A stretch of 64,000 nt of DNA from Terebella lapidaria (Eukaryota; Annelida; Polychaeta; Terebellida; Terebellidae): assembly GCA_949152475.1 (NCBI GenBank), contig OX424564.1:28456165-28520164 (forward strand), written 5' to 3'. How positions within the stretch are numbered: the stretch's first letter is position 1; each line of letters begins with the position of its first letter. Both the position numbers and the translations under genes were made by a program. Below are positions 1 through 64,000 of the stretch, piece by piece. The notes under the pieces are model-generated. The model was not told the origin of the DNA. It searched no databases and saw only the letters and a list, made by a program, of their open reading frames with translations.

Positions 1-117
1 CCCCCGCCCCCCCCCCCTCATCATCGATATCGAAAACCAATCTATGCGCTCCCCCCCCCCCCCCAAATAAAAGAATGCCCCCCCCCCCCCAATCCCCATG
101 TATGAATAAAAGGCTAT
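1..117. repeat. Poly-C tracts
   Basis: The window opens with three cytosine runs separated by short AT-containing spacers. Similar runs of 12 or more C recur near 387-411, 1566-1581, 1641-1655, 19558-19578, 56278-56290, 56469-56508 and 57971-57988, with G runs near 21378, 30128, 36680 and 40745. Their lengths are likely to be uncertain in any assembly. Confidence 0.9.
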
Positions 118-1189
118 GCTTCACAATTGATGACAATTATAAGGCACCAGTATCATAATATATATGATACTTGAATGCTGTTTACGCTTGATGTACATTT
201 CTATTGAAACAATTGTGAGTTTTGTCGCAAATTTATGATACTATAAGGTCAGTGAATATTATGAATTGTGCTCTTCGTGTATCCACCATTCCTTCGCTTC
301 AAGTGTGAATGCCATTACAACAATTTTTACTTGTATTCATACTATAATATGGACACTTATTTATGACAGGTGTTTCAGGGCAATATCCCCCCCCGCCCCC
401 CCCCCCCCCCCTATATCCAGGATCACTTTCCTCCGAATAGTAGCATTTTCTTTTTCATTACGCAGCCCATCGTTTCGGAGCCCACTTGAAACACTCGGAG
501 ACCTAGGTCAAAGGTGATTCAGTTGATTCCTTGACTCCGAAATTTTTGATGGAATGGAAAATATGTATGAAAACCCTCACAGACTAACTGGACACCATAG
601 CGAACTCGCAAAAAATACAGGGCTCTTCCACATAATTATCATTGATGAGCAGGAAAGAATTGGTGGATCAGGCCATTCAGAACTGTTTTTTTTTCTAGTC
701 TTGATTCTTGAATCAGGTCTGTGTTGGCTCTATGATGAGCTCATAATGTTTTGCCACCATCCAAATCATGTGAGTCAGATTCACTACCTGGGTCATCCAG
801 GGCGATCCAGGACTATTTTGCCATTCTGTGTGAAAAGGTCCATGTCTTTTACATGGTGGTTTGGGATAGACCTGATATCTTCGGGGAATATCCTCAGTGG
901 GGTCATGTATTGACAAAATTTTGAATGGACTGTGGTTCTGACATCCTAGTTCGGGTTCATCGGAAGGGATGGGTGGTATGGACTGGTTGATCCGTGGTTT
1001 GTTTGTGACAGGACCCTGCTGAGCAGGGTTCGTCATCGCTGGCACCGTGTTCAGCTGTAGTGCTGCTGCGTTAGGTCCAAAGTTGATTCTAGGTTCCAAT
1101 GTTTCAATCTGAGTGATGAGTATTGTTCAATGCACATTAGGGCTCGGAATGCCACTTGTGGGTAGCCATAGGCTCATAACATTTCAGAT
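118..1189. other. Mostly featureless; one unassigned minus-strand open frame
   Basis: No recognisable gene was found. The only frame with somewhat coding-like composition is on the minus strand from 1099 to 713, 128 codons and proline-rich, with no motif I recognise and no clear splice sites. It could be an exon of a host gene or a chance frame. The rest is AT-rich sequence with a poly-C run near 390. Confidence 0.3.
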
Positions 1190-1325
1190 TTGCTCCCAGG
1201 CAATAGAGCCCACAAGCCAATTGGCTGATGAAAATCTGTAAAGTAATATTGAAATATGCTTGTAGGAGCCAATTGGCTCCTAAAATTTTTTGAATAGGAG
1301 CAAAAAAGGAGCCTTTGGCTCCTGG
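1190..1325. repeat. Short palindromes built on GGAGCC/GGCTCC
   Basis: Several short inverted repeats follow one another: AGCCAATTGGCT near 1214, GGAGCCAATTGGCTCC near 1267 and AGGAGCCTTTGGCTCCT near 1308. They form a local cluster of small hairpins and look like part of a short dispersed repeat rather than a gene. Confidence 0.55.
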
Positions 1326-1942
1326 ATAAATTATACATTTTCAGCCCTGATGCACACGGATTGCAGCATCTCTTGATGTTGTGTTCCTGGATGGTCCTTT
1401 GCAGGATCCGGTTTCAGTGAGATTATGGTTTTACTGAAAGTGTTATGATATTGCATCGCATACTCAATTCAGTCCATGTACTGATATTGAGTGGATTGTT
1501 TCCACCTAATTATTTTACTATTTTACCATTCAGATTTTCTCAAAATAACTCAATTTCAATCTCCGACCCCCCCCCCCCCCCACCCCCAGTCCCATCGAAA
1601 ATAAAAGTATGAAAAATAATGTTGAAAATCGAAGTGTGACCCCCCCCCCCCCCCACCTGATAAATAACGACCAGCCCCTAACCTCCGGCGACTTCTCTTG
1701 GCGTGTTGCTCTCCACTGCCACGGCCCTTATACCCAGTGATATCAATGACTTGAGCTGATCTCTGATCAAAGCCAGTAATGGTGAAATGACCAGAGCCAC
1801 ATGCTTCTTCGATGGTTCGATCTATTGCATGAATGGTCAGACACATGGGAGACAGTCCACTTCACAAATTATATACTGTCGTGCATTATACACACGAATA
1901 TTTTAAACTCATTAATTTTTCCTGAATTTTCACACACTTTAT
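1326..1942. other. No supported gene; two poly-C tracts
   Basis: The stretch carries poly-C tracts near 1566 and 1641. A minus-strand open frame (1846-1556) runs into the antisense poly-G as a glycine run. Its upstream half has mixed composition and might be an exon following the RecQ-like exon, but it shows no helicase motif, so I do not call it. Confidence 0.35.
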
Positions 1943-2114
1943 CTTTGATAATTGGAAACAGCTGGTAAATCAAACTTTTTCCATAGCCTGTTGGTTGCAC
2001 AACCAAGGTGTCTTGGCCACTCAGCAAACTACGTAAGGCAGACACTTGGGACTCCTTCAAAATCTTTGGTTGTTTCAGCCTCTCAGCGACTTCTGTTATA
2101 ATCTGAGTTTCCAT
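1943..2114 (-). CDS. RecQ-like DNA helicase, first coding exon (partial)
   Basis: The minus-strand frame from an ATG at 2114 contains a glutamine-led segment followed by QPTGYGKSLIYQ. This is the Walker A (motif I) region of RecQ-family ATP-dependent DNA helicases, about 40 residues from the start, where the conserved Lys binds ATP phosphate. The frame then reads PIIKDKV. A GT that could serve as a donor follows near 1942, after which the frame loses similarity. No DEAH box or later motifs were found downstream on the minus strand, so this is either the first exon of a gene whose other exons lie outside recognition or an isolated pseudogene fragment. The frame stays open upstream to 2327 without a convincing earlier start. 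The family is clear from motif I; the integrity of the gene is unknown. Confidence 0.5.
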
Positions 2115-4399
2115 GTTTACTGGACGATAAATGGGGCCTCCAGTACTTGGGCATCCTCCAGATACCGGACTTCCACACTGGAGAAAGGCTCGAGTTTGAC
2201 AGCTAAATGTATTGAAACATTTTGTGCTGAAAAATTCGGGGCCTCGTGAGCACATATATATTGTAATTCTCCAACCGTATATGAATTTTCTAAGAGATTG
2301 AAATGAAAGAAACGCACAAGTTTGCATTTGAAAAGCTTTATTTCAATAGATCGTATCCGAAAAAAATCAAAACCTACGAAACAGCGGAACGGTGTGTAGG
2401 GGGTGATATGGCAGCGCCACCTTGCGAGTAGCCATTTGACAAGGAAAATTGCGAGGCAGGTTCGAAATATTGCATGTGATGGAAATAAAGCTGTAGTTCC
2501 TTGTAAATGCAACTGAATCGCTCACAGAATACCTCCGGCCAGTCGTTTAGTGATATATCTATCAGATTGGCTGGTCAGGTTTGTCTACTTAAGTGATTTT
2601 CAACGTTTTATGACTCGAGGCAGTCCCACTGAAATACAAAGGGACGCCACTGGCTATGACTTTTCTGGTTGTTGTCATTAAAATCAGCTTATAAATATCG
2701 AACAACGACCAAAGAAAAGTCATTATTAGGGCTACTTTATGGACACATTACGGCTTTATAAATTAAGTGGTTTTTTTGTCAGAATCGAATACGAAATCCA
2801 TCACTGATCGATATCATATTTAAATGTGATGGTTGTGTTAAAGTCAAACGAATAACTGATGGAGAGTTCATTCCGACACCCAAAACAATGAGATCATGTC
2901 CTTTCACATGCTCAATTATATTTTCTCACAAACGAATGACAGTCAGGTCCCCAAATCAAGACAATATGGTAATCCTAATCACATAATCTTTACGTCTAAA
3001 TTCAGGTACTTTACAGCACTCACTATTTAGCAATCTTTTGCAAAGTCTCCTTTTCTGGACCACGCTTCCTTGCCAATATGGCTACTCTTCAAGCAACTAA
3101 CTGCATCTAAACTGACAGTTTATTCGAGAGAAAGGGGCCAGAAGGTGTCACGTGTTCAAAATGCTGAGCCCTGATTCGTTGTATTTGTAAGTCTGCGTAT
3201 GTATGTCCTGTAAGAGTGACTGGTAGGAATTGGGTGTTGATTTATCGAAGAGTAAACCCTAGAACCCTGAACAAGTATTTGACTAAGTCCGTGCACTACA
3301 GTACCCCATGCGAAAATGCCCAGCTGTGAAAAGTTTCCATGGTGCACATCAAGATTTAGCAGAAACACTTAAACATGCCTGATAATCACGACACATCCAT
3401 GGAAACACCTCTCGTGTGTTTCAAAATCGTTTATTGATAAAACACAAAACCTGGGAATATAAAACACAGAGTGTAAATATCTCAAAAGACATAGTAACAT
3501 GACTTACACAAAGATCTCTGTTACATAATACAGATAATGTATATTAATGAATCATAAAATAATACAAATATTTATACAGATACAATACAGATATAATACA
3601 ACAGACAATATATCCAGATATTGTACTCAAGTCAATATAGAATTCACCAAGACAGTAGAGTATTGAACCTGTAAGAATAGCAAACCATACCCCCTCAAAG
3701 CATGACGATTCACCATGCTGGAAAACGCCGGCAGCGCTCTGGCTAATACAATTTGTACGGACATTTAATTCCTCTACAAGCAAGAGCAGAGAGAACAGGA
3801 GGCATATCTCACCTTCAAGTGATCTTACAACTACTGTGTAGTCATTCTAATTGATTAGTACATACTTTGTGGTTTAGACAGGTCTAGAACAAATTATGAA
3901 CTTATGATTGTATTGAGATGCTGGTTCAGTAGGCGATGTTCATTGTTTGAAATCTGAGTTTCGAATGCAAGATTCGCGCCAAAGCGTTTGGTCATGTGAT
4001 TTGTGATTTATATTATGATTGGTCAAGCTAATTAGTCATAAGACTATGGAAAGGTGGAATAGTAATGACAATTACGACATTTAAAATATATGTACAAAAC
4101 CCATAGTTTACAATTGTAAGGTGAGTTACCTGCGAAATACACATCGTTGGGGAAACAGTGACACCAAACAATAAACTAGACGCTTCCGGTCGCCTACGAC
4201 CGCTTGGGTGTATCCCCCGTAGCCCTATCATCTCTGTTGCCCCAAATATATCACTGTCAAGTGAAAAACTAGAGCAAGGGCTAAAAAAGATTACCAGAGA
4301 AATGTTAAATCTCAAGTCACAACTGTTTTCTTTTCCCCAATTCAAAATCACCACTGAAATCTCTTTATATGAATTTCCATTCGACATGTTTGATAAAAT
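2115..4399. other. No gene recognised
   Basis: AT-rich sequence with only short open frames, none with family motifs. The region around 2330-2520 upstream of the RecQ-like exon could hold its 5' UTR or promoter, but no TATA or initiator stands out. Confidence 0.4.
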
Positions 4400-5115
4400 A
4401 ACGAAAATACAGATAGATCAATCTTTTCACCTATTTATATTTCAACTCAGAATATTTTACAAACTTGGTTCCAAGTTGAAATTCAAAGTAAAATTTGACC
4501 AAAAATGCATTTCAAGATGACGAAATTGGAGCTAGATTGAACTTCTTACCATAAGTTATATTTCGATTCATAATACATGTATGTGCCAAACAAGGTTTCA
4601 AGTTGACATTCAAAGTAAAAGTTAATCAAAACTGCATTTCAAGATGACAAAATTGGAGCCAGATCAAACTTTTCGTCATGAGTTATACTTTAACTCATAA
4701 TACCTGCCCAACTTGATTTCCAGTTGAAATTCAAACTAAAAGTTGACCAAAACTGCATTTCAAGATGACGAAATTGGACCCAGATCAAACTTTTTGCCTT
4801 GAGTTATATTTCAACTCATAATATGTGCCAAACTTGGTATTAAGTTGAAATTCAATGTAAAAGTTGACCAAAACTGCATTTCAAGATGACGAAATTGGAG
4901 CCAGATAGAACTTTTCGTCATAAGTTATATTTCAACTTATAATATGTGCCAAACATGCTTTCAAGTTGAAATTCAAAGTAAAAGTTGACCAAAACTGCAT
5001 TTCAAGATGACGAAATTGGAGCCAGATCGAATTTTTCACCATATAAAGTTATATTTTAACTCATAATTTGTGCCAAACATGGTCTCAAGTTGAAATTCAA
5101 AGTAAAAGTTGATCA
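4400..5115. repeat. Minisatellite with a unit of about 121 bp
   Basis: About five to six copies of an AT-rich unit are in tandem. The segment TGCATTTCAAGATGAC recurs at 4506, 4633, 4754, 4875 and 4996, giving spacings of 127, 121, 121 and 121 bp. Each unit also carries TCAAGTTGAAATTCAAAGTA. There are no open frames of interest. Confidence 0.9.
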
Positions 5116-6690
5116 ATGTTTTCATAAAAAGCTATTGTGATCAATAATAGACTTAACTAGCAAAAAAATAATGTTAACTTATTTGGTCACAAACATAAAA
5201 TCTCTACTGGACAAAGCCTTCACCTTGTTGAGCCCAATAATAAATATTTCTTGTCTTAACTATTTTCATTGTGGTCAATAATAGACTTAACATGTAAAAA
5301 TAAAGTTAACTTATTCGGTTACACCCAGAAATTTCTACCGGACAAAACCTTAACCTTGTTGAGCTCAATAATAATTGTTTCTCATCTTAACTATTTTTAT
5401 TGACGTCAATAATAGACTTAACTAGCAAAAAAAATGTTAACTTATTTGGTTACAGACATAAAATGTCTACTGGACAGAATCTTTACCTTGTTGAGCCCAA
5501 TAATAAATATTTCTTGTCTTAACTATTTTTATTGTGGTCAATAATAGACTAAACTAGTAAAAATAATGTTAACTTATTCAGTACACCCATGAAATCTGTA
5601 CTGGACATACTTTCACCTTGTTGAGCTTAACCTTATCGCTACTGACCCACCCCTCAGTCTCCATACTGAGCCGATTCATGTATGAATTGATAGGATTTCT
5701 ATAAGTTTGATTATTTTTTATTTAAAGGTGTTTAAGAATAATTATGTGTGAAATAAGTCATAGTGTGCTATTTATAGATAGTTTCCTTCTCAAATCCATG
5801 CCATGGGTTACCGTGGAAACAACAAGGAATTATAGCGACCAAACAAATGGCTGTGTTTCCATTTTCTCTAACATACAGCCATTTTCGAATTTGTAATGAA
5901 ATATAGCCCAATAATTTTATCTTGAGTACGTTTACCCTTTGAAATTTGTGATGGAGTGAATCTCGTGGGTCTGGATAGTGTTTACAGCATGTCAATTGTG
6001 TGTGTCTGTAGTCCTACCCATTATAATCAGTACTTGTGACGTCATAAGGTTAATGGCAGGTTAATTATTCAATTAACTAAAAAGTCAATTAAGGTTCTAA
6101 ATTTCAATCGGTGGCAACATGTATGGGCTAGTTTAGTGTGTAGGTACATTTTCTGTCATATAAAACATTAAATGCAAACAGTCGACAGTTACTTATACAT
6201 TTATTGGTTATCAAAGTTATGGTTACGCAGCGTAACCATCAGTACAGCAGCAGGGGTGTGGTATGGTTACGCAGCGTAACCATGAGTAGTGAAAAGGTTA
6301 ATAATAAATATTTCTCATCTTAACTATTTTTATTGTGGTCAATAATAGACTTAACTATTTTTATTGTGGTCAATAATAGACTTAACTAGTGAAAATAATG
6401 TTAATTTATTCGGTTACACCAATGAAATTTGTACTGGACAGAACATTTACCTTGTTGAGGTTAATAATAAATATTTCTTGTCTTAACTATTTTTATTGTG
6501 GTCAATAATAGACTTAACTATTAAAAATAATGTTAACTTATTCAGTTACACCCATGAAATTTGTACTGGACAAAACCTTTACCTTGTTGAGCTTAATAAT
6601 AAACGTTTCTCGTCTTAACTATTTTTATTGTGGACAATAATAGACTTAACTAATAAAACTAATGTTAACTTATTCAGTAATATTGTCCTG
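5116..6690. repeat. Second minisatellite, unit of about 133 bp, interrupted by a transposon
   Basis: Tandem units carry TCAATAATAGACTTAACTAG and ACCTTGTTGAGC. Copies lie at about 5135-5630 and resume at about 6302-6690 on the other side of the inserted element at 5631-6297. One unit in the right half is partly duplicated (about 6330-6380). The array lies directly next to the 121-bp minisatellite. Confidence 0.85.
5631..6297. mobile_element. piggyBac-type non-autonomous element (667 bp) with TTAA target duplication
   Basis: The element interrupts the 133-bp minisatellite and is flanked by TTAA at 5627-5630 and at 6298-6301. Its ends are imperfect terminal inverted repeats: CCTTATCGCTACTGA on the left, and AGTAGTGAAAAGG on the right, whose reverse complement begins CCTTTTCACTACT. 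An intact neighbouring unit reads GAGCTTAATAATAAA near 6590, which is the empty-site sequence. TTAA-specific insertion and CC-starting termini are typical of piggyBac-like elements. No transposase frame exists, so it is non-autonomous. Two copies of the palindrome GGTTACGCAGCGTAACC lie near the right end (about 6221 and 6265). Confidence 0.8.
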
Positions 6691-6836
6691 TTTTCACTGA
6701 AAACTTCAGTTCTCCATTCTGAACAAGAAACCAGTGTCATTACCTTCCATTGTACAGGCTATTGGAATGATCGCACATGTCAAAATGGATATTTCAAAAT
6801 TCTGTAATAAGTATTTACATGATCATTCTAAAAAAC
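6691..6836. other. Spacer, nothing recognised
   Basis: Short AT-rich spacer between the minisatellite and the 168-bp tandem repeat. No motif was seen. Confidence 0.4.
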
Positions 6837-7262
6837 GATTGGTTTCGTATGACAGCCCTTCCCAACAACACTTCCAAATATTATCGAGATTCGTCAAAAA
6901 TTGCCATCTGTAGAGCGTTCACAAGCCATGTGTCTCAAACAGGCTGTTTTCAATGCAAAATGTGTCCCCAAACGACCAATTCAGTTGCCACGGCAACCAA
7001 AATCGATTGGTGTCGGGATCTTACCATAATATATGTGCCTGCAAAAAATAATGGTGATCGGGTGAGAATTGCGGCCTGTAGCGCGTTCACAAGCCATGTG
7101 TCTCAAACAGGCTGTTTTCAATGCAAAATGGGTCCCCAAACGACCAATTCAGTTGCCACGGCAACCAAAATCGATTGGTGTCGGGATCTTACCATTATAT
7201 ATGTGCCTGCAAAAAATAATGGTGATCGGGTGAGAATTGCGTCCTGTAGCGCGTTCACAAGA
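6837..7262 (+). repeat. 168-bp tandem repeat, about 2.5 units, open in one frame
   Basis: GCGTTCACAAG recurs at 6915, 7083 and 7251, an exact period of 168 bp. The middle unit matches the one before it nearly perfectly, while the upstream flank is a more diverged copy. Because 168 is a multiple of three, a plus-strand frame (6777-7313) stays open and encodes a repeated 56-residue block. No family was recognised, and the frame may only reflect the period. Confidence 0.85.
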
Positions 7263-7345
7263 AAATCTCTGCGGACGCGGACGCGGACGCGGACGACGAA
7301 GCCAAATCCATAGTATCCGCCGAACTTTGTTCGGCGGATACAATT
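7263..7345. repeat. GCGGAC hexamer run followed by a TCCGCCGAA hairpin
   Basis: A run of GCGGAC units at about 7271-7300 is followed by the inverted repeat TCCGCCGAA-CTTTG-TTCGGCGGA (about 7316-7339). The arrangement looks like one end of a dispersed repeat to which the 168-bp units also belong. Confidence 0.6.
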
Positions 7346-8235
7346 ATACTATGTAGCATTGAACTAACAGACACGTACTTTGGGGTTTAGATCCGGATGG
7401 ATCCAGACCATCATGAATAATCGGGTTATCAAAGTATTTTTCAGATGTTCAAATCACATTGTTTTGCAATGATCAAGTATAATTTTGGACCTAGTGTTGC
7501 TCAATTATTCATCACAATTTACTGGGCATTTTTTCGGTGCAGTTCTGCCCTGAGCAAAAATGGCTCCAACTCTAGTTATTTACAAAGCACATAATTGTGC
7601 CTATCGTTTTTAATCTTATTCCTGGTGTGTGCCATTCCTGTCCAGACCTATCTTCTTGGATATTGTTCACAACAGCTTTGGGGTAGTCTCGTTCACAGAT
7701 GTTATGACTCTGAACGTTCGTATTCAGCTTTTCAAGTGCGCGAGGTACAGGGTCACAGAGGCAGTTGTACACGTATTTCACATATGTCCACAAGATAGAA
7801 CGCACCAAAGGGAGTGAGCACTGACGAATTCACAGGAGTAGGAGACTATGTCTCAATGAAGCAATTCACCTTCGCCTTCATGAATATTGCTTACATATAT
7901 ATACTTACATGTATTGGGAAATAGCAGTTCAAAGCAGCATATGTTCATTATATGACTTCGAATGACTAAAAATTTGTAACTGGTATTGTATAGATACTGG
8001 CGTGCCGGTCTCTCATCCAATTGACCTCGGCAATTCAACTAATACTATAAGCATTTATTTGACAAATAGATAGAGACTTTTGTGGATTATTGTACTTTTT
8101 ACATCATGCGAATCATCATCAACTATGATACTGAACTGAGGACTGAGTTGAGTTGAGTTGAGGACTGAGTTGAGGTAAGCAGTGATGCTGAATGGGTGTA
8201 GGAACCGTGCCAGAAATGCAGCATATTGTCACAAT
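7346..8235. other. No gene; short GAGTT-rich tandem repeat at 8128-8175
   Basis: AT-rich sequence with several overlapping short frames but no recognisable protein. At 8128-8175 the units GAGGACTGAGTTGAGTTGAG repeat in tandem. Confidence 0.45.
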
Positions 8236-9312
8236 GTCAGGTTACTTGGTGGGACATACACGTCCCACAAAAGAAGGCACATAATCGGATGTAGGCGTTG
8301 CGCTGGGACCTGTAGCTACGCTGAGTGCCGACACAGAAGGCATGACGACGGTACATGGCCACGTCCAGGCCCAGGCGGGTTTCTTCGGTCTTGCTGCCTA
8401 TAAAGATAGCATGCATATAAAGACCGAACAACTGAATGACATTAACGAGAAACGGGTATTGAGCCACACGGGATAATGCATCAGCTATTACATTGTCAAC
8501 AGATTTAACGTATTTAATGGAGATATTAATGATAGTAATGGATAGTAGCTATCCACAAGAGATCATGGGCTATTGAGTTTGCAAGTCTGTTCTTCTTCTC
8601 CGGATGGCCCGCTCTGCGGCCTGATTGTTCGTCTCGACTAGGACGCATTTGTCTCGCCAGAGTGGGGCCCAGCGCTGGAATGTCAGCAATATAGCACACA
8701 GTTCCTTGATGTAGATGGATTGGATAACGAACTCCGGGAAATCGCGTTACCAAGCACAATATAGAATATATGTATTCCAATATGCAGCGCCAGATTGTAG
8801 AGATGCATATGTACATTCGGCTGTGTCGGGCTGAAGCCTGCTATTACCTGGAACAAAGGCGACGCTATCGCAGATGACACACCCAATCGTAGAAGAATGC
8901 GAGGTCCCTTTTCACAAACGCAGGTATGCGTGTCCGATGAGCAGGATTGGTGCGTTTAGTTTGAAGGTCAATGAGGGAGCGAAGTATGGGTCTCATAGCT
9001 CGGACACACCGTGCGCCCCACGACAGCGTGCCTATGAGTGACTGAAGCTGAACTTTGGTTGAGTTTTTTGTGACATCCAAAACTGTACATGTGATTTAAT
9101 ATCTGCCAGTTTATCATCCGAAATGGACAATCTGTTCTGGACACTATTGATGGTGATGCCGAGAAATGTCACTTCCTGGGACGGGGTACACACTTGCCAC
9201 AATTGATAATGAATCCTAGTTGGGATAAAAATGCTGTTAGGGCATCCATAGCGACTTGACAGCGTTACTGACTGTTATCTAATATCAAAAATCGTCCAGA
9301 TAACATATGGTT
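8236..9312 (-). pseudogene. Remnant of a tyrosine-recombinase retrotransposon: RT, RNase H and recombinase N-terminus
   Basis: Read on the minus strand from 9312, the order is reverse transcriptase motif C YLDD (9302-9291), then LSQLGFIIN (about 9210), the thumb-like block SLIGTLSWGARCVR (about 9030), an RNase H-like stretch at 8860-8550, and ADALSR (about 8490-8470). The YR N-terminal signature VGTQRSYRSQRNAY follows near 8300. This order and the ADALSR tail match DIRS/Ngaro/PAT-type elements. The parts lie in different frames. One T is missing in a T run directly after YLDD, and stops and other shifts follow. The upstream RT is missing: the sequence changes at about 9312 into an unrelated GGTCA-rich repeat. 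The element is dead and differs from the DIRS element at 53-59 kb. Confidence 0.75.
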
Positions 9313-9760
9313 TTGCAGAATCCTATTTTTCCTTCATAATGGGAGCTGTGCGGAGTGAACTCATAGAATACTCCAAAATAGAGCCTAAGTATTGACACAT
9401 TCAAATGGGAAATCATATGTTGCAGTTTGAGTGATGACCTTGAATTTGACCTTCAATGACCTTGGAAGGTCAAAAACGGTGAATTTTGTCTTTGGTGGCC
9501 ATTTTGTCTAAATCTATTCAGACAGTTTTTCTCAAAATCATGTATAAGATTCTCTTTATGTACCTTTGTGATGTGTAATTTGATTTCGTATTATAGTCCA
9601 TACAGAAAATGTGTTTCCAGCAACATTTACGAACATGTTTTGACAATAGAGTTTAAGATCAGTGTAACAATTTATATGTTGGAAAATCAATACTCTGCGT
9701 TTTCTCATGATTGCCGATAAGCTACAGCACCCTTGTTTCCTCTACTTATTGTCAAAGACC
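9313..9760. repeat. Fragment of the GGTCA-rich repeat family
   Basis: It contains TGACCTTGAATTTGACCTTC followed by the family's GGCCATTTTGTC block. The segment at about 9580-9720 reappears in inverted orientation at about 47690-47800, including GAACATGTTTT and CAGCAACATTTACG. Confidence 0.7.
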
Positions 9761-10045
9761 ATGAGTGAGTCAATTTCACACACCTGAGCAAAGTCACTGA
9801 AGTCCGCGACATACTGCAACTATCCAAGTATGTCTTTTCGAGAGGCTAGTTCACCGTCACTTATCAGCTTTGTCATGATGCGAGCATTGACGCCGATCCA
9901 CTGGGACAGCGACACTTGTTCGGACAGCCGCTTAGCGCGGAAAAAAAACAAACCACCAGGCATATATCACCACTATGTAGCAGCTCTTGTTCATCGGCGT
10001 AATACGGTGGCTCAAATTCGCCAGATGGAGGAATGCACTTTTTTC
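9761..10045. other. No gene recognised
   Basis: A mixed-composition stretch leading into the palindrome array. It has short frames on both strands but no motif I recognise. Confidence 0.35.
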
Positions 10046-10952
10046 TTTACAGCGTTATAACGCTGTAATACAGCGTTATAACGCTGTAATACAGCGTAAT
10101 AACGCTCTAATTTACAGCGTAATAATGCTCTAATTTACAGCGTAATAACGCTCTAATTTACAGCGTAATTACGCTCTAATACAGCGTTATATCGCTGTAA
10201 TACAGCGTATTAACGCTGTAAATTAAAGCGTAATTACGCTGTAAATTAAAGCGTTATTACGCTCTATTACAGCGTTATAACGCTCTATTACAGCGTTATA
10301 ACGCTCTAATTTATAGCGTAATTACGCTTTAATTTACAGCGTAATTACGCTCTAATTACAGCGTTATTACGCTCTAATTACAGCGTTATTACGCTGTAAT
10401 TTACAGCGTAATTACGCTCTAATTACAGCGTAATAACGCTCTATTACAGCGTTATAACGCTCCAATACAGCGTAATAACGCTCTAATTACAGCGTAATTA
10501 CGCTCTAATTACAGCGTTATAACGCTGTAATTTACAGCGTAATTACGCTCTAATTACAGCGTTATAACGCTCTAATACAGCGTAATAACGCTCTAATTAG
10601 ACAGCGTAATTTACAGCGTTATAACGCTCTATTACAGCGTAATAACGCTGTAATTATAACGCTATAATTACAACTCAATTATAACGTTATAACGCTCTAA
10701 TTTACACTGCCAGAGACATCATCGGACCTGCTGGTTCATCAGCTCAATCATATGTAGGGGAATCTCAAAATTACTCTGATCTAGATATGTTTATTATAAA
10801 TCAAGACATTGGAAATATGATGGGAAGGTGAACGGTTTAATTTAGAGCGTAATAACGCTCTAAATTAGAGCGTTATAACGCTGTAAATTAGAGCGTTATA
10901 ACGCTGTATTACAGCGTTATTACACTGTAATTAGAGCGTTATAACGCTCTAA
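10046..10952. repeat. Array of tandem short palindromes (AGCGTTATAACGCT type)
   Basis: From 10046 to 10698, and again from about 10838 to 10952, the sequence is built of units of about 20-22 bp. The core is AGCGTTATAACGCT or variants (AGCGTAATTACGCT, AGCGTAATAACGCT) joined by CTAATTAC or GTAATTAC. Each core is self-complementary and adjacent cores are complementary to each other, so the strand can fold in many registers. A unique spacer of about 140 bp (10699-10837) divides the array. There is no coding potential. Confidence 0.95.
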
Positions 10953-11694
10953 AAAAAAATTGTGCTCCTCTATGTGGCGAATATGAGCTTCCGTAGTATC
11001 AGTACCACCAGAGGGTTTGGACACACACTCGGGTACTAACAGGGGCTTGTAGTTACCCGTGTTTCGGTCGTCCTCTTGGCCAGGCTCGATGACGTCACCA
11101 CCGGCTCCCCACAGGTCGTCCCCGGGCGTGTCCTGCTTCTGAAGGGATTGCAGCAGCCAGCGCAGCAGGTGTCACAGGTTCTGCGTCTCTTACACGCGAC
11201 GTGTCGGCTTGCGGGCTGGATTCCATGTTGGGTTGACTTAGCTGATTACGCCAGCGGATCAACTTATGATTCCTCAATATTGCGAATGATTGTCACTGTT
11301 TAGATGCTTCAGTGTTCATGTATTAAAAAATGCATGACATTACTATTTATTTTTATGAAATTATACAATAATATTGAAAAGTTGCGTTTCTTTTCTTGGT
11401 CAGTATACGTGCTGATCCTCTTGTTACGCTCAAAATATCCAAGACATCGTCATGCAGCTCTTTCGGTACGTCCACTGATTCAAAATCATGCTCCGCAAGC
11501 TAGTGTCATTCGTTTTAGTCCAGCAGCATTGGCAAGTTCTTCAAAAGACTTCTCTTCCGATTTGGACCTAGTATTTGGGTCATTTTCTTCACCAGGACCC
11601 GGCATTTTTTCCGCTGTCCATGAACAATAAAATGTACGTATGCCAGCACCGCTGGCTGTAGAACAAATGACCGCAGCGGTCGTATACAGCGGAG
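10953..11694. other. No supported gene; locally GC-rich at 11060-11230
   Basis: A patch with raised GC content and open frames on both strands (plus 11076-11303, minus 11277-11095) stands out from its AT-rich surroundings, but neither translation resembles a known family. It may be a fragment of a retroelement leader or gag. The remainder holds nothing recognisable. Confidence 0.3.
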
Positions 11695-11819
11695 GGCCCA
11701 AGTATCATATCCTGCGCCTTCCTCTATATTCAATTGGGATTAAAAAGGTGCGAGACGGAATAAATGGTATGTTTTCAGTGGACGAGTAGTATTAAGGAGC
11801 AGGGTACGGTACTTGGGCC
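11695..11819. mobile_element. 125-bp MITE with 8-bp target-site duplication
   Basis: The element begins GGCCCAAGTA and ends TACTTGGGCC, a perfect 10-bp terminal inverted repeat. It is flanked by CAGCGGAG at 11687-11694 and again at 11820-11827. An 8-bp duplication fits hAT-type (or P-type) mobilisation. A diverged second copy lies at 31312-31436 and shares the internal GGTGCGAGACGGA block. It encodes no protein. Confidence 0.85.
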
Positions 11820-11960
11820 CAGCGGAGTTACAAACTGACCGAGAGCAATAACTGAGTAGTAGCAGTACAAAGTACAGGGTGGTCAATAAGAGTAAACATA
11901 TGAAATTTAAAACTATTTGAACAATAAAATCTGACATACATCCAGATACTAGTTTGAAAT
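11820..11960. other. Short spacer
   Basis: AT-rich spacer between the MITE and the Tc1-like fragment. Confidence 0.3.
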
Positions 11961-12080
11961 TTCCTGTCTGTGGATAGCATGTTGGACCAGTGGTTGGATG
12001 ACAAGGGCAGCGTGATTACAATGTGGCCAGCACAATCATCGGATTCAAATCGAGGACATTTTAAAAATGATCCAGAACAG
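11961..12080 (+). pseudogene. Tc1/mariner-like transposase fragment (C-terminal catalytic region)
   Basis: The plus-strand frame reads LDQWLDDKG, then a short segment ending in WPAQSSDSN. This resembles the WPARSPDLNPIE region of Tc1-family transposases, which carries the last acidic catalytic residue of the DDE triad. Here the proline-leucine positions are changed and the glutamate region has decayed into RGHF. Only about 40 codons are recognisable, with no terminal repeats seen close by. It is a short dead relic; the family assignment rests on this one motif. Confidence 0.45.
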
Positions 12081-12804
12081 AGTTTAAATGGACCGATCTA
12101 CTGTCTCTTGTTAGCATCCGCTGTATTTTATGATTCTGTTCCGCCACTACGCGTCAGAGGACCCGATACATTTACAGTACCCTGCCTCACAGAATCAGTG
12201 CCATGATTCAAAACTAAGGATATCCAACGAAATGTTGAATGATCGTTATATTTCTTCATGTAGATAGACAGATGTCTACACTTCTGTGTATATGTAGGCC
12301 ATTGTTGCAATTACCTATTTTGATGAATAAATATCGTTTACCATAATGCCAGTGTAATTTAATATGCATTGTAAAAGGGTCAGTATTCATCTCCAGGGAG
12401 TGTATATGTGATGATACGGGACATTGACCATATGGGAGTGATTAAATGATATACCTTTTTTGTTTTTGTGCTGGCTTGTTACTAATATGCTCCGTTTTGG
12501 GCTACATGTGAGGTTAACAGGCCTTAGAAATTTGTAAGATCATATTTTCCACGAGTATACATGTATTTGTTTCCCCCCAAACGAGTTATCATCCTTACAC
12601 CAAAATTGGACCCAGCGAGAAGCAGTAGGCCTTAAATAAATAAATATTAAGAAATATAATATATAAATATAATAAATAATCATGAACAGAATTTTGATAT
12701 CGAAGTCAAATTGGTTGACTACTAGTTGTTTCAATACAGTACATAATTCATCATATACATGAAAGGGTGTCTTGAAAACAATATGCGTCAGGCATTTGAA
12801 TTCT
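12081..12804. other. No gene recognised
   Basis: AT-rich sequence with no supported feature. Confidence 0.4.
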
Positions 12805-12935
12805 GAGGTGAAATTTCCCTGATTGCAATCGATATAGTCAATAGTAAGCTCATCAGAAAACCTATTTTAAGCGTATCAACAAAGTCGTTATGTGGAGGCA
12901 AAAATTCACCATTCTATCGTATTCGCAGTTTTGAT
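12805..12935 (-). repeat. Inverted third copy of the repeat found at 36.8 kb and 40.9 kb
   Basis: The reverse complement matches 36840-36970 and 40930-41050. Shared blocks include TGCGAATACGAT, CGACTTTGTTGAT, ATAGGTTTTCTGA and GAGCTTA. Confidence 0.7.
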
Positions 12936-14029
12936 TCGCAATTATGGTACTTTTAATATCCCCTGTACATATGAAGTTGATAGTCTATTATGACAGTTGA
13001 TGACTGTAATCGATTGCTTTGCTTATCCAAGAATTGACAATCAGTTCCATCTGGACAACATGCCTCCAAACGTGTTGCAAACCACGTCAGACACTATGTA
13101 CTCAGGAACACCCACACATACAGATACGATATCAAATTGTTTGAAATGGCCTATTTGAGGAAGAAGTTTAGTCCAGTAAGGTCATTGGACTGAGTCAGTC
13201 AGATTGTGGGCCTGTTACCTGCCAGACTCATCGATTAGTTTGTTAGGTTTCCCAATTCAAAATGTACATGCATTTGCGGGCATGTATTTGATTGAAAATA
13301 TGCAATTCGTCAGATTTGTATCCAATCGTGTGCTTTGAATTCACAATAAAGCACGGCAATGAAATAATTATTATTTTTTCATGTGAACAGGCTCCTCATA
13401 ATATTGTACGTGATTAGGTTTGGCTACTTATCTCACCGACAGTATCTGAAATTGGGTGTTCGCAATGTTCTTTAGTTTCCTGTCACATGACTCAAAATCA
13501 GCAATAGTTGTTAAAATGTCATTGGTTTCGAAACAAGCGAATAGTCATGATGAAAAACATCTTACATGATACAATGGAGCGGACTGACTATCTATCACTA
13601 CACTATGGTGACTGGTTAATGCTGAATTCAACTCGTGTCATGTGTGAATATATAATTTACTTTTTAAATTTAAACTTGATTTATTTTACAACAATTGACG
13701 AACAAGCATATGCTTATATTAACATCTCTTGTTGACTCGGATCTTGACGTAAGGGTGGTCGTTATCGTGGGAGGAAACCAGAAAACCTGGTGAAAACCCA
13801 CTTTGCATATATTTACTTCGCAGCCGCCACCCATTATCTGGTGGCCACCACATGATCATATGTATGAACCTCATGTTTCGGGTGAAAACACATTCTGATA
13901 TTGATGAATAAATTAAAATGACGTTCATTTGTTAAATCGGTTAGTGTCATTATAAGCCTAAAAAGTAGTAACATTGTTGACTCTGTCTGTTAATCTGAGG
14001 TTTTCTTGTGTTTTATTGATGCACTCATT
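12936..14029. other. No gene recognised
   Basis: AT-rich sequence upstream of the trefoil gene. A short segment at 13546-13600 (ATGAAAAACATCTTACATGA and following) recurs at about 15410 inside intron 2 of the trefoil gene. Confidence 0.4.
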
Positions 14030-14205
14030 ACATACTCCTCTCCAACAATTCTTCTGTCCAAATAGTTTGACGAAACATATCCTTTAACGTGTTACATGTG
14101 CTGTAAACACATGTTCGAATAACGATTATGTGATTATTGCACGGTATAGACAAACCCAGATAGTGGTCGCTCGTCAGTACTTTGTGTGGCCGTGAAGCTT
14201 CCAAG
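14030..14205 (+). promoter_or_regulatory. Conserved proximal promoter/5' UTR of trefoil gene A
   Basis: This stretch aligns with the region upstream of gene B (34425-34600, minus strand). The best shared block is TTTGACGAAACATATC followed by TTTAACGTG, with flanking CTCATTACA, CTCCTCTCCA and CCAAATA also shared. Conservation exceeds that of the introns, suggesting shared control elements or a conserved leader. No TATA box or transcription start can be fixed by eye. Confidence 0.5.
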
Positions 14206-16702
14206 ATGATTGTAACCGTATTTTGTGTCAGTATACTGGCTTTTGCATCGCTGACTTTTTGCGCAGGTGAGTGTTCATACATGTCTCTGGAGTAGAGAGC
14301 AGTAAATGTACTTTCCAGATAGATACAGATTACTATATATCGCCGGGAGAAGCTCATTGTTTAAATGACGGAAGAAAAAAAAATTAAATATTTAAAAAAA
14401 GTTGTTCATACCACCTAACCAAGCAGGCCTAAATCTACTCATCAATGAACCAAGTACCTATTGTTTCGCACACTATTTTACACAAAATATCAAACATAAA
14501 AAAAAAACAAATGTAATAAAATGCTTGTAAGAACTTCTGGTGTAGAAGTGTGTAATTTTTTGTGTGATCAGAAATCAAGAAAACAAATTATCTATCTCGA
14601 GACTTTTTGAACAACACAAATAAATTATGACTATTATGATGCTTCACCATCTTTTGAACAATATCGTCGCAACAAAAACTCGTCTGAGGGCATATGTTGG
14701 TGATATTGTAAAACCAGGGTTCAATCTGGATCAATAGTCTCACTTTTCGATTTCACTGGACAGAGGACCCCTGTGACTTGACAGAATGGAACGGACAGCC
14801 ATGTGGTGAAAACGACATCGGTGAAGCTGCATGTGTTTGGATGGGCTGCTGTTGGGATGAAGTCAATTCATTATGTTGTCAAAAACGTGAGTAATCACTT
14901 AAATACACCCAGAACTAGGTAGGGATAGATTGCCCACTATTTCGATTTTTGCAATAGAAGTCTGGAATTCGGTGGAAAGTTTGCCGTTTGAATATCGGAT
15001 GAAGCATGCAAAGTTATGATTCGACATCATTAAGCATCGCAAAATATTGACAAATAACGGTGTAAACAAGTTAGAAAAATCAGAGTATTGTTCAGCTACT
15101 CTGGAAAGCATTCTGGTGTAACTTCACGCACTCCACTTGGAAGTCGAACGCCATTTCTCCAGCTTGATAATTTCGGCCATATCATGGTTTTATAAGAACA
15201 AACAGCAATACACCTGAATGGTTTTACAAGAACAAAAAGTTCTTGTGAAACCATGAATAAAATCCGATAATGATGAAGTAGTCTCATGGTTGGGTCCGAA
15301 TACAACGTCGTGCATTTGCTTAATTTTTTCAGTCAAACAATCCGTGTGGGTGGATTAAATAACATAAATCCATCCCCTGGTTCAAATTTTCTACAAACTT
15401 ATATTCATGATGAAAAAACATCTTACATGATCCAATAAAACAGACAGCCCATCTATCTGAACACTTGTCTGTCAGTGTGTGGATTGAATACACATAAATC
15501 CATCAATGTGTGACTGAAAGAATACACGTAAATCCACCCTCTGGTTCAAATTTGCTACAAAAATATTCCTCTCCTAATAGATACAAATGTGACAAAATTC
15601 CTGAATATTTTTGTGAAGCTGAAAGGTATGGTTCCATAACTTGGCAAAGGGAGTCAAACGGCAAATTTCGGTCTTTCATCACAAAAGTTGAAAAAGTTTG
15701 TACTCTATCCCAATGTTGAATTTCAGCCCAAAACGGGATCTCGGCAATTTGAGCATATTCGATGATTTGGTCCTGTTTAGATCTGCTGCAAAACCGAGTA
15801 AATGCACAAAATTAAATACAGCCCTGGAAATTCAATGACAGGGCAAAATTTATCATTGGGGTAGATTGCCGAGGTGAAGTATGCCAAATTGGAGTAGATT
15901 CCAAGGTGAAGTGCGCCAAGTTATAGAAAGATACCGTTTAGCATCGCAAAAATATATATAAGCAACAAACAGTATAAACGAGTTAATCAAGGAACAGTCC
16001 CCTCATTGCATACATCACTGTCATGTGTGACTACTGTATTCCATTCTATATACCGACATTCCTGCATACTTGCGTGTGTATGTTCTACACAGGGGATGTA
16101 TGCAACGCGGCACCGAATAATTGTGCAGTCACGATTTTGACTCCATGCACCTATGAGCCTGGTCAGACATGTGGGATCGGTGAGATGACAGAGAGGCGGG
16201 AATGTCCTGCAGATTCTGGCAATATCGAAGAAGTCACCAGAGACTGCTGTATCACCAAGTGTCCATGTGAGTTAATAATATCTGACAGCATAAAATACTT
16301 TCTTATGAGGAGCAATGTACATATTTCAACGCTCATTATTCATTCACTTTCTGTGAAACAATTATCTTGTTTGTAGAGGTAGATTTAAAACGCTGTCTTC
16401 TATGCTCCATTTGCATCGATTTCAAGCTGGAGACATCTGTGATGTGCCTATTCTTGAGAGGGAGGATTGTGAACACACTACCAATGGACCCGTCGCCACT
16501 CAAGCGGATTGTGATGACCTGCATTGTTGCTGGGACAGCAGCGAAGCAAAATGCTACATGCCAGGTCAACCATCTCAGATGTTTTTAGGAATACATCATA
16601 CTAGCATCATATACACCATATAGGATATATACGGTTCTCTAATGTGTTCTTTTGGCTAATGTGTTCTTTTGTGTTATTCCAGCTCCCCTTCCAGCACTGT
16701 AA
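14206..16702 (+). CDS. Secreted trefoil / TSR-like / trefoil protein, gene A
   Basis: Five coding exons: 14206-14266, 14764-14886, 16093-16266, 16427-16564 and 16683-16702, giving 171 residues. All introns are GT-AG and phase 1; the weakest donor follows exon 4 (GTCAAC). Residues 1-20 are a signal peptide with a hydrophobic core ending FCA. Residues 21-61 form trefoil 1 (Cys24, 34, 44, 49, 50, 58) containing [10 protein letters not shown]; it also has an extra Cys59. Residues 62-119 have eight Cys, with [16 protein letters not shown] recalling the CSxxCGxG signature of thrombospondin type-1 repeats. Residues 120-165 form trefoil 2 (Cys124, 134, 148, 153, 154, 162). The tail is APLPAL. Trefoil proteins are protease-resistant secreted factors of mucus and epithelia; that role is inferred here. 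The exon map is independently confirmed by the identical map of gene B. Confidence 0.87.
15179..15256. repeat. Small hairpin in intron 2 of gene A
   Basis: TGGTTTTACAAGAAC, a five-base loop and GTTCTTGTGAAACCA form a near-perfect 15-bp stem (about 15216-15250). A partial copy of the arm lies just upstream. Confidence 0.65.
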
Positions 16703-16740
16703 GTTAGCTGACAAATATTAGCATTTGAGTGAGTGGAATT

Positions 16741-16742
16741 AC

Positions 16743-16789
<47 letters not shown>

Positions 16790-16791
16790 TT
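16741..16791. repeat. (AAT)n microsatellite
   Basis: About 16 uninterrupted AAT units lie 40 bp past the stop codon of gene A. A degraded counterpart lies at the matching place downstream of gene B (about 26105-26150). Confidence 0.95.
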
Positions 16792-16829
16792 GCAGAACTT
16801 GCGACCTGGTTTATCCTGAATGTGAAAGT

Positions 16830-16985
16830 CCTTGATGGACCCAGGACATTTGACAAGGCACAACTATGGAACTGACACTGATGATATCAGATGCATTTGT
16901 ATGAGGCACTCCACACAATAACCATCTCATTCTGACTACACTCACACTGGGTTTACTTGTATCAAAATATGTATCATCCAGCTCC
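16830..16985. repeat. 3'-flank segment shared with gene B and with 45.5 kb
   Basis: This sequence matches, in inverted orientation, 25908-26100 downstream of gene B. About 95 bp also match 45515-45612 beside a Tc1-like relic (shared blocks GACAAGGCAC, ATGAGGCACTCCACACAA and AACCATCTCAT). It marks the far end of the trefoil duplication. Confidence 0.75.
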
Positions 16986-16990
16986 ATGTT

Positions 16991-18157
16991 AAGAAATTTA
17001 AGCAAATCAATTAATAATCATATGTACTTCTCTGACATGTTTTAACTATGAAAAAATGTAAGAATCTATAGGTAATTCATTTCAAAACCTAGATTGTGAT
17101 GCGCTCATGTCAAAAACACACGTTGTACATTAAAAACTTACTTGGGAAGTGTATATATTTTTAAGAGTTCACATTGACTGTATAGATTAACTGGGAATAT
17201 GTATTGATTGTGTATGGTTTACTTCAATAGAGGTGTCTATCTTTAAACGATTTTCCTTTCACGCATGTGGAATATATACTCAAACGGGGTTAATATACTT
17301 TGTTATATTGCAATGATATGTGTATCAACGGCTACTACATAACATTTCCAGTTTACTGTTAATTTTCATGTTCTGTTCTCAATGTTTTGGCTGTGCTATT
17401 CCTAAACATAATAAGTTCCATGCAGTTAAAACTGCCACTGGATGAGATTTATTCATGTGGAATTTAGTGTCAAAATTTGCAATGATATCCTAATGAAATC
17501 AAACCAGTCTGTCATGTTACTCACCATGACATATTCAATGGCTTTAGGTTTGTGGTTTTATGCGAGTGAAAAAAAAATGCTTACAAGGATATGTTTCATA
17601 TACATAGATAGGAACATTTGGCCAGTGTAGATCTTGATACCAAAAAGCATTTAGTAGTATGGAGAGATTGACATCTAAAGAATATAGCGAGTTAGGAAGG
17701 CATTGAGCATTGAACATGTAAGGTGGTCATGCGAGTAATAATCATATTTGTGGTGTGTACTTAAATGGGCCGAATAAAATGTTGTGAATAATATAATCTT
17801 TTGTGTTCGGTACCATTCACAATAATGTCCACACAAATAATGTCAGTCATGTATTCAAAGTGGCAAATGACGATAGGGACTATGTTAGAAATCAGCTCAA
17901 GTGCTAGAGAGGGTTAGCGAACAAATGTATGGATCCAAGCTGTCAAAATCCAAATTTATTGTTAGGAACTGTACTACATGTGCTACCATACTGGACTATT
18001 TCGAGTGACATACCTGGACGAAAGGAAATTGCATGTGTGCATGAAAGTGCCACTGAAACCTCGTTGCGTTCGGTGAAGTAAACCATAGAAGAAGAACGTG
18101 TGGTTTGGACTTGCGATCTGTAGCATAATGCTACACAAAATAAATGATCTGAAAGGT
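16991..18157. other. Intergenic, nothing recognised
   Basis: AT-rich, with no repeat or gene I can support. It may contain the 3' UTR of gene A, but no clear polyadenylation site was assigned. Confidence 0.4.
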
Positions 18158-18404
18158 TCATATTATCTCCTTGAGAAAAAAATATCTCACATCAGTTCTC
18201 GTGACCTGGTTCGAATGCCAATCGACTTCAACTCTGCCAGTGGCCCCCCAACTCGCATCATCTGACGTGGTGACGTTTTCCCAACAAGCCGCTGTGTTCC
18301 AGACATCAAACAATCGGGAAGATGATGCATTGTCTGGTTCCTCTTGCATCACGATCCCACTGTTAGGATCGATTCGCGATGATGCGTCACTACAAGGTAC
18401 GTAG
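18158..18404. other. Possible exon of unknown gene (both strands open)
   Basis: A stretch of near 50 percent GC in AT-rich surroundings is open on the plus strand (18171-18404) and on the minus strand (18352-18158). On the plus strand CAAG|GTACGT near 18396 could be a splice donor. No family motif is visible and there is no partner exon, so it may equally be a piece of a GC-rich transposon. Confidence 0.25.
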
Positions 18405-18502
18405 TACGAGAACGCACTACTGCACTCGACTCAGCCAGTGAGTGATTCGGTCATGTTGAACTAGAGGAAGTTGATTCAAGTATCAGTAATACAAACCGGC
18501 AA

Positions 18503-20368
18503 TAGCTAAGTCACATTTGCACCAGTGCCTACGCCGATGAGAAAACGAAAAGGCTGAAATTTGGCCATTTCTGTCGATCACCCACCGAGTGCGGGAAGAT
18601 CATCCCTGACCATCGCACAACAATCGGACATCATAGACACGTCGGTGGAGGCATCGGAAGAAAATAACGCAAAGTTATTTTTATGCGGCGACCGGTGGAA
18701 AAAATGACATCGGTATTGAATCGCTAGCATGTTTGCCGGCGAACGGCCAGAGCCCCTTCAGATGTCCACCAGGTGCCGATGGGATCAACCAAATTTTTCG
18801 GCCGACCAATGTGGCTAGCTCACCAGGCAATCAACGCAGGGTATCCTGCTGGGCGCCGATGAATGTTCGGAAGGTGCCCTTCAGATAATGTACATATCAG
18901 ACGGTAACCGAACAGGTATCAGTAGGGTATCAAGCAGACATGGGGTAATCGTAATCAAACCCTGATTATGATTACGATTACATAATCGTAATCGATTACA
19001 TTTGAAAATTTCATAATGTATTCATAATCGTGATCGAATACTTGGTAAAAGTAATCGTAATCATGATTACATGATTACATCAATTGAAATATAAGTGAAC
19101 ATTTTCTGTATTCGTGGAAGTTAAGAATTAAGGTATGTCATAGGGGACATTTATAATATTTTGTTGCTTTTCACTCATGAAATCCACACATGTCATTATG
19201 ACAAAAAGACTTTACAACCACTTATTATATGACTTAAAAAACTACACAGATTTTCTGCTTCGTGTACAGACGTATATATCAAATTATGAACAATGTATTC
19301 CCAAGTTTCCACTGAATGAAATTTATGACCGGTCGACCACTGTGTTACATTGATACTTGGTTTGCATTGACTGCAGGATGTATTAATTACTCAATAAGCT
19401 ATAACTTGTCTTACATTGTTATATCTGAACATCAAAGAACCCTCAGGGTGGTCGTGTACAAATCACCTTCCGCAAGCAGAGATAGGTATCAACACTTGAC
19501 AATCACAGGGTGTTCGGCTGCCTCTCTTGATTATTCCAGTACCGCCCCGCCTTCACCCCCTGCCCCCCCCCCCCCCTCCCCTGATCTCTCCTCCAATTCC
19601 GCATTCGGTTGGCTCCCACTCCTCACCTCCTCACACCCAATAAAACTTGTTAGGCAGATAATCCATTACACTGCCATTGTGTAAACGCGATTCGTCCAAC
19701 AAAGGAAAGTCTGTTGTGTTTGTTGTTATTAGTAGCCTAGCTGTACTATCTTAGTGTCATGGCATACGATCAAAACGGCGGATGGTTCCAAGGTCAGCTT
19801 CAGTCTTGCTATATTACAGCAGCTTTTGTTTTGAAAAAAAAATTCCAACAAATATATCAAAGCAATTCCCCAAAAAATATTTCTTACTTTGATAGTTTTT
19901 CTCTCGATGGTATATTTTTTTGCTCAAACTCTAGTCAGTGCTGACACCTACTTGTGTTTTCACTCTACATCTAATATGAAAAGAGTAATCATGATTGTAA
20001 TCATGATTACAATGGTTAAGTAATCGTAATTGTAATCGATTACATCTATATTTGCCTGTAATCGTAATCATAATTTAATCATCAAATATGTGAGTAATCG
20101 TAATTGATTACATTGACCCTGTAATCGCCGAATGTCTGGTATCAAGCGATCTCCGGTAGGGCATCGTTGGTTGGTCAGTCTTTTTTTAAATTCTTGAAAT
20201 TTGGACAGAAATGGTGAAGACACACGGTAGTACCTGACTATAGCGGTCACCGGCAGACAATGCCTGGTGGTTTCATGACCACTCGAAATATATGGGAAAG
20301 ATGACTGACAAACTATCACCGGCGGCCGGAACATCGATGAATACCATGGTTCAAAATGTGCCCTATTT
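18503..20368. mobile_element. GC-rich TIR element, copy 1 (split by a hAT insertion)
   Basis: The left end near 18507 contains CTAAGTCACATTTGCACC and the right end near 20368 a degenerate inverse of it (GGTTCAAAATGTG). Internal blocks such as ACACGTCGGTGGAGGCATC and GCGGCGACCGGTGG match copy 2 at 41828-42300, and ACCGGCGGCCGGAACATCGA matches 44606. Without the insertion at 18935-20138 the element is about 660 bp. No transposase is present. The superfamily is not clear to me. Confidence 0.75.
18935..20138. mobile_element. hAT-type non-autonomous element (1204 bp) with 8-bp target duplication
   Basis: GTATCAAG flanks the element at 18927-18934 and 20139-20146. The ends are CAGACATGGGG and, inverted, CAGACATTCGG. 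Subterminal regions on both sides are dense in GTAATCGTAATC and GATTAC motifs (18945-19080 and 19985-20125), the repeated subterminal binding-site pattern expected for hAT transposons. The interior has no transposase frame; a plus-strand frame at 19316-19684 includes a proline run from a poly-C tract and is probably accidental. The element sits inside another transposon, so it is the younger insertion. Confidence 0.85.
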
Positions 20369-21185
20369 GGGTTTTGTTCAGTGATTCGAGGAGTTGTCAA
20401 TATACCAATTAAAACATTGGTATATACCAATTTACCAATTAAAACTGACATTTTGTGTGAGGATATACCAATTAAAACTGACATTACAGATATAAAGGCA
20501 ACCATACCCCCTAGTGCTTTTTGACGCGAGAGGGCTGAAAAGCGATTTAGGGTATCTTCGAATAAGTGGTGTAAACAGAAAGTGCATCCCTATATTTTCA
20601 ATGTTAACATTTGATTTCCAAGTAAGGACACCCTGTGACTTCCGAAAAAAAATGTTTTGGGCAGGGGTTGGCGGCATGGGGGACCCGCTAGCCCGTGGCT
20701 TACAAGAAGTCACTCAAGATCAACGTCTGCCGACCTGCTTAAGAATGCCAAGAGATTCCTGTGCATGTTGGTGCATGTCGACTGCAGAGTGATGGACAGG
20801 TTAAACATTTCAACATAACTCTACTGAACATCCTCTATGCGTTCGTTTTTTGCTTATGTGGTCAATCATGGAAATGATATATATGTCTGATTGCCATACC
20901 TCTTCTGAATGATATGGATCAAATTTCATGAGACTACCGCGATTCAAGCAGATGTTATTACCGAAAATGTGTTTTTCTGGGATTTCCGTGACCTGGACCT
21001 TTGTGGTCTTTTGAAATTTCGGAAATTTGACGTTTATGACGTCACTGTCACGTCAGTGTACGTCATAGCGCCAAAAATAAGATATCATTGGAATCAGGGA
21101 CTCAAAACCTTTCTAACGATATACTACTCTAACGATATACTACTATAGTAAAATCTATAGCACCATGCACAGGCAATGCACAAAA
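20369..21185. other. No gene; short direct repeats at 20400-20500
   Basis: ATACCAATTAAAAC recurs three times (about 20401, 20430 and 20464) with TGACATT following. The rest shows no recognisable feature, apart from a short TATACTACTCTAACGA duplication near 21119. Confidence 0.45.
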
Positions 21186-21225
21186 TGCGGTAACCTATCT
21201 TAGCCCTTGGGCTAATTTTTTTCGA
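21186..21225. repeat. Terminal piece of the GGTCA-rich element family
   Basis: GGTAACCTATCTTAGCCCTT followed by GGGCTAATTTTTT is identical to the segment at 43987-44018, which lies at the end of the larger element there. Confidence 0.75.
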
Positions 21226-21446
21226 GAAATAAATTAAAATAAGCATTTTTGTATTATGTAAATACATTATAACACACACTTCAGTTTCTACAACATTCTG
21301 ATTCAGAAACACACTGTTCACCACTTACTTTCGGTTGTTTGCTGGTGGAGGTTGAGGCTGTCCTCTTGCTGCAAATGGGGGGGGGGGGTGTATATGCTTC
21401 TCTGCCGAGATACCCTGTGGAGGATACCTTGCTGACGACACTCTAG

Positions 21447-22420
21447 CGCTTCCGTGGTGGTTGATTCTCTGGCGTTCGCTTCATTTGTGGTTGCTTTCCA
21501 GATGGCTGCTGGCTTGACGGCTGTGTCCAGGATGGTTGCTTGAGAGGGGTTTGCTTTAATGGAGGATATTCAGGATCTTCAAATCGTTTTGACCCGGATT
21601 GTTGGTCATATTTGGCATCAGGAAACTGGCGTCCAATGGACGCCGTTTTGTACTGATCATACGACTGGCGACAGCCTTCCTTATCAAGGTCCTAGGTTCC
21701 TCACTGCAAGAGTAGGATATCAAAAGACTCTACTCATCGGCAATTGAAATCCACTTGAGGGTCGGAATGGTGATCTCAAAAATCACCTTCCATTCTAGTA
21801 TCTTATTGCAAATCTCCCTAATCTTTCAGCTAATACATAGTAAACTTACACTGGTTTGATAGGCAGTAAGGGCCATCTGTCCAGGAAAGGCAAAGGACTT
21901 CCTTCGTCTGGGTAGCGGCAACTGCAACCGCGACAACCGAGTATATTCACATCTCAAAACTAATGCAACCATCAGTAAATATTGATACAATTTTCAACTT
22001 TCCAAATGATACAGTCGAACTTTATTTTTCGATGAGCCTGATGAAGATTTACTAGAATATGATGATGAACGAGAGCGGGATGAATACGAACTTGGGAAAC
22101 GATAATTGTCATTCAGCAATGACAATTTTCAGCAATATAGTAATTAGTTTTCAAACAAACATCATAACGTTCACCAATATTATGAGCAATATCATAATGT
22201 TTGCCAATACCATATTACCTTTTATCCAAAATCATAATGGTAACCAATATTCAACCATCATCATAATGTTCGCCAATATCATGATGGTCATCAAAATGCA
22301 CGCATGTGTCCCACCCTGATGAGTAGGATGAGGAGTAACTTCCTGACCGCGACTTCTTGACCGACTACGAGATGATGACTTTTTTCCGCCGGACTGGAGA
22401 CCTTGGGGAGAGAGGGGTGT
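21447..22420 (-). pseudogene. RS-rich gene fragments, copy 1
   Basis: On the minus strand, exon-like segments appear in order. At about 22350-22315 one encodes KSRSGSYSSSYSS. At 22090-22033 the next encodes SYSSRSRSSSYSSKSSS. At 21907-21850 one encodes RRKSFAFPGQMALTAYQT and ends before GTAAGT. At 21703-21447, after TCTTGCAG, the last encodes RKAVASRMISTKRRPLD in one frame and a glutamine/proline-rich stretch in another. The same pieces recur at 60.3-61.6 kb. Arg-Ser dipeptides are typical of RS domains of splicing-related proteins. The donor of the second segment is lost and phases do not join cleanly, so I treat it as a decayed or incompletely resolved copy. The parent gene is not identified. 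Confidence 0.4.
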
Positions 22421-22729
22421 ATATCTGGTAAAGCTGTTACATTTATTCCTTATGCAGGTCTAGTACAGAACAAACGATCCATCCAAATAAATACTGTTCT
22501 ATTTTTTAATTACAAATGGAATGATTATTTAATGATATATTATTTTCTATACAGCTTCCCGTGTTATCAACATACTCGAGCAAATAGATATGTCTAGGTA
22601 TTCCAAAACCATACTGTCACCTACGGTGGCTCATTACCGCCAATTACGTTCGTGTGTTTCTCACCGTATTTATAATCACCACCTCATAATATTCAACGCG
22701 TTTATAATTTCCACCCCGTTCATATTTAT

Positions 22730-24905
22730 CACCTCAGAATTATCACAGCGCTTATAATTTTGATTTTACGCATTGTACGTGACATATGACCTTGATATTT
22801 ACCAATCAAGGTCATCTTTGTGGACTTCAATGTCACCATACTGTATGCTGAATGGAACTTTCTATATGTTCGTGATACAAACATATAATTCCTATTACCA
22901 AGTATTTTGTCTGTGGAGGCCAATCTACACAATTCAGGTCAGGCAAGACTTTGATATTTTGCCTTCAAGGTCGTCTAAGGTCATCAAGTTCAAGGTCACC
23001 AATAGATGTGTGCCATATATGTATGACTTCTTCTAAGCTCACAATATAATCCCAACCTCTAGGTGCAAGACGCCACGTGGCCTCAGTGGCCATGTTACAC
23101 ACCTCAGCGGCCACGTTACACATTCCATGTCACACAGTATCAGTCAAGGGTCAATGGTCAAGTTCAAGGTCATTACGTTTTCCATGTTCGACTTCCCATA
23201 TGCTCATAATGCAACCATAAGCTCCATCTGCAATAATTTCGTCTGTATCGGTAAATCTGGGCATTTTTTTTTCTTACCCAAAAACGACTGTTTTGACCTT
23301 TCATGGTCATCGAAGGTCGAATTCAAAGTCACCACACAAATCGTCATATATGACTTTCTATTTGAAAGTGCCAATAATATCTGAGCTCTATCTTCAGGCT
23401 TTCTAAGAGTACAGATCTAGCATCTCCAATTATGAAGGAAAAAAGTGCCGAAAATTCGTTTACAATTTTACAACGTCCACAAAGGGGGGAAATTTTTTTC
23501 GGCCTAGAAATGGCCCAAATGGAGAGTAATGCGATTTGGGGCAATATATTTTTTTCGCCGACCCATCAAAAATTCAAAATGGCCACCACAGGCAGACCGG
23601 CGATTCAAGGGCAACTAAACTTATGGCCGTCAAAGTCCAAAATTGAGCGTTTTTTCGTCAAAATCGGCTGACATTTTGAGAAAAATGCGAAAATCGAAAA
23701 ACTATAAAAGGGCTTTCCTGGAAATATTTTTAGGTATTTTTGTGCAAAATTTCATTCGACCATAAACTTTAAAGATGAAATTAACCCAAAGGCAAAAAAA
23801 GGTTATCGGAAAAATGTACACTGTTAAGCTCTCAAAGTTTGAAATGGTAATTTTTCGACAACACGTGCCCAAGGGGAACATTGTTTTCTATATGTTCACA
23901 ATTGATTCCTAAATTGTAAAGTCGATAAGGGGAAAAATTTTAGCCATTCCGGGCACTAACCTTGAAAATGAGTTTAAAGTTCAAGTCGAAGGTCATCAGA
24001 ATTTTTGACACGTATCATTTCCTATATGTCCACAATTGATTCCCAAGCTGTAAAGTCGATAATAAGCGAAAAATTAGCCATTTTGTGCTCTGACCTCGAA
24101 ACGAGGTCATTTGTCAAATTCAAGGTCTTGTCAATAATCTGCATACATCATTTCCCAAACGTTCATAATTGATTCCTGGGCTGAAAAGTCGATAATAAAC
24201 GAGGAATTGGACATTTTGTCCTGTGACCTAGAAAATCAGGTCAAAGGTCAAATTCAAGGTCATGACAATATTCAGTATATACCTTTTCATATATGTTCAC
24301 AATCGATTCCTAAGCTGTAAAGTGGATAATAAGCGAGTATTAGCCACTTTGTCCTGTGACCTTGAAAATTAGGACAAAGGTCAAATCCAAGTTCAAATTC
24401 AAGGTCGCAAGAATATTCAGCATTTATCATTTCCTATATGTACACAATTGATTCCTGATTATTAATCTAAATATTATTTGAGATATTCGGTAAAATGTTC
24501 CATTATAAAGCATAGGGAATTGGGAAAGTCCCATTTGGGCCGAGTTTGGGCCAAAATGGCTCACTTATAGTTATCAAGGGCAAAGAAACTTATACACATC
24601 TCACGGGTACATAATGAAGAATGCTATGCATATGATCATATTTTCAGGAAATGACCATCAAAATCCGAATTTGGCCATTTTTTGTCAAAGATGACCGCCA
24701 TTTTGGAAAAATTGCGAAAATCAAGTGACTGAAAATTACCTGCCTCTTACCTGAAATATTTTCAGGCATTTTGTGCAAAATTTCAGAAAGATTCGACCAT
24801 AGACTTTGAAGATAAATTTGTTTACAGACGGACGGACGGACGACGGACGAAACGCCATGGCAATAAGTTATCGGACCATAGCTCCGGTAACCTAAAAAAA
24901 CACCC
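22730..24905. repeat. GGTCA-rich satellite-bearing element, copy at 22.7-24.9 kb
   Basis: It consists of repeated blocks of about 120-130 bp carrying AAGGTCAAATTCAAGGTC, CACAATTGATTCCTAAGCTG and TAAAGTCGATAATAAGCGA, joined to a second type of block with TGGCCATTTT repeats. It ends at about 24894 with CGGACGGACGGACGACGGAC followed by CTCCGGTAACCT. A perfect DR1 motif (AGGTCAAAGGTCA) lies at 24238-24250. No protein is encoded. Confidence 0.8.
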
Positions 24906-25904
24906 TCGGACAAAAGTTGGAATTTTCCATCCACTTTTCTCCATCATGATGAGAGCTAACACAACTGTACTCCTGGAACAACGGGAGGTAAACCCCGAGA
25001 CACTTGCACTTTTAAATGGGGAGTCCTACGCGACGTTTCGTGTGATGATCTTGAATTTAACCTTTGATGACTGAAAAGTAAAAATCGCCATTTTGGTCTA
25101 AAAAGTACCATATTGCACACTTTTTTTTCTCGAAAACTGATCAGTTTGAGATTTGTTTTTCAGAATATGCTAATTCGGGTACTTGATATTGCATCCCAAA
25201 AGAGATCACATTAATTTCATCATAAGGCATGTGTTGGTTGTTATATAGCCCTTGAGCTACTTTTACCATAAACTATATTTCCATTTGTCACTTAAAATAC
25301 ATGCATACATTTTGTGAATGTTGACAAACAAAAAAGATCATGCACAACATTGATGCTTTCACAACCTTTTATTTGGCCTAATTTTGTACACACCACAATA
25401 TAATTATTATGTTTTCTCTACAGCCTTGATTTGCTTGATGTCCATCACATTAGATATCAATGTTTCTCAATTACTGAATGCTATTTGATTTCAAGATATA
25501 GCTGATCAATTGTTCCCATGAAACATTATTATAAGCATTTCTATAATGTAGCATAAAACTAAACAACTGGTAGAGAACAATTTGTAAATTGATAATTCAC
25601 ATAGCAGCCTCCAAAAATATGACAATATTCATATATTTACATATATGCATACAGTAAGGTTACATATTGAATCATCACCCTTGAGTCAACTTTATCAGGA
25701 CACCATTGCGAATTTTGACACCAAATGCCGCAGGGATCTCTTTCAGTGAAAATTTTTTTCATATGGAATATATTATTATTGGGAATAGCAAAGCCAAAAC
25801 ATTGGGGCAGAATATGATAAACATAATCAAACAAATGGATATTTTATGTAGTAGCACGTAACACACATATCATATTTTATCCCACATATATAGTTGAAAC
25901 ATTT
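24906..25904. other. No gene recognised
   Basis: AT-rich intergenic sequence between the GGTCA-rich repeat and the downstream flank of gene B. It possibly includes gene B's 3' UTR. Confidence 0.4.
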
Positions 25905-26150
25905 CAGTGAAGAACATAATTATGGAGCTGAATGAAACAAATTCCAGAAGAAGTAAATCTGGGTTGGGGCTGGTGAGAATAATATGGTTGTTGCGTGGAG
26001 AACAGAAACAAATGCAGTTATTGTGTCAGTTCCATAGTCGTGTTCTGTCATGTGTACTGGATCCATCACGGACTTTCACATTCAGGATAAACGAGGTTGC
26101 AGGTTCTGCAATAATTATAATATTATTATTTTTATGATCAATATTATTAG
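25905..26150. repeat. Inverted counterpart of the gene A 3' flank
   Basis: The reverse complement aligns with 16740-16990, including the degraded AAT microsatellite and the CATCCAGCTCC block. Similarity stops near 25905, giving the boundary of the inverted duplication. Confidence 0.75.
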
Positions 26151-26249
26151 TAATAGATTTAGTTGAAGTAGTGTGAATAGTAGTTGTCGTAGTTGTTCTC
26201 TTATTTTGGGGGGAAAAATCTTAACAAACAATTGGTAATGAATGTTAAC

Positions 26250-29200
26250 TCACAGTGCTGGAAAGGGTACTGGAAGAAGAGAAAAGTAAAAAAAAACATA
26301 TCACAAGGAATATTTTTTTTATTAATCTCGAACATGTTTTTTTTTTCATTTTAGTGTGCACATAGTGCGATTTCACATAAACATAATATGTATTGTTTTC
26401 GAAGAAATACCAGTGCAGATATGTGAACAGTATATATCATATATCGAACTAATTTCGTTGTGTTATATGCCTAAGAAAATTCTCACATGGCATGTAACAA
26501 GCAGAAATCATGTTGTTCCAGCAGCAGTGAAGGGCATCGCAATCCGTTTCCGAGAGGACGAACCCATTGCTAGGATGCCAACAAATCTCCCTCTCAGCGA
26601 TAGGAACGGCACAGATATCTCCAGCTTTAATGCAAATGAAATAACATAAGTGTTATCCAGCGTATACAAACAAGAAACTTCCACATGTGAATGGTTTTAC
26701 TGAACGAGAAAAAGCTGTACATTGCTCATCATGAGGAAGTATTTCCTGATGTTGGATATTATTAACTCACATGGACACTTGGTTGTGCAACAGTCTCTAG
26801 TAACTTGTGTGACAGTACCGGAACCCGAGGGACACTCCCAAGACTCTGTCATCTCACCGATCCCACATGTCTGACCAGGCTCATAGGTGCACGGAGTCAG
26901 AATCGTGACTGTACAACCAGGCGGTGCCGCATTGCAAACATCCCCTGTGTGGCGGAACATACTATTATAAGTATTTCTGTTTTGTACATATCTATCATCA
27001 CAAAAATTTCTTTATCAGAAAAAAAAAACATGCGCTGACTTGAGCGAAAATTTCAACGGATGGCAAATAAAACCGAAGTTATAACCAATGTTTTTGATAA
27101 TGGAAACGCGAAGAGACTTGCAGGCAAGTTTTTTCTTCGATCTGAGAGGCAGGGAGAGAGACGGCGAGATGGGGAGACAGATATATTGGTACTCGTTCAT
27201 AGTATGACAACTTGGAGCGTTGTGGTATAACATCATGACTGGTGGTTCAGAATTAGATGAAAGTTTTCTCTTTTTTGCATGTAATCATCATCGTATGGCC
27301 CTGAGGTCGAATATCCTGTCCATTCATATTCACGGTCATTTGTAAGCGAGATGCACTGGCACACACTCATTAGCGTCCTGTGAGGACCATCTGGGTCACT
27401 GATAAATCGCGTCAGATTTCAAAAATTCGTACAGATGTCTACTTCTCATGCCGTTAGTGTCAATTTTGGGAAAGGTAGTAAAGCTCACCTTCAATTCAGG
27501 AGACGATACTTTCCTCGCAGTATTTTGTAATATATTATAGAACAAACACAGCTCAGACAAATTTGTCTGGGTTACAAATATGGCTGCTATGTTATACTAT
27601 CCAATTGGATCTAATAACTAATCTTCAAGATCAGATCTGCTGTCATGGGTGTATACAAGTGAGGACTCACGTTTTTCCCAGCATTGTGAACTGACTTCAT
27701 CCCAACAGCAGCCCATCCAGACACATGCTGCTTCACCGATATCGCTTGCACCACATAACGGTACGCTCGCTCCTGTCAAGTCACAGGGGTCCTCTGTGGG
27801 GCGTAAAATTGAAAAAATGGGTGTACGCATAAACATTTGGCCCTGGCTTCACAATATCAAAAGATGGTGCAAACATCTTAACTATTTTATTATCTTATAG
27901 TGATAGTGATAGTTTATTCACAATTCACATTATAATACATATCAATAAGTAAAAACATCAGATATATAGATAGACATCGAGAATCATTAGGTCAGATGGC
28001 CTTACAGATAAGGATTAGATAACGAATTAGTATGTGAATCGTGGGACCAGTGTAGTAATATATTACTGTCTTCCCACTGGCCCCTGAGAAAAAAGGAAAA
28101 TATGCCTTGATAAATCTTGCAGTTTGCGTGTGCGCCCGGCAGGATGACGATGCATGGGAGGAGGCCATTGTCAAAATAATTGCATGTTCATAAAAATACT
28201 ATGAGGTACAGATCGGCCGGACGAACAGGTCGCCGAAACGAGTTCTTTTAGTGAATATTTCCACTCATGAGTGAGTGGTATTAGGGAATTCGACACTGAT
28301 ATGTAGTTGCTCATATACAATGTGTGGAAAAGGATTTTTTAAAAAAGAATAGTTTTGTATATCCACATTGAAACAGCATATATGGAGGAAAACCAATATC
28401 CCATGCATTATTCAAAAACTGGCCAGAGCTGTGAGTTGATAGGCAGCAATAGCTTTCATCATTGAGTGAGCGGTATCAAGAGGATAGATACTCTATATGC
28501 CCAGCAGTGGAGTTTGTATGCTCAGCGCCGCGAGCAATCAGAACACCCGGATCTTGAACACGTAACTTGTGCCAGATATGTGTTTATCATTATTGATTTC
28601 AATGTTTTCTTTACGGCCGGTTTACGTTCTATAGATCTACTACTTGATTGGACTGCCCATTTGTTCCATATAACGGGGAAGTGAAAGACTGGAAGATTGC
28701 GTGATAATTGCCTATTTGTTACTGGTATATACATAAATTCGGATTGTCTCGTAGTATAAGTGTTCTGAATATTTCGGCTAAGGTTGAACATTGTAGAAAA
28801 TGACTCCGGGAGATGGCCCGATATTTGATCAAATACGAATAATACAATCTGATATTCATATAAATCAGATACTTTTAGAATACAATTACGTTTGAACAGT
28901 GGATCGGTGTGACTGTTGTATTTTGATTTAGTTATGATCCTGGTTGCCCGTTTTTGAAGTATCTCTGTACGTGAGAAATATGATCTGGGCGCATTACCCC
29001 ATGCAGGTAGGCCGTACGACAGGTGTGAATGCACTAATGAGAAATAAAGTGTTTGGAGACAATTTCGAGGAAGGACATGTTTTGCTTGATTGATTACAAA
29101 CAATCACGCGATATTTTCTTATTAATATTCAATATATGTTGTTGCCAAGATAGAAATTCGTCGATATAAATACCCAGGAATTTAGCCGATTTTTCCTCGC

Positions 29201-32200
29201 AGTCGTTTCCTATACGGTTCAATACAGTATTACCGATTGATATTGCATGTTCACTCATGTGCCCCCTCCATTTGCTTTGGACGAATTACGATATATTTGG
29301 TTTTATTGGCATTGAGTGAGAGTTTATTAGAGCAGAACCATTGGTATAAGCCATTTAATTCACCGTTTATTGTTGAGTGCAGGGTAAATAGGTCTCGGTG
29401 GGAGGAAAACAGTGTCGTGTCATCGGCAAAGGACAAAATGTTTGCATTAGATGATTTGCCTATGTCGTTCACATAGATAAGATACAAGATAGGCCCTAAG
29501 ATAGACCCCTTGGGGACACCACAGCGTATGTCGGCGAGGGTGTTTCGAGGGTTATTTCGAGGGTGTTTCGGGGTGAAGTACCGCAATAATCCCCTCTTCT
29601 CGTCACCCAGGGGTTTATTCAGTGATGCGTGCAGCTTAAAGCAAACTAATCCCACAAGAGCGATTTCCAGTCGACACTCCACAGAGATTTAGGCCAAACA
29701 AAATTATAAACCAGTTTATAGTGTCTAACTGATTTACCACTATTACTGTTCATTGTATTACAATCTCCGTGTGTGACTTATGCAAGGATTTTTGTTTCAT
29801 CGGGTCTCAGTAGCTCAATGGTCCAGTGTTCACCTCACACATGTTTTTGGCAAGAACTTGTAGTGTGTCACCGTCGAGATTTGAGTCGTTTGTTATAATT
29901 CGGATTCAAATTAGAAGAATTTGATATGCGAAAGCATGTTTATATTTATATATGAAACGAATCATGTTCTATACACGTCGGGAGGAGTAGTCTGTTTTAT
30001 ATTCACATAATGTTTCATTGGAAGTACAGACAGCTATATGCTATTCCTACGATAAATGTTGTATATCAGAGCAGTAAATGTCATTCGAATTAAAAAGCGC
30101 CGATCAGCGTGTTTTTGATCCTTTTTTAGGGGGGGGGGACTTTTGGGGATCACTGATTTCTTTGGTCTCACGTTACATATGTATAGGCCTACTGACGAAT
30201 GGATATCGATATAGACAAATCCATATTTTAGGAGTGATTCATGAATGATACTTACAAAATCAGTGTCATGAACGGTCAAATTCGATGAGTGATAAACCTA
30301 TAGGCCTAATGATAGCCCTGTTAAAACCACAGACACATAACTTTAATGACCGCAGTGTCATTGATTTTGCTCCAGGTTACACTTTTCACACACAAATCAT
30401 GAAACTGGCCGATTGCTTACTAGCCAAACACTGACGATATTACCTAAGGAGGATGCCTGTGGCATTTTGTTACAATTCACCCATTATAACAGAACCCGGC
30501 TATACAATGGATCCGAAAGTCTAAGACTGAGAAACACGAGAGTCGTACAATCATGAAAATAGAAATGTCGTAAGAAATGTGTTTATCACGGGCGGTCTAT
30601 AATCGATGTCTTCTAAACGCTGGTACGCTGGTATACTGGTACAAGCATTATGAGGCTCATTGAGGCATACACGAAATGAGCAGTATTGTTGAGTTAATGC
30701 ACCTTGCAATGCTTGTACCAGCATACCAGTGCACCAGCGTTTAGAAGACATCGGTCTATAATAGTGAATCCCCTGTCTTTACTTTATAGACAAGTATCTC
30801 AAAATCACACCAGAAGGTTTATTCTGGTGAAATCGACAAATTATACCAACAAACTTAAATACATATGTCACCAACTCGTGTTACATTGGTGAAACACATG
30901 AAAGTAACTGGTTGCAATGGAACTGATGTTGACCAATATACAATCACCAACCATATTTCACCATTGTCATGTTAATTTTCGCACTCCATTATTTTTCCCC
31001 TGCAAATTAATTTAGCGTGTTTCGCCCAATATTAATAAAGTATTCTGATGTTGCACGATTTCTGAATGTCTGATGTTATTTGTGCATACAAAGATGAGAG
31101 TGACTGAAAGAGCAAATAACAGATACCTTAGGTGAAATATATCATATTTTAGCAATAAAATTTACAAAAGGTGATATGTTCAGGGTTGTCTAAGCCTGTA
31201 GGGCCCAATCTGTTAATACTACTCACCCATTTGATGTATACCATATTTAATCAATCTGGCACATTTTTAATCTTCATTGAATTTAGAAGAAAAAGTAAGC
31301 TGCGCTACATGCGCCCAAGTATCAAATCCTGCGCCTTCCTCTATATTCAATAAGGATTGAAAAGGTGCGAGACGGATTAAATGGTATGTTTTCATTGGAC
31401 GAGTAGTATTAAGGAATAATGTACGGTATTTGGGCCGACTTTAGTATGCTTCCCATGAACACTGCGCGACAACGGGAAACATCTCATTTAATCCGTCTGA
31501 CACCCTTTTAATCCTGATTAGAGATAAAAGAAAATTCAGTATAGCATACCTCTGCTAGAGTTCGGTTCTATTTTGTGTGGCCTAACAGGCGCTGATTAAT
31601 GAATCTGAGTTATATTCGCCACGCTTCAATGCGCAAAAACCCCTACTCACTTGACCGCGGTACTTCACCCCGAAGTACCCCCGAAACACCCTCGAAATAA
31701 CCCCGACACGAAAAAAGTCTATTGAGTTCGATTTGTTAAATAACTGCGAAACCAGTCATTGGCCACCCCGCGAATTCCATATATGTATAATTTTTTCAGC
31801 AGTATTTCATGATCAATGACGTCGAATGCTTCTGACAGGTCACAGAAAACAGCTAGTGTATATTCAGGATTGTCAAGTTGTAGTCCTGTGTGTCTACGAA
31901 AGCTTGAATTTGTCACAATTTGACACATTTTTTGTGTTGTTCAAAACGTCTTGAAAAAGATAAGTTGTTTTCTGGATTCCTAATCACGGATATTGCAAGT
32001 TATACCCTAGAAGATGTGCATAGCATTATATGGATACATCACTTCAAAACAAAAAGTAATTGGTTCACTATATCGGCGAATATTGATGACTGAATGAATA
32101 AGTGTCTATAGCTATGTTTGGAACGTCGAAAAAGACGATGATTGAGATAAAAATAAATCTGAAGTGCTTGGAAAATAATTGGTATGCAACCAGTATCCTT

Positions 32201-34424
32201 TGAAGTCAATAGTTCAACCAATATTTTTGTGTGTGGAACTATGTATTTAAACATCACTGTTATTTGCACATATTCTTTTTCAGATCAATTAACATTACAA
32301 ATTGAATAAATATTTCATGGCCATAGTCGAATGCGACTCTCATGATATTCACATTGCACAATGATGAAGTCCCCCCCCCCTCCGACATCATTATCTTCGT
32401 CGTCATATGTTGTCTCGGGCGTGTTTGAACAGTTAGAATCCGTACAGTTACAGGTAAACCTCATGCTATGGCAGTTACTTTGGCATTTGCATCTAATGAT
32501 AACCAGCAAGTTTTCACGCCCAAAAAGAAAGTCTGTTTTAAGAGAGATTAACCCCTGCCAAGTGTCTTTCCATCACCATACCATTGCTTCAGAAGGGGTC
32601 AATTCTGTGATTCTTTCCATCCTTGGACCTGCAGGTAGGCTTTCGATCTGTGGTATTTACTGATGATGATAGCGGTTGATACGCAGCTGAAGACACGTGT
32701 GCAAAGGTACGCTGTATGCTGTAACTCTTGCTAGTGGATGTGGTTAAGGGTAACTAGCTTCACCGTTGCAGCCAAGAGAGGCTGCCAACTATCCATCGAC
32801 TGACCTGTGCTGGGCAAGAAGACTTGTGGATTATCTCCAATGGTGGAAACACCAACTTTGTGTGATCATGAACTATAAACCTGGGAAAACATAATCGTGG
32901 GTTTGTTCTGAACCCAAACTTGTCAAATTTATCACAGACCCGTGGTCTGACACCCCTAAGTCAACCAATCGTGGTATTCAAAGATTCCCGAGGCTGCTGC
33001 AGAGAAACCATTTATTGAGGTAACCGATGTAGTAAAACACCACGCTGGTTCGCAAGATTTCTTGCACCAACATGGTGAATACCAATACCCAAGGGGAAGT
33101 AGATAGACAGAATGGTATAGCACAAACTGCCAAACCCAACCCATGTATGCAAACCTGTTGGTGAGATACCGGTGGGATGTGTTTTGGAATATGAAATAAA
33201 GCACCTGTTAGATCCAGCAACGCTGCCTAAGCATTCACCGCTAGATCGATCTGTACGAAATCGGCAGTCTCCATTGTGAGTTTCACTATCAACTCAACTA
33301 GATGGCCAATCGCGGATCGCAGTTCCACATCTATCACCTCAGACAAGACTCAGCCGGAGTTGTATTGGTATTGAAGCTGTTCCCGTACTTACTGGTCCAT
33401 ACTGCAGCCAATCCTGGGTGGTTTTGATCAGCACTGGTGGCCAAATGCAGTGCTGATTATTGCCTACCTGCGCCATTGGCACGAACACCGATCAATGCAT
33501 GACATATGATGGAGGGCTTCCTTAGACGGCTTGTCCACAAAATCCCCACTGAGAAGGCTCGTACGGCTTGGTGAGCTTGCCACTCGGCATTATCTCTCTT
33601 ATTCTTTGGTGCCTCCTTTCGCCCACACTTGAACGCCTGATGCAAATCCATGCTCAAAGGCAGTTGCTGGTATGTAGAAACATGGGGCTTCGGGATCACA
33701 CAGGACACGGGTCCACAGAGCTACTAGAGTAGACGTGGGGGAAAGGAATGGAGGGGATCTGTATGAATAAACCATGAGCCCTGCGAAAAAAAATGTATCA
33801 CTCGACGAATCAACTGAAAACAGGTACATTCTCGAAACTTCTCATCACTGTGTGGATAAAACAGGCCAGTTCATATTGAGATATATTTTGTGAATTGTAT
33901 ATCTTGATGTAACACTTTGTTTATTGGTTGTTGTTTTTTTTTCCAAGCTAGTCAAGTGTTTTGTTGTAATAAAATTTCAAAGTTGCGAATTCCTCATCTG
34001 TGTGTTCTTCAATTCTAGTAATCGCAGAACGTAACAGTATAGACACCTTATTTATTCAGTTATCATCATTTTCCTGAGATTTAGTGAAATATTAAATGTT
34101 TGGTGATAATGGCACTAATTTGCATGAATTCCATATTTCCCCCACCTGGATTCCCCAAGACTTTTTATCAGTCATAGAGGACATTTTAGTGAAAACATAA
34201 ATTGTTTTATAGTTTTATATTTACTTGGTACTTGGCTCCGTGGTATGAACGACTTATTTAAATATTTAATTTAAATTTCCCCCATTGTTCACATAGTGAG
34301 CTTCTTTTGCTATATCTGCTCTGATTACTGCTCTCCACGTCATATACATATTGGAAAACTTACCTGCGCAAAAAATCAGTGGAGCAAAAGCCAGTATACT
34401 GATACAGAATGCAGTTACAACCAT
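26250..34424 (-). CDS. Secreted trefoil / TSR-like / trefoil protein, gene B
   Basis: Five exons on the minus strand: 34424-34364, 27793-27671, 26944-26771, 26624-26487 and 26269-26250, giving 171 residues and ending in TGA. Lengths equal those of gene A exon by exon, and all splice sites are GT-AG with good donors (GTAAGT, GTGAGT, GTGAGT, GTGAGA). The signal peptide core is [13 protein letters not shown]. Trefoil 1 (residues 21-61) has the six standard cysteines without the extra one of gene A. The TSR-like module (62-119) keeps all eight Cys. Trefoil 2 (120-165) keeps all six Cys but is the most diverged part. By hand, identity to A is 15/20, 29/41, 46/58 and 28/46 for exons 1 to 4. Intron 1 is 6.57 kb, full of transposons; the others are 726, 146 and 217 nt. 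There are no stops or frameshifts, so it is probably functional. Confidence 0.85.
30604..30753. mobile_element. Fold-back MITE (150 bp) with 9-bp target duplication
   Basis: Arms of about 46 bp (30604-30648 and 30706-30753) start CGATGTCTTCTAAACGCTGG and end with its complement. GTCTATAAT lies directly outside both ends (30595-30603 and 30754-30762). A 9-bp duplication with long inverted repeats fits Mutator-like MITEs. It has no coding capacity. Confidence 0.8.
31247..31522. repeat. Nested MITE copy flanked by direct repeats
   Basis: A second, diverged copy of the 125-bp MITE lies at 31312-31436. On both sides (about 31247-31290 and 31478-31522) is a TTTAATC...AATCTGGCAC/GTCTGACACCC...TTTTTAATC segment in direct orientation. 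This segment is partly complementary to the interior of the MITE, so the locus can fold extensively. Confidence 0.6.
31931..34363. other. 5' part of intron 1 of gene B, no gene recognised
   Basis: AT-rich intronic sequence. Plus-strand (32361-32663) and minus-strand frames (33204-32956, 33708-33457) have no recognisable domain. The region 32880-33720 has higher GC and may be a decayed retroelement, but no motif supports this. Confidence 0.35.
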
Positions 34425-34600
34425 CTTGCCAGTTCGTGACCACAAAATGTACTGAAGAGTTGCCGATGAGTTCGTCTGTGCCTCACAATAATTAAATGAT
34501 CATTATTGAAGCAGGTGTTTACACGTTCAAAGATATGTTTCGTCAAAATAATTATTTGGAAACAAATATTTCTGGAGAGGATTCTGTAATGAGTACATAA
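34425..34600 (-). promoter_or_regulatory. Conserved proximal promoter/5' UTR of trefoil gene B
   Basis: Read on the minus strand, it shares TTTTGACGAAACATATC followed by AACGTGT, plus CTCATTACA and CCTCTCCA, with the region before gene A in the same order and spacing. The similarity fades near 34600-34660, so the duplicated unit probably begins there. Confidence 0.5.
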
Positions 34601-36389
34601 ATGAAATAGCAGTAACCTCAGTTTAACGAACACAGTCATGCCCACTCAAAGTCCACACAAAACGACAATCTTCTAGTATGTGAAGGTGTCATGTACAAAA
34701 CTACACTGGGATTATTCAATGTTGTGTATATTACACAATACTCAAGCTTCAGACTGGTGCAAAATATTGAGATCTTGTTAAGATTGGATAGATCTAGAGA
34801 TCGACATGATGAACTGTCGATTGTTACAATTTCATTAAAATATTACACACATTAAATTCATATATTTGGATGAAAAAATGTATAATTTCAATACTCATTT
34901 ATTCTCCAGATTATTCAGGATGGATTCGCTGAGTAATTGATCAATAATCAAAATTGAATTATCACTCACTATACCTAATATCTGACCCCTGCCACTTATT
35001 AGTACTAGTATATTACACAATATACTTGTATGTAATGTCACGTACGATTGGATCACTAAGTCACTCATATCATTTGTAGCATTCGTGCCGGTTCCCTGTT
35101 CTGTCAAGTACAATAATAAACTACTAACTAACTAAATAACTAACTTTATTCTGACCAGTGACAAATGTAATCGGTATATTAATATCACCTCATTCACACA
35201 TAATCCTTGCCACTTTCATCACATCTCCTGTTTTTTCATATTACTATAAATGCTCATAATTGCAGTTGAAAATTTCTTAATAGTTTCAGCAAGTAGGCAA
35301 TAATTGCTAATGGATGGTATCATTCAAGCCATAAAATAAGTATGAAAGTTGTCTCTCGTTCAAACCGGTGCGACATGCGAGAAGTGGCAAGTGAGAAGCG
35401 ACATGTGACATGCGAGAAATATTGCCTACTTGGACATGTGACCTGCAAGTTAGCATATAAACTGCGACATGTGCCCTGCGTGCTATAAACTGCGATATAT
35501 GCGAGTTAATGTGGACATTTTTGTCGTACAACCATTCTTCATTTATCAAACGGTCCAGAGTTGGTATTAGCAAAAATATATTAATGAGGGGAGAACCGAT
35601 CAATAATAGAAGTAGCGTTCTTACGATTTTTCTATCTTGACCATATTCTCGGCTACGACCTGAATTCTTGATACTGGCTTCTCAAACTTTGCAAAATCTC
35701 TCAGATTTATACTGCATATTTTATATTCAATATTCTATGGAATATCGTCTATGGGCGTACAATTATATTGTATGCCCATCAGTCATATAGTAATTGATGG
35801 AGAATTACAATTAACAAAATACAAAATTAACAGGGAAAATAATCACGAATATTACATATAACAGAGTTATTGCAACTTTTTGTGTTTTACCTTTTTTTTG
35901 TGACCTTGACCTTGTCGCTCGATATTGACCTGTAAAATTTCACAGGATTGTTTCTTGTATCAAGGTACAAACAGTTTAAAAAGATTGAAAACTGGCTTCA
36001 CAGCATGGCATCGAATCATAGATGTAGAACAATCAACAGTCGTGAAATCGTGACCCGATATTTTCAACGTTAGGCGATAATAATGAGGAGTTTTGGTCTG
36101 AAGACCTTTGATTTGGTCAAACATGATACAATCGGAATTGGTCAAAGAAAAATACAAAATTAGTTGGAAAAAATATTTATTAGAAAATAAATAATATTTA
36201 TTAGAAAAGAAGTTTATAGTGATTGTCACTTTTTCAGTTGTCATGGCAATCATTTCTATTCGGTTTTGACAAAAATTCAGGAGGACCTAGCCACTGCTAT
36301 ACCGCTCCATCCCTATCAATTCGATTGGACCATTCGTTTTAGAGTTATGCGTGCGGACAGATAGACCCGAATGCAATACCCTTTCCCAA
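34601..36389. other. No gene; local ACATG(C/T)GAG repeats at 35365-35500
   Basis: AT-rich. Between 35365 and 35500 the motifs CGACATGCGAGAA, CGACATGTGACATGCGAG and GCGACATGTGCC recur irregularly. A small inverted repeat (GGGCGTACAATTATATTGTATGCCC) lies near 35753. No coding region is supported. Confidence 0.45.
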
Positions 36390-37290
36390 TATCGGGGGAC
36401 CAGTAATAACTGCATATAAATTGTAAGAATTTCATTTTCCTGCTTTATTCTGAATTGATAGCAAAAGTTATAAATTATTAGATACAAATCGTACAAGTGA
36501 CATATGCTCAATCAAATACATTTCAGCATGCACATTTCGGTCAGGTAAACCAAACAGAATATCAGGTCCACTTACTCAAACCAACTACCTCACTGGACTA
36601 CTAGTAAAATATTCTTCAAAGGGCCGTTTCAAATAATTTCTTGTCATATCTTGCTTGGGAAGGTGTTTGCGAGGAATGTCGGGGGGGGGGGGGGGTGAGT
36701 ACCACGGAGGCATGTTGTTCAGCTGGAACTGATGGTGTCTGCTTGGAAAAACAAACCAGTCAATTATAGCCATCAATGTCATAGTGGACTATTAACTTCA
36801 CACGTACAGTGGATAACAGTACTACAACAACCAAAAGTGCGAATACGATGGAATGATGATTTTATCTCCACATAATGACTTCAAACGACTTTGTTGATTG
36901 CTTCCAATAGGTTTTCTGACGAGCTTAGTAATGACTACATCGATTCAAATCAGAGAAATATCACTTTAGATTACCATTTTTATTTTAACAATATGCTCGA
37001 ATTTTGGTGCAAGTATGACAACTCGTTTTAGAAGAACCAGAGGAAAACAATCCCTATCTAATAAATTAAGTCTTTGAAAATCTCATCTTACAAATTGTTG
37101 AGGTCAATGAACCCTACAAGGAGGCCCAAACGGAATAAACAAGTGACAAGCCGGCACACATACAAAAGGGACCTAGTATTCCATCACCGTCAAGTGGTCA
37201 TTGTCCCGTATCATCACATATACACCCCCGGGACATATATACTGTCGCTCTTTACAATGTAAAGTACACCACTTTCATGAAGCAGTTTCT
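36390..37290. repeat. Dispersed repeat R, copy 1
   Basis: It matches 40595-41390 in direct orientation over nearly its whole length. Shared blocks include GTCAGGTAAACCAAACA, CGACTTTGTTGATT, GAACCCTACAAGGAGGCCCA and AACGGAATAAACAAGTGACA. The first 100 bp (about 36400-36500) also resemble 38570-38665, just past a LINE coding end, which suggests that this is LINE 3' UTR-type sequence. Confidence 0.8.
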
Positions 37291-38337
37291 CATTATGTGA
37301 AACTATCATTTATTCGCAAAAATGGGTCATTTCAACGGTGGCATGTTCATGGAAAGCGTTAACGATCATCCAAGTATGTGAAGTAGGTTATGCTCCCCTG
37401 TATGGTTTCCCCAAATATCTCATTGCCAAACTACAAAGGTTTAGAACACTGCCGTCTTGGTAAATACGACCACATTACGGACCACATTTTCGTGTTGAAT
37501 ATATAAAGTGTGCATCGTTGCATATGAAGCCAACTTCTGTGATGGGCCTTCGTTCCTCGCACATATGTTGACGTTCCATTAACTAGTTTGTGATGAATAT
37601 CGTTCACGGCCGATATCAAGCCGAATTAATCTAGAGCGTCGTGTGATTTAAAAGGCCGGCAGATTAGTTCAATGATTTATTCCGATGATAAGAGTCCAAT
37701 GTCTCATACATTCCACAATATAAAGGCCGTTCACACCTATGTCGGCGATACTCCCAGTCAAATTGTATATTCCGTATACTCAGTTCTTCTTATATCACAG
37801 TTTATATATCCAATTTATATATCACAGTTTGTATTTAGTCCATAGATATTCTATATGTTACTCGTCAATCTTCTAAACACGTCTATTCACTGGGAAGTCT
37901 CAACTCTTCTGCGCGGGGCCGACAGGGAAGCACGTGGAAGTTTTCCCGCCTCGTGTATGCGGGGTTGTGATTGGTTGGTGTATGCTGATCTCACCGGGAA
38001 AGTGGAATTCCCCGGTGCGTGTCTTGACTTGTCTTGTTTGTAACTGTACACGTGATGTGAGTGTTATGCGTGTCATGTTCTATGTATAGAAGTAGGTGCT
38101 TGTAAAGGTCAAGGCCGAACTTACTGGGTCGCATGTACTGTATAACGGGGCCGAAAGTGCACGTGATCTGACCTGTGTTTGTATACATGGTTCCGGTGTT
38201 ATTTATGCTTGTGATCGTATAGTTTGTACCTGAACTGTAAGTCATGTAGAATGTATATGTTGTGATATGAATGTGTAGTGCGCGGGAGGGACGGGAGTTA
38301 CTGTCACTAAAATTACTACAAGTTGTTCCTCGGAACA
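37291..38337. other. No gene recognised
   Basis: Mixed AT-rich sequence. A short segment with GGCGGGAAAA-type composition near 37900-37950 resembles segments near 41680 and 46010 (TTTTCCCGCC with ATTGGTTG), probably a shared dispersed repeat. Confidence 0.4.
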
Positions 38338-38460
38338 ATGAAATTTAGGAACCAGCTTCCGAGAGATCTCCGTGCAGCCCCATCGTTGAAGTCGTTAAAA
38401 AAACTCAAAACACTATATTTCCGTAAAGCTTACTATTATACCAAAAATGTGATCTGGTAA
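38338..38460 (+). pseudogene. C-terminal end of a LINE open reading frame
   Basis: A 40-codon frame reads NQLPRDLRAAPSLKSLKKLK and ends in TAA. This matches the NxLPxxLRxxxSLxxFKxxLK tail found at the C-terminus of many CR1/Jockey-like LINE ORF2 proteins. Upstream RT sequence is absent, so it is a 5'-truncated copy; the following 3' UTR resembles repeat R. Confidence 0.6.
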
Positions 38461-39424
38461 GGGCGTAATGACCATGCTTGAAAAATCTTTAGGCCCAAAC
38501 CAGATCACTTTATTACTATTTTTAACAATATTTAAGACATCATGACGATGATAGGATACCAGTAATCAGTAATAACTGTATATAGATGGTAAGCCAGCAC
38601 GCATTTCATTGTCGTGCTTTATTTTGAATTTATAGGCAAAAATTGATTAGATACAAATCTAACAGTTCATAACATTACTCTTTTTCAGGTTGACCGTGGC
38701 GGACGTGTTTCTGTGACGCTCTCGCTTGGATCGAGTTTTTTTCATGGAATGGCGAAAGCAGGATGTTCATGAACTTATGTGACTGGTGCACAAGTGTCTG
38801 TGGATTCTGATTTTGTATCATTTGACTGAAAAATTTGGACATATTATTCAGGATATATACATTGTTTAACTATGAACATTGGCTATACTTTGGACAAAAT
38901 CGATGGCCATTGAAAAGTTCAATCTACTTTTGGATTAAGGGAGTCAATTATGCTCATACCTCATACACTCTAGGTGGATTTCATGCTTCGAGTGGAGTCG
39001 CTATGGGCACAGAGGCAGGGCAGATTAGCTATTACGCGTAGCTATAGGAAAAAAGCCGGGAACATATCTCACGTGGGGTCAAACTCAGAAGCAAGTAAAC
39101 AAGTTCCCAGGAAATGTTTACCAGGGCTTTCACAAGTTGGAGGACTATGTGAGTTTTATGTTAATACACTCGAATATTGCCGAGGATTGCATGCATGTGT
39201 TCGACGCCAAAGGCAACGGTAGCTTGCTTCATGAGTTCGAGGATTACGCTTTTCCTCGATCGTGTACAATATGTGGAACTCTTCCGGCTGTTGTTAAAGC
39301 GTAATATATATGTCCCTCAACTGCCAGATTTTGTTTAAGGTGCGGTATGAGCACATTAGTGAGCTATAGTATATTTGAGTTGGTGCTCGGGGCCTATCTA
39401 ACCAATGAGGGGGGTTAGATCACC
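38461..39424. other. LINE 3' UTR-like sequence, then unassigned
   Basis: The first 200 bp resemble the start of repeat R. The remainder has two short plus-strand frames (38835-39041 and 38974-39222) with no recognisable domain. Confidence 0.4.
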
Positions 39425-40484
39425 ATGGTGAGATTTTTGGCTTTCTTGTATGTAAACCAAACCATTCGAGTTAAATGGAATAGTCAACTTAGCAATACTT
39501 TCACCGCTTCCAATGGTGTCAAACAGGGTGCAATACTCTCCCCAATTCTATTTTGTGTCTACATGTATGAAATGTTACTCAGGTTAAGCAAATCTAATTA
39601 TGGATGTTATATTGGTAACATTTATTACGGTGCCCTTGGGTACGCAGACGATGTAAGTCTACTGGCACCAAATCGACATGCAATAACATGCATGCCGGGT
39701 ATTTGTGAGGGTTTTGGTTTAGAATACGATGTTAAGTTTAATGCGTCAAAACGCAACTGATTGTATATAATTCGAAGTTGCCTGTACAAAATGTCACATT
39801 GAATGGTAAAGTTATACAATGTCATAATAATGGAATACATTTAGGCCAACCTTACTCCCCGGTTGGCAATTCAAGTACTACAAAGTACATCAATAACTAT
39901 AGCAATGATCTTGTATATATAACAAATCATGTGATGTCTCTTTTTAATTATTGCAGTTCTGATGTTCGATAATATCTTTTCCAAGCGTATTGTACTAGTT
40001 TTTATGGTAGTCCTTTAATGGTGATAATAATGTTAAACGTTTTTATGCAACTTGGCGCAAATGTGTACGGAAAATATGGGCCGTGCCTTCGATGACCCAT
40101 TGTAAAATACTGAAACCCCTTATTGGAAAACCATGTATTGAAGCACAGTTGCTCAACCGATTTCTTGCATTTTACTACAATGTATTGAATAGCGGAAATC
40201 AACTTATATCTACATGTGGTTATTTGTCTCCAATGTCCAACTCATCAGTGGGTGTTAATAGAAGGATTCTTCTGTCCAAACTTAATATGAGTTCTATTGA
40301 TCTGTCAAACAATAATTTATCTGAGCTGAAACGCCTAGTGTTGCAATCGTACCAGTGTGATGACGAAGGTCGTTCTGTTGCCAATTCCATTCAGGAACTC
40401 TGTCTGATGAGAGATGGCAAAATGCTATCAGACCTCAGTCACGACGAAATCGGAAATATGCTGTATGCTTTCTGTGTAAATTAA
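39425..40484 (+). pseudogene. LINE reverse transcriptase, C-terminal half, degraded
   Basis: The plus-strand frame has NGVKQGAILSPILFCVYM (RT motif B), then GCYIGN and GALGYADDVSLLAP (motif C, intact YADD) at about 39630-39670. After frame breaks near 39760 and 39970, the frame at 40083-40484 continues as a C-terminal region with LNRFLAFYYNVLNSG and ends in TAA at about 40484. The N-terminal half and motif A are missing. It differs in sequence from the LINE at 28-32 kb and lies just before repeat R copy 2. Confidence 0.75.
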
Positions 40485-40594
40485 CTGTTTTCTTTAGTTC
40501 TAGTTGAGAAGTTGGGTGTATTGTTTCATTGCTTTTATTGTTTGTAAATTGAAATGTACATGCGTACGAAATGAATCATATATATATATGAACG

Positions 40595-41390
40595 AGTGAC
40601 ATATGCATAATCAAATATATTTCAGCACATGCATGCACATTTTGGTCAGGTAAACCAAACAAAAATATCAGGTTTACTTTCTCAGACCATCGACTAAACT
40701 GTTCCTCAAAGAGCCATTTCAAACAATTTCGTGTGATATCCGTATGGGGGGGGGGTGTTTGTTAGGAGTGTCGGGAGGGGAGGGGGTACCACAGAGGCAT
40801 GTTCTTCAGCTGGAAGTGATGGGGTTTACTTGGCCAAAACAAGCCAATCAATTACGGTCATCAAATGTCATAGTGGACTACTAACTTCACACCTACGGGG
40901 GATAATAGTACTACAACAATCAAAAGTGCGAATACGATGAAATGGTGATTTTATATCCACAAAACGACTTTGTTGATTTGTTTCCGATAGGTTTTGTGAT
41001 GAGCTTAGTAATGACTAAATCGATTGAGAACAGAGAAATATCATTTCAGATTTCCATTTTTATTTTAATAATGTTACAAGGCCTACTTGTTGGGTCGAAT
41101 TTTGGTGCAAGTATGACAACTCGTTTTGGAAAATTCTAAAGAAAACAATTCCTATCTTACAAATTGAATCTTTAAAATCTTATCTTACAAATTGTTGAGG
41201 TCAGTGAACCCTACAAGGAGGCCCAAACGGAATAAACAAGTGACAAGCTGGCACACATACGAAAGGTACCTATTATTCCATCACCGTCAAGTGGTCATTG
41301 TCCTGTATCATCACATATACACCCCGGGGCATATATACTGTCACTCTTTACAATGTAAAGTACACCATCTACATCATATCACATTATTCC
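40595..41390. repeat. Dispersed repeat R, copy 2
   Basis: Direct copy of 36495-37290, with a poly-G tract near 40745 where copy 1 has one near 36680. It follows the LINE ORF end at 40484, which supports a LINE 3' UTR origin. Confidence 0.8.
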
Positions 41391-41827
41391 TATTTAAGTC
41401 ACCATGACCATCATAGGATATTAGTAAACAACGATAAGTTTCACCTCAACAAATGCATCTTCTGATTCACATTATTTGTTGTGGTAGTCTTATGACCGTA
41501 ACGACCTGTAACCATTCCTCCCATGTAGTCTCAGCCACATTCCCAGTGCATATAAACACATGTCCACGCACTTTTACCACAGAAAGGAAAGCGCGCCAAA
41601 TACATATTCCAAGAACTCCTACTTCCAGACAACCTACAGACATCACGTGACACACACGACCAATCAGACACGACCTCGTGCTCCAAGGCGGGAAAATACA
41701 CAATCAACTGCTGACATCCTAACTGGCCTTTTTGTGTAGTTGAGTTTTGGACGTCTTGGAAGCAAGACGTCGAATCTCAGGGATCTGAACATTGTGAATA
41801 GTGATTTGGATTAATTAAAGACTGACT
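41391..41827. other. No gene recognised
   Basis: Mixed sequence with CCAATCAGACACGACCTCGT and TTCCAGACAACC segments that recall 46010-46060 in inverted orientation. No coding region is supported. Confidence 0.35.
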
Positions 41828-44687
41828 AATGCCTAAGTCACATTTGCACCGATGCCTCCTCGGATGTGGTTACGATGCGTGAAAAGGCTGAAATTTAGCC
41901 ATTTCGGCCGGTCACCCACCGAGCGCCGGAGGGTCATCCGTGACTATCGGGCAGCAATCGGACATCGTAGACACGTCGGTGGAGGCATCGGAAGAAAATA
42001 ATGCAGAGTTATTTTCTTGCGGCGACCGGTGGAAAAAATGACATCACCTGTTAATCGTTATCACACCTGCCGGTGACCGATCACAGCTCCTCCATGTGCC
42101 CACCGGGCGCCGATGGGATCGACCAAACTTATTGGCCGATTGACATGACGATCACCGCAGGGAATCCTGTCATGCGCCGATGGATGTGCGGTGGGTATTT
42201 TTCCGATATTCGGCCGATTTGTACATACGAGACGGTCACCTAGCAGTTATCAGTAGGGTACCGTGGGGTCTCCGGTGGGGCTTGATTGGTTGGCCGGTCG
42301 ATACCCACTATATAATGTATAAAACTGTAGGCCTACATTTTTTATTAATTATTTTTAGGTTATCGGACCTATGGTCCGATAACCTATTGACATGGCGTTG
42401 CGTCCAGCGTTGTCAGTCCACATTTTCATCTTTAAAGTTTACGATCGGATCTTTCTGAAATTTTGCACAAAAATACCTAAAAATATTTCAAGACGGGGTT
42501 ATTATTTTTTGTTTGATTTTCGCATTTTTTTCAAAATGGCGGCCACAGTTTTGAGATTTTTATTTTGAAAGATTGCCCTCACATACCTCTGTGATGTGTA
42601 TAAGTTTCGTTGCCCCTGAATCGCCGGTGTGCGTGTGGCTTTCCAATGTTAAATTCTCCTATGCTTTATAATGGGACACATTATGCCTAATATCTCACTC
42701 AATATTGAGATTAGAGACTAGGAATCAATTGTGGACACACAGGTCATGACCTTCAATTCGACCTTCGACCTCATTTTCAAAGTCAAAGCACAAATTGGCT
42801 AATATATCACTTATTATCTACTTTACAGCTTAGGAATCACTTGTGCACATATAGGGAATGATATAGTCCGAATATTTTAATGACCTTGAATTTGACCTTT
42901 GACCTCATTTTCAAGGTTAGGGCACAAAATGGCTAATAGCTTGCTGATTTTCGACTTTACAGCTCAGGAATCAATTGTGAACATATAGGAAATTATATAG
43001 TCCGAATGTTCTGATGTCCTTGAATTTGACTTTTGACCTTATTTTCAAGGTCAATTATCCACTTTACAGCTTGGGACTGAATTGTGGACGTATAGGAAAT
43101 GATGTATGCCGAATATTTTGATGACCTTGAATTTGACCTGTGACCTCATTTTCAAGGTCAGGCACAAAAATGGCTAATATCTCACTTAATATCGACTTTA
43201 CAGCTTAGGAATCAATTGTGGACATATAGGAAGTGATATATGCTGAATATTCTCATGATCTTGAATTTGACCTTTGACCTCATTTTCAAGGTCAGGGCAC
43301 AAAATGGCTAACATCTCGCTTATGGTCGACTTTACAGCTTAGGAATCAATTGTGCACATATAAGAAATTATATAGTCCGAATATTCTGATGACCTTGAAT
43401 TTGACTTTTGACCTCATTTTCAAGGTCAACGAACAAAATGGCTAATATCTCGCTTATTATCCACTTTACAGCTTGGGACTAAATTGTGGACGTATAGAAA
43501 ATGATGTATGCCGAATATTTTGATGACCTTGAATTTGACCTGTGATCTCATTTTCAAGGTCAGGCACAAATGGCTAATATATCGCTTATTATCCACTTTA
43601 CAGGTTAGGAATCAATTGTGCACATATAGGAAATGACATATGCCGAATATTCTTGATCTTTGGCCTTATTTTCAAGGTTTCACAGGACAAAATGGCTAAT
43701 ATCTTGTTTATTATCAACTTTGCAACTTAGGATTCAATTTTGGACATACAGCAAATGATATATGCTGAATATTCTGATGACCTTTAATTTGACTTTTGAT
43801 TTCATTTTCAAGGTCACAGGACATAATGATTAATATCTCTCTTATTATCGAATTTACATCTTAGTAATCAAGTGTGAGCTTAAAGGAAATCATATACTAG
43901 TATGCGGAATGCTCTCGTGACTTTGAATTCGACCAGTGACCTTATTTTCAAGGCCACGGAACAAAATAGCTATTATATATTGTCCGGTAACCTATCTTAG
44001 CCCTTGGGCTAATTTTTTGTCTAATAATTTTTAATAATTAATTTTTTTGTCTGTTAATTTGCCTATTAATTAATTGTCTATAATTTTTTGTCTAAGGGAT
44101 TTGATACTAATTTGTATTAACTGTTATATTTTTTCAAATTAAACAGGGTCTCCAAAAAATACTGTGAAACCATCTATTTTAGAAGTGGTATAAACCAAAT
44201 GTGGATATCAAAAAATTCCAAATTTTGATTGGAATATCTACATGGTCACACACTTTCAAAAGTAACATAATTTTGCATAGACACTTTACGTGCCCTCTAA
44301 TGTGTATCTGGCGGACAACCACCGACTGCCTTTATATGTCGGAGGCAGACTGTCCGGCACCCGTCCGGCAATCCGCCGATGTTTCGGCCGCCAGGAAAGA
44401 ACCGTCCGAACGTCAGTCGGTCACCGGCCGATGCCTGCCAAGTGACTGGTTGGTCTCCCGTGGGCATCAAGATACACATTCTCCCCCATTCCTACGTATG
44501 CCAGCCGGTCAGTGTTCGATGTCCGGATAGGTGTCCAATAGTGATCTGCCAATGCCCGGTGCTTTCATGACCACTTGAGAGATATGTAAAAGATACCTGA
44601 AAAAAGTTACCGGCGGCCGGAACATCGATGAGAACCACCGATGTATTCGCATCGGCCGGCGACCGGTGCAAATGTGACCTAGGCATT
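41828..44687. mobile_element. GC-rich TIR element, copy 2 (split by a GGTCA-rich element)
   Basis: The left end AATGCCTAAGTCACATTTGC is complementary to the right end at 44668-44687 (GCAAATGTGACCTAGGCATT), with one mismatch. Left-arm sequence matches copy 1 at 18507-18925 and right-arm sequence matches 20210-20368. The AT-rich, GGTCA-rich interior at about 42357-43993 is foreign. No transposase was found. Confidence 0.8.
42357..43993. mobile_element. GGTCA-rich satellite-bearing element with AGGTTAYCGGAC ends
   Basis: It starts AGGTTATCGGACC (42357) and ends GTCCGGTAACCT (43993), inverted copies of one terminus. After a block with AAAATGGCGGCCAC it contains about nine tandem units of 120-145 bp carrying TTGACCTTTGACCTCATTTT and CTTTACAGCTTAGGAATCAA. 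Several units hold DR1-type TGACCTTTGACCT, for example at 42893-42905. It encodes no protein. Related copies lie at 22.7-24.9, 46.25-49.2 and 50.4-51.5 kb. Confidence 0.75.
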
Positions 44688-45225
44688 ATTGAATTGTAAA
44701 TGATTGGAATTTCGGACTTGTGAAAGATTTGCCGTGATCGTGACCTCATCTCATCTCGTGTTTTGAGTATTGCCGTGCAATGAATACTTGTGAATCACAC
44801 AACGCTCGAGTTGGACTTACGATCGCTCGACAGGCCTAGGTGGAGCCTGAAATTCCCATCTCATTGCATTGTGTTTTGTAAAAATTATCGCTTCGAACTA
44901 TCGAATTTCAAGTTTCCATGTGCCAGAATGACTGACGCGCATGAGAAAATCAGAACGATCATTTAGTCACGCAAAACGAAGCGGGCTTAAATGAAACTTT
45001 TATACATGACACGTCATTGTTTGTTTTGTACATTTTAGTCGTTTATACATTAATAATATTCTACAAATCATTTATATTGATAAACACAGTCATTTGATTT
45101 TATCCATCTTAACTTGTCACGTGGTGTTTCACTCAGCAATTTTACTTGCATGTCTTTTTATTGCATTCTTTCTCATTTCTCACTGTTTGTGGAGCGTAAA
45201 AGAATACGTTTTGCACTTATTTATA
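44688..45225. other. No gene recognised
   Basis: AT-rich spacer with no supported feature. Confidence 0.35.
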
Positions 45226-45691
45226 GGACTATATCCTCAATATACATAAACATCGTGCGCCTTCATCGTTGATGTCAAAACTAAAACTGAACTCATCAGA
45301 GAAGAGCACACACGCTAATGGTCATCCGCAATCAAGTTTCGGATTCACGTGGCCCGTTGAACTCTGCGCAGATGGTCACGCACATAGATATTCCCTGATA
45401 TAACTGGATGGGACATGGCCATCCTGTAACCGATGAGATGACGTGCCATTGTTCACAATCTCTGTTTGGTCGCAGATTTCGGTTACTGAACGTAAACATA
45501 AAAGTAGAATGGTGAAAATGGATCCACGACACATGACAAGGCACGACTATGGCACAGACACTGGCGACATCAGTAATTGTATGAGGCACTCCACACAACA
45601 ACCATCTCATATGGTGTACGATGGCGTCCATATTTAGATTTCGTTTCGTCGCCCTTAAAAATAAAGTGAGAACATGAAATCCCGAAAACAC
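45226..45691 (-). pseudogene. Tc1-like transposase relic
   Basis: On the minus strand VLFSDEFSFSFDINDEG (45311-45260) matches the block containing the second catalytic aspartate of Tc1-family transposases (consensus VLFSDESRF). VRDHLRRVQRAT lies just upstream, resembling the end of the helix-turn-helix region. The 100 or so residues expected between them are missing and frames shift, so the copy is deleted and dead. Upstream, 45515-45612 is shared with both trefoil 3' flanks (16.9 and 26.0 kb). Confidence 0.6.
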
Positions 45692-46250
45692 GAAGTGACA
45701 AGTTGATATTACATTTCGTTATTTCGCTTCGTAATTTCGCCTTTTCACTTTATGTTTTCGTCATTTCGCTTCATAGTTTTGTTCTTTCGATAGTAATCAT
45801 CAGGTAATATGTGCGCATGCGCAGATGCACACTGTAAAACAGTGCACTCGTCTTCTTTCACACCGTTAGCCCCGATAATGTCCTTTACAATGTATTCTGA
45901 AATTTAGTCCTTTTTATCTGTCCTCTCTATCGTCTACTCGCTAGGACGTCAAACTCAAAACTAACCAGAGGGGCATTTGCGGGTGTCTGGAAGTATCTAG
46001 AATTTTCCCGCCTAAAGTCGCGGTGTCGTGTCTGATTGGTTGCTGGTGACGTAATGTCATGATATGTGCATGTGATGTCTGAGTCGTGTGAGCTGCTTGG
46101 CATTGTACATGCATATATAGGCGCGCAAGCTTGTGAAGTGGAAGTATTGATTGTGTGTTGATTCTATGTAGTATGTATGGCACGAGGTATACGGACCGTC
46201 ACAGTCATAAACATTCTACAAAAAGAGAGGATAATGCATCATTAGATAGA
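45692..46250. other. No gene; TATA-like motif in a shared repeat
   Basis: Contains TTTCCCGCC/GGTTGCTGGTGACG sequence shared with 41.6 kb and 37.9 kb, and CATATATAGGCGCGC near 46110, which looks like a TATA box of a repeat-borne promoter on the plus strand. Confidence 0.35.
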
Positions 46251-49211
46251 TTTTGGGAATATGGCCCCCAAAGTCTCAAATTGGCTGTTTTTTATCGAAA
46301 GTGGCTGTCATTTTGAGAAAATTAGCACAATGGCTAAGAAAGGTTACCAGAAAATTCTTAATATTGAACCACAACTGTTTTTCCTTACCAAAATTACCGT
46401 TTTGGCATTTAAAGGTCACTCAATTTTAAAATTCAAAATCAACACTGACATCACTATAGTATGTAACTTCCCATTTGAATGTGTCAATATTTAGGTTCTA
46501 AATTTGGAAGTATTCTAGGAGTTCCAGGACCCAAAAAAATCGAATTGTTGAAGATGAATACCATTTTATGATAAAATGCCCTATATACAAATGGAGTCAT
46601 AACACTTACCACATATGCTAAAGAATACAATATATTGAACGGCCAAGTCTTAACAATAGTATTCAATTTCGAATCTGAAATCACCATTAGCAATATATGT
46701 GTGCACTCATGTGAGTATCAATCTACTACCACCAATACAGCCAAATTTTGATGATTCCAATAACAAACATAAAATACAACATTTTGCGATAGAAACAAAG
46801 CCCGACCAATTACTTAATCAAAAGACACACTGGCGTCATCAGGGGCAGACAGTGTGGTAATGTAGTTGTTTCTACTGTACACCTGATGGAATACAACTGC
46901 CCAACAACCTAAAATAATTTAGAAATCCGAAACAAACCCCATGGAATAGATATATGACAAGTACGTAAGTATCTAACCACAAGCCAAAAGGCTGCGGAGT
47001 TGATGGCATATAATGCCTATCAGACCAGCAGATCTCAATGTCATGATAATTTTTGAGGGGATTATGAGCTTCTAATGCTGCTGTGTTGTACACAAATGTT
47101 CTTTTCCACCATGTGTGTATGACCATTCATTAAGTATTTGCACTATAGATGAGCTGAGAGCCTGAAGTATGATTCAAATGAACTAAACAAAACAAAACTA
47201 TCCTAGGAGTTTACTCTGCACAGCTATCATTATGAAGCAAATGTTTCTCGTCATAATGGGGTTCAGAATATATTTTCCAATTTCTTTTTTTTTGCCTGGA
47301 AATTACTCAAAACAGATAGCAATCTAATGTCGAGCAAAATTTTTTTTCCAACCCATAAAAATGGTCACCACATGCTTACCGGTCGTTCAAGTTCAACATA
47401 ACTTACATACATCACAGGAGAACATATGGAATGTCTTCATTTATCAATTAGAGAAAATGTTACTTGACAGAAAATGGCTGCCAAAGACCAAAAATCATTG
47501 TTTTTTTTACAAAAAGGGTCAGTGAAGGTGAAATTCAAGGTCACCCCTTAAGCCGCAATATATGATTTTCCATTTGAATGTGCCAATATTTAGGCTCTAT
47601 CTTGAGATGTTCTGAGAGTTTACTCCACACACCTGCCGTTATGAGGGAAACATAGCACCAATGGTGTTGTAAATTACCGGCAGATGAGAATTGCACAGTG
47701 TATTGATTTTCAAAAATGTAAACTGCTACACTGATCTTCAACTCTGTTGTGAAAACATGTTCGTAAATGTTGCTGAACACACATTTTCCGCATGGACTAT
47801 GAGGAAAAGTAAAGAAAAGTGGAAAAAAGGTTAAAGTACATAAGTGGACTCTTGTGCATGAATAGTGACTCGATTTGGGGAAAAAAAACATTTTGTGTCG
47901 ACCCGTCAAGAAAATAATTAAAATGGCCATCACATGCAGACCGGCAATTCAAGGGCAACGAAACTTATACACGTCATAAAGGTACATGTAGGGAATATTT
48001 TAAAAAGAAAAATCTCAAAACTGTCCAGAGTTTTTTGAGAGAAATGGCCACTGAAGTCCAAACTTGGCCATTTTTTCGCGAAAACGGCCACCTAATCGGC
48101 AAAATTGATTCAATAAAGAAAAAAACGAAAAAACTGAAAAAAGACCAAGGAATGTTTCAGTAATTTTTTTAGGAAAATTCATCAATGCAAAAAAAAGTTA
48201 TTTGCCGGACGGACGGATGGACGATGGACTTGAAACCACGACAGTAGCTTGTCGGCCCATATGGGCTGGTTAGCCCAAATTCGGAATGGCCGCCACGCGA
48301 GGACCCGGGACTCGAGGGCAACAAAACTTATACATGCCGTGAAGGTACATGAGGGGAATTCTTTGGAACAAAAATCTCAAAATCCTCTGAACAGTTTCAG
48401 AAATGGCCGCCAAAATCATAAATTGACCATTTAATATAAAAGCCCGTTATGACATTTCAAGGTGATTGAATGTCAAATTCAAGGTCGCCACTGAAACCGC
48501 AATATATGATTTTCCATTTGAGTGTGCCAATATTTAAGCTCCAACTTGAAGTGTACTAGGAGTTTGTTCCATACAGTTTCCATCATGAAGAAAAAAATTG
48601 GTGAAATTTGGGTGAAAGTGCCAAAAAAATGGAAATCACTCAATTATCAACCAAATAATGACTTGAATTGGGCTAAAAAAAGTTTTCCCCGACCTGTAAA
48701 AAAATAAAAATGGCCGCAACGTGCAGATTGGCGACTCAAGGGCAATGAAACTCATACATGTCACAGATTGAGAGCAATCTCTTGAAATGAAAATCTCGAA
48801 AGTGGTCAGACATGTTTTTAGAAATGGCCGCCAAAGTAAAAAAAAAAATGGCCATTTTGACAAAAATTGTGAAAATAAAAAAAAATAAAAATACCTCCCT
48901 CTTGAAATATTTTTAGGTATTTTTGTGCAAAATTTCAAAAAGATTCGACCGTCAAAGATAAAAATTAGCCGAAATAGGTTACCGGACAATTTTGGTTTTG
49001 GGTGTGGCAGGTAACATTATGACCTTGAGATTTACCAATCAAGGTCATCTGTGTGAACATTTGATCTTGAGATTCACCAATCAAGGTCATATGTGTGAAC
49101 TTCAATGTCACCATTAGGTGCACGGCATTTGATGGCATCTTTATATATATGCCAATTTACACCTTCAGTTACACATTTTGCCTTCGAGGTCATCCGATAT
49201 CAAGTTGAAAT
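46251..49211. repeat. GGTCA-rich element family, several copies end to end
   Basis: Blocks with ATGGCCGCCAAA, CAATATATGATTTTCCATTT and AAATTCAAGGTC recur at about 46260-46690, 47280-47950, 47930-48240 and 48290-48990. CGGACGGACGGATGGACGA lies near 48205, and AGGTTACCGGAC, the family terminus, at 48976-48987. A short tail (49010-49210) has ACCAATCAAGGTCATCTGTG twice. The section 46690-47270 shows no family match and no gene. Confidence 0.7.
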
Positions 49212-50430
49212 TCATCTGTAGCGTTTTTCACTATTATTTGGTGCCGTGTGTGTTGGTTGTTGGTGTGTATTTTCTCTCGTTGTGTTTATTTTTCGTATAG
49301 TTCTTGTGCAGTACCTAGTATTTCTCTGGTTAGAGAAAAGTGCTGAAGACATATTATTCAAAGACACGGGTTTTATTACCAATATACGACGAGTTACTCT
49401 CTCACAAAATGTATACAATGTTTCCCAAATTATACAGTGAACAGGTTTAGACTAAGTCACCGGGCTTTACAATACTGAAAGGTTACACCGGGTCCAGGTT
49501 TAGACTAAGACCCTGCTTTAACGTTAGACGTCAGAACTAGCGTCAGTCTCTTCCTACGCCAAATCCATGCGGAGGTGAAGGTTCCCTGGCTCTGCACTTC
49601 TTCCGTCTCTGGAGGTATGTTAATGCGGAGTCAATCTGTCCGTTCTCTGCAAAGGTGTCATCTGTACGGAATTCCTCACTTCTGCGGAGGTCCTTCCTAC
49701 GGAGGTCTGTCCTGCGGAGGGTCGTCCTCACTGCGAAGGGTCTTCCTCACTGCGGAGGATCTCGTCCTGCAGAGGTGCTCGTCACCGCGAAAGGTACTCC
49801 GCACGTCTACAATGCCTAACTCGTCCGTGGATGCGGGGAAACTGTCACAAGCAGAGACTGGAGTGTCTCCGCACGTCAGTAACTTCCATCACTACTCCGC
49901 AGGTGCAGAGTCTCCGTCAGAGGTCTTCCTCCACCCTGGCTTGCACCACTGTGCAAGAAGAGATGGTCGCCTTTCCGTCAGCTGTAAGTCAAGAGGGCCG
50001 GGGTTCATATATTGAAGGGCCGTTGGACCAGGTTCTTCAGATTGTCATTAGTGGGACCCACACCCTTTCCGTTTACATTTCCCGTACATGCAGTCTCAGT
50101 CACAACGGCTCCGCTCTGCGGAGGTCATCTGGTGCGGAGGTAGCGGAGGCAGAAATCGTCTAAGTCCCTCATATGCCCGTCCTAAGAGGACAGAGCCATC
50201 ACAGGGTGATCCGTCGTTCTCGGTGTCCCGTCCAGACTGAGCTCTCTAGGAGCTGTGGGCGCCTGCTTATATAGTCCCCAAAACTGGAAGAAGTTCTCCG
50301 CACAAACATGCTCGGTCGCATGCACGTGATCACGGCTCCGCACGCACGTGGCAAGGCTCAGCATTTTGGTGACTGGTCCTCCGCAGGTGGTTTTGCGGAT
50401 GTCCGTGGTTTTGCAGTTTGCTATGCATCA
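49212..50430 (-). promoter_or_regulatory. GC-rich CGGAG-repeat region with a minus-strand core promoter, possible solo LTR
   Basis: At 49560-50160 CTGCGGAGG-type motifs recur many times on the plus strand. On the minus strand, GACTATATAAGCAGGCGCC (50274-50256) is a strong TATA box, and CTCAGTCTGGACG about 30 nt downstream (about 50240) fits an initiator. Upstream on the minus strand are CACGTG-containing elements (CACGTGATCACG on the plus strand near 50324). No gene follows, and the layout would fit an LTR or another repeat-borne promoter. Plus-strand frames here (49575-50163) show no known domain. Confidence 0.4.
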
Positions 50431-51480
50431 TTAGCTGTGCCATATATGCCTTCCTATATGTTCATAATACAAACATAAGCTCTATCTACAAGCATAAGCC
50501 TTGTAAGTCAAAGCACGGCCAAACCACCGTTTCCGAGATATCAATGAAAACGTAAATGATGACTCAAAACATTTGAGGTCAATGTCAAAGGTCATCCCTA
50601 ATACCCCTGGGGCAACACGTCCAAAAATAACGTCCATTTCGCTTCATGACGCAGCATGTTCGAGATATTGACGAAAGTGAAAATTGCTGACTGAGCGGAA
50701 AAAATGTAAGGTAAAGAGGGTCATCCCTAAAACCCTTTAGACATATTTATATATCGGGCGACGAATTCGAAAATAACGTCCGTTTCGCTCTATGACTCAC
50801 CGTTTTCAAGATTTCGGCGAAAACAAAAAATGCCGAATCAGCAAAAAGATAACGTCGGTAAGCTACAAAGTAGGAAGCACCCAAGGGGACAACCAAGAGT
50901 TGAGAAAAAAAAAATTGTGTCTCCTCGCAATCTTTTCACGTTCCCTCATAATCTTTTCGCGCTCGAACATGATCTTTTCATGTTCCCTCGCGATCTTTTT
51001 GCATCCCTTGCGATCTTGTAGTAAAACCTTCTCAGAAGTCGTCTGAGGCAGGACAATCAAGTTCTCGAACTTCGCTAAGGATTCGCGTTCGAACGCGAAA
51101 AATTGTTTTTCCACTAACAGGTGTGTCCTCTTAGAGGCTCCGTAAAAAGTGTGTGAAACAGTCCAAAACAGTTGCGTTCGAAGAAATCGCGTTCGAACAC
51201 AAAAAAAATTCTTTTCCACTAACAGATGTGTCCTCGTAGAGGCTCCGCAAAAAAAGTGGGTGAACCAGTCCAAAAAAATTGTTCAGCATCAAAAACAAAA
51301 AATAATTCTTTTCACTGGAATTGGCTCCAAAAAAACCGTGACCTGATATGGAATGAAAAAAAATTTTCGCCGACACGTCAAAAATTCAAATTAACCGGGA
51401 AAACGTCTCTTGAGAATATTTTTCAGCTATTTTTTGCAAAATTTTGGAAACATTCAACAGAAAACTTATTAGCCTAAAGA
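50431..51480. repeat. GGTCA-rich family fragment with a 105-bp tandem duplication
   Basis: It starts with family sequence (CATATATGCCTTCCTATATG, AGGTCAATGTCAAAGGTCAT) and ends with AAAATTTTCGCCGACACGTC-type sequence. Between 51105 and 51265, TTTTCCACTAACAG plus TGTGTCCTC and TAGAGGCTCCG is duplicated at a spacing of about 105 bp. At 50930-51015 GATCTTTT(C/T)-type repeats give, on the minus strand, a heptad-like frame (EREKIMREREKIARR) that is probably a by-product. Confidence 0.6.
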
Positions 51481-51559
51481 TTCTCACTAGACACCATCAT
51501 GATATTTTATGCCAATATGCCCTAACAGAAAATTAGCAACAAAAAACATAAACTTACAT

Positions 51560-52600
51560 GAAAATGATTTTATTCATTCAAATTACATGCAGCATTCCTG
51601 TACATTATAATATTCTCTCTCAAAATTCTGGTGTATTAGAGTACTGGAAACTAGTAAGTACAGAATCAAACCCCAAGTTTCAAGCTCAATAATCTTGCAG
51701 AAATGGGTTTCACAAGGCGCTTCAAAATTTACACATGCCCATCGTCCTTTCCAGTCAAATAAAATTCTGAGAATGAAGTAATCTATGATAATATATTTCA
51801 TTGGTACCCTTTTACATGCGCATTCCTACTACAAGTAGCCTACAAATTGTATACAAACTTTTGATTCTGTTCATACTCACAGAAATTGAGATATATGATA
51901 TTCGTGTTACAGTGTATTTATTTGTGTATATGTACGCTTTACTATTATAATTGATCACAAATGGTCCTTCCGAATCAGCAAACAAACACAAATGACAGGA
52001 GCATTATTTCATGCTCTTTTCTAAATATATAAAATGCTTCTGGTAGACCACATACAATATCATCTCAATTCGGAGTACATTTTAATAGCCACATATTAAT
52101 CTGTGATTCATGTTTTCTCAACACAGTAGTGGGACTGCACTTCAAGATAGAATTGACATTATATATCAATACATATTATGAACAAACGGACAACATGAAG
52201 AAAACATTAGTGTCATTCACCCATTCGCAAGTACAATCCTAATGATGTTTATATCACTATGAGATGGCTAGCAACCAAAGTAAAGGAGCACAAAATGACA
52301 ATAACGAAGCCTCTCACTGGCTCAGGTTTACCTCCTAAACAGACATTTCCATTTTGAATTTTCACAAATGTTAGGTAATATCTTGTACTGCTTCTGGAGA
52401 GCAGATTGCTTCTGTGTGGCATGCCACTACACAATTTACTCGAGCGACTGGAGCTACCTGACGAACTATTCGCTGATGAACTCCATGACCTTGACCTCGA
52501 GGAGCCACTGGAGCTGTATGACCTTGACCTACTGCTACCTGAGCTGTATGTGCGTCGTCTTTTGTGGCCGAAACCATTTCATACTGATTTTGTAACTGTT
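51560..52600 (-). CDS. RS-domain protein, possible terminal exon (copy 2 of the RS-rich family)
   Basis: A minus-strand frame from about 52592 to the stop at 52249 starts with RRRTYSSGSSRSRSYSSSG, then SSRSRSWSSS and SSGSSSRSSKL, a clear arginine-serine domain. It continues as LLSRSSTRYYLTFVKIQNGN and ends in a hydrophobic tail. Downstream about 680 nt without a frame lead to AATAAA on the minus strand near 51571, consistent with a 3' UTR. Alternatively GTAAAC at about 52335 acts as a donor. A stop lies just upstream of the frame and I see no good acceptor, so the exon start is uncertain. RS domains mediate interactions among splicing factors; the family here is not identified. It could be a pseudogene. 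Confidence 0.4.
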
Positions 52601-52617
52601 CCTAGCAGCTAATTTCT

Positions 52618-52746
52618 GGCTAACTAGAGGACAGCCACAACCCCTCTAACTAACTGTCCTCCAACTAACTGTCTGTCCTCTAACTGTCCTCTAACTAACT
52701 GTCTGTCCTCTAACTGTCTGTCCTCTAACTGTCCTCTAACTAGCAT
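52618..52746. repeat. CTAACTGTC(CT) minisatellite
   Basis: Irregular tandem repeats of CTAACTGTCCT, CTAACTAACTGTC and CTGTCCTCT occupy about 130 bp between two RS-family segments. Confidence 0.9.
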
Positions 52747-52789
52747 TCCATCTACACCAAACAAACTACTAGTATTCAAATCATGGTGC

Positions 52790-52945
52790 AACTAGAACTT
52801 TCCAATGGCTGTCCTCTTGCTACTCGGCCGGGTAGCATCGGTCAGGCATCAAGAGGCTGGCGTCCATACGGCGCCGTTTTTTCACTGGTCATACGACTGG
52901 CGACGTTCGCCCAGCCGTCGTTATGAAAGGAAGACTTTCTATCAA
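52790..52945 (-). pseudogene. RS-family exon fragment (VASRM block), copy 2
   Basis: The minus strand contains GTCGCCAGTCGTATGACCAG, matching GTCGCCAGTCGTATGATCAG of copy 1 near 21670, followed by AAACGGCGCCGTATGGACGC in place of AAACGGCGTCCATTGGACGC. A one-base length difference shifts the frame relative to copy 1. This makes at least one of the two a non-coding relic. Confidence 0.5.
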
Positions 52946-53071
52946 ATTCAAACGCAATTTGGTAACAAATGAGTTTCACACACATGAATTATTCATTCAA
53001 ATCACTTCACAATCGAAGAAATTGGTAATTATATCAAATACCAATGCCCTGAAATTCTAATTTCATGAGGG

Positions 53072-53179
53072 AGTCTAAGTAGATGGGAAAACGAATACTC
53101 CCTCTGAGGGAGGCCAACCAGTCATTCAAAGTAAACCGGAAATGACGTAGCCTCTTCCTCGAGAGACCTTGACTTTCGA
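53072..53179. repeat. DIRS inverted terminal repeat (3' side)
   Basis: Complementary to 59289-59396. It contains AATACTCCCTCTGAGGGAGG and AAACCGGAAATGACGTAGCC. Flanking sequence 53024-53071 is complementary to 53725-53773 in the internal region and probably also belongs to the element. Confidence 0.9.
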
Positions 53180-53703
53180 TCACAGTCTACTCAAATACTA
53201 TGTCACAACCATATTATCATAATGTTCAAGAGACAATAAAAATGTTAGACTCACCAACATGAAACTTTGAGACCGCTTGGACCGCCCTGCTCCACCCTCT
53301 TTCCAAGCGATGCTGAACTCAGGCTGGCCCCGGCAGAAAAGTTAACTCAAACTGGATCCTCCAGAACTGTCTTATCCTAAGAATGTCATTCAACTAAGGC
53401 TCTCACTGGAGTAAAATCTAAGAAGATTGTTCGTTGAGTTGTCCTTACTCAGAACAGTCAAAATGAAGAACCGAAGCTTCCATGGAAGTAAAATAACAAA
53501 AACGGCGTCCTCCGTTGACCCTTCACCACCTAGGCGCGTTTATCTGAAAAACACAGATATAAATATATTGAGTACAACCGTCTCATGCTCCGAACCATCA
53601 AAATTATGTACACAACATACATTCATTATGGTCATATAAACCCATCAATCACCATGTTACTGATATCCATCAACAATTATTTACCAGGGGGTGTGGAGGG
53701 TGG

Positions 53704-53818
53704 GAAATTTCCCATCTATTTAGACTTCCTCATGAAATTATAATTTCATGGCATTGGTAATTGATAAAATTACCAATTTCAATATCGTTCGTCTAGGTAG
53801 ATGGGAAAACGAATGTTT
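53704..53818. repeat. DIRS internal complementary region
   Basis: 53704-53773 is the reverse complement of 53024-53091 (left terminus), while the adjoining 53774-53818 resembles the reverse complement of the right terminus at about 59370-59408 (TTTCAATATC, then GTAGATGGGAAAACGAAT). In DIRS elements such a region templates joining of the two ends into a circle during replication. Confidence 0.8.
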
Positions 53819-53867
53819 AAAGTTTTTTGGGCATGAGCGCGCTTTCCTGAAATTGATTTTTTTTAAC

Positions 53868-55626
53868 GCATGTTTTATCCTAGAGTTTGAGGAAAGTCGA
53901 CTCCTTAGACCAATTAGCCCTTTCCATGATCTGCTGTGTGGACACCCTCAACACCTTAGCCTTAGATGTTGAAACCACCCTGGTAGAATGAGCTTTGAAA
54001 ATGGAAATGTCAATGCCAGCTGTTTCCATCATGTTTCTGAGCCACCTAGCAATGGTACAAGACTTCACTGGTTTGTGTGGCGCAACTGTCGCCAAAAACA
54101 AAGTTGATTTTTGGCTATCAAAAACTCGCCAACCTTCGGTTTTCTCCATTGTTGGCGAGTGGCGTTGTACACAACAAGACGGGTGTAATTTATATATACT
54201 ATTTATAGAATATACACGGATTATATATACAAATATACAACACATTGTTAGACAGTACAGCCAATCGGGCAAACACAACCTCAAATCACAGAAGTATCAC
54301 ACAGAAAGATGAACGATGATGCAATGACGTGGCAACGAGGCGACACACGCTGTCCAGACGATCCAAGATGTGAAGGAGAATCGACACAAGACGATGAAGT
54401 GGCAACGAGAGAACACGACGACGTGGCGACGAGTTGACGTGACAAGGCGTTGAGTAGACGTGACAAGGCGATGAGCGTGACGTAGATCGCGACTTGACAC
54501 TAGACAACGTGACGGCTGACACTAGACGACGTGACGACGTGACACTAGACGACGTGGAGACGTGACACTAGGCGACTTGACAAAGAGATAGTCCAAAGAT
54601 ATTCCACTAAGCAGGCAACGAAACTTGCAATATAAAATGAATGCACAAGGTAAGTTTTCAAGGTCACGTTTTCCATTAAATTAGCAATAGTGAATAACAG
54701 TAGAGTAACACTAATAATTGACAGTAGAGTCAACAAATTTCCCAGGTTTTCAATCATAGAAATTGAATATACAATACATTTAGATGGTTACAAAATACCT
54801 GATATTGCCGTATAAATGTAACGCTGAACACCACAGCTAGTACGTAATAAAAATGAAGGATTTACTTACAATGACGGCGTATATAAATTCCCATACAACT
54901 TCTGCAGTGAACACAGTGCTAAGCACGCCTCGGACAGCCAAATGATGAGTGATACATACGACTGTGGGTGAGACATTATATAGAGGTGTGCAGTGAAGCG
55001 AATCCAACTAAATCTAACCATCCTGCTGGACACGCAGGCCACCAGACAGACTGTCTAGACACAAAATATACTGCTGGTATAAAATTAGGAAACTGTGCAT
55101 TAAGACAAATATGATCAGACAAATGTTACACAAATATATTCACAAATACCATAAAATGGAATCTGTAACATCCATAAAGGCCCTGAAACAAGAAACCACA
55201 TCTAAACTTTTGTCCACATCATAGGACTGCAGGCTGAGATCAATGAACGGCCTCGATGGAGACATAGAGTTTGTTATTGAGTTTGGGTTTAGTTTCTCCA
55301 GTTCTGAACTCCGGGAGGCTGATGTTAATGCCATTAGCATAGCTAATTTCTCAGTAAAATCCTTGGCACTGAGATTCTTTATTCTCCCCCATGTTCTTGA
55401 TGAAACACAAAACTGTATCTACATCCCAGACCTCGGTATACCTGGGCTTTGGAGGATTTTTGTTGAACATACCCATCAATAATTGCCTGACAAGTGGATG
55501 TTGCCCTACTTTCTGACCCTCAACCTCATCATGATATGCAGAAATTGCTGATCTGTAACTGTTCAGAGTTGAATATGCAATTCCCCTGTCAACCTCCTCT
55601 GTTAGAAAATTAACTATATTTTCCAC
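53868..55626 (-). pseudogene. DIRS tyrosine recombinase, interrupted
   Basis: The N-terminal part (55626-55351) has YSTLNSYRSAISAYHDEV. The next frame (55340-55140) has MALTSASRSSELEKLN with the first catalytic Arg. After an interruption of about 1 kb, the C-terminal part (about 54140-53883) has APHKPVKSCTIARWLR and AGIDISIFKAHSTR with His and the second catalytic Arg (H at 53990, R at 53981), then ANWSKESTFLKL. The next codon is TAG (53882-53880), exactly where the catalytic tyrosine is expected after W-x(9), and the following residues (DK) again look like family sequence. The recombinase catalyses strand exchange for circle integration; this copy is dead. Confidence 0.8.
54170..55139. repeat. 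Insertion of about 1 kb in the recombinase region, with a GACGTGACACTAGAC minisatellite
   Basis: It separates the two halves of the tyrosine recombinase. At about 54297-54590 tandem variants of GACGTGACACTAGACGACGTG occur. The rest is AT-rich with no transposase. Exact insertion borders and target duplication could not be set by eye. Confidence 0.55.
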
Positions 55627-55657
55627 AGGAGTCTGAAATGGATCAATTTGTTGCTGA

Positions 55658-57865
55658 TCACACCAGGTAGCCCACTTTTGCCAGGGGCCTTTGTAAGCTG
55701 TCTGAGTGCCCGTCCGTCTGTATTATAGCAATTATTATAGGATTATGTCCTGCTTCCGTCAACGGGTGCGGGTCCACTGTTGGGTTGGTTAGTACGTCCA
55801 GGCGGTTTGGCAACAAAATTGGGGTCGCTATACTCATCCGTAGAATTGTCGGATACCAAGACTGAGTCTGCCATGTGGGAGTTACAATCAGCACTGTGGC
55901 TCCGTCTATTACTATTTTCGCCAGATACTTCCCTATCAGGTTGAACGAAGGGAAGGGATACAGTTTCTTGGATGTCCAGGTCAGCGTGAAAGCATCCACC
56001 GCCCTGGATCCGGGCTCCAGCTCACATACCTTTCCTTCTGACTGTTCAGTCTGTCCGCAAATAGGTCCATCTCCGTTATACCTAGGATATTCTCCGCTGC
56101 CTTCAGCAGATCGGGAGCCAACCTCCAGTTGCTGGAATCTGTGAAAGTTCATGACTGCTGGTCTGCTTACACATTCTGAACTCCTGGAATGTGTTCGGCA
56201 GTAATTATGATCTTGTTGTGGAGACGAAAAGTCCACATTTCCTGAGTGACCACCAACAGCCTCTCCGACCTGCCCCACCCCCCCCCCCCCACCTCATTTT
56301 GTTTTATTATGAGAGCGTCGCTGGATTGTCCACTCGAAAATGAACATGAACGTTCTGAGCCCCTTTGGCAAAAGCTTCCAAGTCAAACATTGCCGCCGTC
56401 CGTTCCAGGACATTGATATGTTGCTCCTGCTCTGTCAAGCTCCACTGGCCCTGTGTCGTGAACCCTTGACATGGGTCCCCCCCCCCCCCCCGAACATCCC
56501 CCCCCCAGCCTCTGGTCGAAGCATCGGTCGTAATTATCATGTCTGGACTTGGGGTAATGATGGCCTTCCCCCTCCACTGGTCCAGATACAGAATCCACCA
56601 GCGTAGCTCCTCCTTGCATTCTGGGGTCAACTGGATCTCGGATCCGTAACTCTGGCTGCCGTACAGCAGAGATTTTGACCGTAGCATTTGAATCTTTCGG
56701 TAATGCAGTGGGGCAGGAAGAACTGCTAAAACTGTTGAGGTCAGTAACCCTATCATTTCGGCAAGCTCTCGAGCCGAGACTACCTCCTGGAGAAGCACCT
56801 CCTTGGCGTTGGCCTGGATCTTGAGGACCTTGTCGGTCGGCAGTGAGAAGGTCATGGCTTTCGTGTCCACTACGAAGCCCAGATATTCCATCTGGAACAT
56901 CGGATTCACCACCGACTTCTTCCAGTTTATGACAGACCCCAGGATTTGTAATAGCCAATCACCGTGTTTGTGTCGCGCCTCAACTGATCTGGTGACTGAT
57001 TCAGAATCAGAATATCGAGATAAATTATCAGACGTATTCCGATCCGCCGGCAAAAGCCGATCATCTGCTTCGTCACCTTGGTGAATATTCAGGGTGCAGA
57101 CGACAGACCGAAAGGAAGGACTTTGAACTCGTACAGAGTGCCGTTCCATCTGAATTTCAGGAACTTGCGATCAAGCTTCGAAATTGGGATACAAAAGTAG
57201 GCATCCTTCAGGTCGATTTTGCACATCAAATCGTTGGCCTAGATCAACTGAGTTAACATGGTCATACCTTCCATTTTGAACTTCTCGTACCGGACAAACT
57301 TGTTCAAGGGCTTCAGAATGAATATAAGACGGAAGGTACCGTCGCGCTTGGGTCTCAGAAAAAGATGCCCTGTGAACTGATCCTGAGCAGACTCGACTGC
57401 CTCGATGGCTCCTTTGGACCTCATTTTCTCCACTTCGTCGTCGAGGAGAACCGTCTCGTCTTGAGAGAGCCTTGGACTGAACACCGCTTTGTGCTGGTGA
57501 GGGTGTGAAATAAGTTCTAACCTGTGCCTCGCTACTGCCTCTAGAACCTTTGGGTCCTTGGTCAAACACTGCCAGTTGACTACAAACCACTGGGTCCTCC
57601 CGCCTGGTGAGGCGGAGGGAGGTTGTACGTCTTCAAAATTTAGAGCCTGACACTCTACATTAATCATGGACCGGTCGACATGGGGAGGGTGGTTGCACTG
57701 GGGATTTTGGAATAGCATTAGCTCTGGGACTGGCAAACTTATCTGGTTTCTTAGAGGAGACAAAGAATTGTACATACCCTGACTTCTGCTGTGCCTGGTC
57801 CGAGTGTCTGTACCCGGATCCTCGGTTCTTCCCACTTGCTCGCCCCTGGCCTCGTCCGTAACCAC
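55658..57865 (-). pseudogene. DIRS reverse transcriptase and RNase H, broken frame
   Basis: The frame overlaps the end of gag. Visible in order are GHLFLRPKRDGTFRLI and LKPLNKFV (57370-57300), KIDLKDAYFCIPI (motif A, about 57220), LPFGLSSAP (motif B) followed by a stop, IIYLDILIL in the place of the usual YLDD motif C (57022-57011), and INWKKSVVNPMFQMEYLGF in another frame. RNase H follows with IITTDASTRGWGG (about 56535) and VRVDN-type ending, then DAFTLTWTSKKLYPFPSFNL linking to the recombinase. There is at least one stop and several shifts. Motif C lacks its second Asp through an apparent three-base deletion, so catalysis would be abolished. Confidence 0.85.
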
Positions 57866-59201
57866 CCTTGTGCTGCGGTCGGTAACCGCTTTGCTGGTAC
57901 TGCTGGTAGCTGTTCACTCCCCTACCCGCGGCCGGCTGGGAGCACTCCCGAAAGGGTCGTCTGCCTGACTGCCCCCCCCCCCCCCCCCTGAAAGCAGATG
58001 GGTTGGACCACGCCTTTATTTGATTGTTGTATTTATGGCCCTTGGCCTGCTTATACAGTGCCTTGTGGAAGGACTTCCCAAATAGTTGGGTTTTACTCTT
58101 CTTAAGCACTGGCGCATTGGCCTGGACCAGCTTGGAAGCCTTTTTATGATCCTAGAAGAACCTAGCTAAGATGTTGGTACGCCTGGTAAAATTGATAAGA
58201 ACATTTGTCTGCCCCACCACCAACACAGTTTGCTCTACCAGAGACAGAAGGCTCTTTACGTTAAGGGAACCCCCGCCCTTGCTTGCGACCTTCTCAAGGC
58301 ACAGCGTGCTCAGGGGCCCCATGGCATCGAACATTTTCCGCTGAACTCAACGGAAGCTGCCGTCGAAATGAGTGCACGAAGTTCTGGATGCCTGAGGCAG
58401 TAACTCCAGAATCTCATCATCCAGCTTTAAAATGTTTAAAGTCTCGTGTTCTGGCACAGGAATTTCTTTAAGTACGGACTTTTTGACTGCCTCATCCGAT
58501 AACCATTCTGTGAAATATTCTTGGACATAGGCATTCTGACTGGGGTTAAGGGCCCAAACTCTGTCAGAGGACGAAGCCAAAGGGTCGAACTGGCCATCTA
58601 TAGCCCTTCGCTTCCTGGGCGGAGCCTCCTCCTCTGACTCTGAATCAGAATCCCAACCATCGTCACCTGAGGCATCGTCCTCATCGGAGTAAGGGCCCTT
58701 GATAACTGGTACAGATGACCCAGGGCAAGAGTTACTCGGCCCCTCGTGCTGAGAATCAAAATCAGCCACTGACTGATTGGTAAAATTATCAAAACCACCA
58801 AGTTCATCCTAATCTTCCTCCTCAAAACCTTTTAATACAAGATCCCCAGAATCATCAGATCCCAGGTGGGGCTGGAGGCTACCCTCATTAGAAAACTGGC
58901 GTTTACTGGAACTAGCCCTGTGACTACTATTGCCAGAATCACACGTCACAGTAATGGTACTGGATTTTTTCCTCTTCTGAGATTTGCTTGGCTTAACATG
59001 CTTAGTTAACTTGGGTATCTTCTACTCTGGTGGAAGACTAGCTTTTGACAAGTTCTCGTGTACTATTTCAACCCTAGGCATAGCCTGGGTGCCGCAATCA
59101 CCAACCACAGCAGTCCTGGAAGGCCCTCTTGTATCAACTAAACTGTCCTTATCACACTCCTCGGCAGCACCGGGAGGCCCTTAATCATTTGAATCTGCCA
59201 T
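57660..59201 (-). pseudogene. DIRS gag-like protein with in-frame stops
   Basis: A single frame runs from ATG at 59201 to the stop at 57660 (about 513 codons) but is cut by stops, one of them after seven codons. The middle part (58769-58347) is acidic, YSDEDDASGDDGWDSDSESE, followed by a basic patch PPRKRR and a region with SQNAYVQEYFTEWLSDEAV and LDDEILELLP. The C-terminal part is glycine/glutamine-rich (GRGVNSYQQYQQSGY), resembling gag tails of DIRS elements. A poly-C tract within (57971-57988) encodes a glycine run and may itself vary in length. Confidence 0.75.
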
Positions 59202-59288
59202 AGTGGCAAACACCAAGTCACACAAAATACGTTATTACAAGATGAACTATCTGCAAACAGGAAATTCTCTAAGAACACGTGTGGCTTG

Positions 59289-59396
59289 ATCGAAAATCAA
59301 GACGAAAGAGGAAGAGGCTACGTCATTTCCGGTTTACTTTAAATGACTGGTTGGCCTCCCTCAGAGGGAGTATTCGTTTTCCCATCTACTTAGACT
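59289..59396. repeat. DIRS inverted terminal repeat (5' side)
   Basis: Complement of 53072-53179. The gag start at 59201 lies about 90 bp inside. Confidence 0.9.
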
Positions 59397-59410
59397 GAGG
59401 ATATTGAAAA

Positions 59411-59640
59411 TATATTTTTAAAACTATTACCGAATGTAAAATCGAAAAAAAAAAACTAAGTGGGCCACACCATCTCACTGGAGAGAATGAATGAGTAGCA
59501 ACCGATGTATCTTCCATACGATTTGTTTGTGTTGAACAAATATATACATATTTCATATGTGAACGAAGCTTAGAGTCTTCTCTATTCAAATGCAAAAAAA
59601 ATTAATATATTTGCTATAATAAAATATATTCGCTATAATA
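59411..59640. other. No gene recognised
   Basis: AT-rich flank of the DIRS element with short ATTCGCTATAATAAA duplications near 59610-59640. Confidence 0.35.
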
Positions 59641-60420
59641 AAGATTTAATCGTAAAATCATTGGTCGGAGCCAATATACATTGATAGGAAGTCCTCCTTT
59701 AGGTCCCTGGGTTTCTCACTGCGAGAGCAATTAATCAAATTAATCATTAATTAATCATTAATCAGATTAATCATTAATCAGATTAATCATTAATCAGATT
59801 AATCATTAATCATCTGTTTGATTGATTAAACTGCTGCGACAAGGATATGTTTTACCAAGACTTATAGCTGCGTTTAAGAAATTCCATGGACGTCATCATG
59901 ATCTGGTTGATAAATACAGCAAATCCATGTCTGCCATGCAACTAGATCTATTTTCATGTTAATTTTGGGGAATTCATGACGGGTGCCACTAGTGGGGCAG
60001 GAAATGCTCACTCTTTCCGGAACACCTGATTTCACCTCCTAATGGCCATTTTTGGGGGTTAATGAGTTTCCCTGTCATTTTTGTTTTCTCTCACTTCGTA
60101 TGCCTGATATGACTTTCTGTCCCCAGACTATGAGATTGGATAACGGACCCTGTTTTGTTTGCTCGGAATACTTAATACTGGGTATTGATTCCACGTCTAT
60201 TGAATGAATATAATGTGATATATTCCAATTTCAATGCTGAAATTTCTCAAATACTTGATACGAGAAATACACATTGATAGGAAGTCCTCCTTTAAGCCCC
60301 TGGGTTTCTCACTGCGAGAGTATTGAATGAATATAATGTGATATATTCCCATTTCAATGCTGAAATTTCTCAAATACTTGATACGAGAAACAACCTGCAA
60401 CTGGAATCCACTCGGTTGCA
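59641..60420 (-). pseudogene. RS-family segment with duplicated exon-like block and (ATTAATC)n repeat
   Basis: GGAAGTCCTCCTTTA followed by GGGTTTCTCACTGCGAGAG occurs at 59690 and again at 60283. On the minus strand this is CTCTCGCAG|TGAGAAACCC, the acceptor and start of the exon seen at 21703 in copy 1. Between them lie 16-bp repeats GATTAATCATTAATCA (about 59730-59830). A 123-bp tandem duplication begins at 60198 and 60321 (TATTGAATGAATATAATGTG). The two exon-like copies differ by several bases and cannot both belong to one simple transcript. Confidence 0.5.
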
Positions 60421-60505
60421 GGTTGTGGTATCAAAAAGCAGTTTCCATATCTGTATTCTATCGCAAAACCTTTCTGACCTTGCAGATACTACTTAGTACA
60501 CTTAC

Positions 60506-61587
60506 GATGGTTTGACAGGCGATGGAAGTCATCTGTCCCGGATCGGCTGAGGACCTCCTCGTCTGGTTTCAAATTCAGTTGATCTCGTCTTTTATCACAT
60601 GCTAAGAATTTATCTTAAACTACAAACAGTAGGAACACACAGTGATTTCCAACAGTGTGATAACCTTTGCTGGAAACATCATGTTTGCACTATATTTTTC
60701 TTCACATTTTTGCTTCACATGTCACATATTCACATGCACTTTTCTTGATGTGAAACAACAATGAAAGCACGAGTGTTCTATGACGTGACAATGAAACTCC
60801 ACGCGATTCAGCCTGAGTAACATATAACCATGCAGAAAACGTATAACCACTGTGACGTCATAATACAAAGTATTTGACGACCCGGTATTCTGCATTGTTC
60901 ATACTGTTTCCTAGCAACGCACATGTTCACGGCTCTTGTACTCATGATTAGAAGGGGTCCTTGAGTGCAATCAAAGATTGTAAGAAGTTCTTCCAATCTT
61001 TGGTACAATCTCACTTTACTTTACATGCATTGGGTTTTCAAATATTTTAGAATCATAAATTCATAGCATGTGATAAAAACAAAACCTCTTTCGTGTGTTT
61101 TCCAGCACGCGGGAAAGATCTCGTTTGAACTGGCGGAAGAACATCAGAAAGCACTCGACCTTCGGTTTCGTGCTCTCTTGTATTCTTCCGCCAGTTCAAA
61201 CTTGATCTTTCCTGTGTGCTGGGAAACACATTCACCTAGTTTTGTCATTATACCTAGATGAGCCTGATGAAGAACGACTGTAAGATGATTTACTAGAATA
61301 CGACGATGAAGGAGAGCGGGATGAATACAATCTGTAGAAATGGGGATTATGTCATTAAGCATCAGCAATTTTCAGGAACATCATAATGTTCACCAATATC
61401 ATAATAGCTTTTGAGCTACATCACAATGTTTGCCAATATCATTATACCTTTCAACCAAAATCATAATAGTCACCATTAATCAACCATGATCATAATGCTC
61501 GCCAATATAGTGACAGTCATCATAATGCGCACATAAATCTTACCCTGATGAGTAGGATGAGGAATAACTTTCTGAGCGAGAGTAGTG
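60506..61587 (-). CDS. RS-rich gene fragments, copy 3 (exon-like segments)
   Basis: Minus-strand segments with consensus splice sites. At 61587-61554 (after GTCAG, before GTAAGA) one encodes HYSRSESYSSSYSS. At 61331-61254 (after TTTCTACAG, before GTATAA) a 78-nt exon encodes LYSSRSPSSSYSSKSSYS and more RS residues. At 60562-60506 (after AACCAG, before GTAAGT) a 57-nt segment encodes TRRSSADPGQMTSIACQT. They correspond one to one to copy 1 at 21.85-22.35 kb, and the next block starts at 60311. Splice sites are better kept here than in copy 1, suggesting that this is the more intact copy. Reading phases do not link simply across the three, so missing exons or decay are possible. The product, an RS-rich nuclear protein, is inferred only from composition. 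Confidence 0.45.
61095..61229. mobile_element. Fold-back element (MITE-like), 47-bp arms
   Basis: 61095-61141 (GTGTTTTCCAGCACGCGGGA and following) is complementary to 61183-61229 with few mismatches, around a loop of about 40 bp that is itself partly palindromic (AGCACTCGAC and CGTGCT). It lies between two RS-rich exon-like segments. No target duplication was identified. Confidence 0.65.
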
Positions 61588-61599
61588 CTGACTTCACGA

Positions 61600-62945
61600 C
61601 CCGTTGAAGTGGCCTCAGGCCAATACTGGGTATCTCGGCCAAATATCAGGTCACATACTGTAAAAAAAACCAGGTGATATTGTCTATTTATCTCACAAAA
61701 CGAGTGTGTAAACAGAAGTAAGCAAAAATTGCATTATTCATGGCTCGCTCAAACAAAAGCACGTAGTATGTTTCTGGGACTTCTCATATGGTTGCCAAGG
61801 AGGCGTGACCTGTTGGGATGTCGTTGGTACTATGAATTGGCATGGATAGCTTGTATGCAGGCAATGAAACCAAAGTGTAGGATCTCATGTTGAAACAGCT
61901 CGCACTTGTAGCCGCAAGCCTGCTATAGCCAGGATCATAGAAACAGTTGTAATTCATGTACACTCACAGAGCATCAAGCTGAATGAGGTCAGATGCATTT
62001 ACTCGGTAACGGAATATAATTCAATAAAACAATTTCTCTTTTTCATTCGAAAAATTACAGTTCAATACGGCATAATTTCATCATGTAACTTTCAAATAAC
62101 TAACTCTAAAACCTATACTGTACAGATTCTGACATGCAGTGAAACCTGTTTTACTCTCCAACAATTGAGTCTCTTTTCTAATCTATTTGGCAATTCAACT
62201 AGTACTTTGGGCAATTATTTTGTAAAATATGAATATAATGGCTCCTCCTGGATATTGCATTCTTTACAATATGTCAAAATTGAACTGGTTATAAGCATAT
62301 TGCTGTTTAAGTGAAACTAACCTTATTCGTGACAATGTGAGTGTCACACTCCCTGGATGGAGAAAAAGACACTAAATCATTTGCTCTGGCATAAGCGGAA
62401 GACAGCAGTCAGAGAAGACAAATGTTACGCATGTCCAGGCTGTCGATGTTCGCCATTGCCTCAGTGTTGAGGGATGACTGGTAAAATTTCCTCAGCTGGT
62501 AGCTTTGCATCAATTCTGGCAAACATCGACTACGTCATCATATTATGTTTTCTTGCATGACAAAGAAGGAACCACTCATCACTTTTTGTCCAGTGAATTT
62601 TCAATTCAGGACTGTAGTGTAGAACATTGGGGTGAATGTTTTCCTCTGATGAGTGATGGTTCAATCTTAACTCGAGTGATGGACGCGTTCGATGCTGGAT
62701 AAAAGCAGACGACGCATACAACCCATAAACATTCAGTTGTGTAAGTCATCACAGCGTATCCTAATGGCCTGAGGTTGCATCAGTACCTATGAAACTGGCG
62801 AGTTGGCAATGGTTGACAGCAATCTGAATAGTGTGCAATGTATCCAGATTCTAGATAAGGTTCTCCATCTGTTTGTAAAGAACATGGTTGGGATGTGGCT
62901 ATGTCATTCATCTCCTAGAATAATAAATGTAGTATATTTAGAGAC
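61600..62945. other. No gene recognised
   Basis: AT-rich sequence with short frames at 62505-62702 (plus) and 62721-62530 (minus) that resemble nothing I recognise. It forms the left flank of the LTR retrotransposon. Confidence 0.35.
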
Positions 62946-63455
62946 TGTGATGGCCCGGACCCTTCCCCTGCACTTCAGTACATTTGCATTATACATATGC
63001 ATAACCTCACCCTCCTGCGTGCCATACAGACAGGTACCATAAAACCACACCACAGACATGACTCAGCCGATCATGTGCGATTCACATGACACCTAGCCAA
63101 TCACAGTACCAGCCGCACACCACAACACGACCTTCACCCTGCACCCTGGCAAACACTTAGACAAGGACTTGCATTGCACCATGTTCAGTTATAGTAAGAG
63201 TCGGCTGTAGAGGCTAGATGTGTAGTGAGCGTCCACAAGGCTGGAAGCGTGAATTAATCTCAAGAAAAAGACAGTGAATTAGAAGACAAACTCAGGACTG
63301 ATTTCAACGGTAACGACCTAGGATATTGTTAAGGACTTAGCCTTTGGGGATAACAGACTTATAGCAGCATATTATATCGTGATACTCATAGCGGCATACT
63401 ATGGTGATCATGCCATTTCATCATATATCACTATTTCAATCACTATTTCATCACA
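62946..63455 (+). mobile_element. 5' LTR of an LTR retrotransposon
   Basis: The proposed 510-bp LTR starts TGTGATGGCCCGGACC and ends TTTCATCACA, so its ends form the inverted repeat TGTGATG/CATCACA that typifies LTRs (TG...CA). A primer-binding-site-like sequence follows two bases later. The matching 3' LTR would lie beyond the window, so length and identity cannot be checked here. The preceding 5 bp are GAGAC, the candidate target duplication. Confidence 0.65.
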
Positions 63456-63456
63456 A

Positions 63457-63474
63457 TGGCGCCGCTGAACAGGA
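63457..63474 (+). promoter_or_regulatory. tRNA primer binding site
   Basis: TGGCGCCGCTGAACAGGA follows the LTR directly. TGGCGCC, then GAACAGG, resembles the site complementary to the 3' end of tRNA-Lys used by many retroelements, with a short extra segment between the halves. Confidence 0.55.
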
Positions 63475-63542
63475 TCTGAACACCAGTCTCGTATTCGTGC
63501 TCAAAAACATTCGTATGGACTACCAAGGAAAAACTCTAAGGT

Positions 63543-64000
63543 ATGTCTAACTCCAAACGTGCCCAAGGCGAGCTATCGCCACTACCCCACGGTTTTGAGC
63601 TACATCGGATACTCCCCAGCGTACACAGCACCACCAGCGTCAGTTTGTTCTACGATCGTGACAATGTATGACACGTGAGATATCATTATACCGATCTTGC
63701 CTCAGCCGCACAGCCAATACCAATGGCCATGCCAGTTTCGAGCCACATCGGATACCCACCAGCGATTGCAATGCCAACGGCCCAGATGATTCGGTGATTT
63801 CGACTGCATCCGAGGTGCCACAGGTCAGAGTAACAAACTCGCCACAACCATACTGCCTCGCGCCAACCTCCAGCTACACTGGATATCCTTCAGCACCCAC
63901 TGCACAGCAAGCGCCAGCGAACCCAGCATTTACAACAACACACAATGTGCCCGAGATCAGTACACCGATCTTACTCCAGCCACACAATTACGTGCCCATA
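63543..64000 (+). pseudogene. Start of LTR element internal region: proline-rich repeat-containing leader/gag, frame broken
   Basis: ATG at 63543 opens a short frame ending at about 63670. Three repeats of a proline/alanine-rich motif are visible but in different frames: SYIGYSPAYTAPPAS (about 63600), SHIGYPPAIAMPTAQ (about 63740) and SYTGYPSAPTAQQAPAN (about 63870). The last frame is open to the window end. This is consistent with a decayed gag or leader of the LTR element. No nucleocapsid, protease or RT is inside the window. Confidence 0.45.

Follow-up and report, generated by a model that had tools for sequence, protein, structure and literature searches.

What becomes of a small gene once the segment carrying it has been copied in inverted orientation, and whether the convergent arrangement obtained in this way has regulatory consequences of its own, are the questions raised by a locus of the polychaete Terebella lapidaria. 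The stretch of DNA analysed here (the window; 64,000 nt of contig OX424564.1) contains two trefoil genes, A and B, directed towards each other by their 3′ ends. For mammals, PMC3146476 describes the TFF genes as a tandem 5′-TFF1-TFF2-TFF3-3′, ascribed to duplication and exon shuffling, and gives the cysteine spacing of their trefoil domain as CX9-10CX9CX4CCX10C; in PMC7221086, binding of a mucin disaccharide is attributed to Asp/Asn (Asp20 in TFF3) and Trp (Trp47 in TFF3). In the annelid pair, the arrangement of exons, the divergence of coding and non-coding parts, the 3′ ends and the predicted products were considered together. The reading that appears very probable is that of an inverted duplication, both copies of which have been kept functional under moderate purifying selection and behave as independent units.

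Results

Gene models of the two copies

The coding span of gene A covers positions 14206-16835 (+) and that of gene B 34424-26066 (-). Both consist of coding exons of the same lengths (61/123/174/138/16/40 nt, stop included; Table 1) and encode 183 residues each, with neither internal stops nor coding indels. The coding sequences are identical at 443 of 552 nt (80%, stop included) and the proteins at 133 of 183 residues (73%). All ten introns have GT...AG ends; as follows from the exon lengths, introns 1-4 are in phase 1 and intron 5 is in phase 2. The first-pass annotation had described a five-exon gene with equal exon lengths and phase 1 throughout: the equality of lengths holds, the number of coding exons is six, and uniformity of phase is contradicted by intron 5. 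What had been overlooked is probably the 16-nt microexon, which is required because gene B stops directly after exon 4 without it, while gene A shifts to a different frame. In the frame containing the microexon, exon 6 differs between the copies by three synonymous changes and one nonsynonymous change. The remaining features attributed to the pair at first sight, i.e. open frames over 183 codons in both copies, retention of domain cysteines (24 of the 24 in B are also Cys in A) and convergent orientation with collinear exons (A on the plus and B on the minus strand), were all confirmed. The exon structure itself should be regarded as predicted, being deduced from two copies only.

Table 1. Positions of the predicted gene parts, duplication arms and related fragments in the window
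Feature	Position	Strand	Remarks
Gene A exon 1	14206..14266	+	61 nt; start codon and hydrophobic N-terminus; donor CAG/GTGAGT
Gene A exon 2	14764..14886	+	123 nt; trefoil domain 1
Gene A exon 3	16093..16266	+	174 nt; 8-Cys domain, weakly TSP1-like
Gene A exon 4	16427..16564	+	138 nt; trefoil domain 2; weak donor CAG/GTCAAC
Gene A exon 5	16683..16698	+	16-nt microexon
Gene A exon 6	16796..16835	+	40 nt; C-terminal Cys tail and stop codon
Gene A candidate poly(A) signal AATAAA	17773..17778	+	aligned with gene B signal
Gene B exon 1	34364..34424	-	61 nt
Gene B exon 2	27671..27793	-	123 nt; trefoil domain 1
Gene B exon 3	26771..26944	-	174 nt; 8-Cys domain
Gene B exon 4	26487..26624	-	138 nt; trefoil domain 2
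Gene B exon 5	26254..26269	-	16-nt microexon
Gene B exon 6	26066..26105	-	40 nt; C-terminal tail and stop codon
Gene B candidate poly(A) signal AATAAA	25368..25373	-	only AATAAA/ATTAAA at most 1.4 kb from the stop
A-side arm, gene and flanks	12367..17906	+	chain of inverted matches
B-side arm, enlarged by insertions	25246..37259	-	chain of inverted matches
Fragment C, further copy of 5′ flank only	38567..41367	- (B orientation)	split by reverse-transcriptase element
Fragment D, gene A 3′UTR remnant	45518..45610	+	83.3% identity, 96 columns

Extent and divergence of the inverted duplication

Common origin of the two copies is evident from tblastn with the protein of one copy against the other (E down to 7e-26 for a single exon), from the equal exons and from the inverted-repeat pairs of at least 40 nt found in the interval of 12-37 kb, eight of which join the regions of A and B (the ninth is a local hairpin). 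The duplication initially proposed is thus real, and the extent of 14030-34600 assigned to it turned out to be too narrow, since upstream of both genes homology continues as far as ~12.37 kb in the case of A and ~37.26 kb in that of B. Most of the greater length of the B arm comes from intron 1, which takes 6570 nt there versus 497 nt in gene A. For introns 1 and 2, which differ much in size, only short matches between the copies were obtained. Introns 3, 4 and 5 can be aligned (65-67% identity) with K80 of 0.445, 0.430 and 0.473 and with three, four and one indel events, respectively (eight in total), while K80 is 0.327 in the proximal 5′ flank and 0.426 at the start of the 3′UTR.

These values also bear on the reliability of the assembly. 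Heterozygous genome assemblies can produce inverted near-duplicates, and two haplotypes of one gene might accordingly have been set side by side; however, 80% identity of the coding sequences, K80 of 0.43-0.47 with only 65-67% identity in introns 3-5 and a 13-fold difference in the length of intron 1 exceed by far the usual allelic level of divergence, so that an artefact of this kind was rejected as extremely improbable.

A run of 48 nt in exon 3 (16146-16193) is identical in A and B; when codons were permuted 20000 times, a run of this length arose in 87 cases for the entire coding sequence and in 133 cases within exons 1-3. The divergence of exon 4 exceeds that of exons 1-3 (p 0.036 for synonymous and 0.006 for nonsynonymous differences, from rounded counts); both tests were chosen after looking at the data, and their p values are not corrected for multiple testing. 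The run may be a possible conversion tract or a sign of strong constraint, and local gene conversion is not claimed.

As a separate observation, translated pieces of intron 1 of gene B (27900-31920) resemble by eye a minus-strand non-LTR-like reverse-transcriptase element, which is split by an insert of ~2.1 kb with inverted ends of ~50 bp (29535-29584 and 31657-31705). The search for a target-site duplication of this element gave a single 8-base match (27918 and 31913), possible by chance.

Selection on the two copies

As a measure of selection, the first-pass annotation had proposed dN/dS between the two coding sequences, which amounts to 0.49 by maximum likelihood (ML) and 0.35 by NG86. The Biopython methods gave dN and dS of 0.174 and 0.480 (NG86), 0.174 and 0.413 (LWL85), 0.209 and 0.295 (YN00) and 0.186 and 0.373 (ML); omega was below 1 by all four, with 0.71 for YN00, and by a separate ML fit. 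Our own NG86 computation yielded omega of 0.352 with a bootstrap range (2.5-97.5%) of 0.22-0.57, and the GY94 fit yielded 0.488, rejecting omega of 1 (2dlnL 9.53), with the profile crossing 3.84 at 0.3-0.4 and 0.7-0.8 (an interval of ~0.31-0.77 as read off); such pairwise values are averages over both lineages and are compatible with recent relaxation in one copy. Synonymous divergence (dS of 0.39 by ML or 0.49 by NG86) may be compared with K80 of introns 3-5 given above. With the codons of the 24 shared Cys removed, omega by NG86 equals 0.473, implying constraint beyond the cysteines.

It might be argued that one of the copies is a young pseudogene, selected for a long time and by now either unexpressed or misspliced. 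The weakest donor of the pair, that of intron 4 in gene A, would fit such a fate: it has six of nine consensus matches versus seven of nine in its B counterpart (within the window, 16% of all GT sites score at least 6/9), and exon 4 left unspliced would continue for 19 codons beyond the donor to a stop. The length of intron 1 in gene B, 6.6 kb with inserted elements, and omega being only moderately below 1 can be read in the same direction. Nevertheless, the intact state of both frames, of all ten GT/AG introns and of all 24 shared cysteines is unlike the outcome of long neutral decay as simulated with B as a stand-in ancestor and with an assumed indel rate of 0 or 0.1 per substitution. An open frame was kept in ~14, 6 and 3% of 4000 runs at K of 0.10, 0.15 and 0.20 (at K of 0.2, in 3.5% without and in 2.8% with indels), and the frame together with the splice sites and all cysteines in none of 4000 runs under each of the six settings. 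The simulation speaks against a long period of neutral decay in A or B but has no bearing on a recent loss, and we regard the pseudogene explanation as unlikely.

The preferred reading, that both copies have been retained by selection as suggested initially, is favoured by omega below 1, by the absence of coding indels against eight indels in the introns, by the full set of shared cysteines and by the simulations. Throughout most of their history, purifying selection has probably acted on both copies, and its strength appears moderate (ML omega of 0.49).

The 3′ ends and the convergent arrangement

The aligned candidate poly(A) signals lie in one block of homology, in which 17736-17906 matches 25409-25246; their sequence contexts are GGCCGAATAAAATGTTGTGAA for the AATAAA of gene A at 17773 and GGCCAAATAAAAGGTTGTGAA for that of gene B at 25373. 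Gene A has two further candidates, ATTAAA at 17129 and AATAAA at 18139; with the second of them, the gap would be 7.2 kb. In place of the 9.5 kb between the 3′ ends reported initially, the distance is 9.2 kb between the stop codons and 7.6 kb between the aligned poly(A) signals.

Convergence of the two genes had been thought capable of generating overlapping antisense transcripts. Its functional version assumes that overlapping transcripts or a read-through hairpin would let the copies regulate each other by antisense or siRNA, and the complementary arms, including the identical run in exon 3, could provide the necessary pairing. With 7.6 kb separating the aligned poly(A) candidates, however, overlap of the transcripts would need long read-through, and the expected antisense transcripts thus find no support; for the same reason this regulation was set aside as the main reading and seems very improbable. 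Analysis of the window sequence revealed nothing suggesting mutual regulation of A and B.

Domain architecture of the predicted proteins

The order predicted for both products is signal peptide, trefoil domain, a Cys-rich domain of 57 residues, a second trefoil domain and a Cys tail; a hydrophobic N-terminus that by eye looks like a signal peptide makes secretion of A and B likely. All 24 Cys of B align with Cys in A, and the additional C59 of A corresponds to W in B. Both proteins pass the cut-off of Pfam PF00088 Trefoil (21 bits) with 35.2 bits for A and 22.5 bits for B, with two stretches in either protein when E values as high as 1 (A) or 10 (B) are admitted. Exon 2 scores 22.8 bits in A (positions 1-33 of the 43 in the profile) and 21.4 bits in B (positions 12-33 of 43), and the best Trefoil stretch for exon 4 of B comprises residues 124-164 of the protein. 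Six aligned Cys are present in each of the four trefoil domains, with a seventh in domain 1 of A, and are spaced, according to their positions, as CX9CX9CX4CCX7C in domain 1 and CX9CX13CX4CCX7C in domain 2. For the AF2 model of trefoil 2 of A, all nine structural matches listed are trefoil-bearing proteins, TFF3 and TFF1 among them.

In the TFF3 numbering, Asp20 and Trp47 presumably correspond to the positions before the second and the sixth Cys, respectively. Trp before the sixth Cys is found in none of the four domains (domain 1 of B has Trp after it), and Asp/Asn before the second Cys in one of the four (domain 2 of A). A lectin function of TFF type was rejected for the predicted domains because the lectin Trp is missing in all of them.

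The domain encoded by exon 3, with its eight Cys, resembles the TSP1 repeat (TSR) weakly. By eye, the likeness lies in C-x7-C-G-x-G followed by C, then TRDCC and the last C, while the tryptophans of the TSR are missing, and B also lacks the arginines close to its third Cys. The AF2 model (pLDDT 75) has three strands, and in Foldseek its top two rows were TSR3 of BAI1 with 28-31% identity (best E 0.55, below significance); the VIA rows include TSRs of CCN3, properdin and semaphorin-5A, also not significant, and unrelated Nudix and Rib folds stood beside or above the TSRs in fold searches (equal or higher by Z). Pfam returned no family, TSP1 included, for exon 3 of A and B at E up to 10, in a search where HMMER filters discard most matches above E ~0.1, and the profile of exon 3 against PDB sequences produced one match only, a chance one to a ribosomal protein chain (E 1.5).

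Searches for relatives of the whole proteins were negative within their scopes. The protein search with A gave six candidates, none at E 0.001, and that with the A+B alignment gave 108, none at E 10; none of 14 pattern matches in viral contigs was confirmed by tblastn; PDB sequences contained no match to A or A+B, and NCBIfam none to protein A, the only query used there. Among literature titles and abstract openings, a scope by which absence is not shown, no invertebrate trefoil protein with this architecture was encountered.

Remnants of further copies and other features of the window

Fragment C consists of two pieces (38567-38659 and 40592-41367); the element between them matches RVT_1 at 39419-39757, and no target-site duplication of at least 6 bases was found for it. 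Since K80 of the 5′ flank is 0.143 between B and C versus 0.337 between A and B (0.356 between A and C), the split of C and B should be later than that of A and B. Fragment D extends to a slightly longer stretch with 81.6% identity over 103 sites, and one of its frames is open through 41 codons. No match of A or B was detected by tblastn at 35-62 kb with E up to 10, and no exon was seen near fragment D. Both fragments appear to be what is left of additional copies or of incomplete duplications; fragment C could alternatively be a flank-only duplication which never included the gene. The presence of such flank fragments suggests gene turnover at the locus.

Several other features were observed in the window. 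Tandem arrays with repeats of 133-134 bp occupy 23884-24395 and 42746-43896 in mutually opposite orientation, and a satellite at 10046-10702 and 10831-10953 has a period of ~23 bp with a TTACAGCGTAATAACGCTCTAA-like unit and matches itself on both strands. Long minus-strand frames at 53883-58808 look by eye like a tyrosine-recombinase (DIRS-like) retroelement, their sole profile support being a weak Phage_int_SAM_1 match (E 0.011, below the cut-off). A minus-strand frame at 1872-2342, RecQ-like by eye, scores 25.1 bits for DEAD/DEAH helicase, just below the Pfam cut-off of 26.

Discussion

The course of events that would account for the present state of the locus may be outlined as follows. A segment with a single small gene, encoding a secreted trefoil protein rich in disulfides, would have been duplicated in inverted orientation. 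Neither copy would have lost its function: as they diverged, purifying selection of moderate strength would have acted on both, most strongly on the cysteine scaffold, with introns and flanks left to drift and to take up insertions. Genes A and B, both equipped with a 5′ flank and a candidate poly(A) signal of their own, may be considered as independent of each other, and presumably both are expressed. Further duplications at the locus would have left only fragments C and D. The products, predicted to be secreted, probably act extracellularly, be it in mucus, in the lining of the gut or in a coat around cells, by means of stable modules with disulfide bonds.

With TFF1-TFF3 the proteins share small size, predicted secretion, trefoil domains and origin of a local cluster by duplication, and TFF1 and TFF3 are the best predicted-fold matches of trefoil 2 of A, though weak ones. 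In contrast to them, A and B carry an 8-Cys domain between two trefoils and a Cys tail, depart from the TFF spacing (7 instead of 10 residues before the last Cys), lack the lectin Trp and are convergent, whereas the TFF cluster is tandem. The trefoil domain of ZP1 (8bqu) is also a structural match of trefoil 2 of A, but no ZP domain accompanies it: the whole proteins give Trefoil only in Pfam. One may speculate, with more doubt than conviction, that A and B belong to a lineage-specific secreted family composed of a trefoil, a diverged TSP1-type repeat, a second trefoil and a Cys tail, which would have lost the mucin-lectin site, acquired another extracellular binding role and grown by repeated inverted and direct local duplication.

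As it stands, the pair looks like the product of ordinary local duplication, the secreted trefoil gene concerned being known in kind and represented here by new members. What it offers is a pair of delimited gene models, with a microexon that may escape automated annotation, as well as an example of small secreted genes being gained and lost locally; no new principle is involved. The finding would gain more weight should trefoil / TSP1-like / trefoil turn out to define a distinct invertebrate family of wide occurrence.
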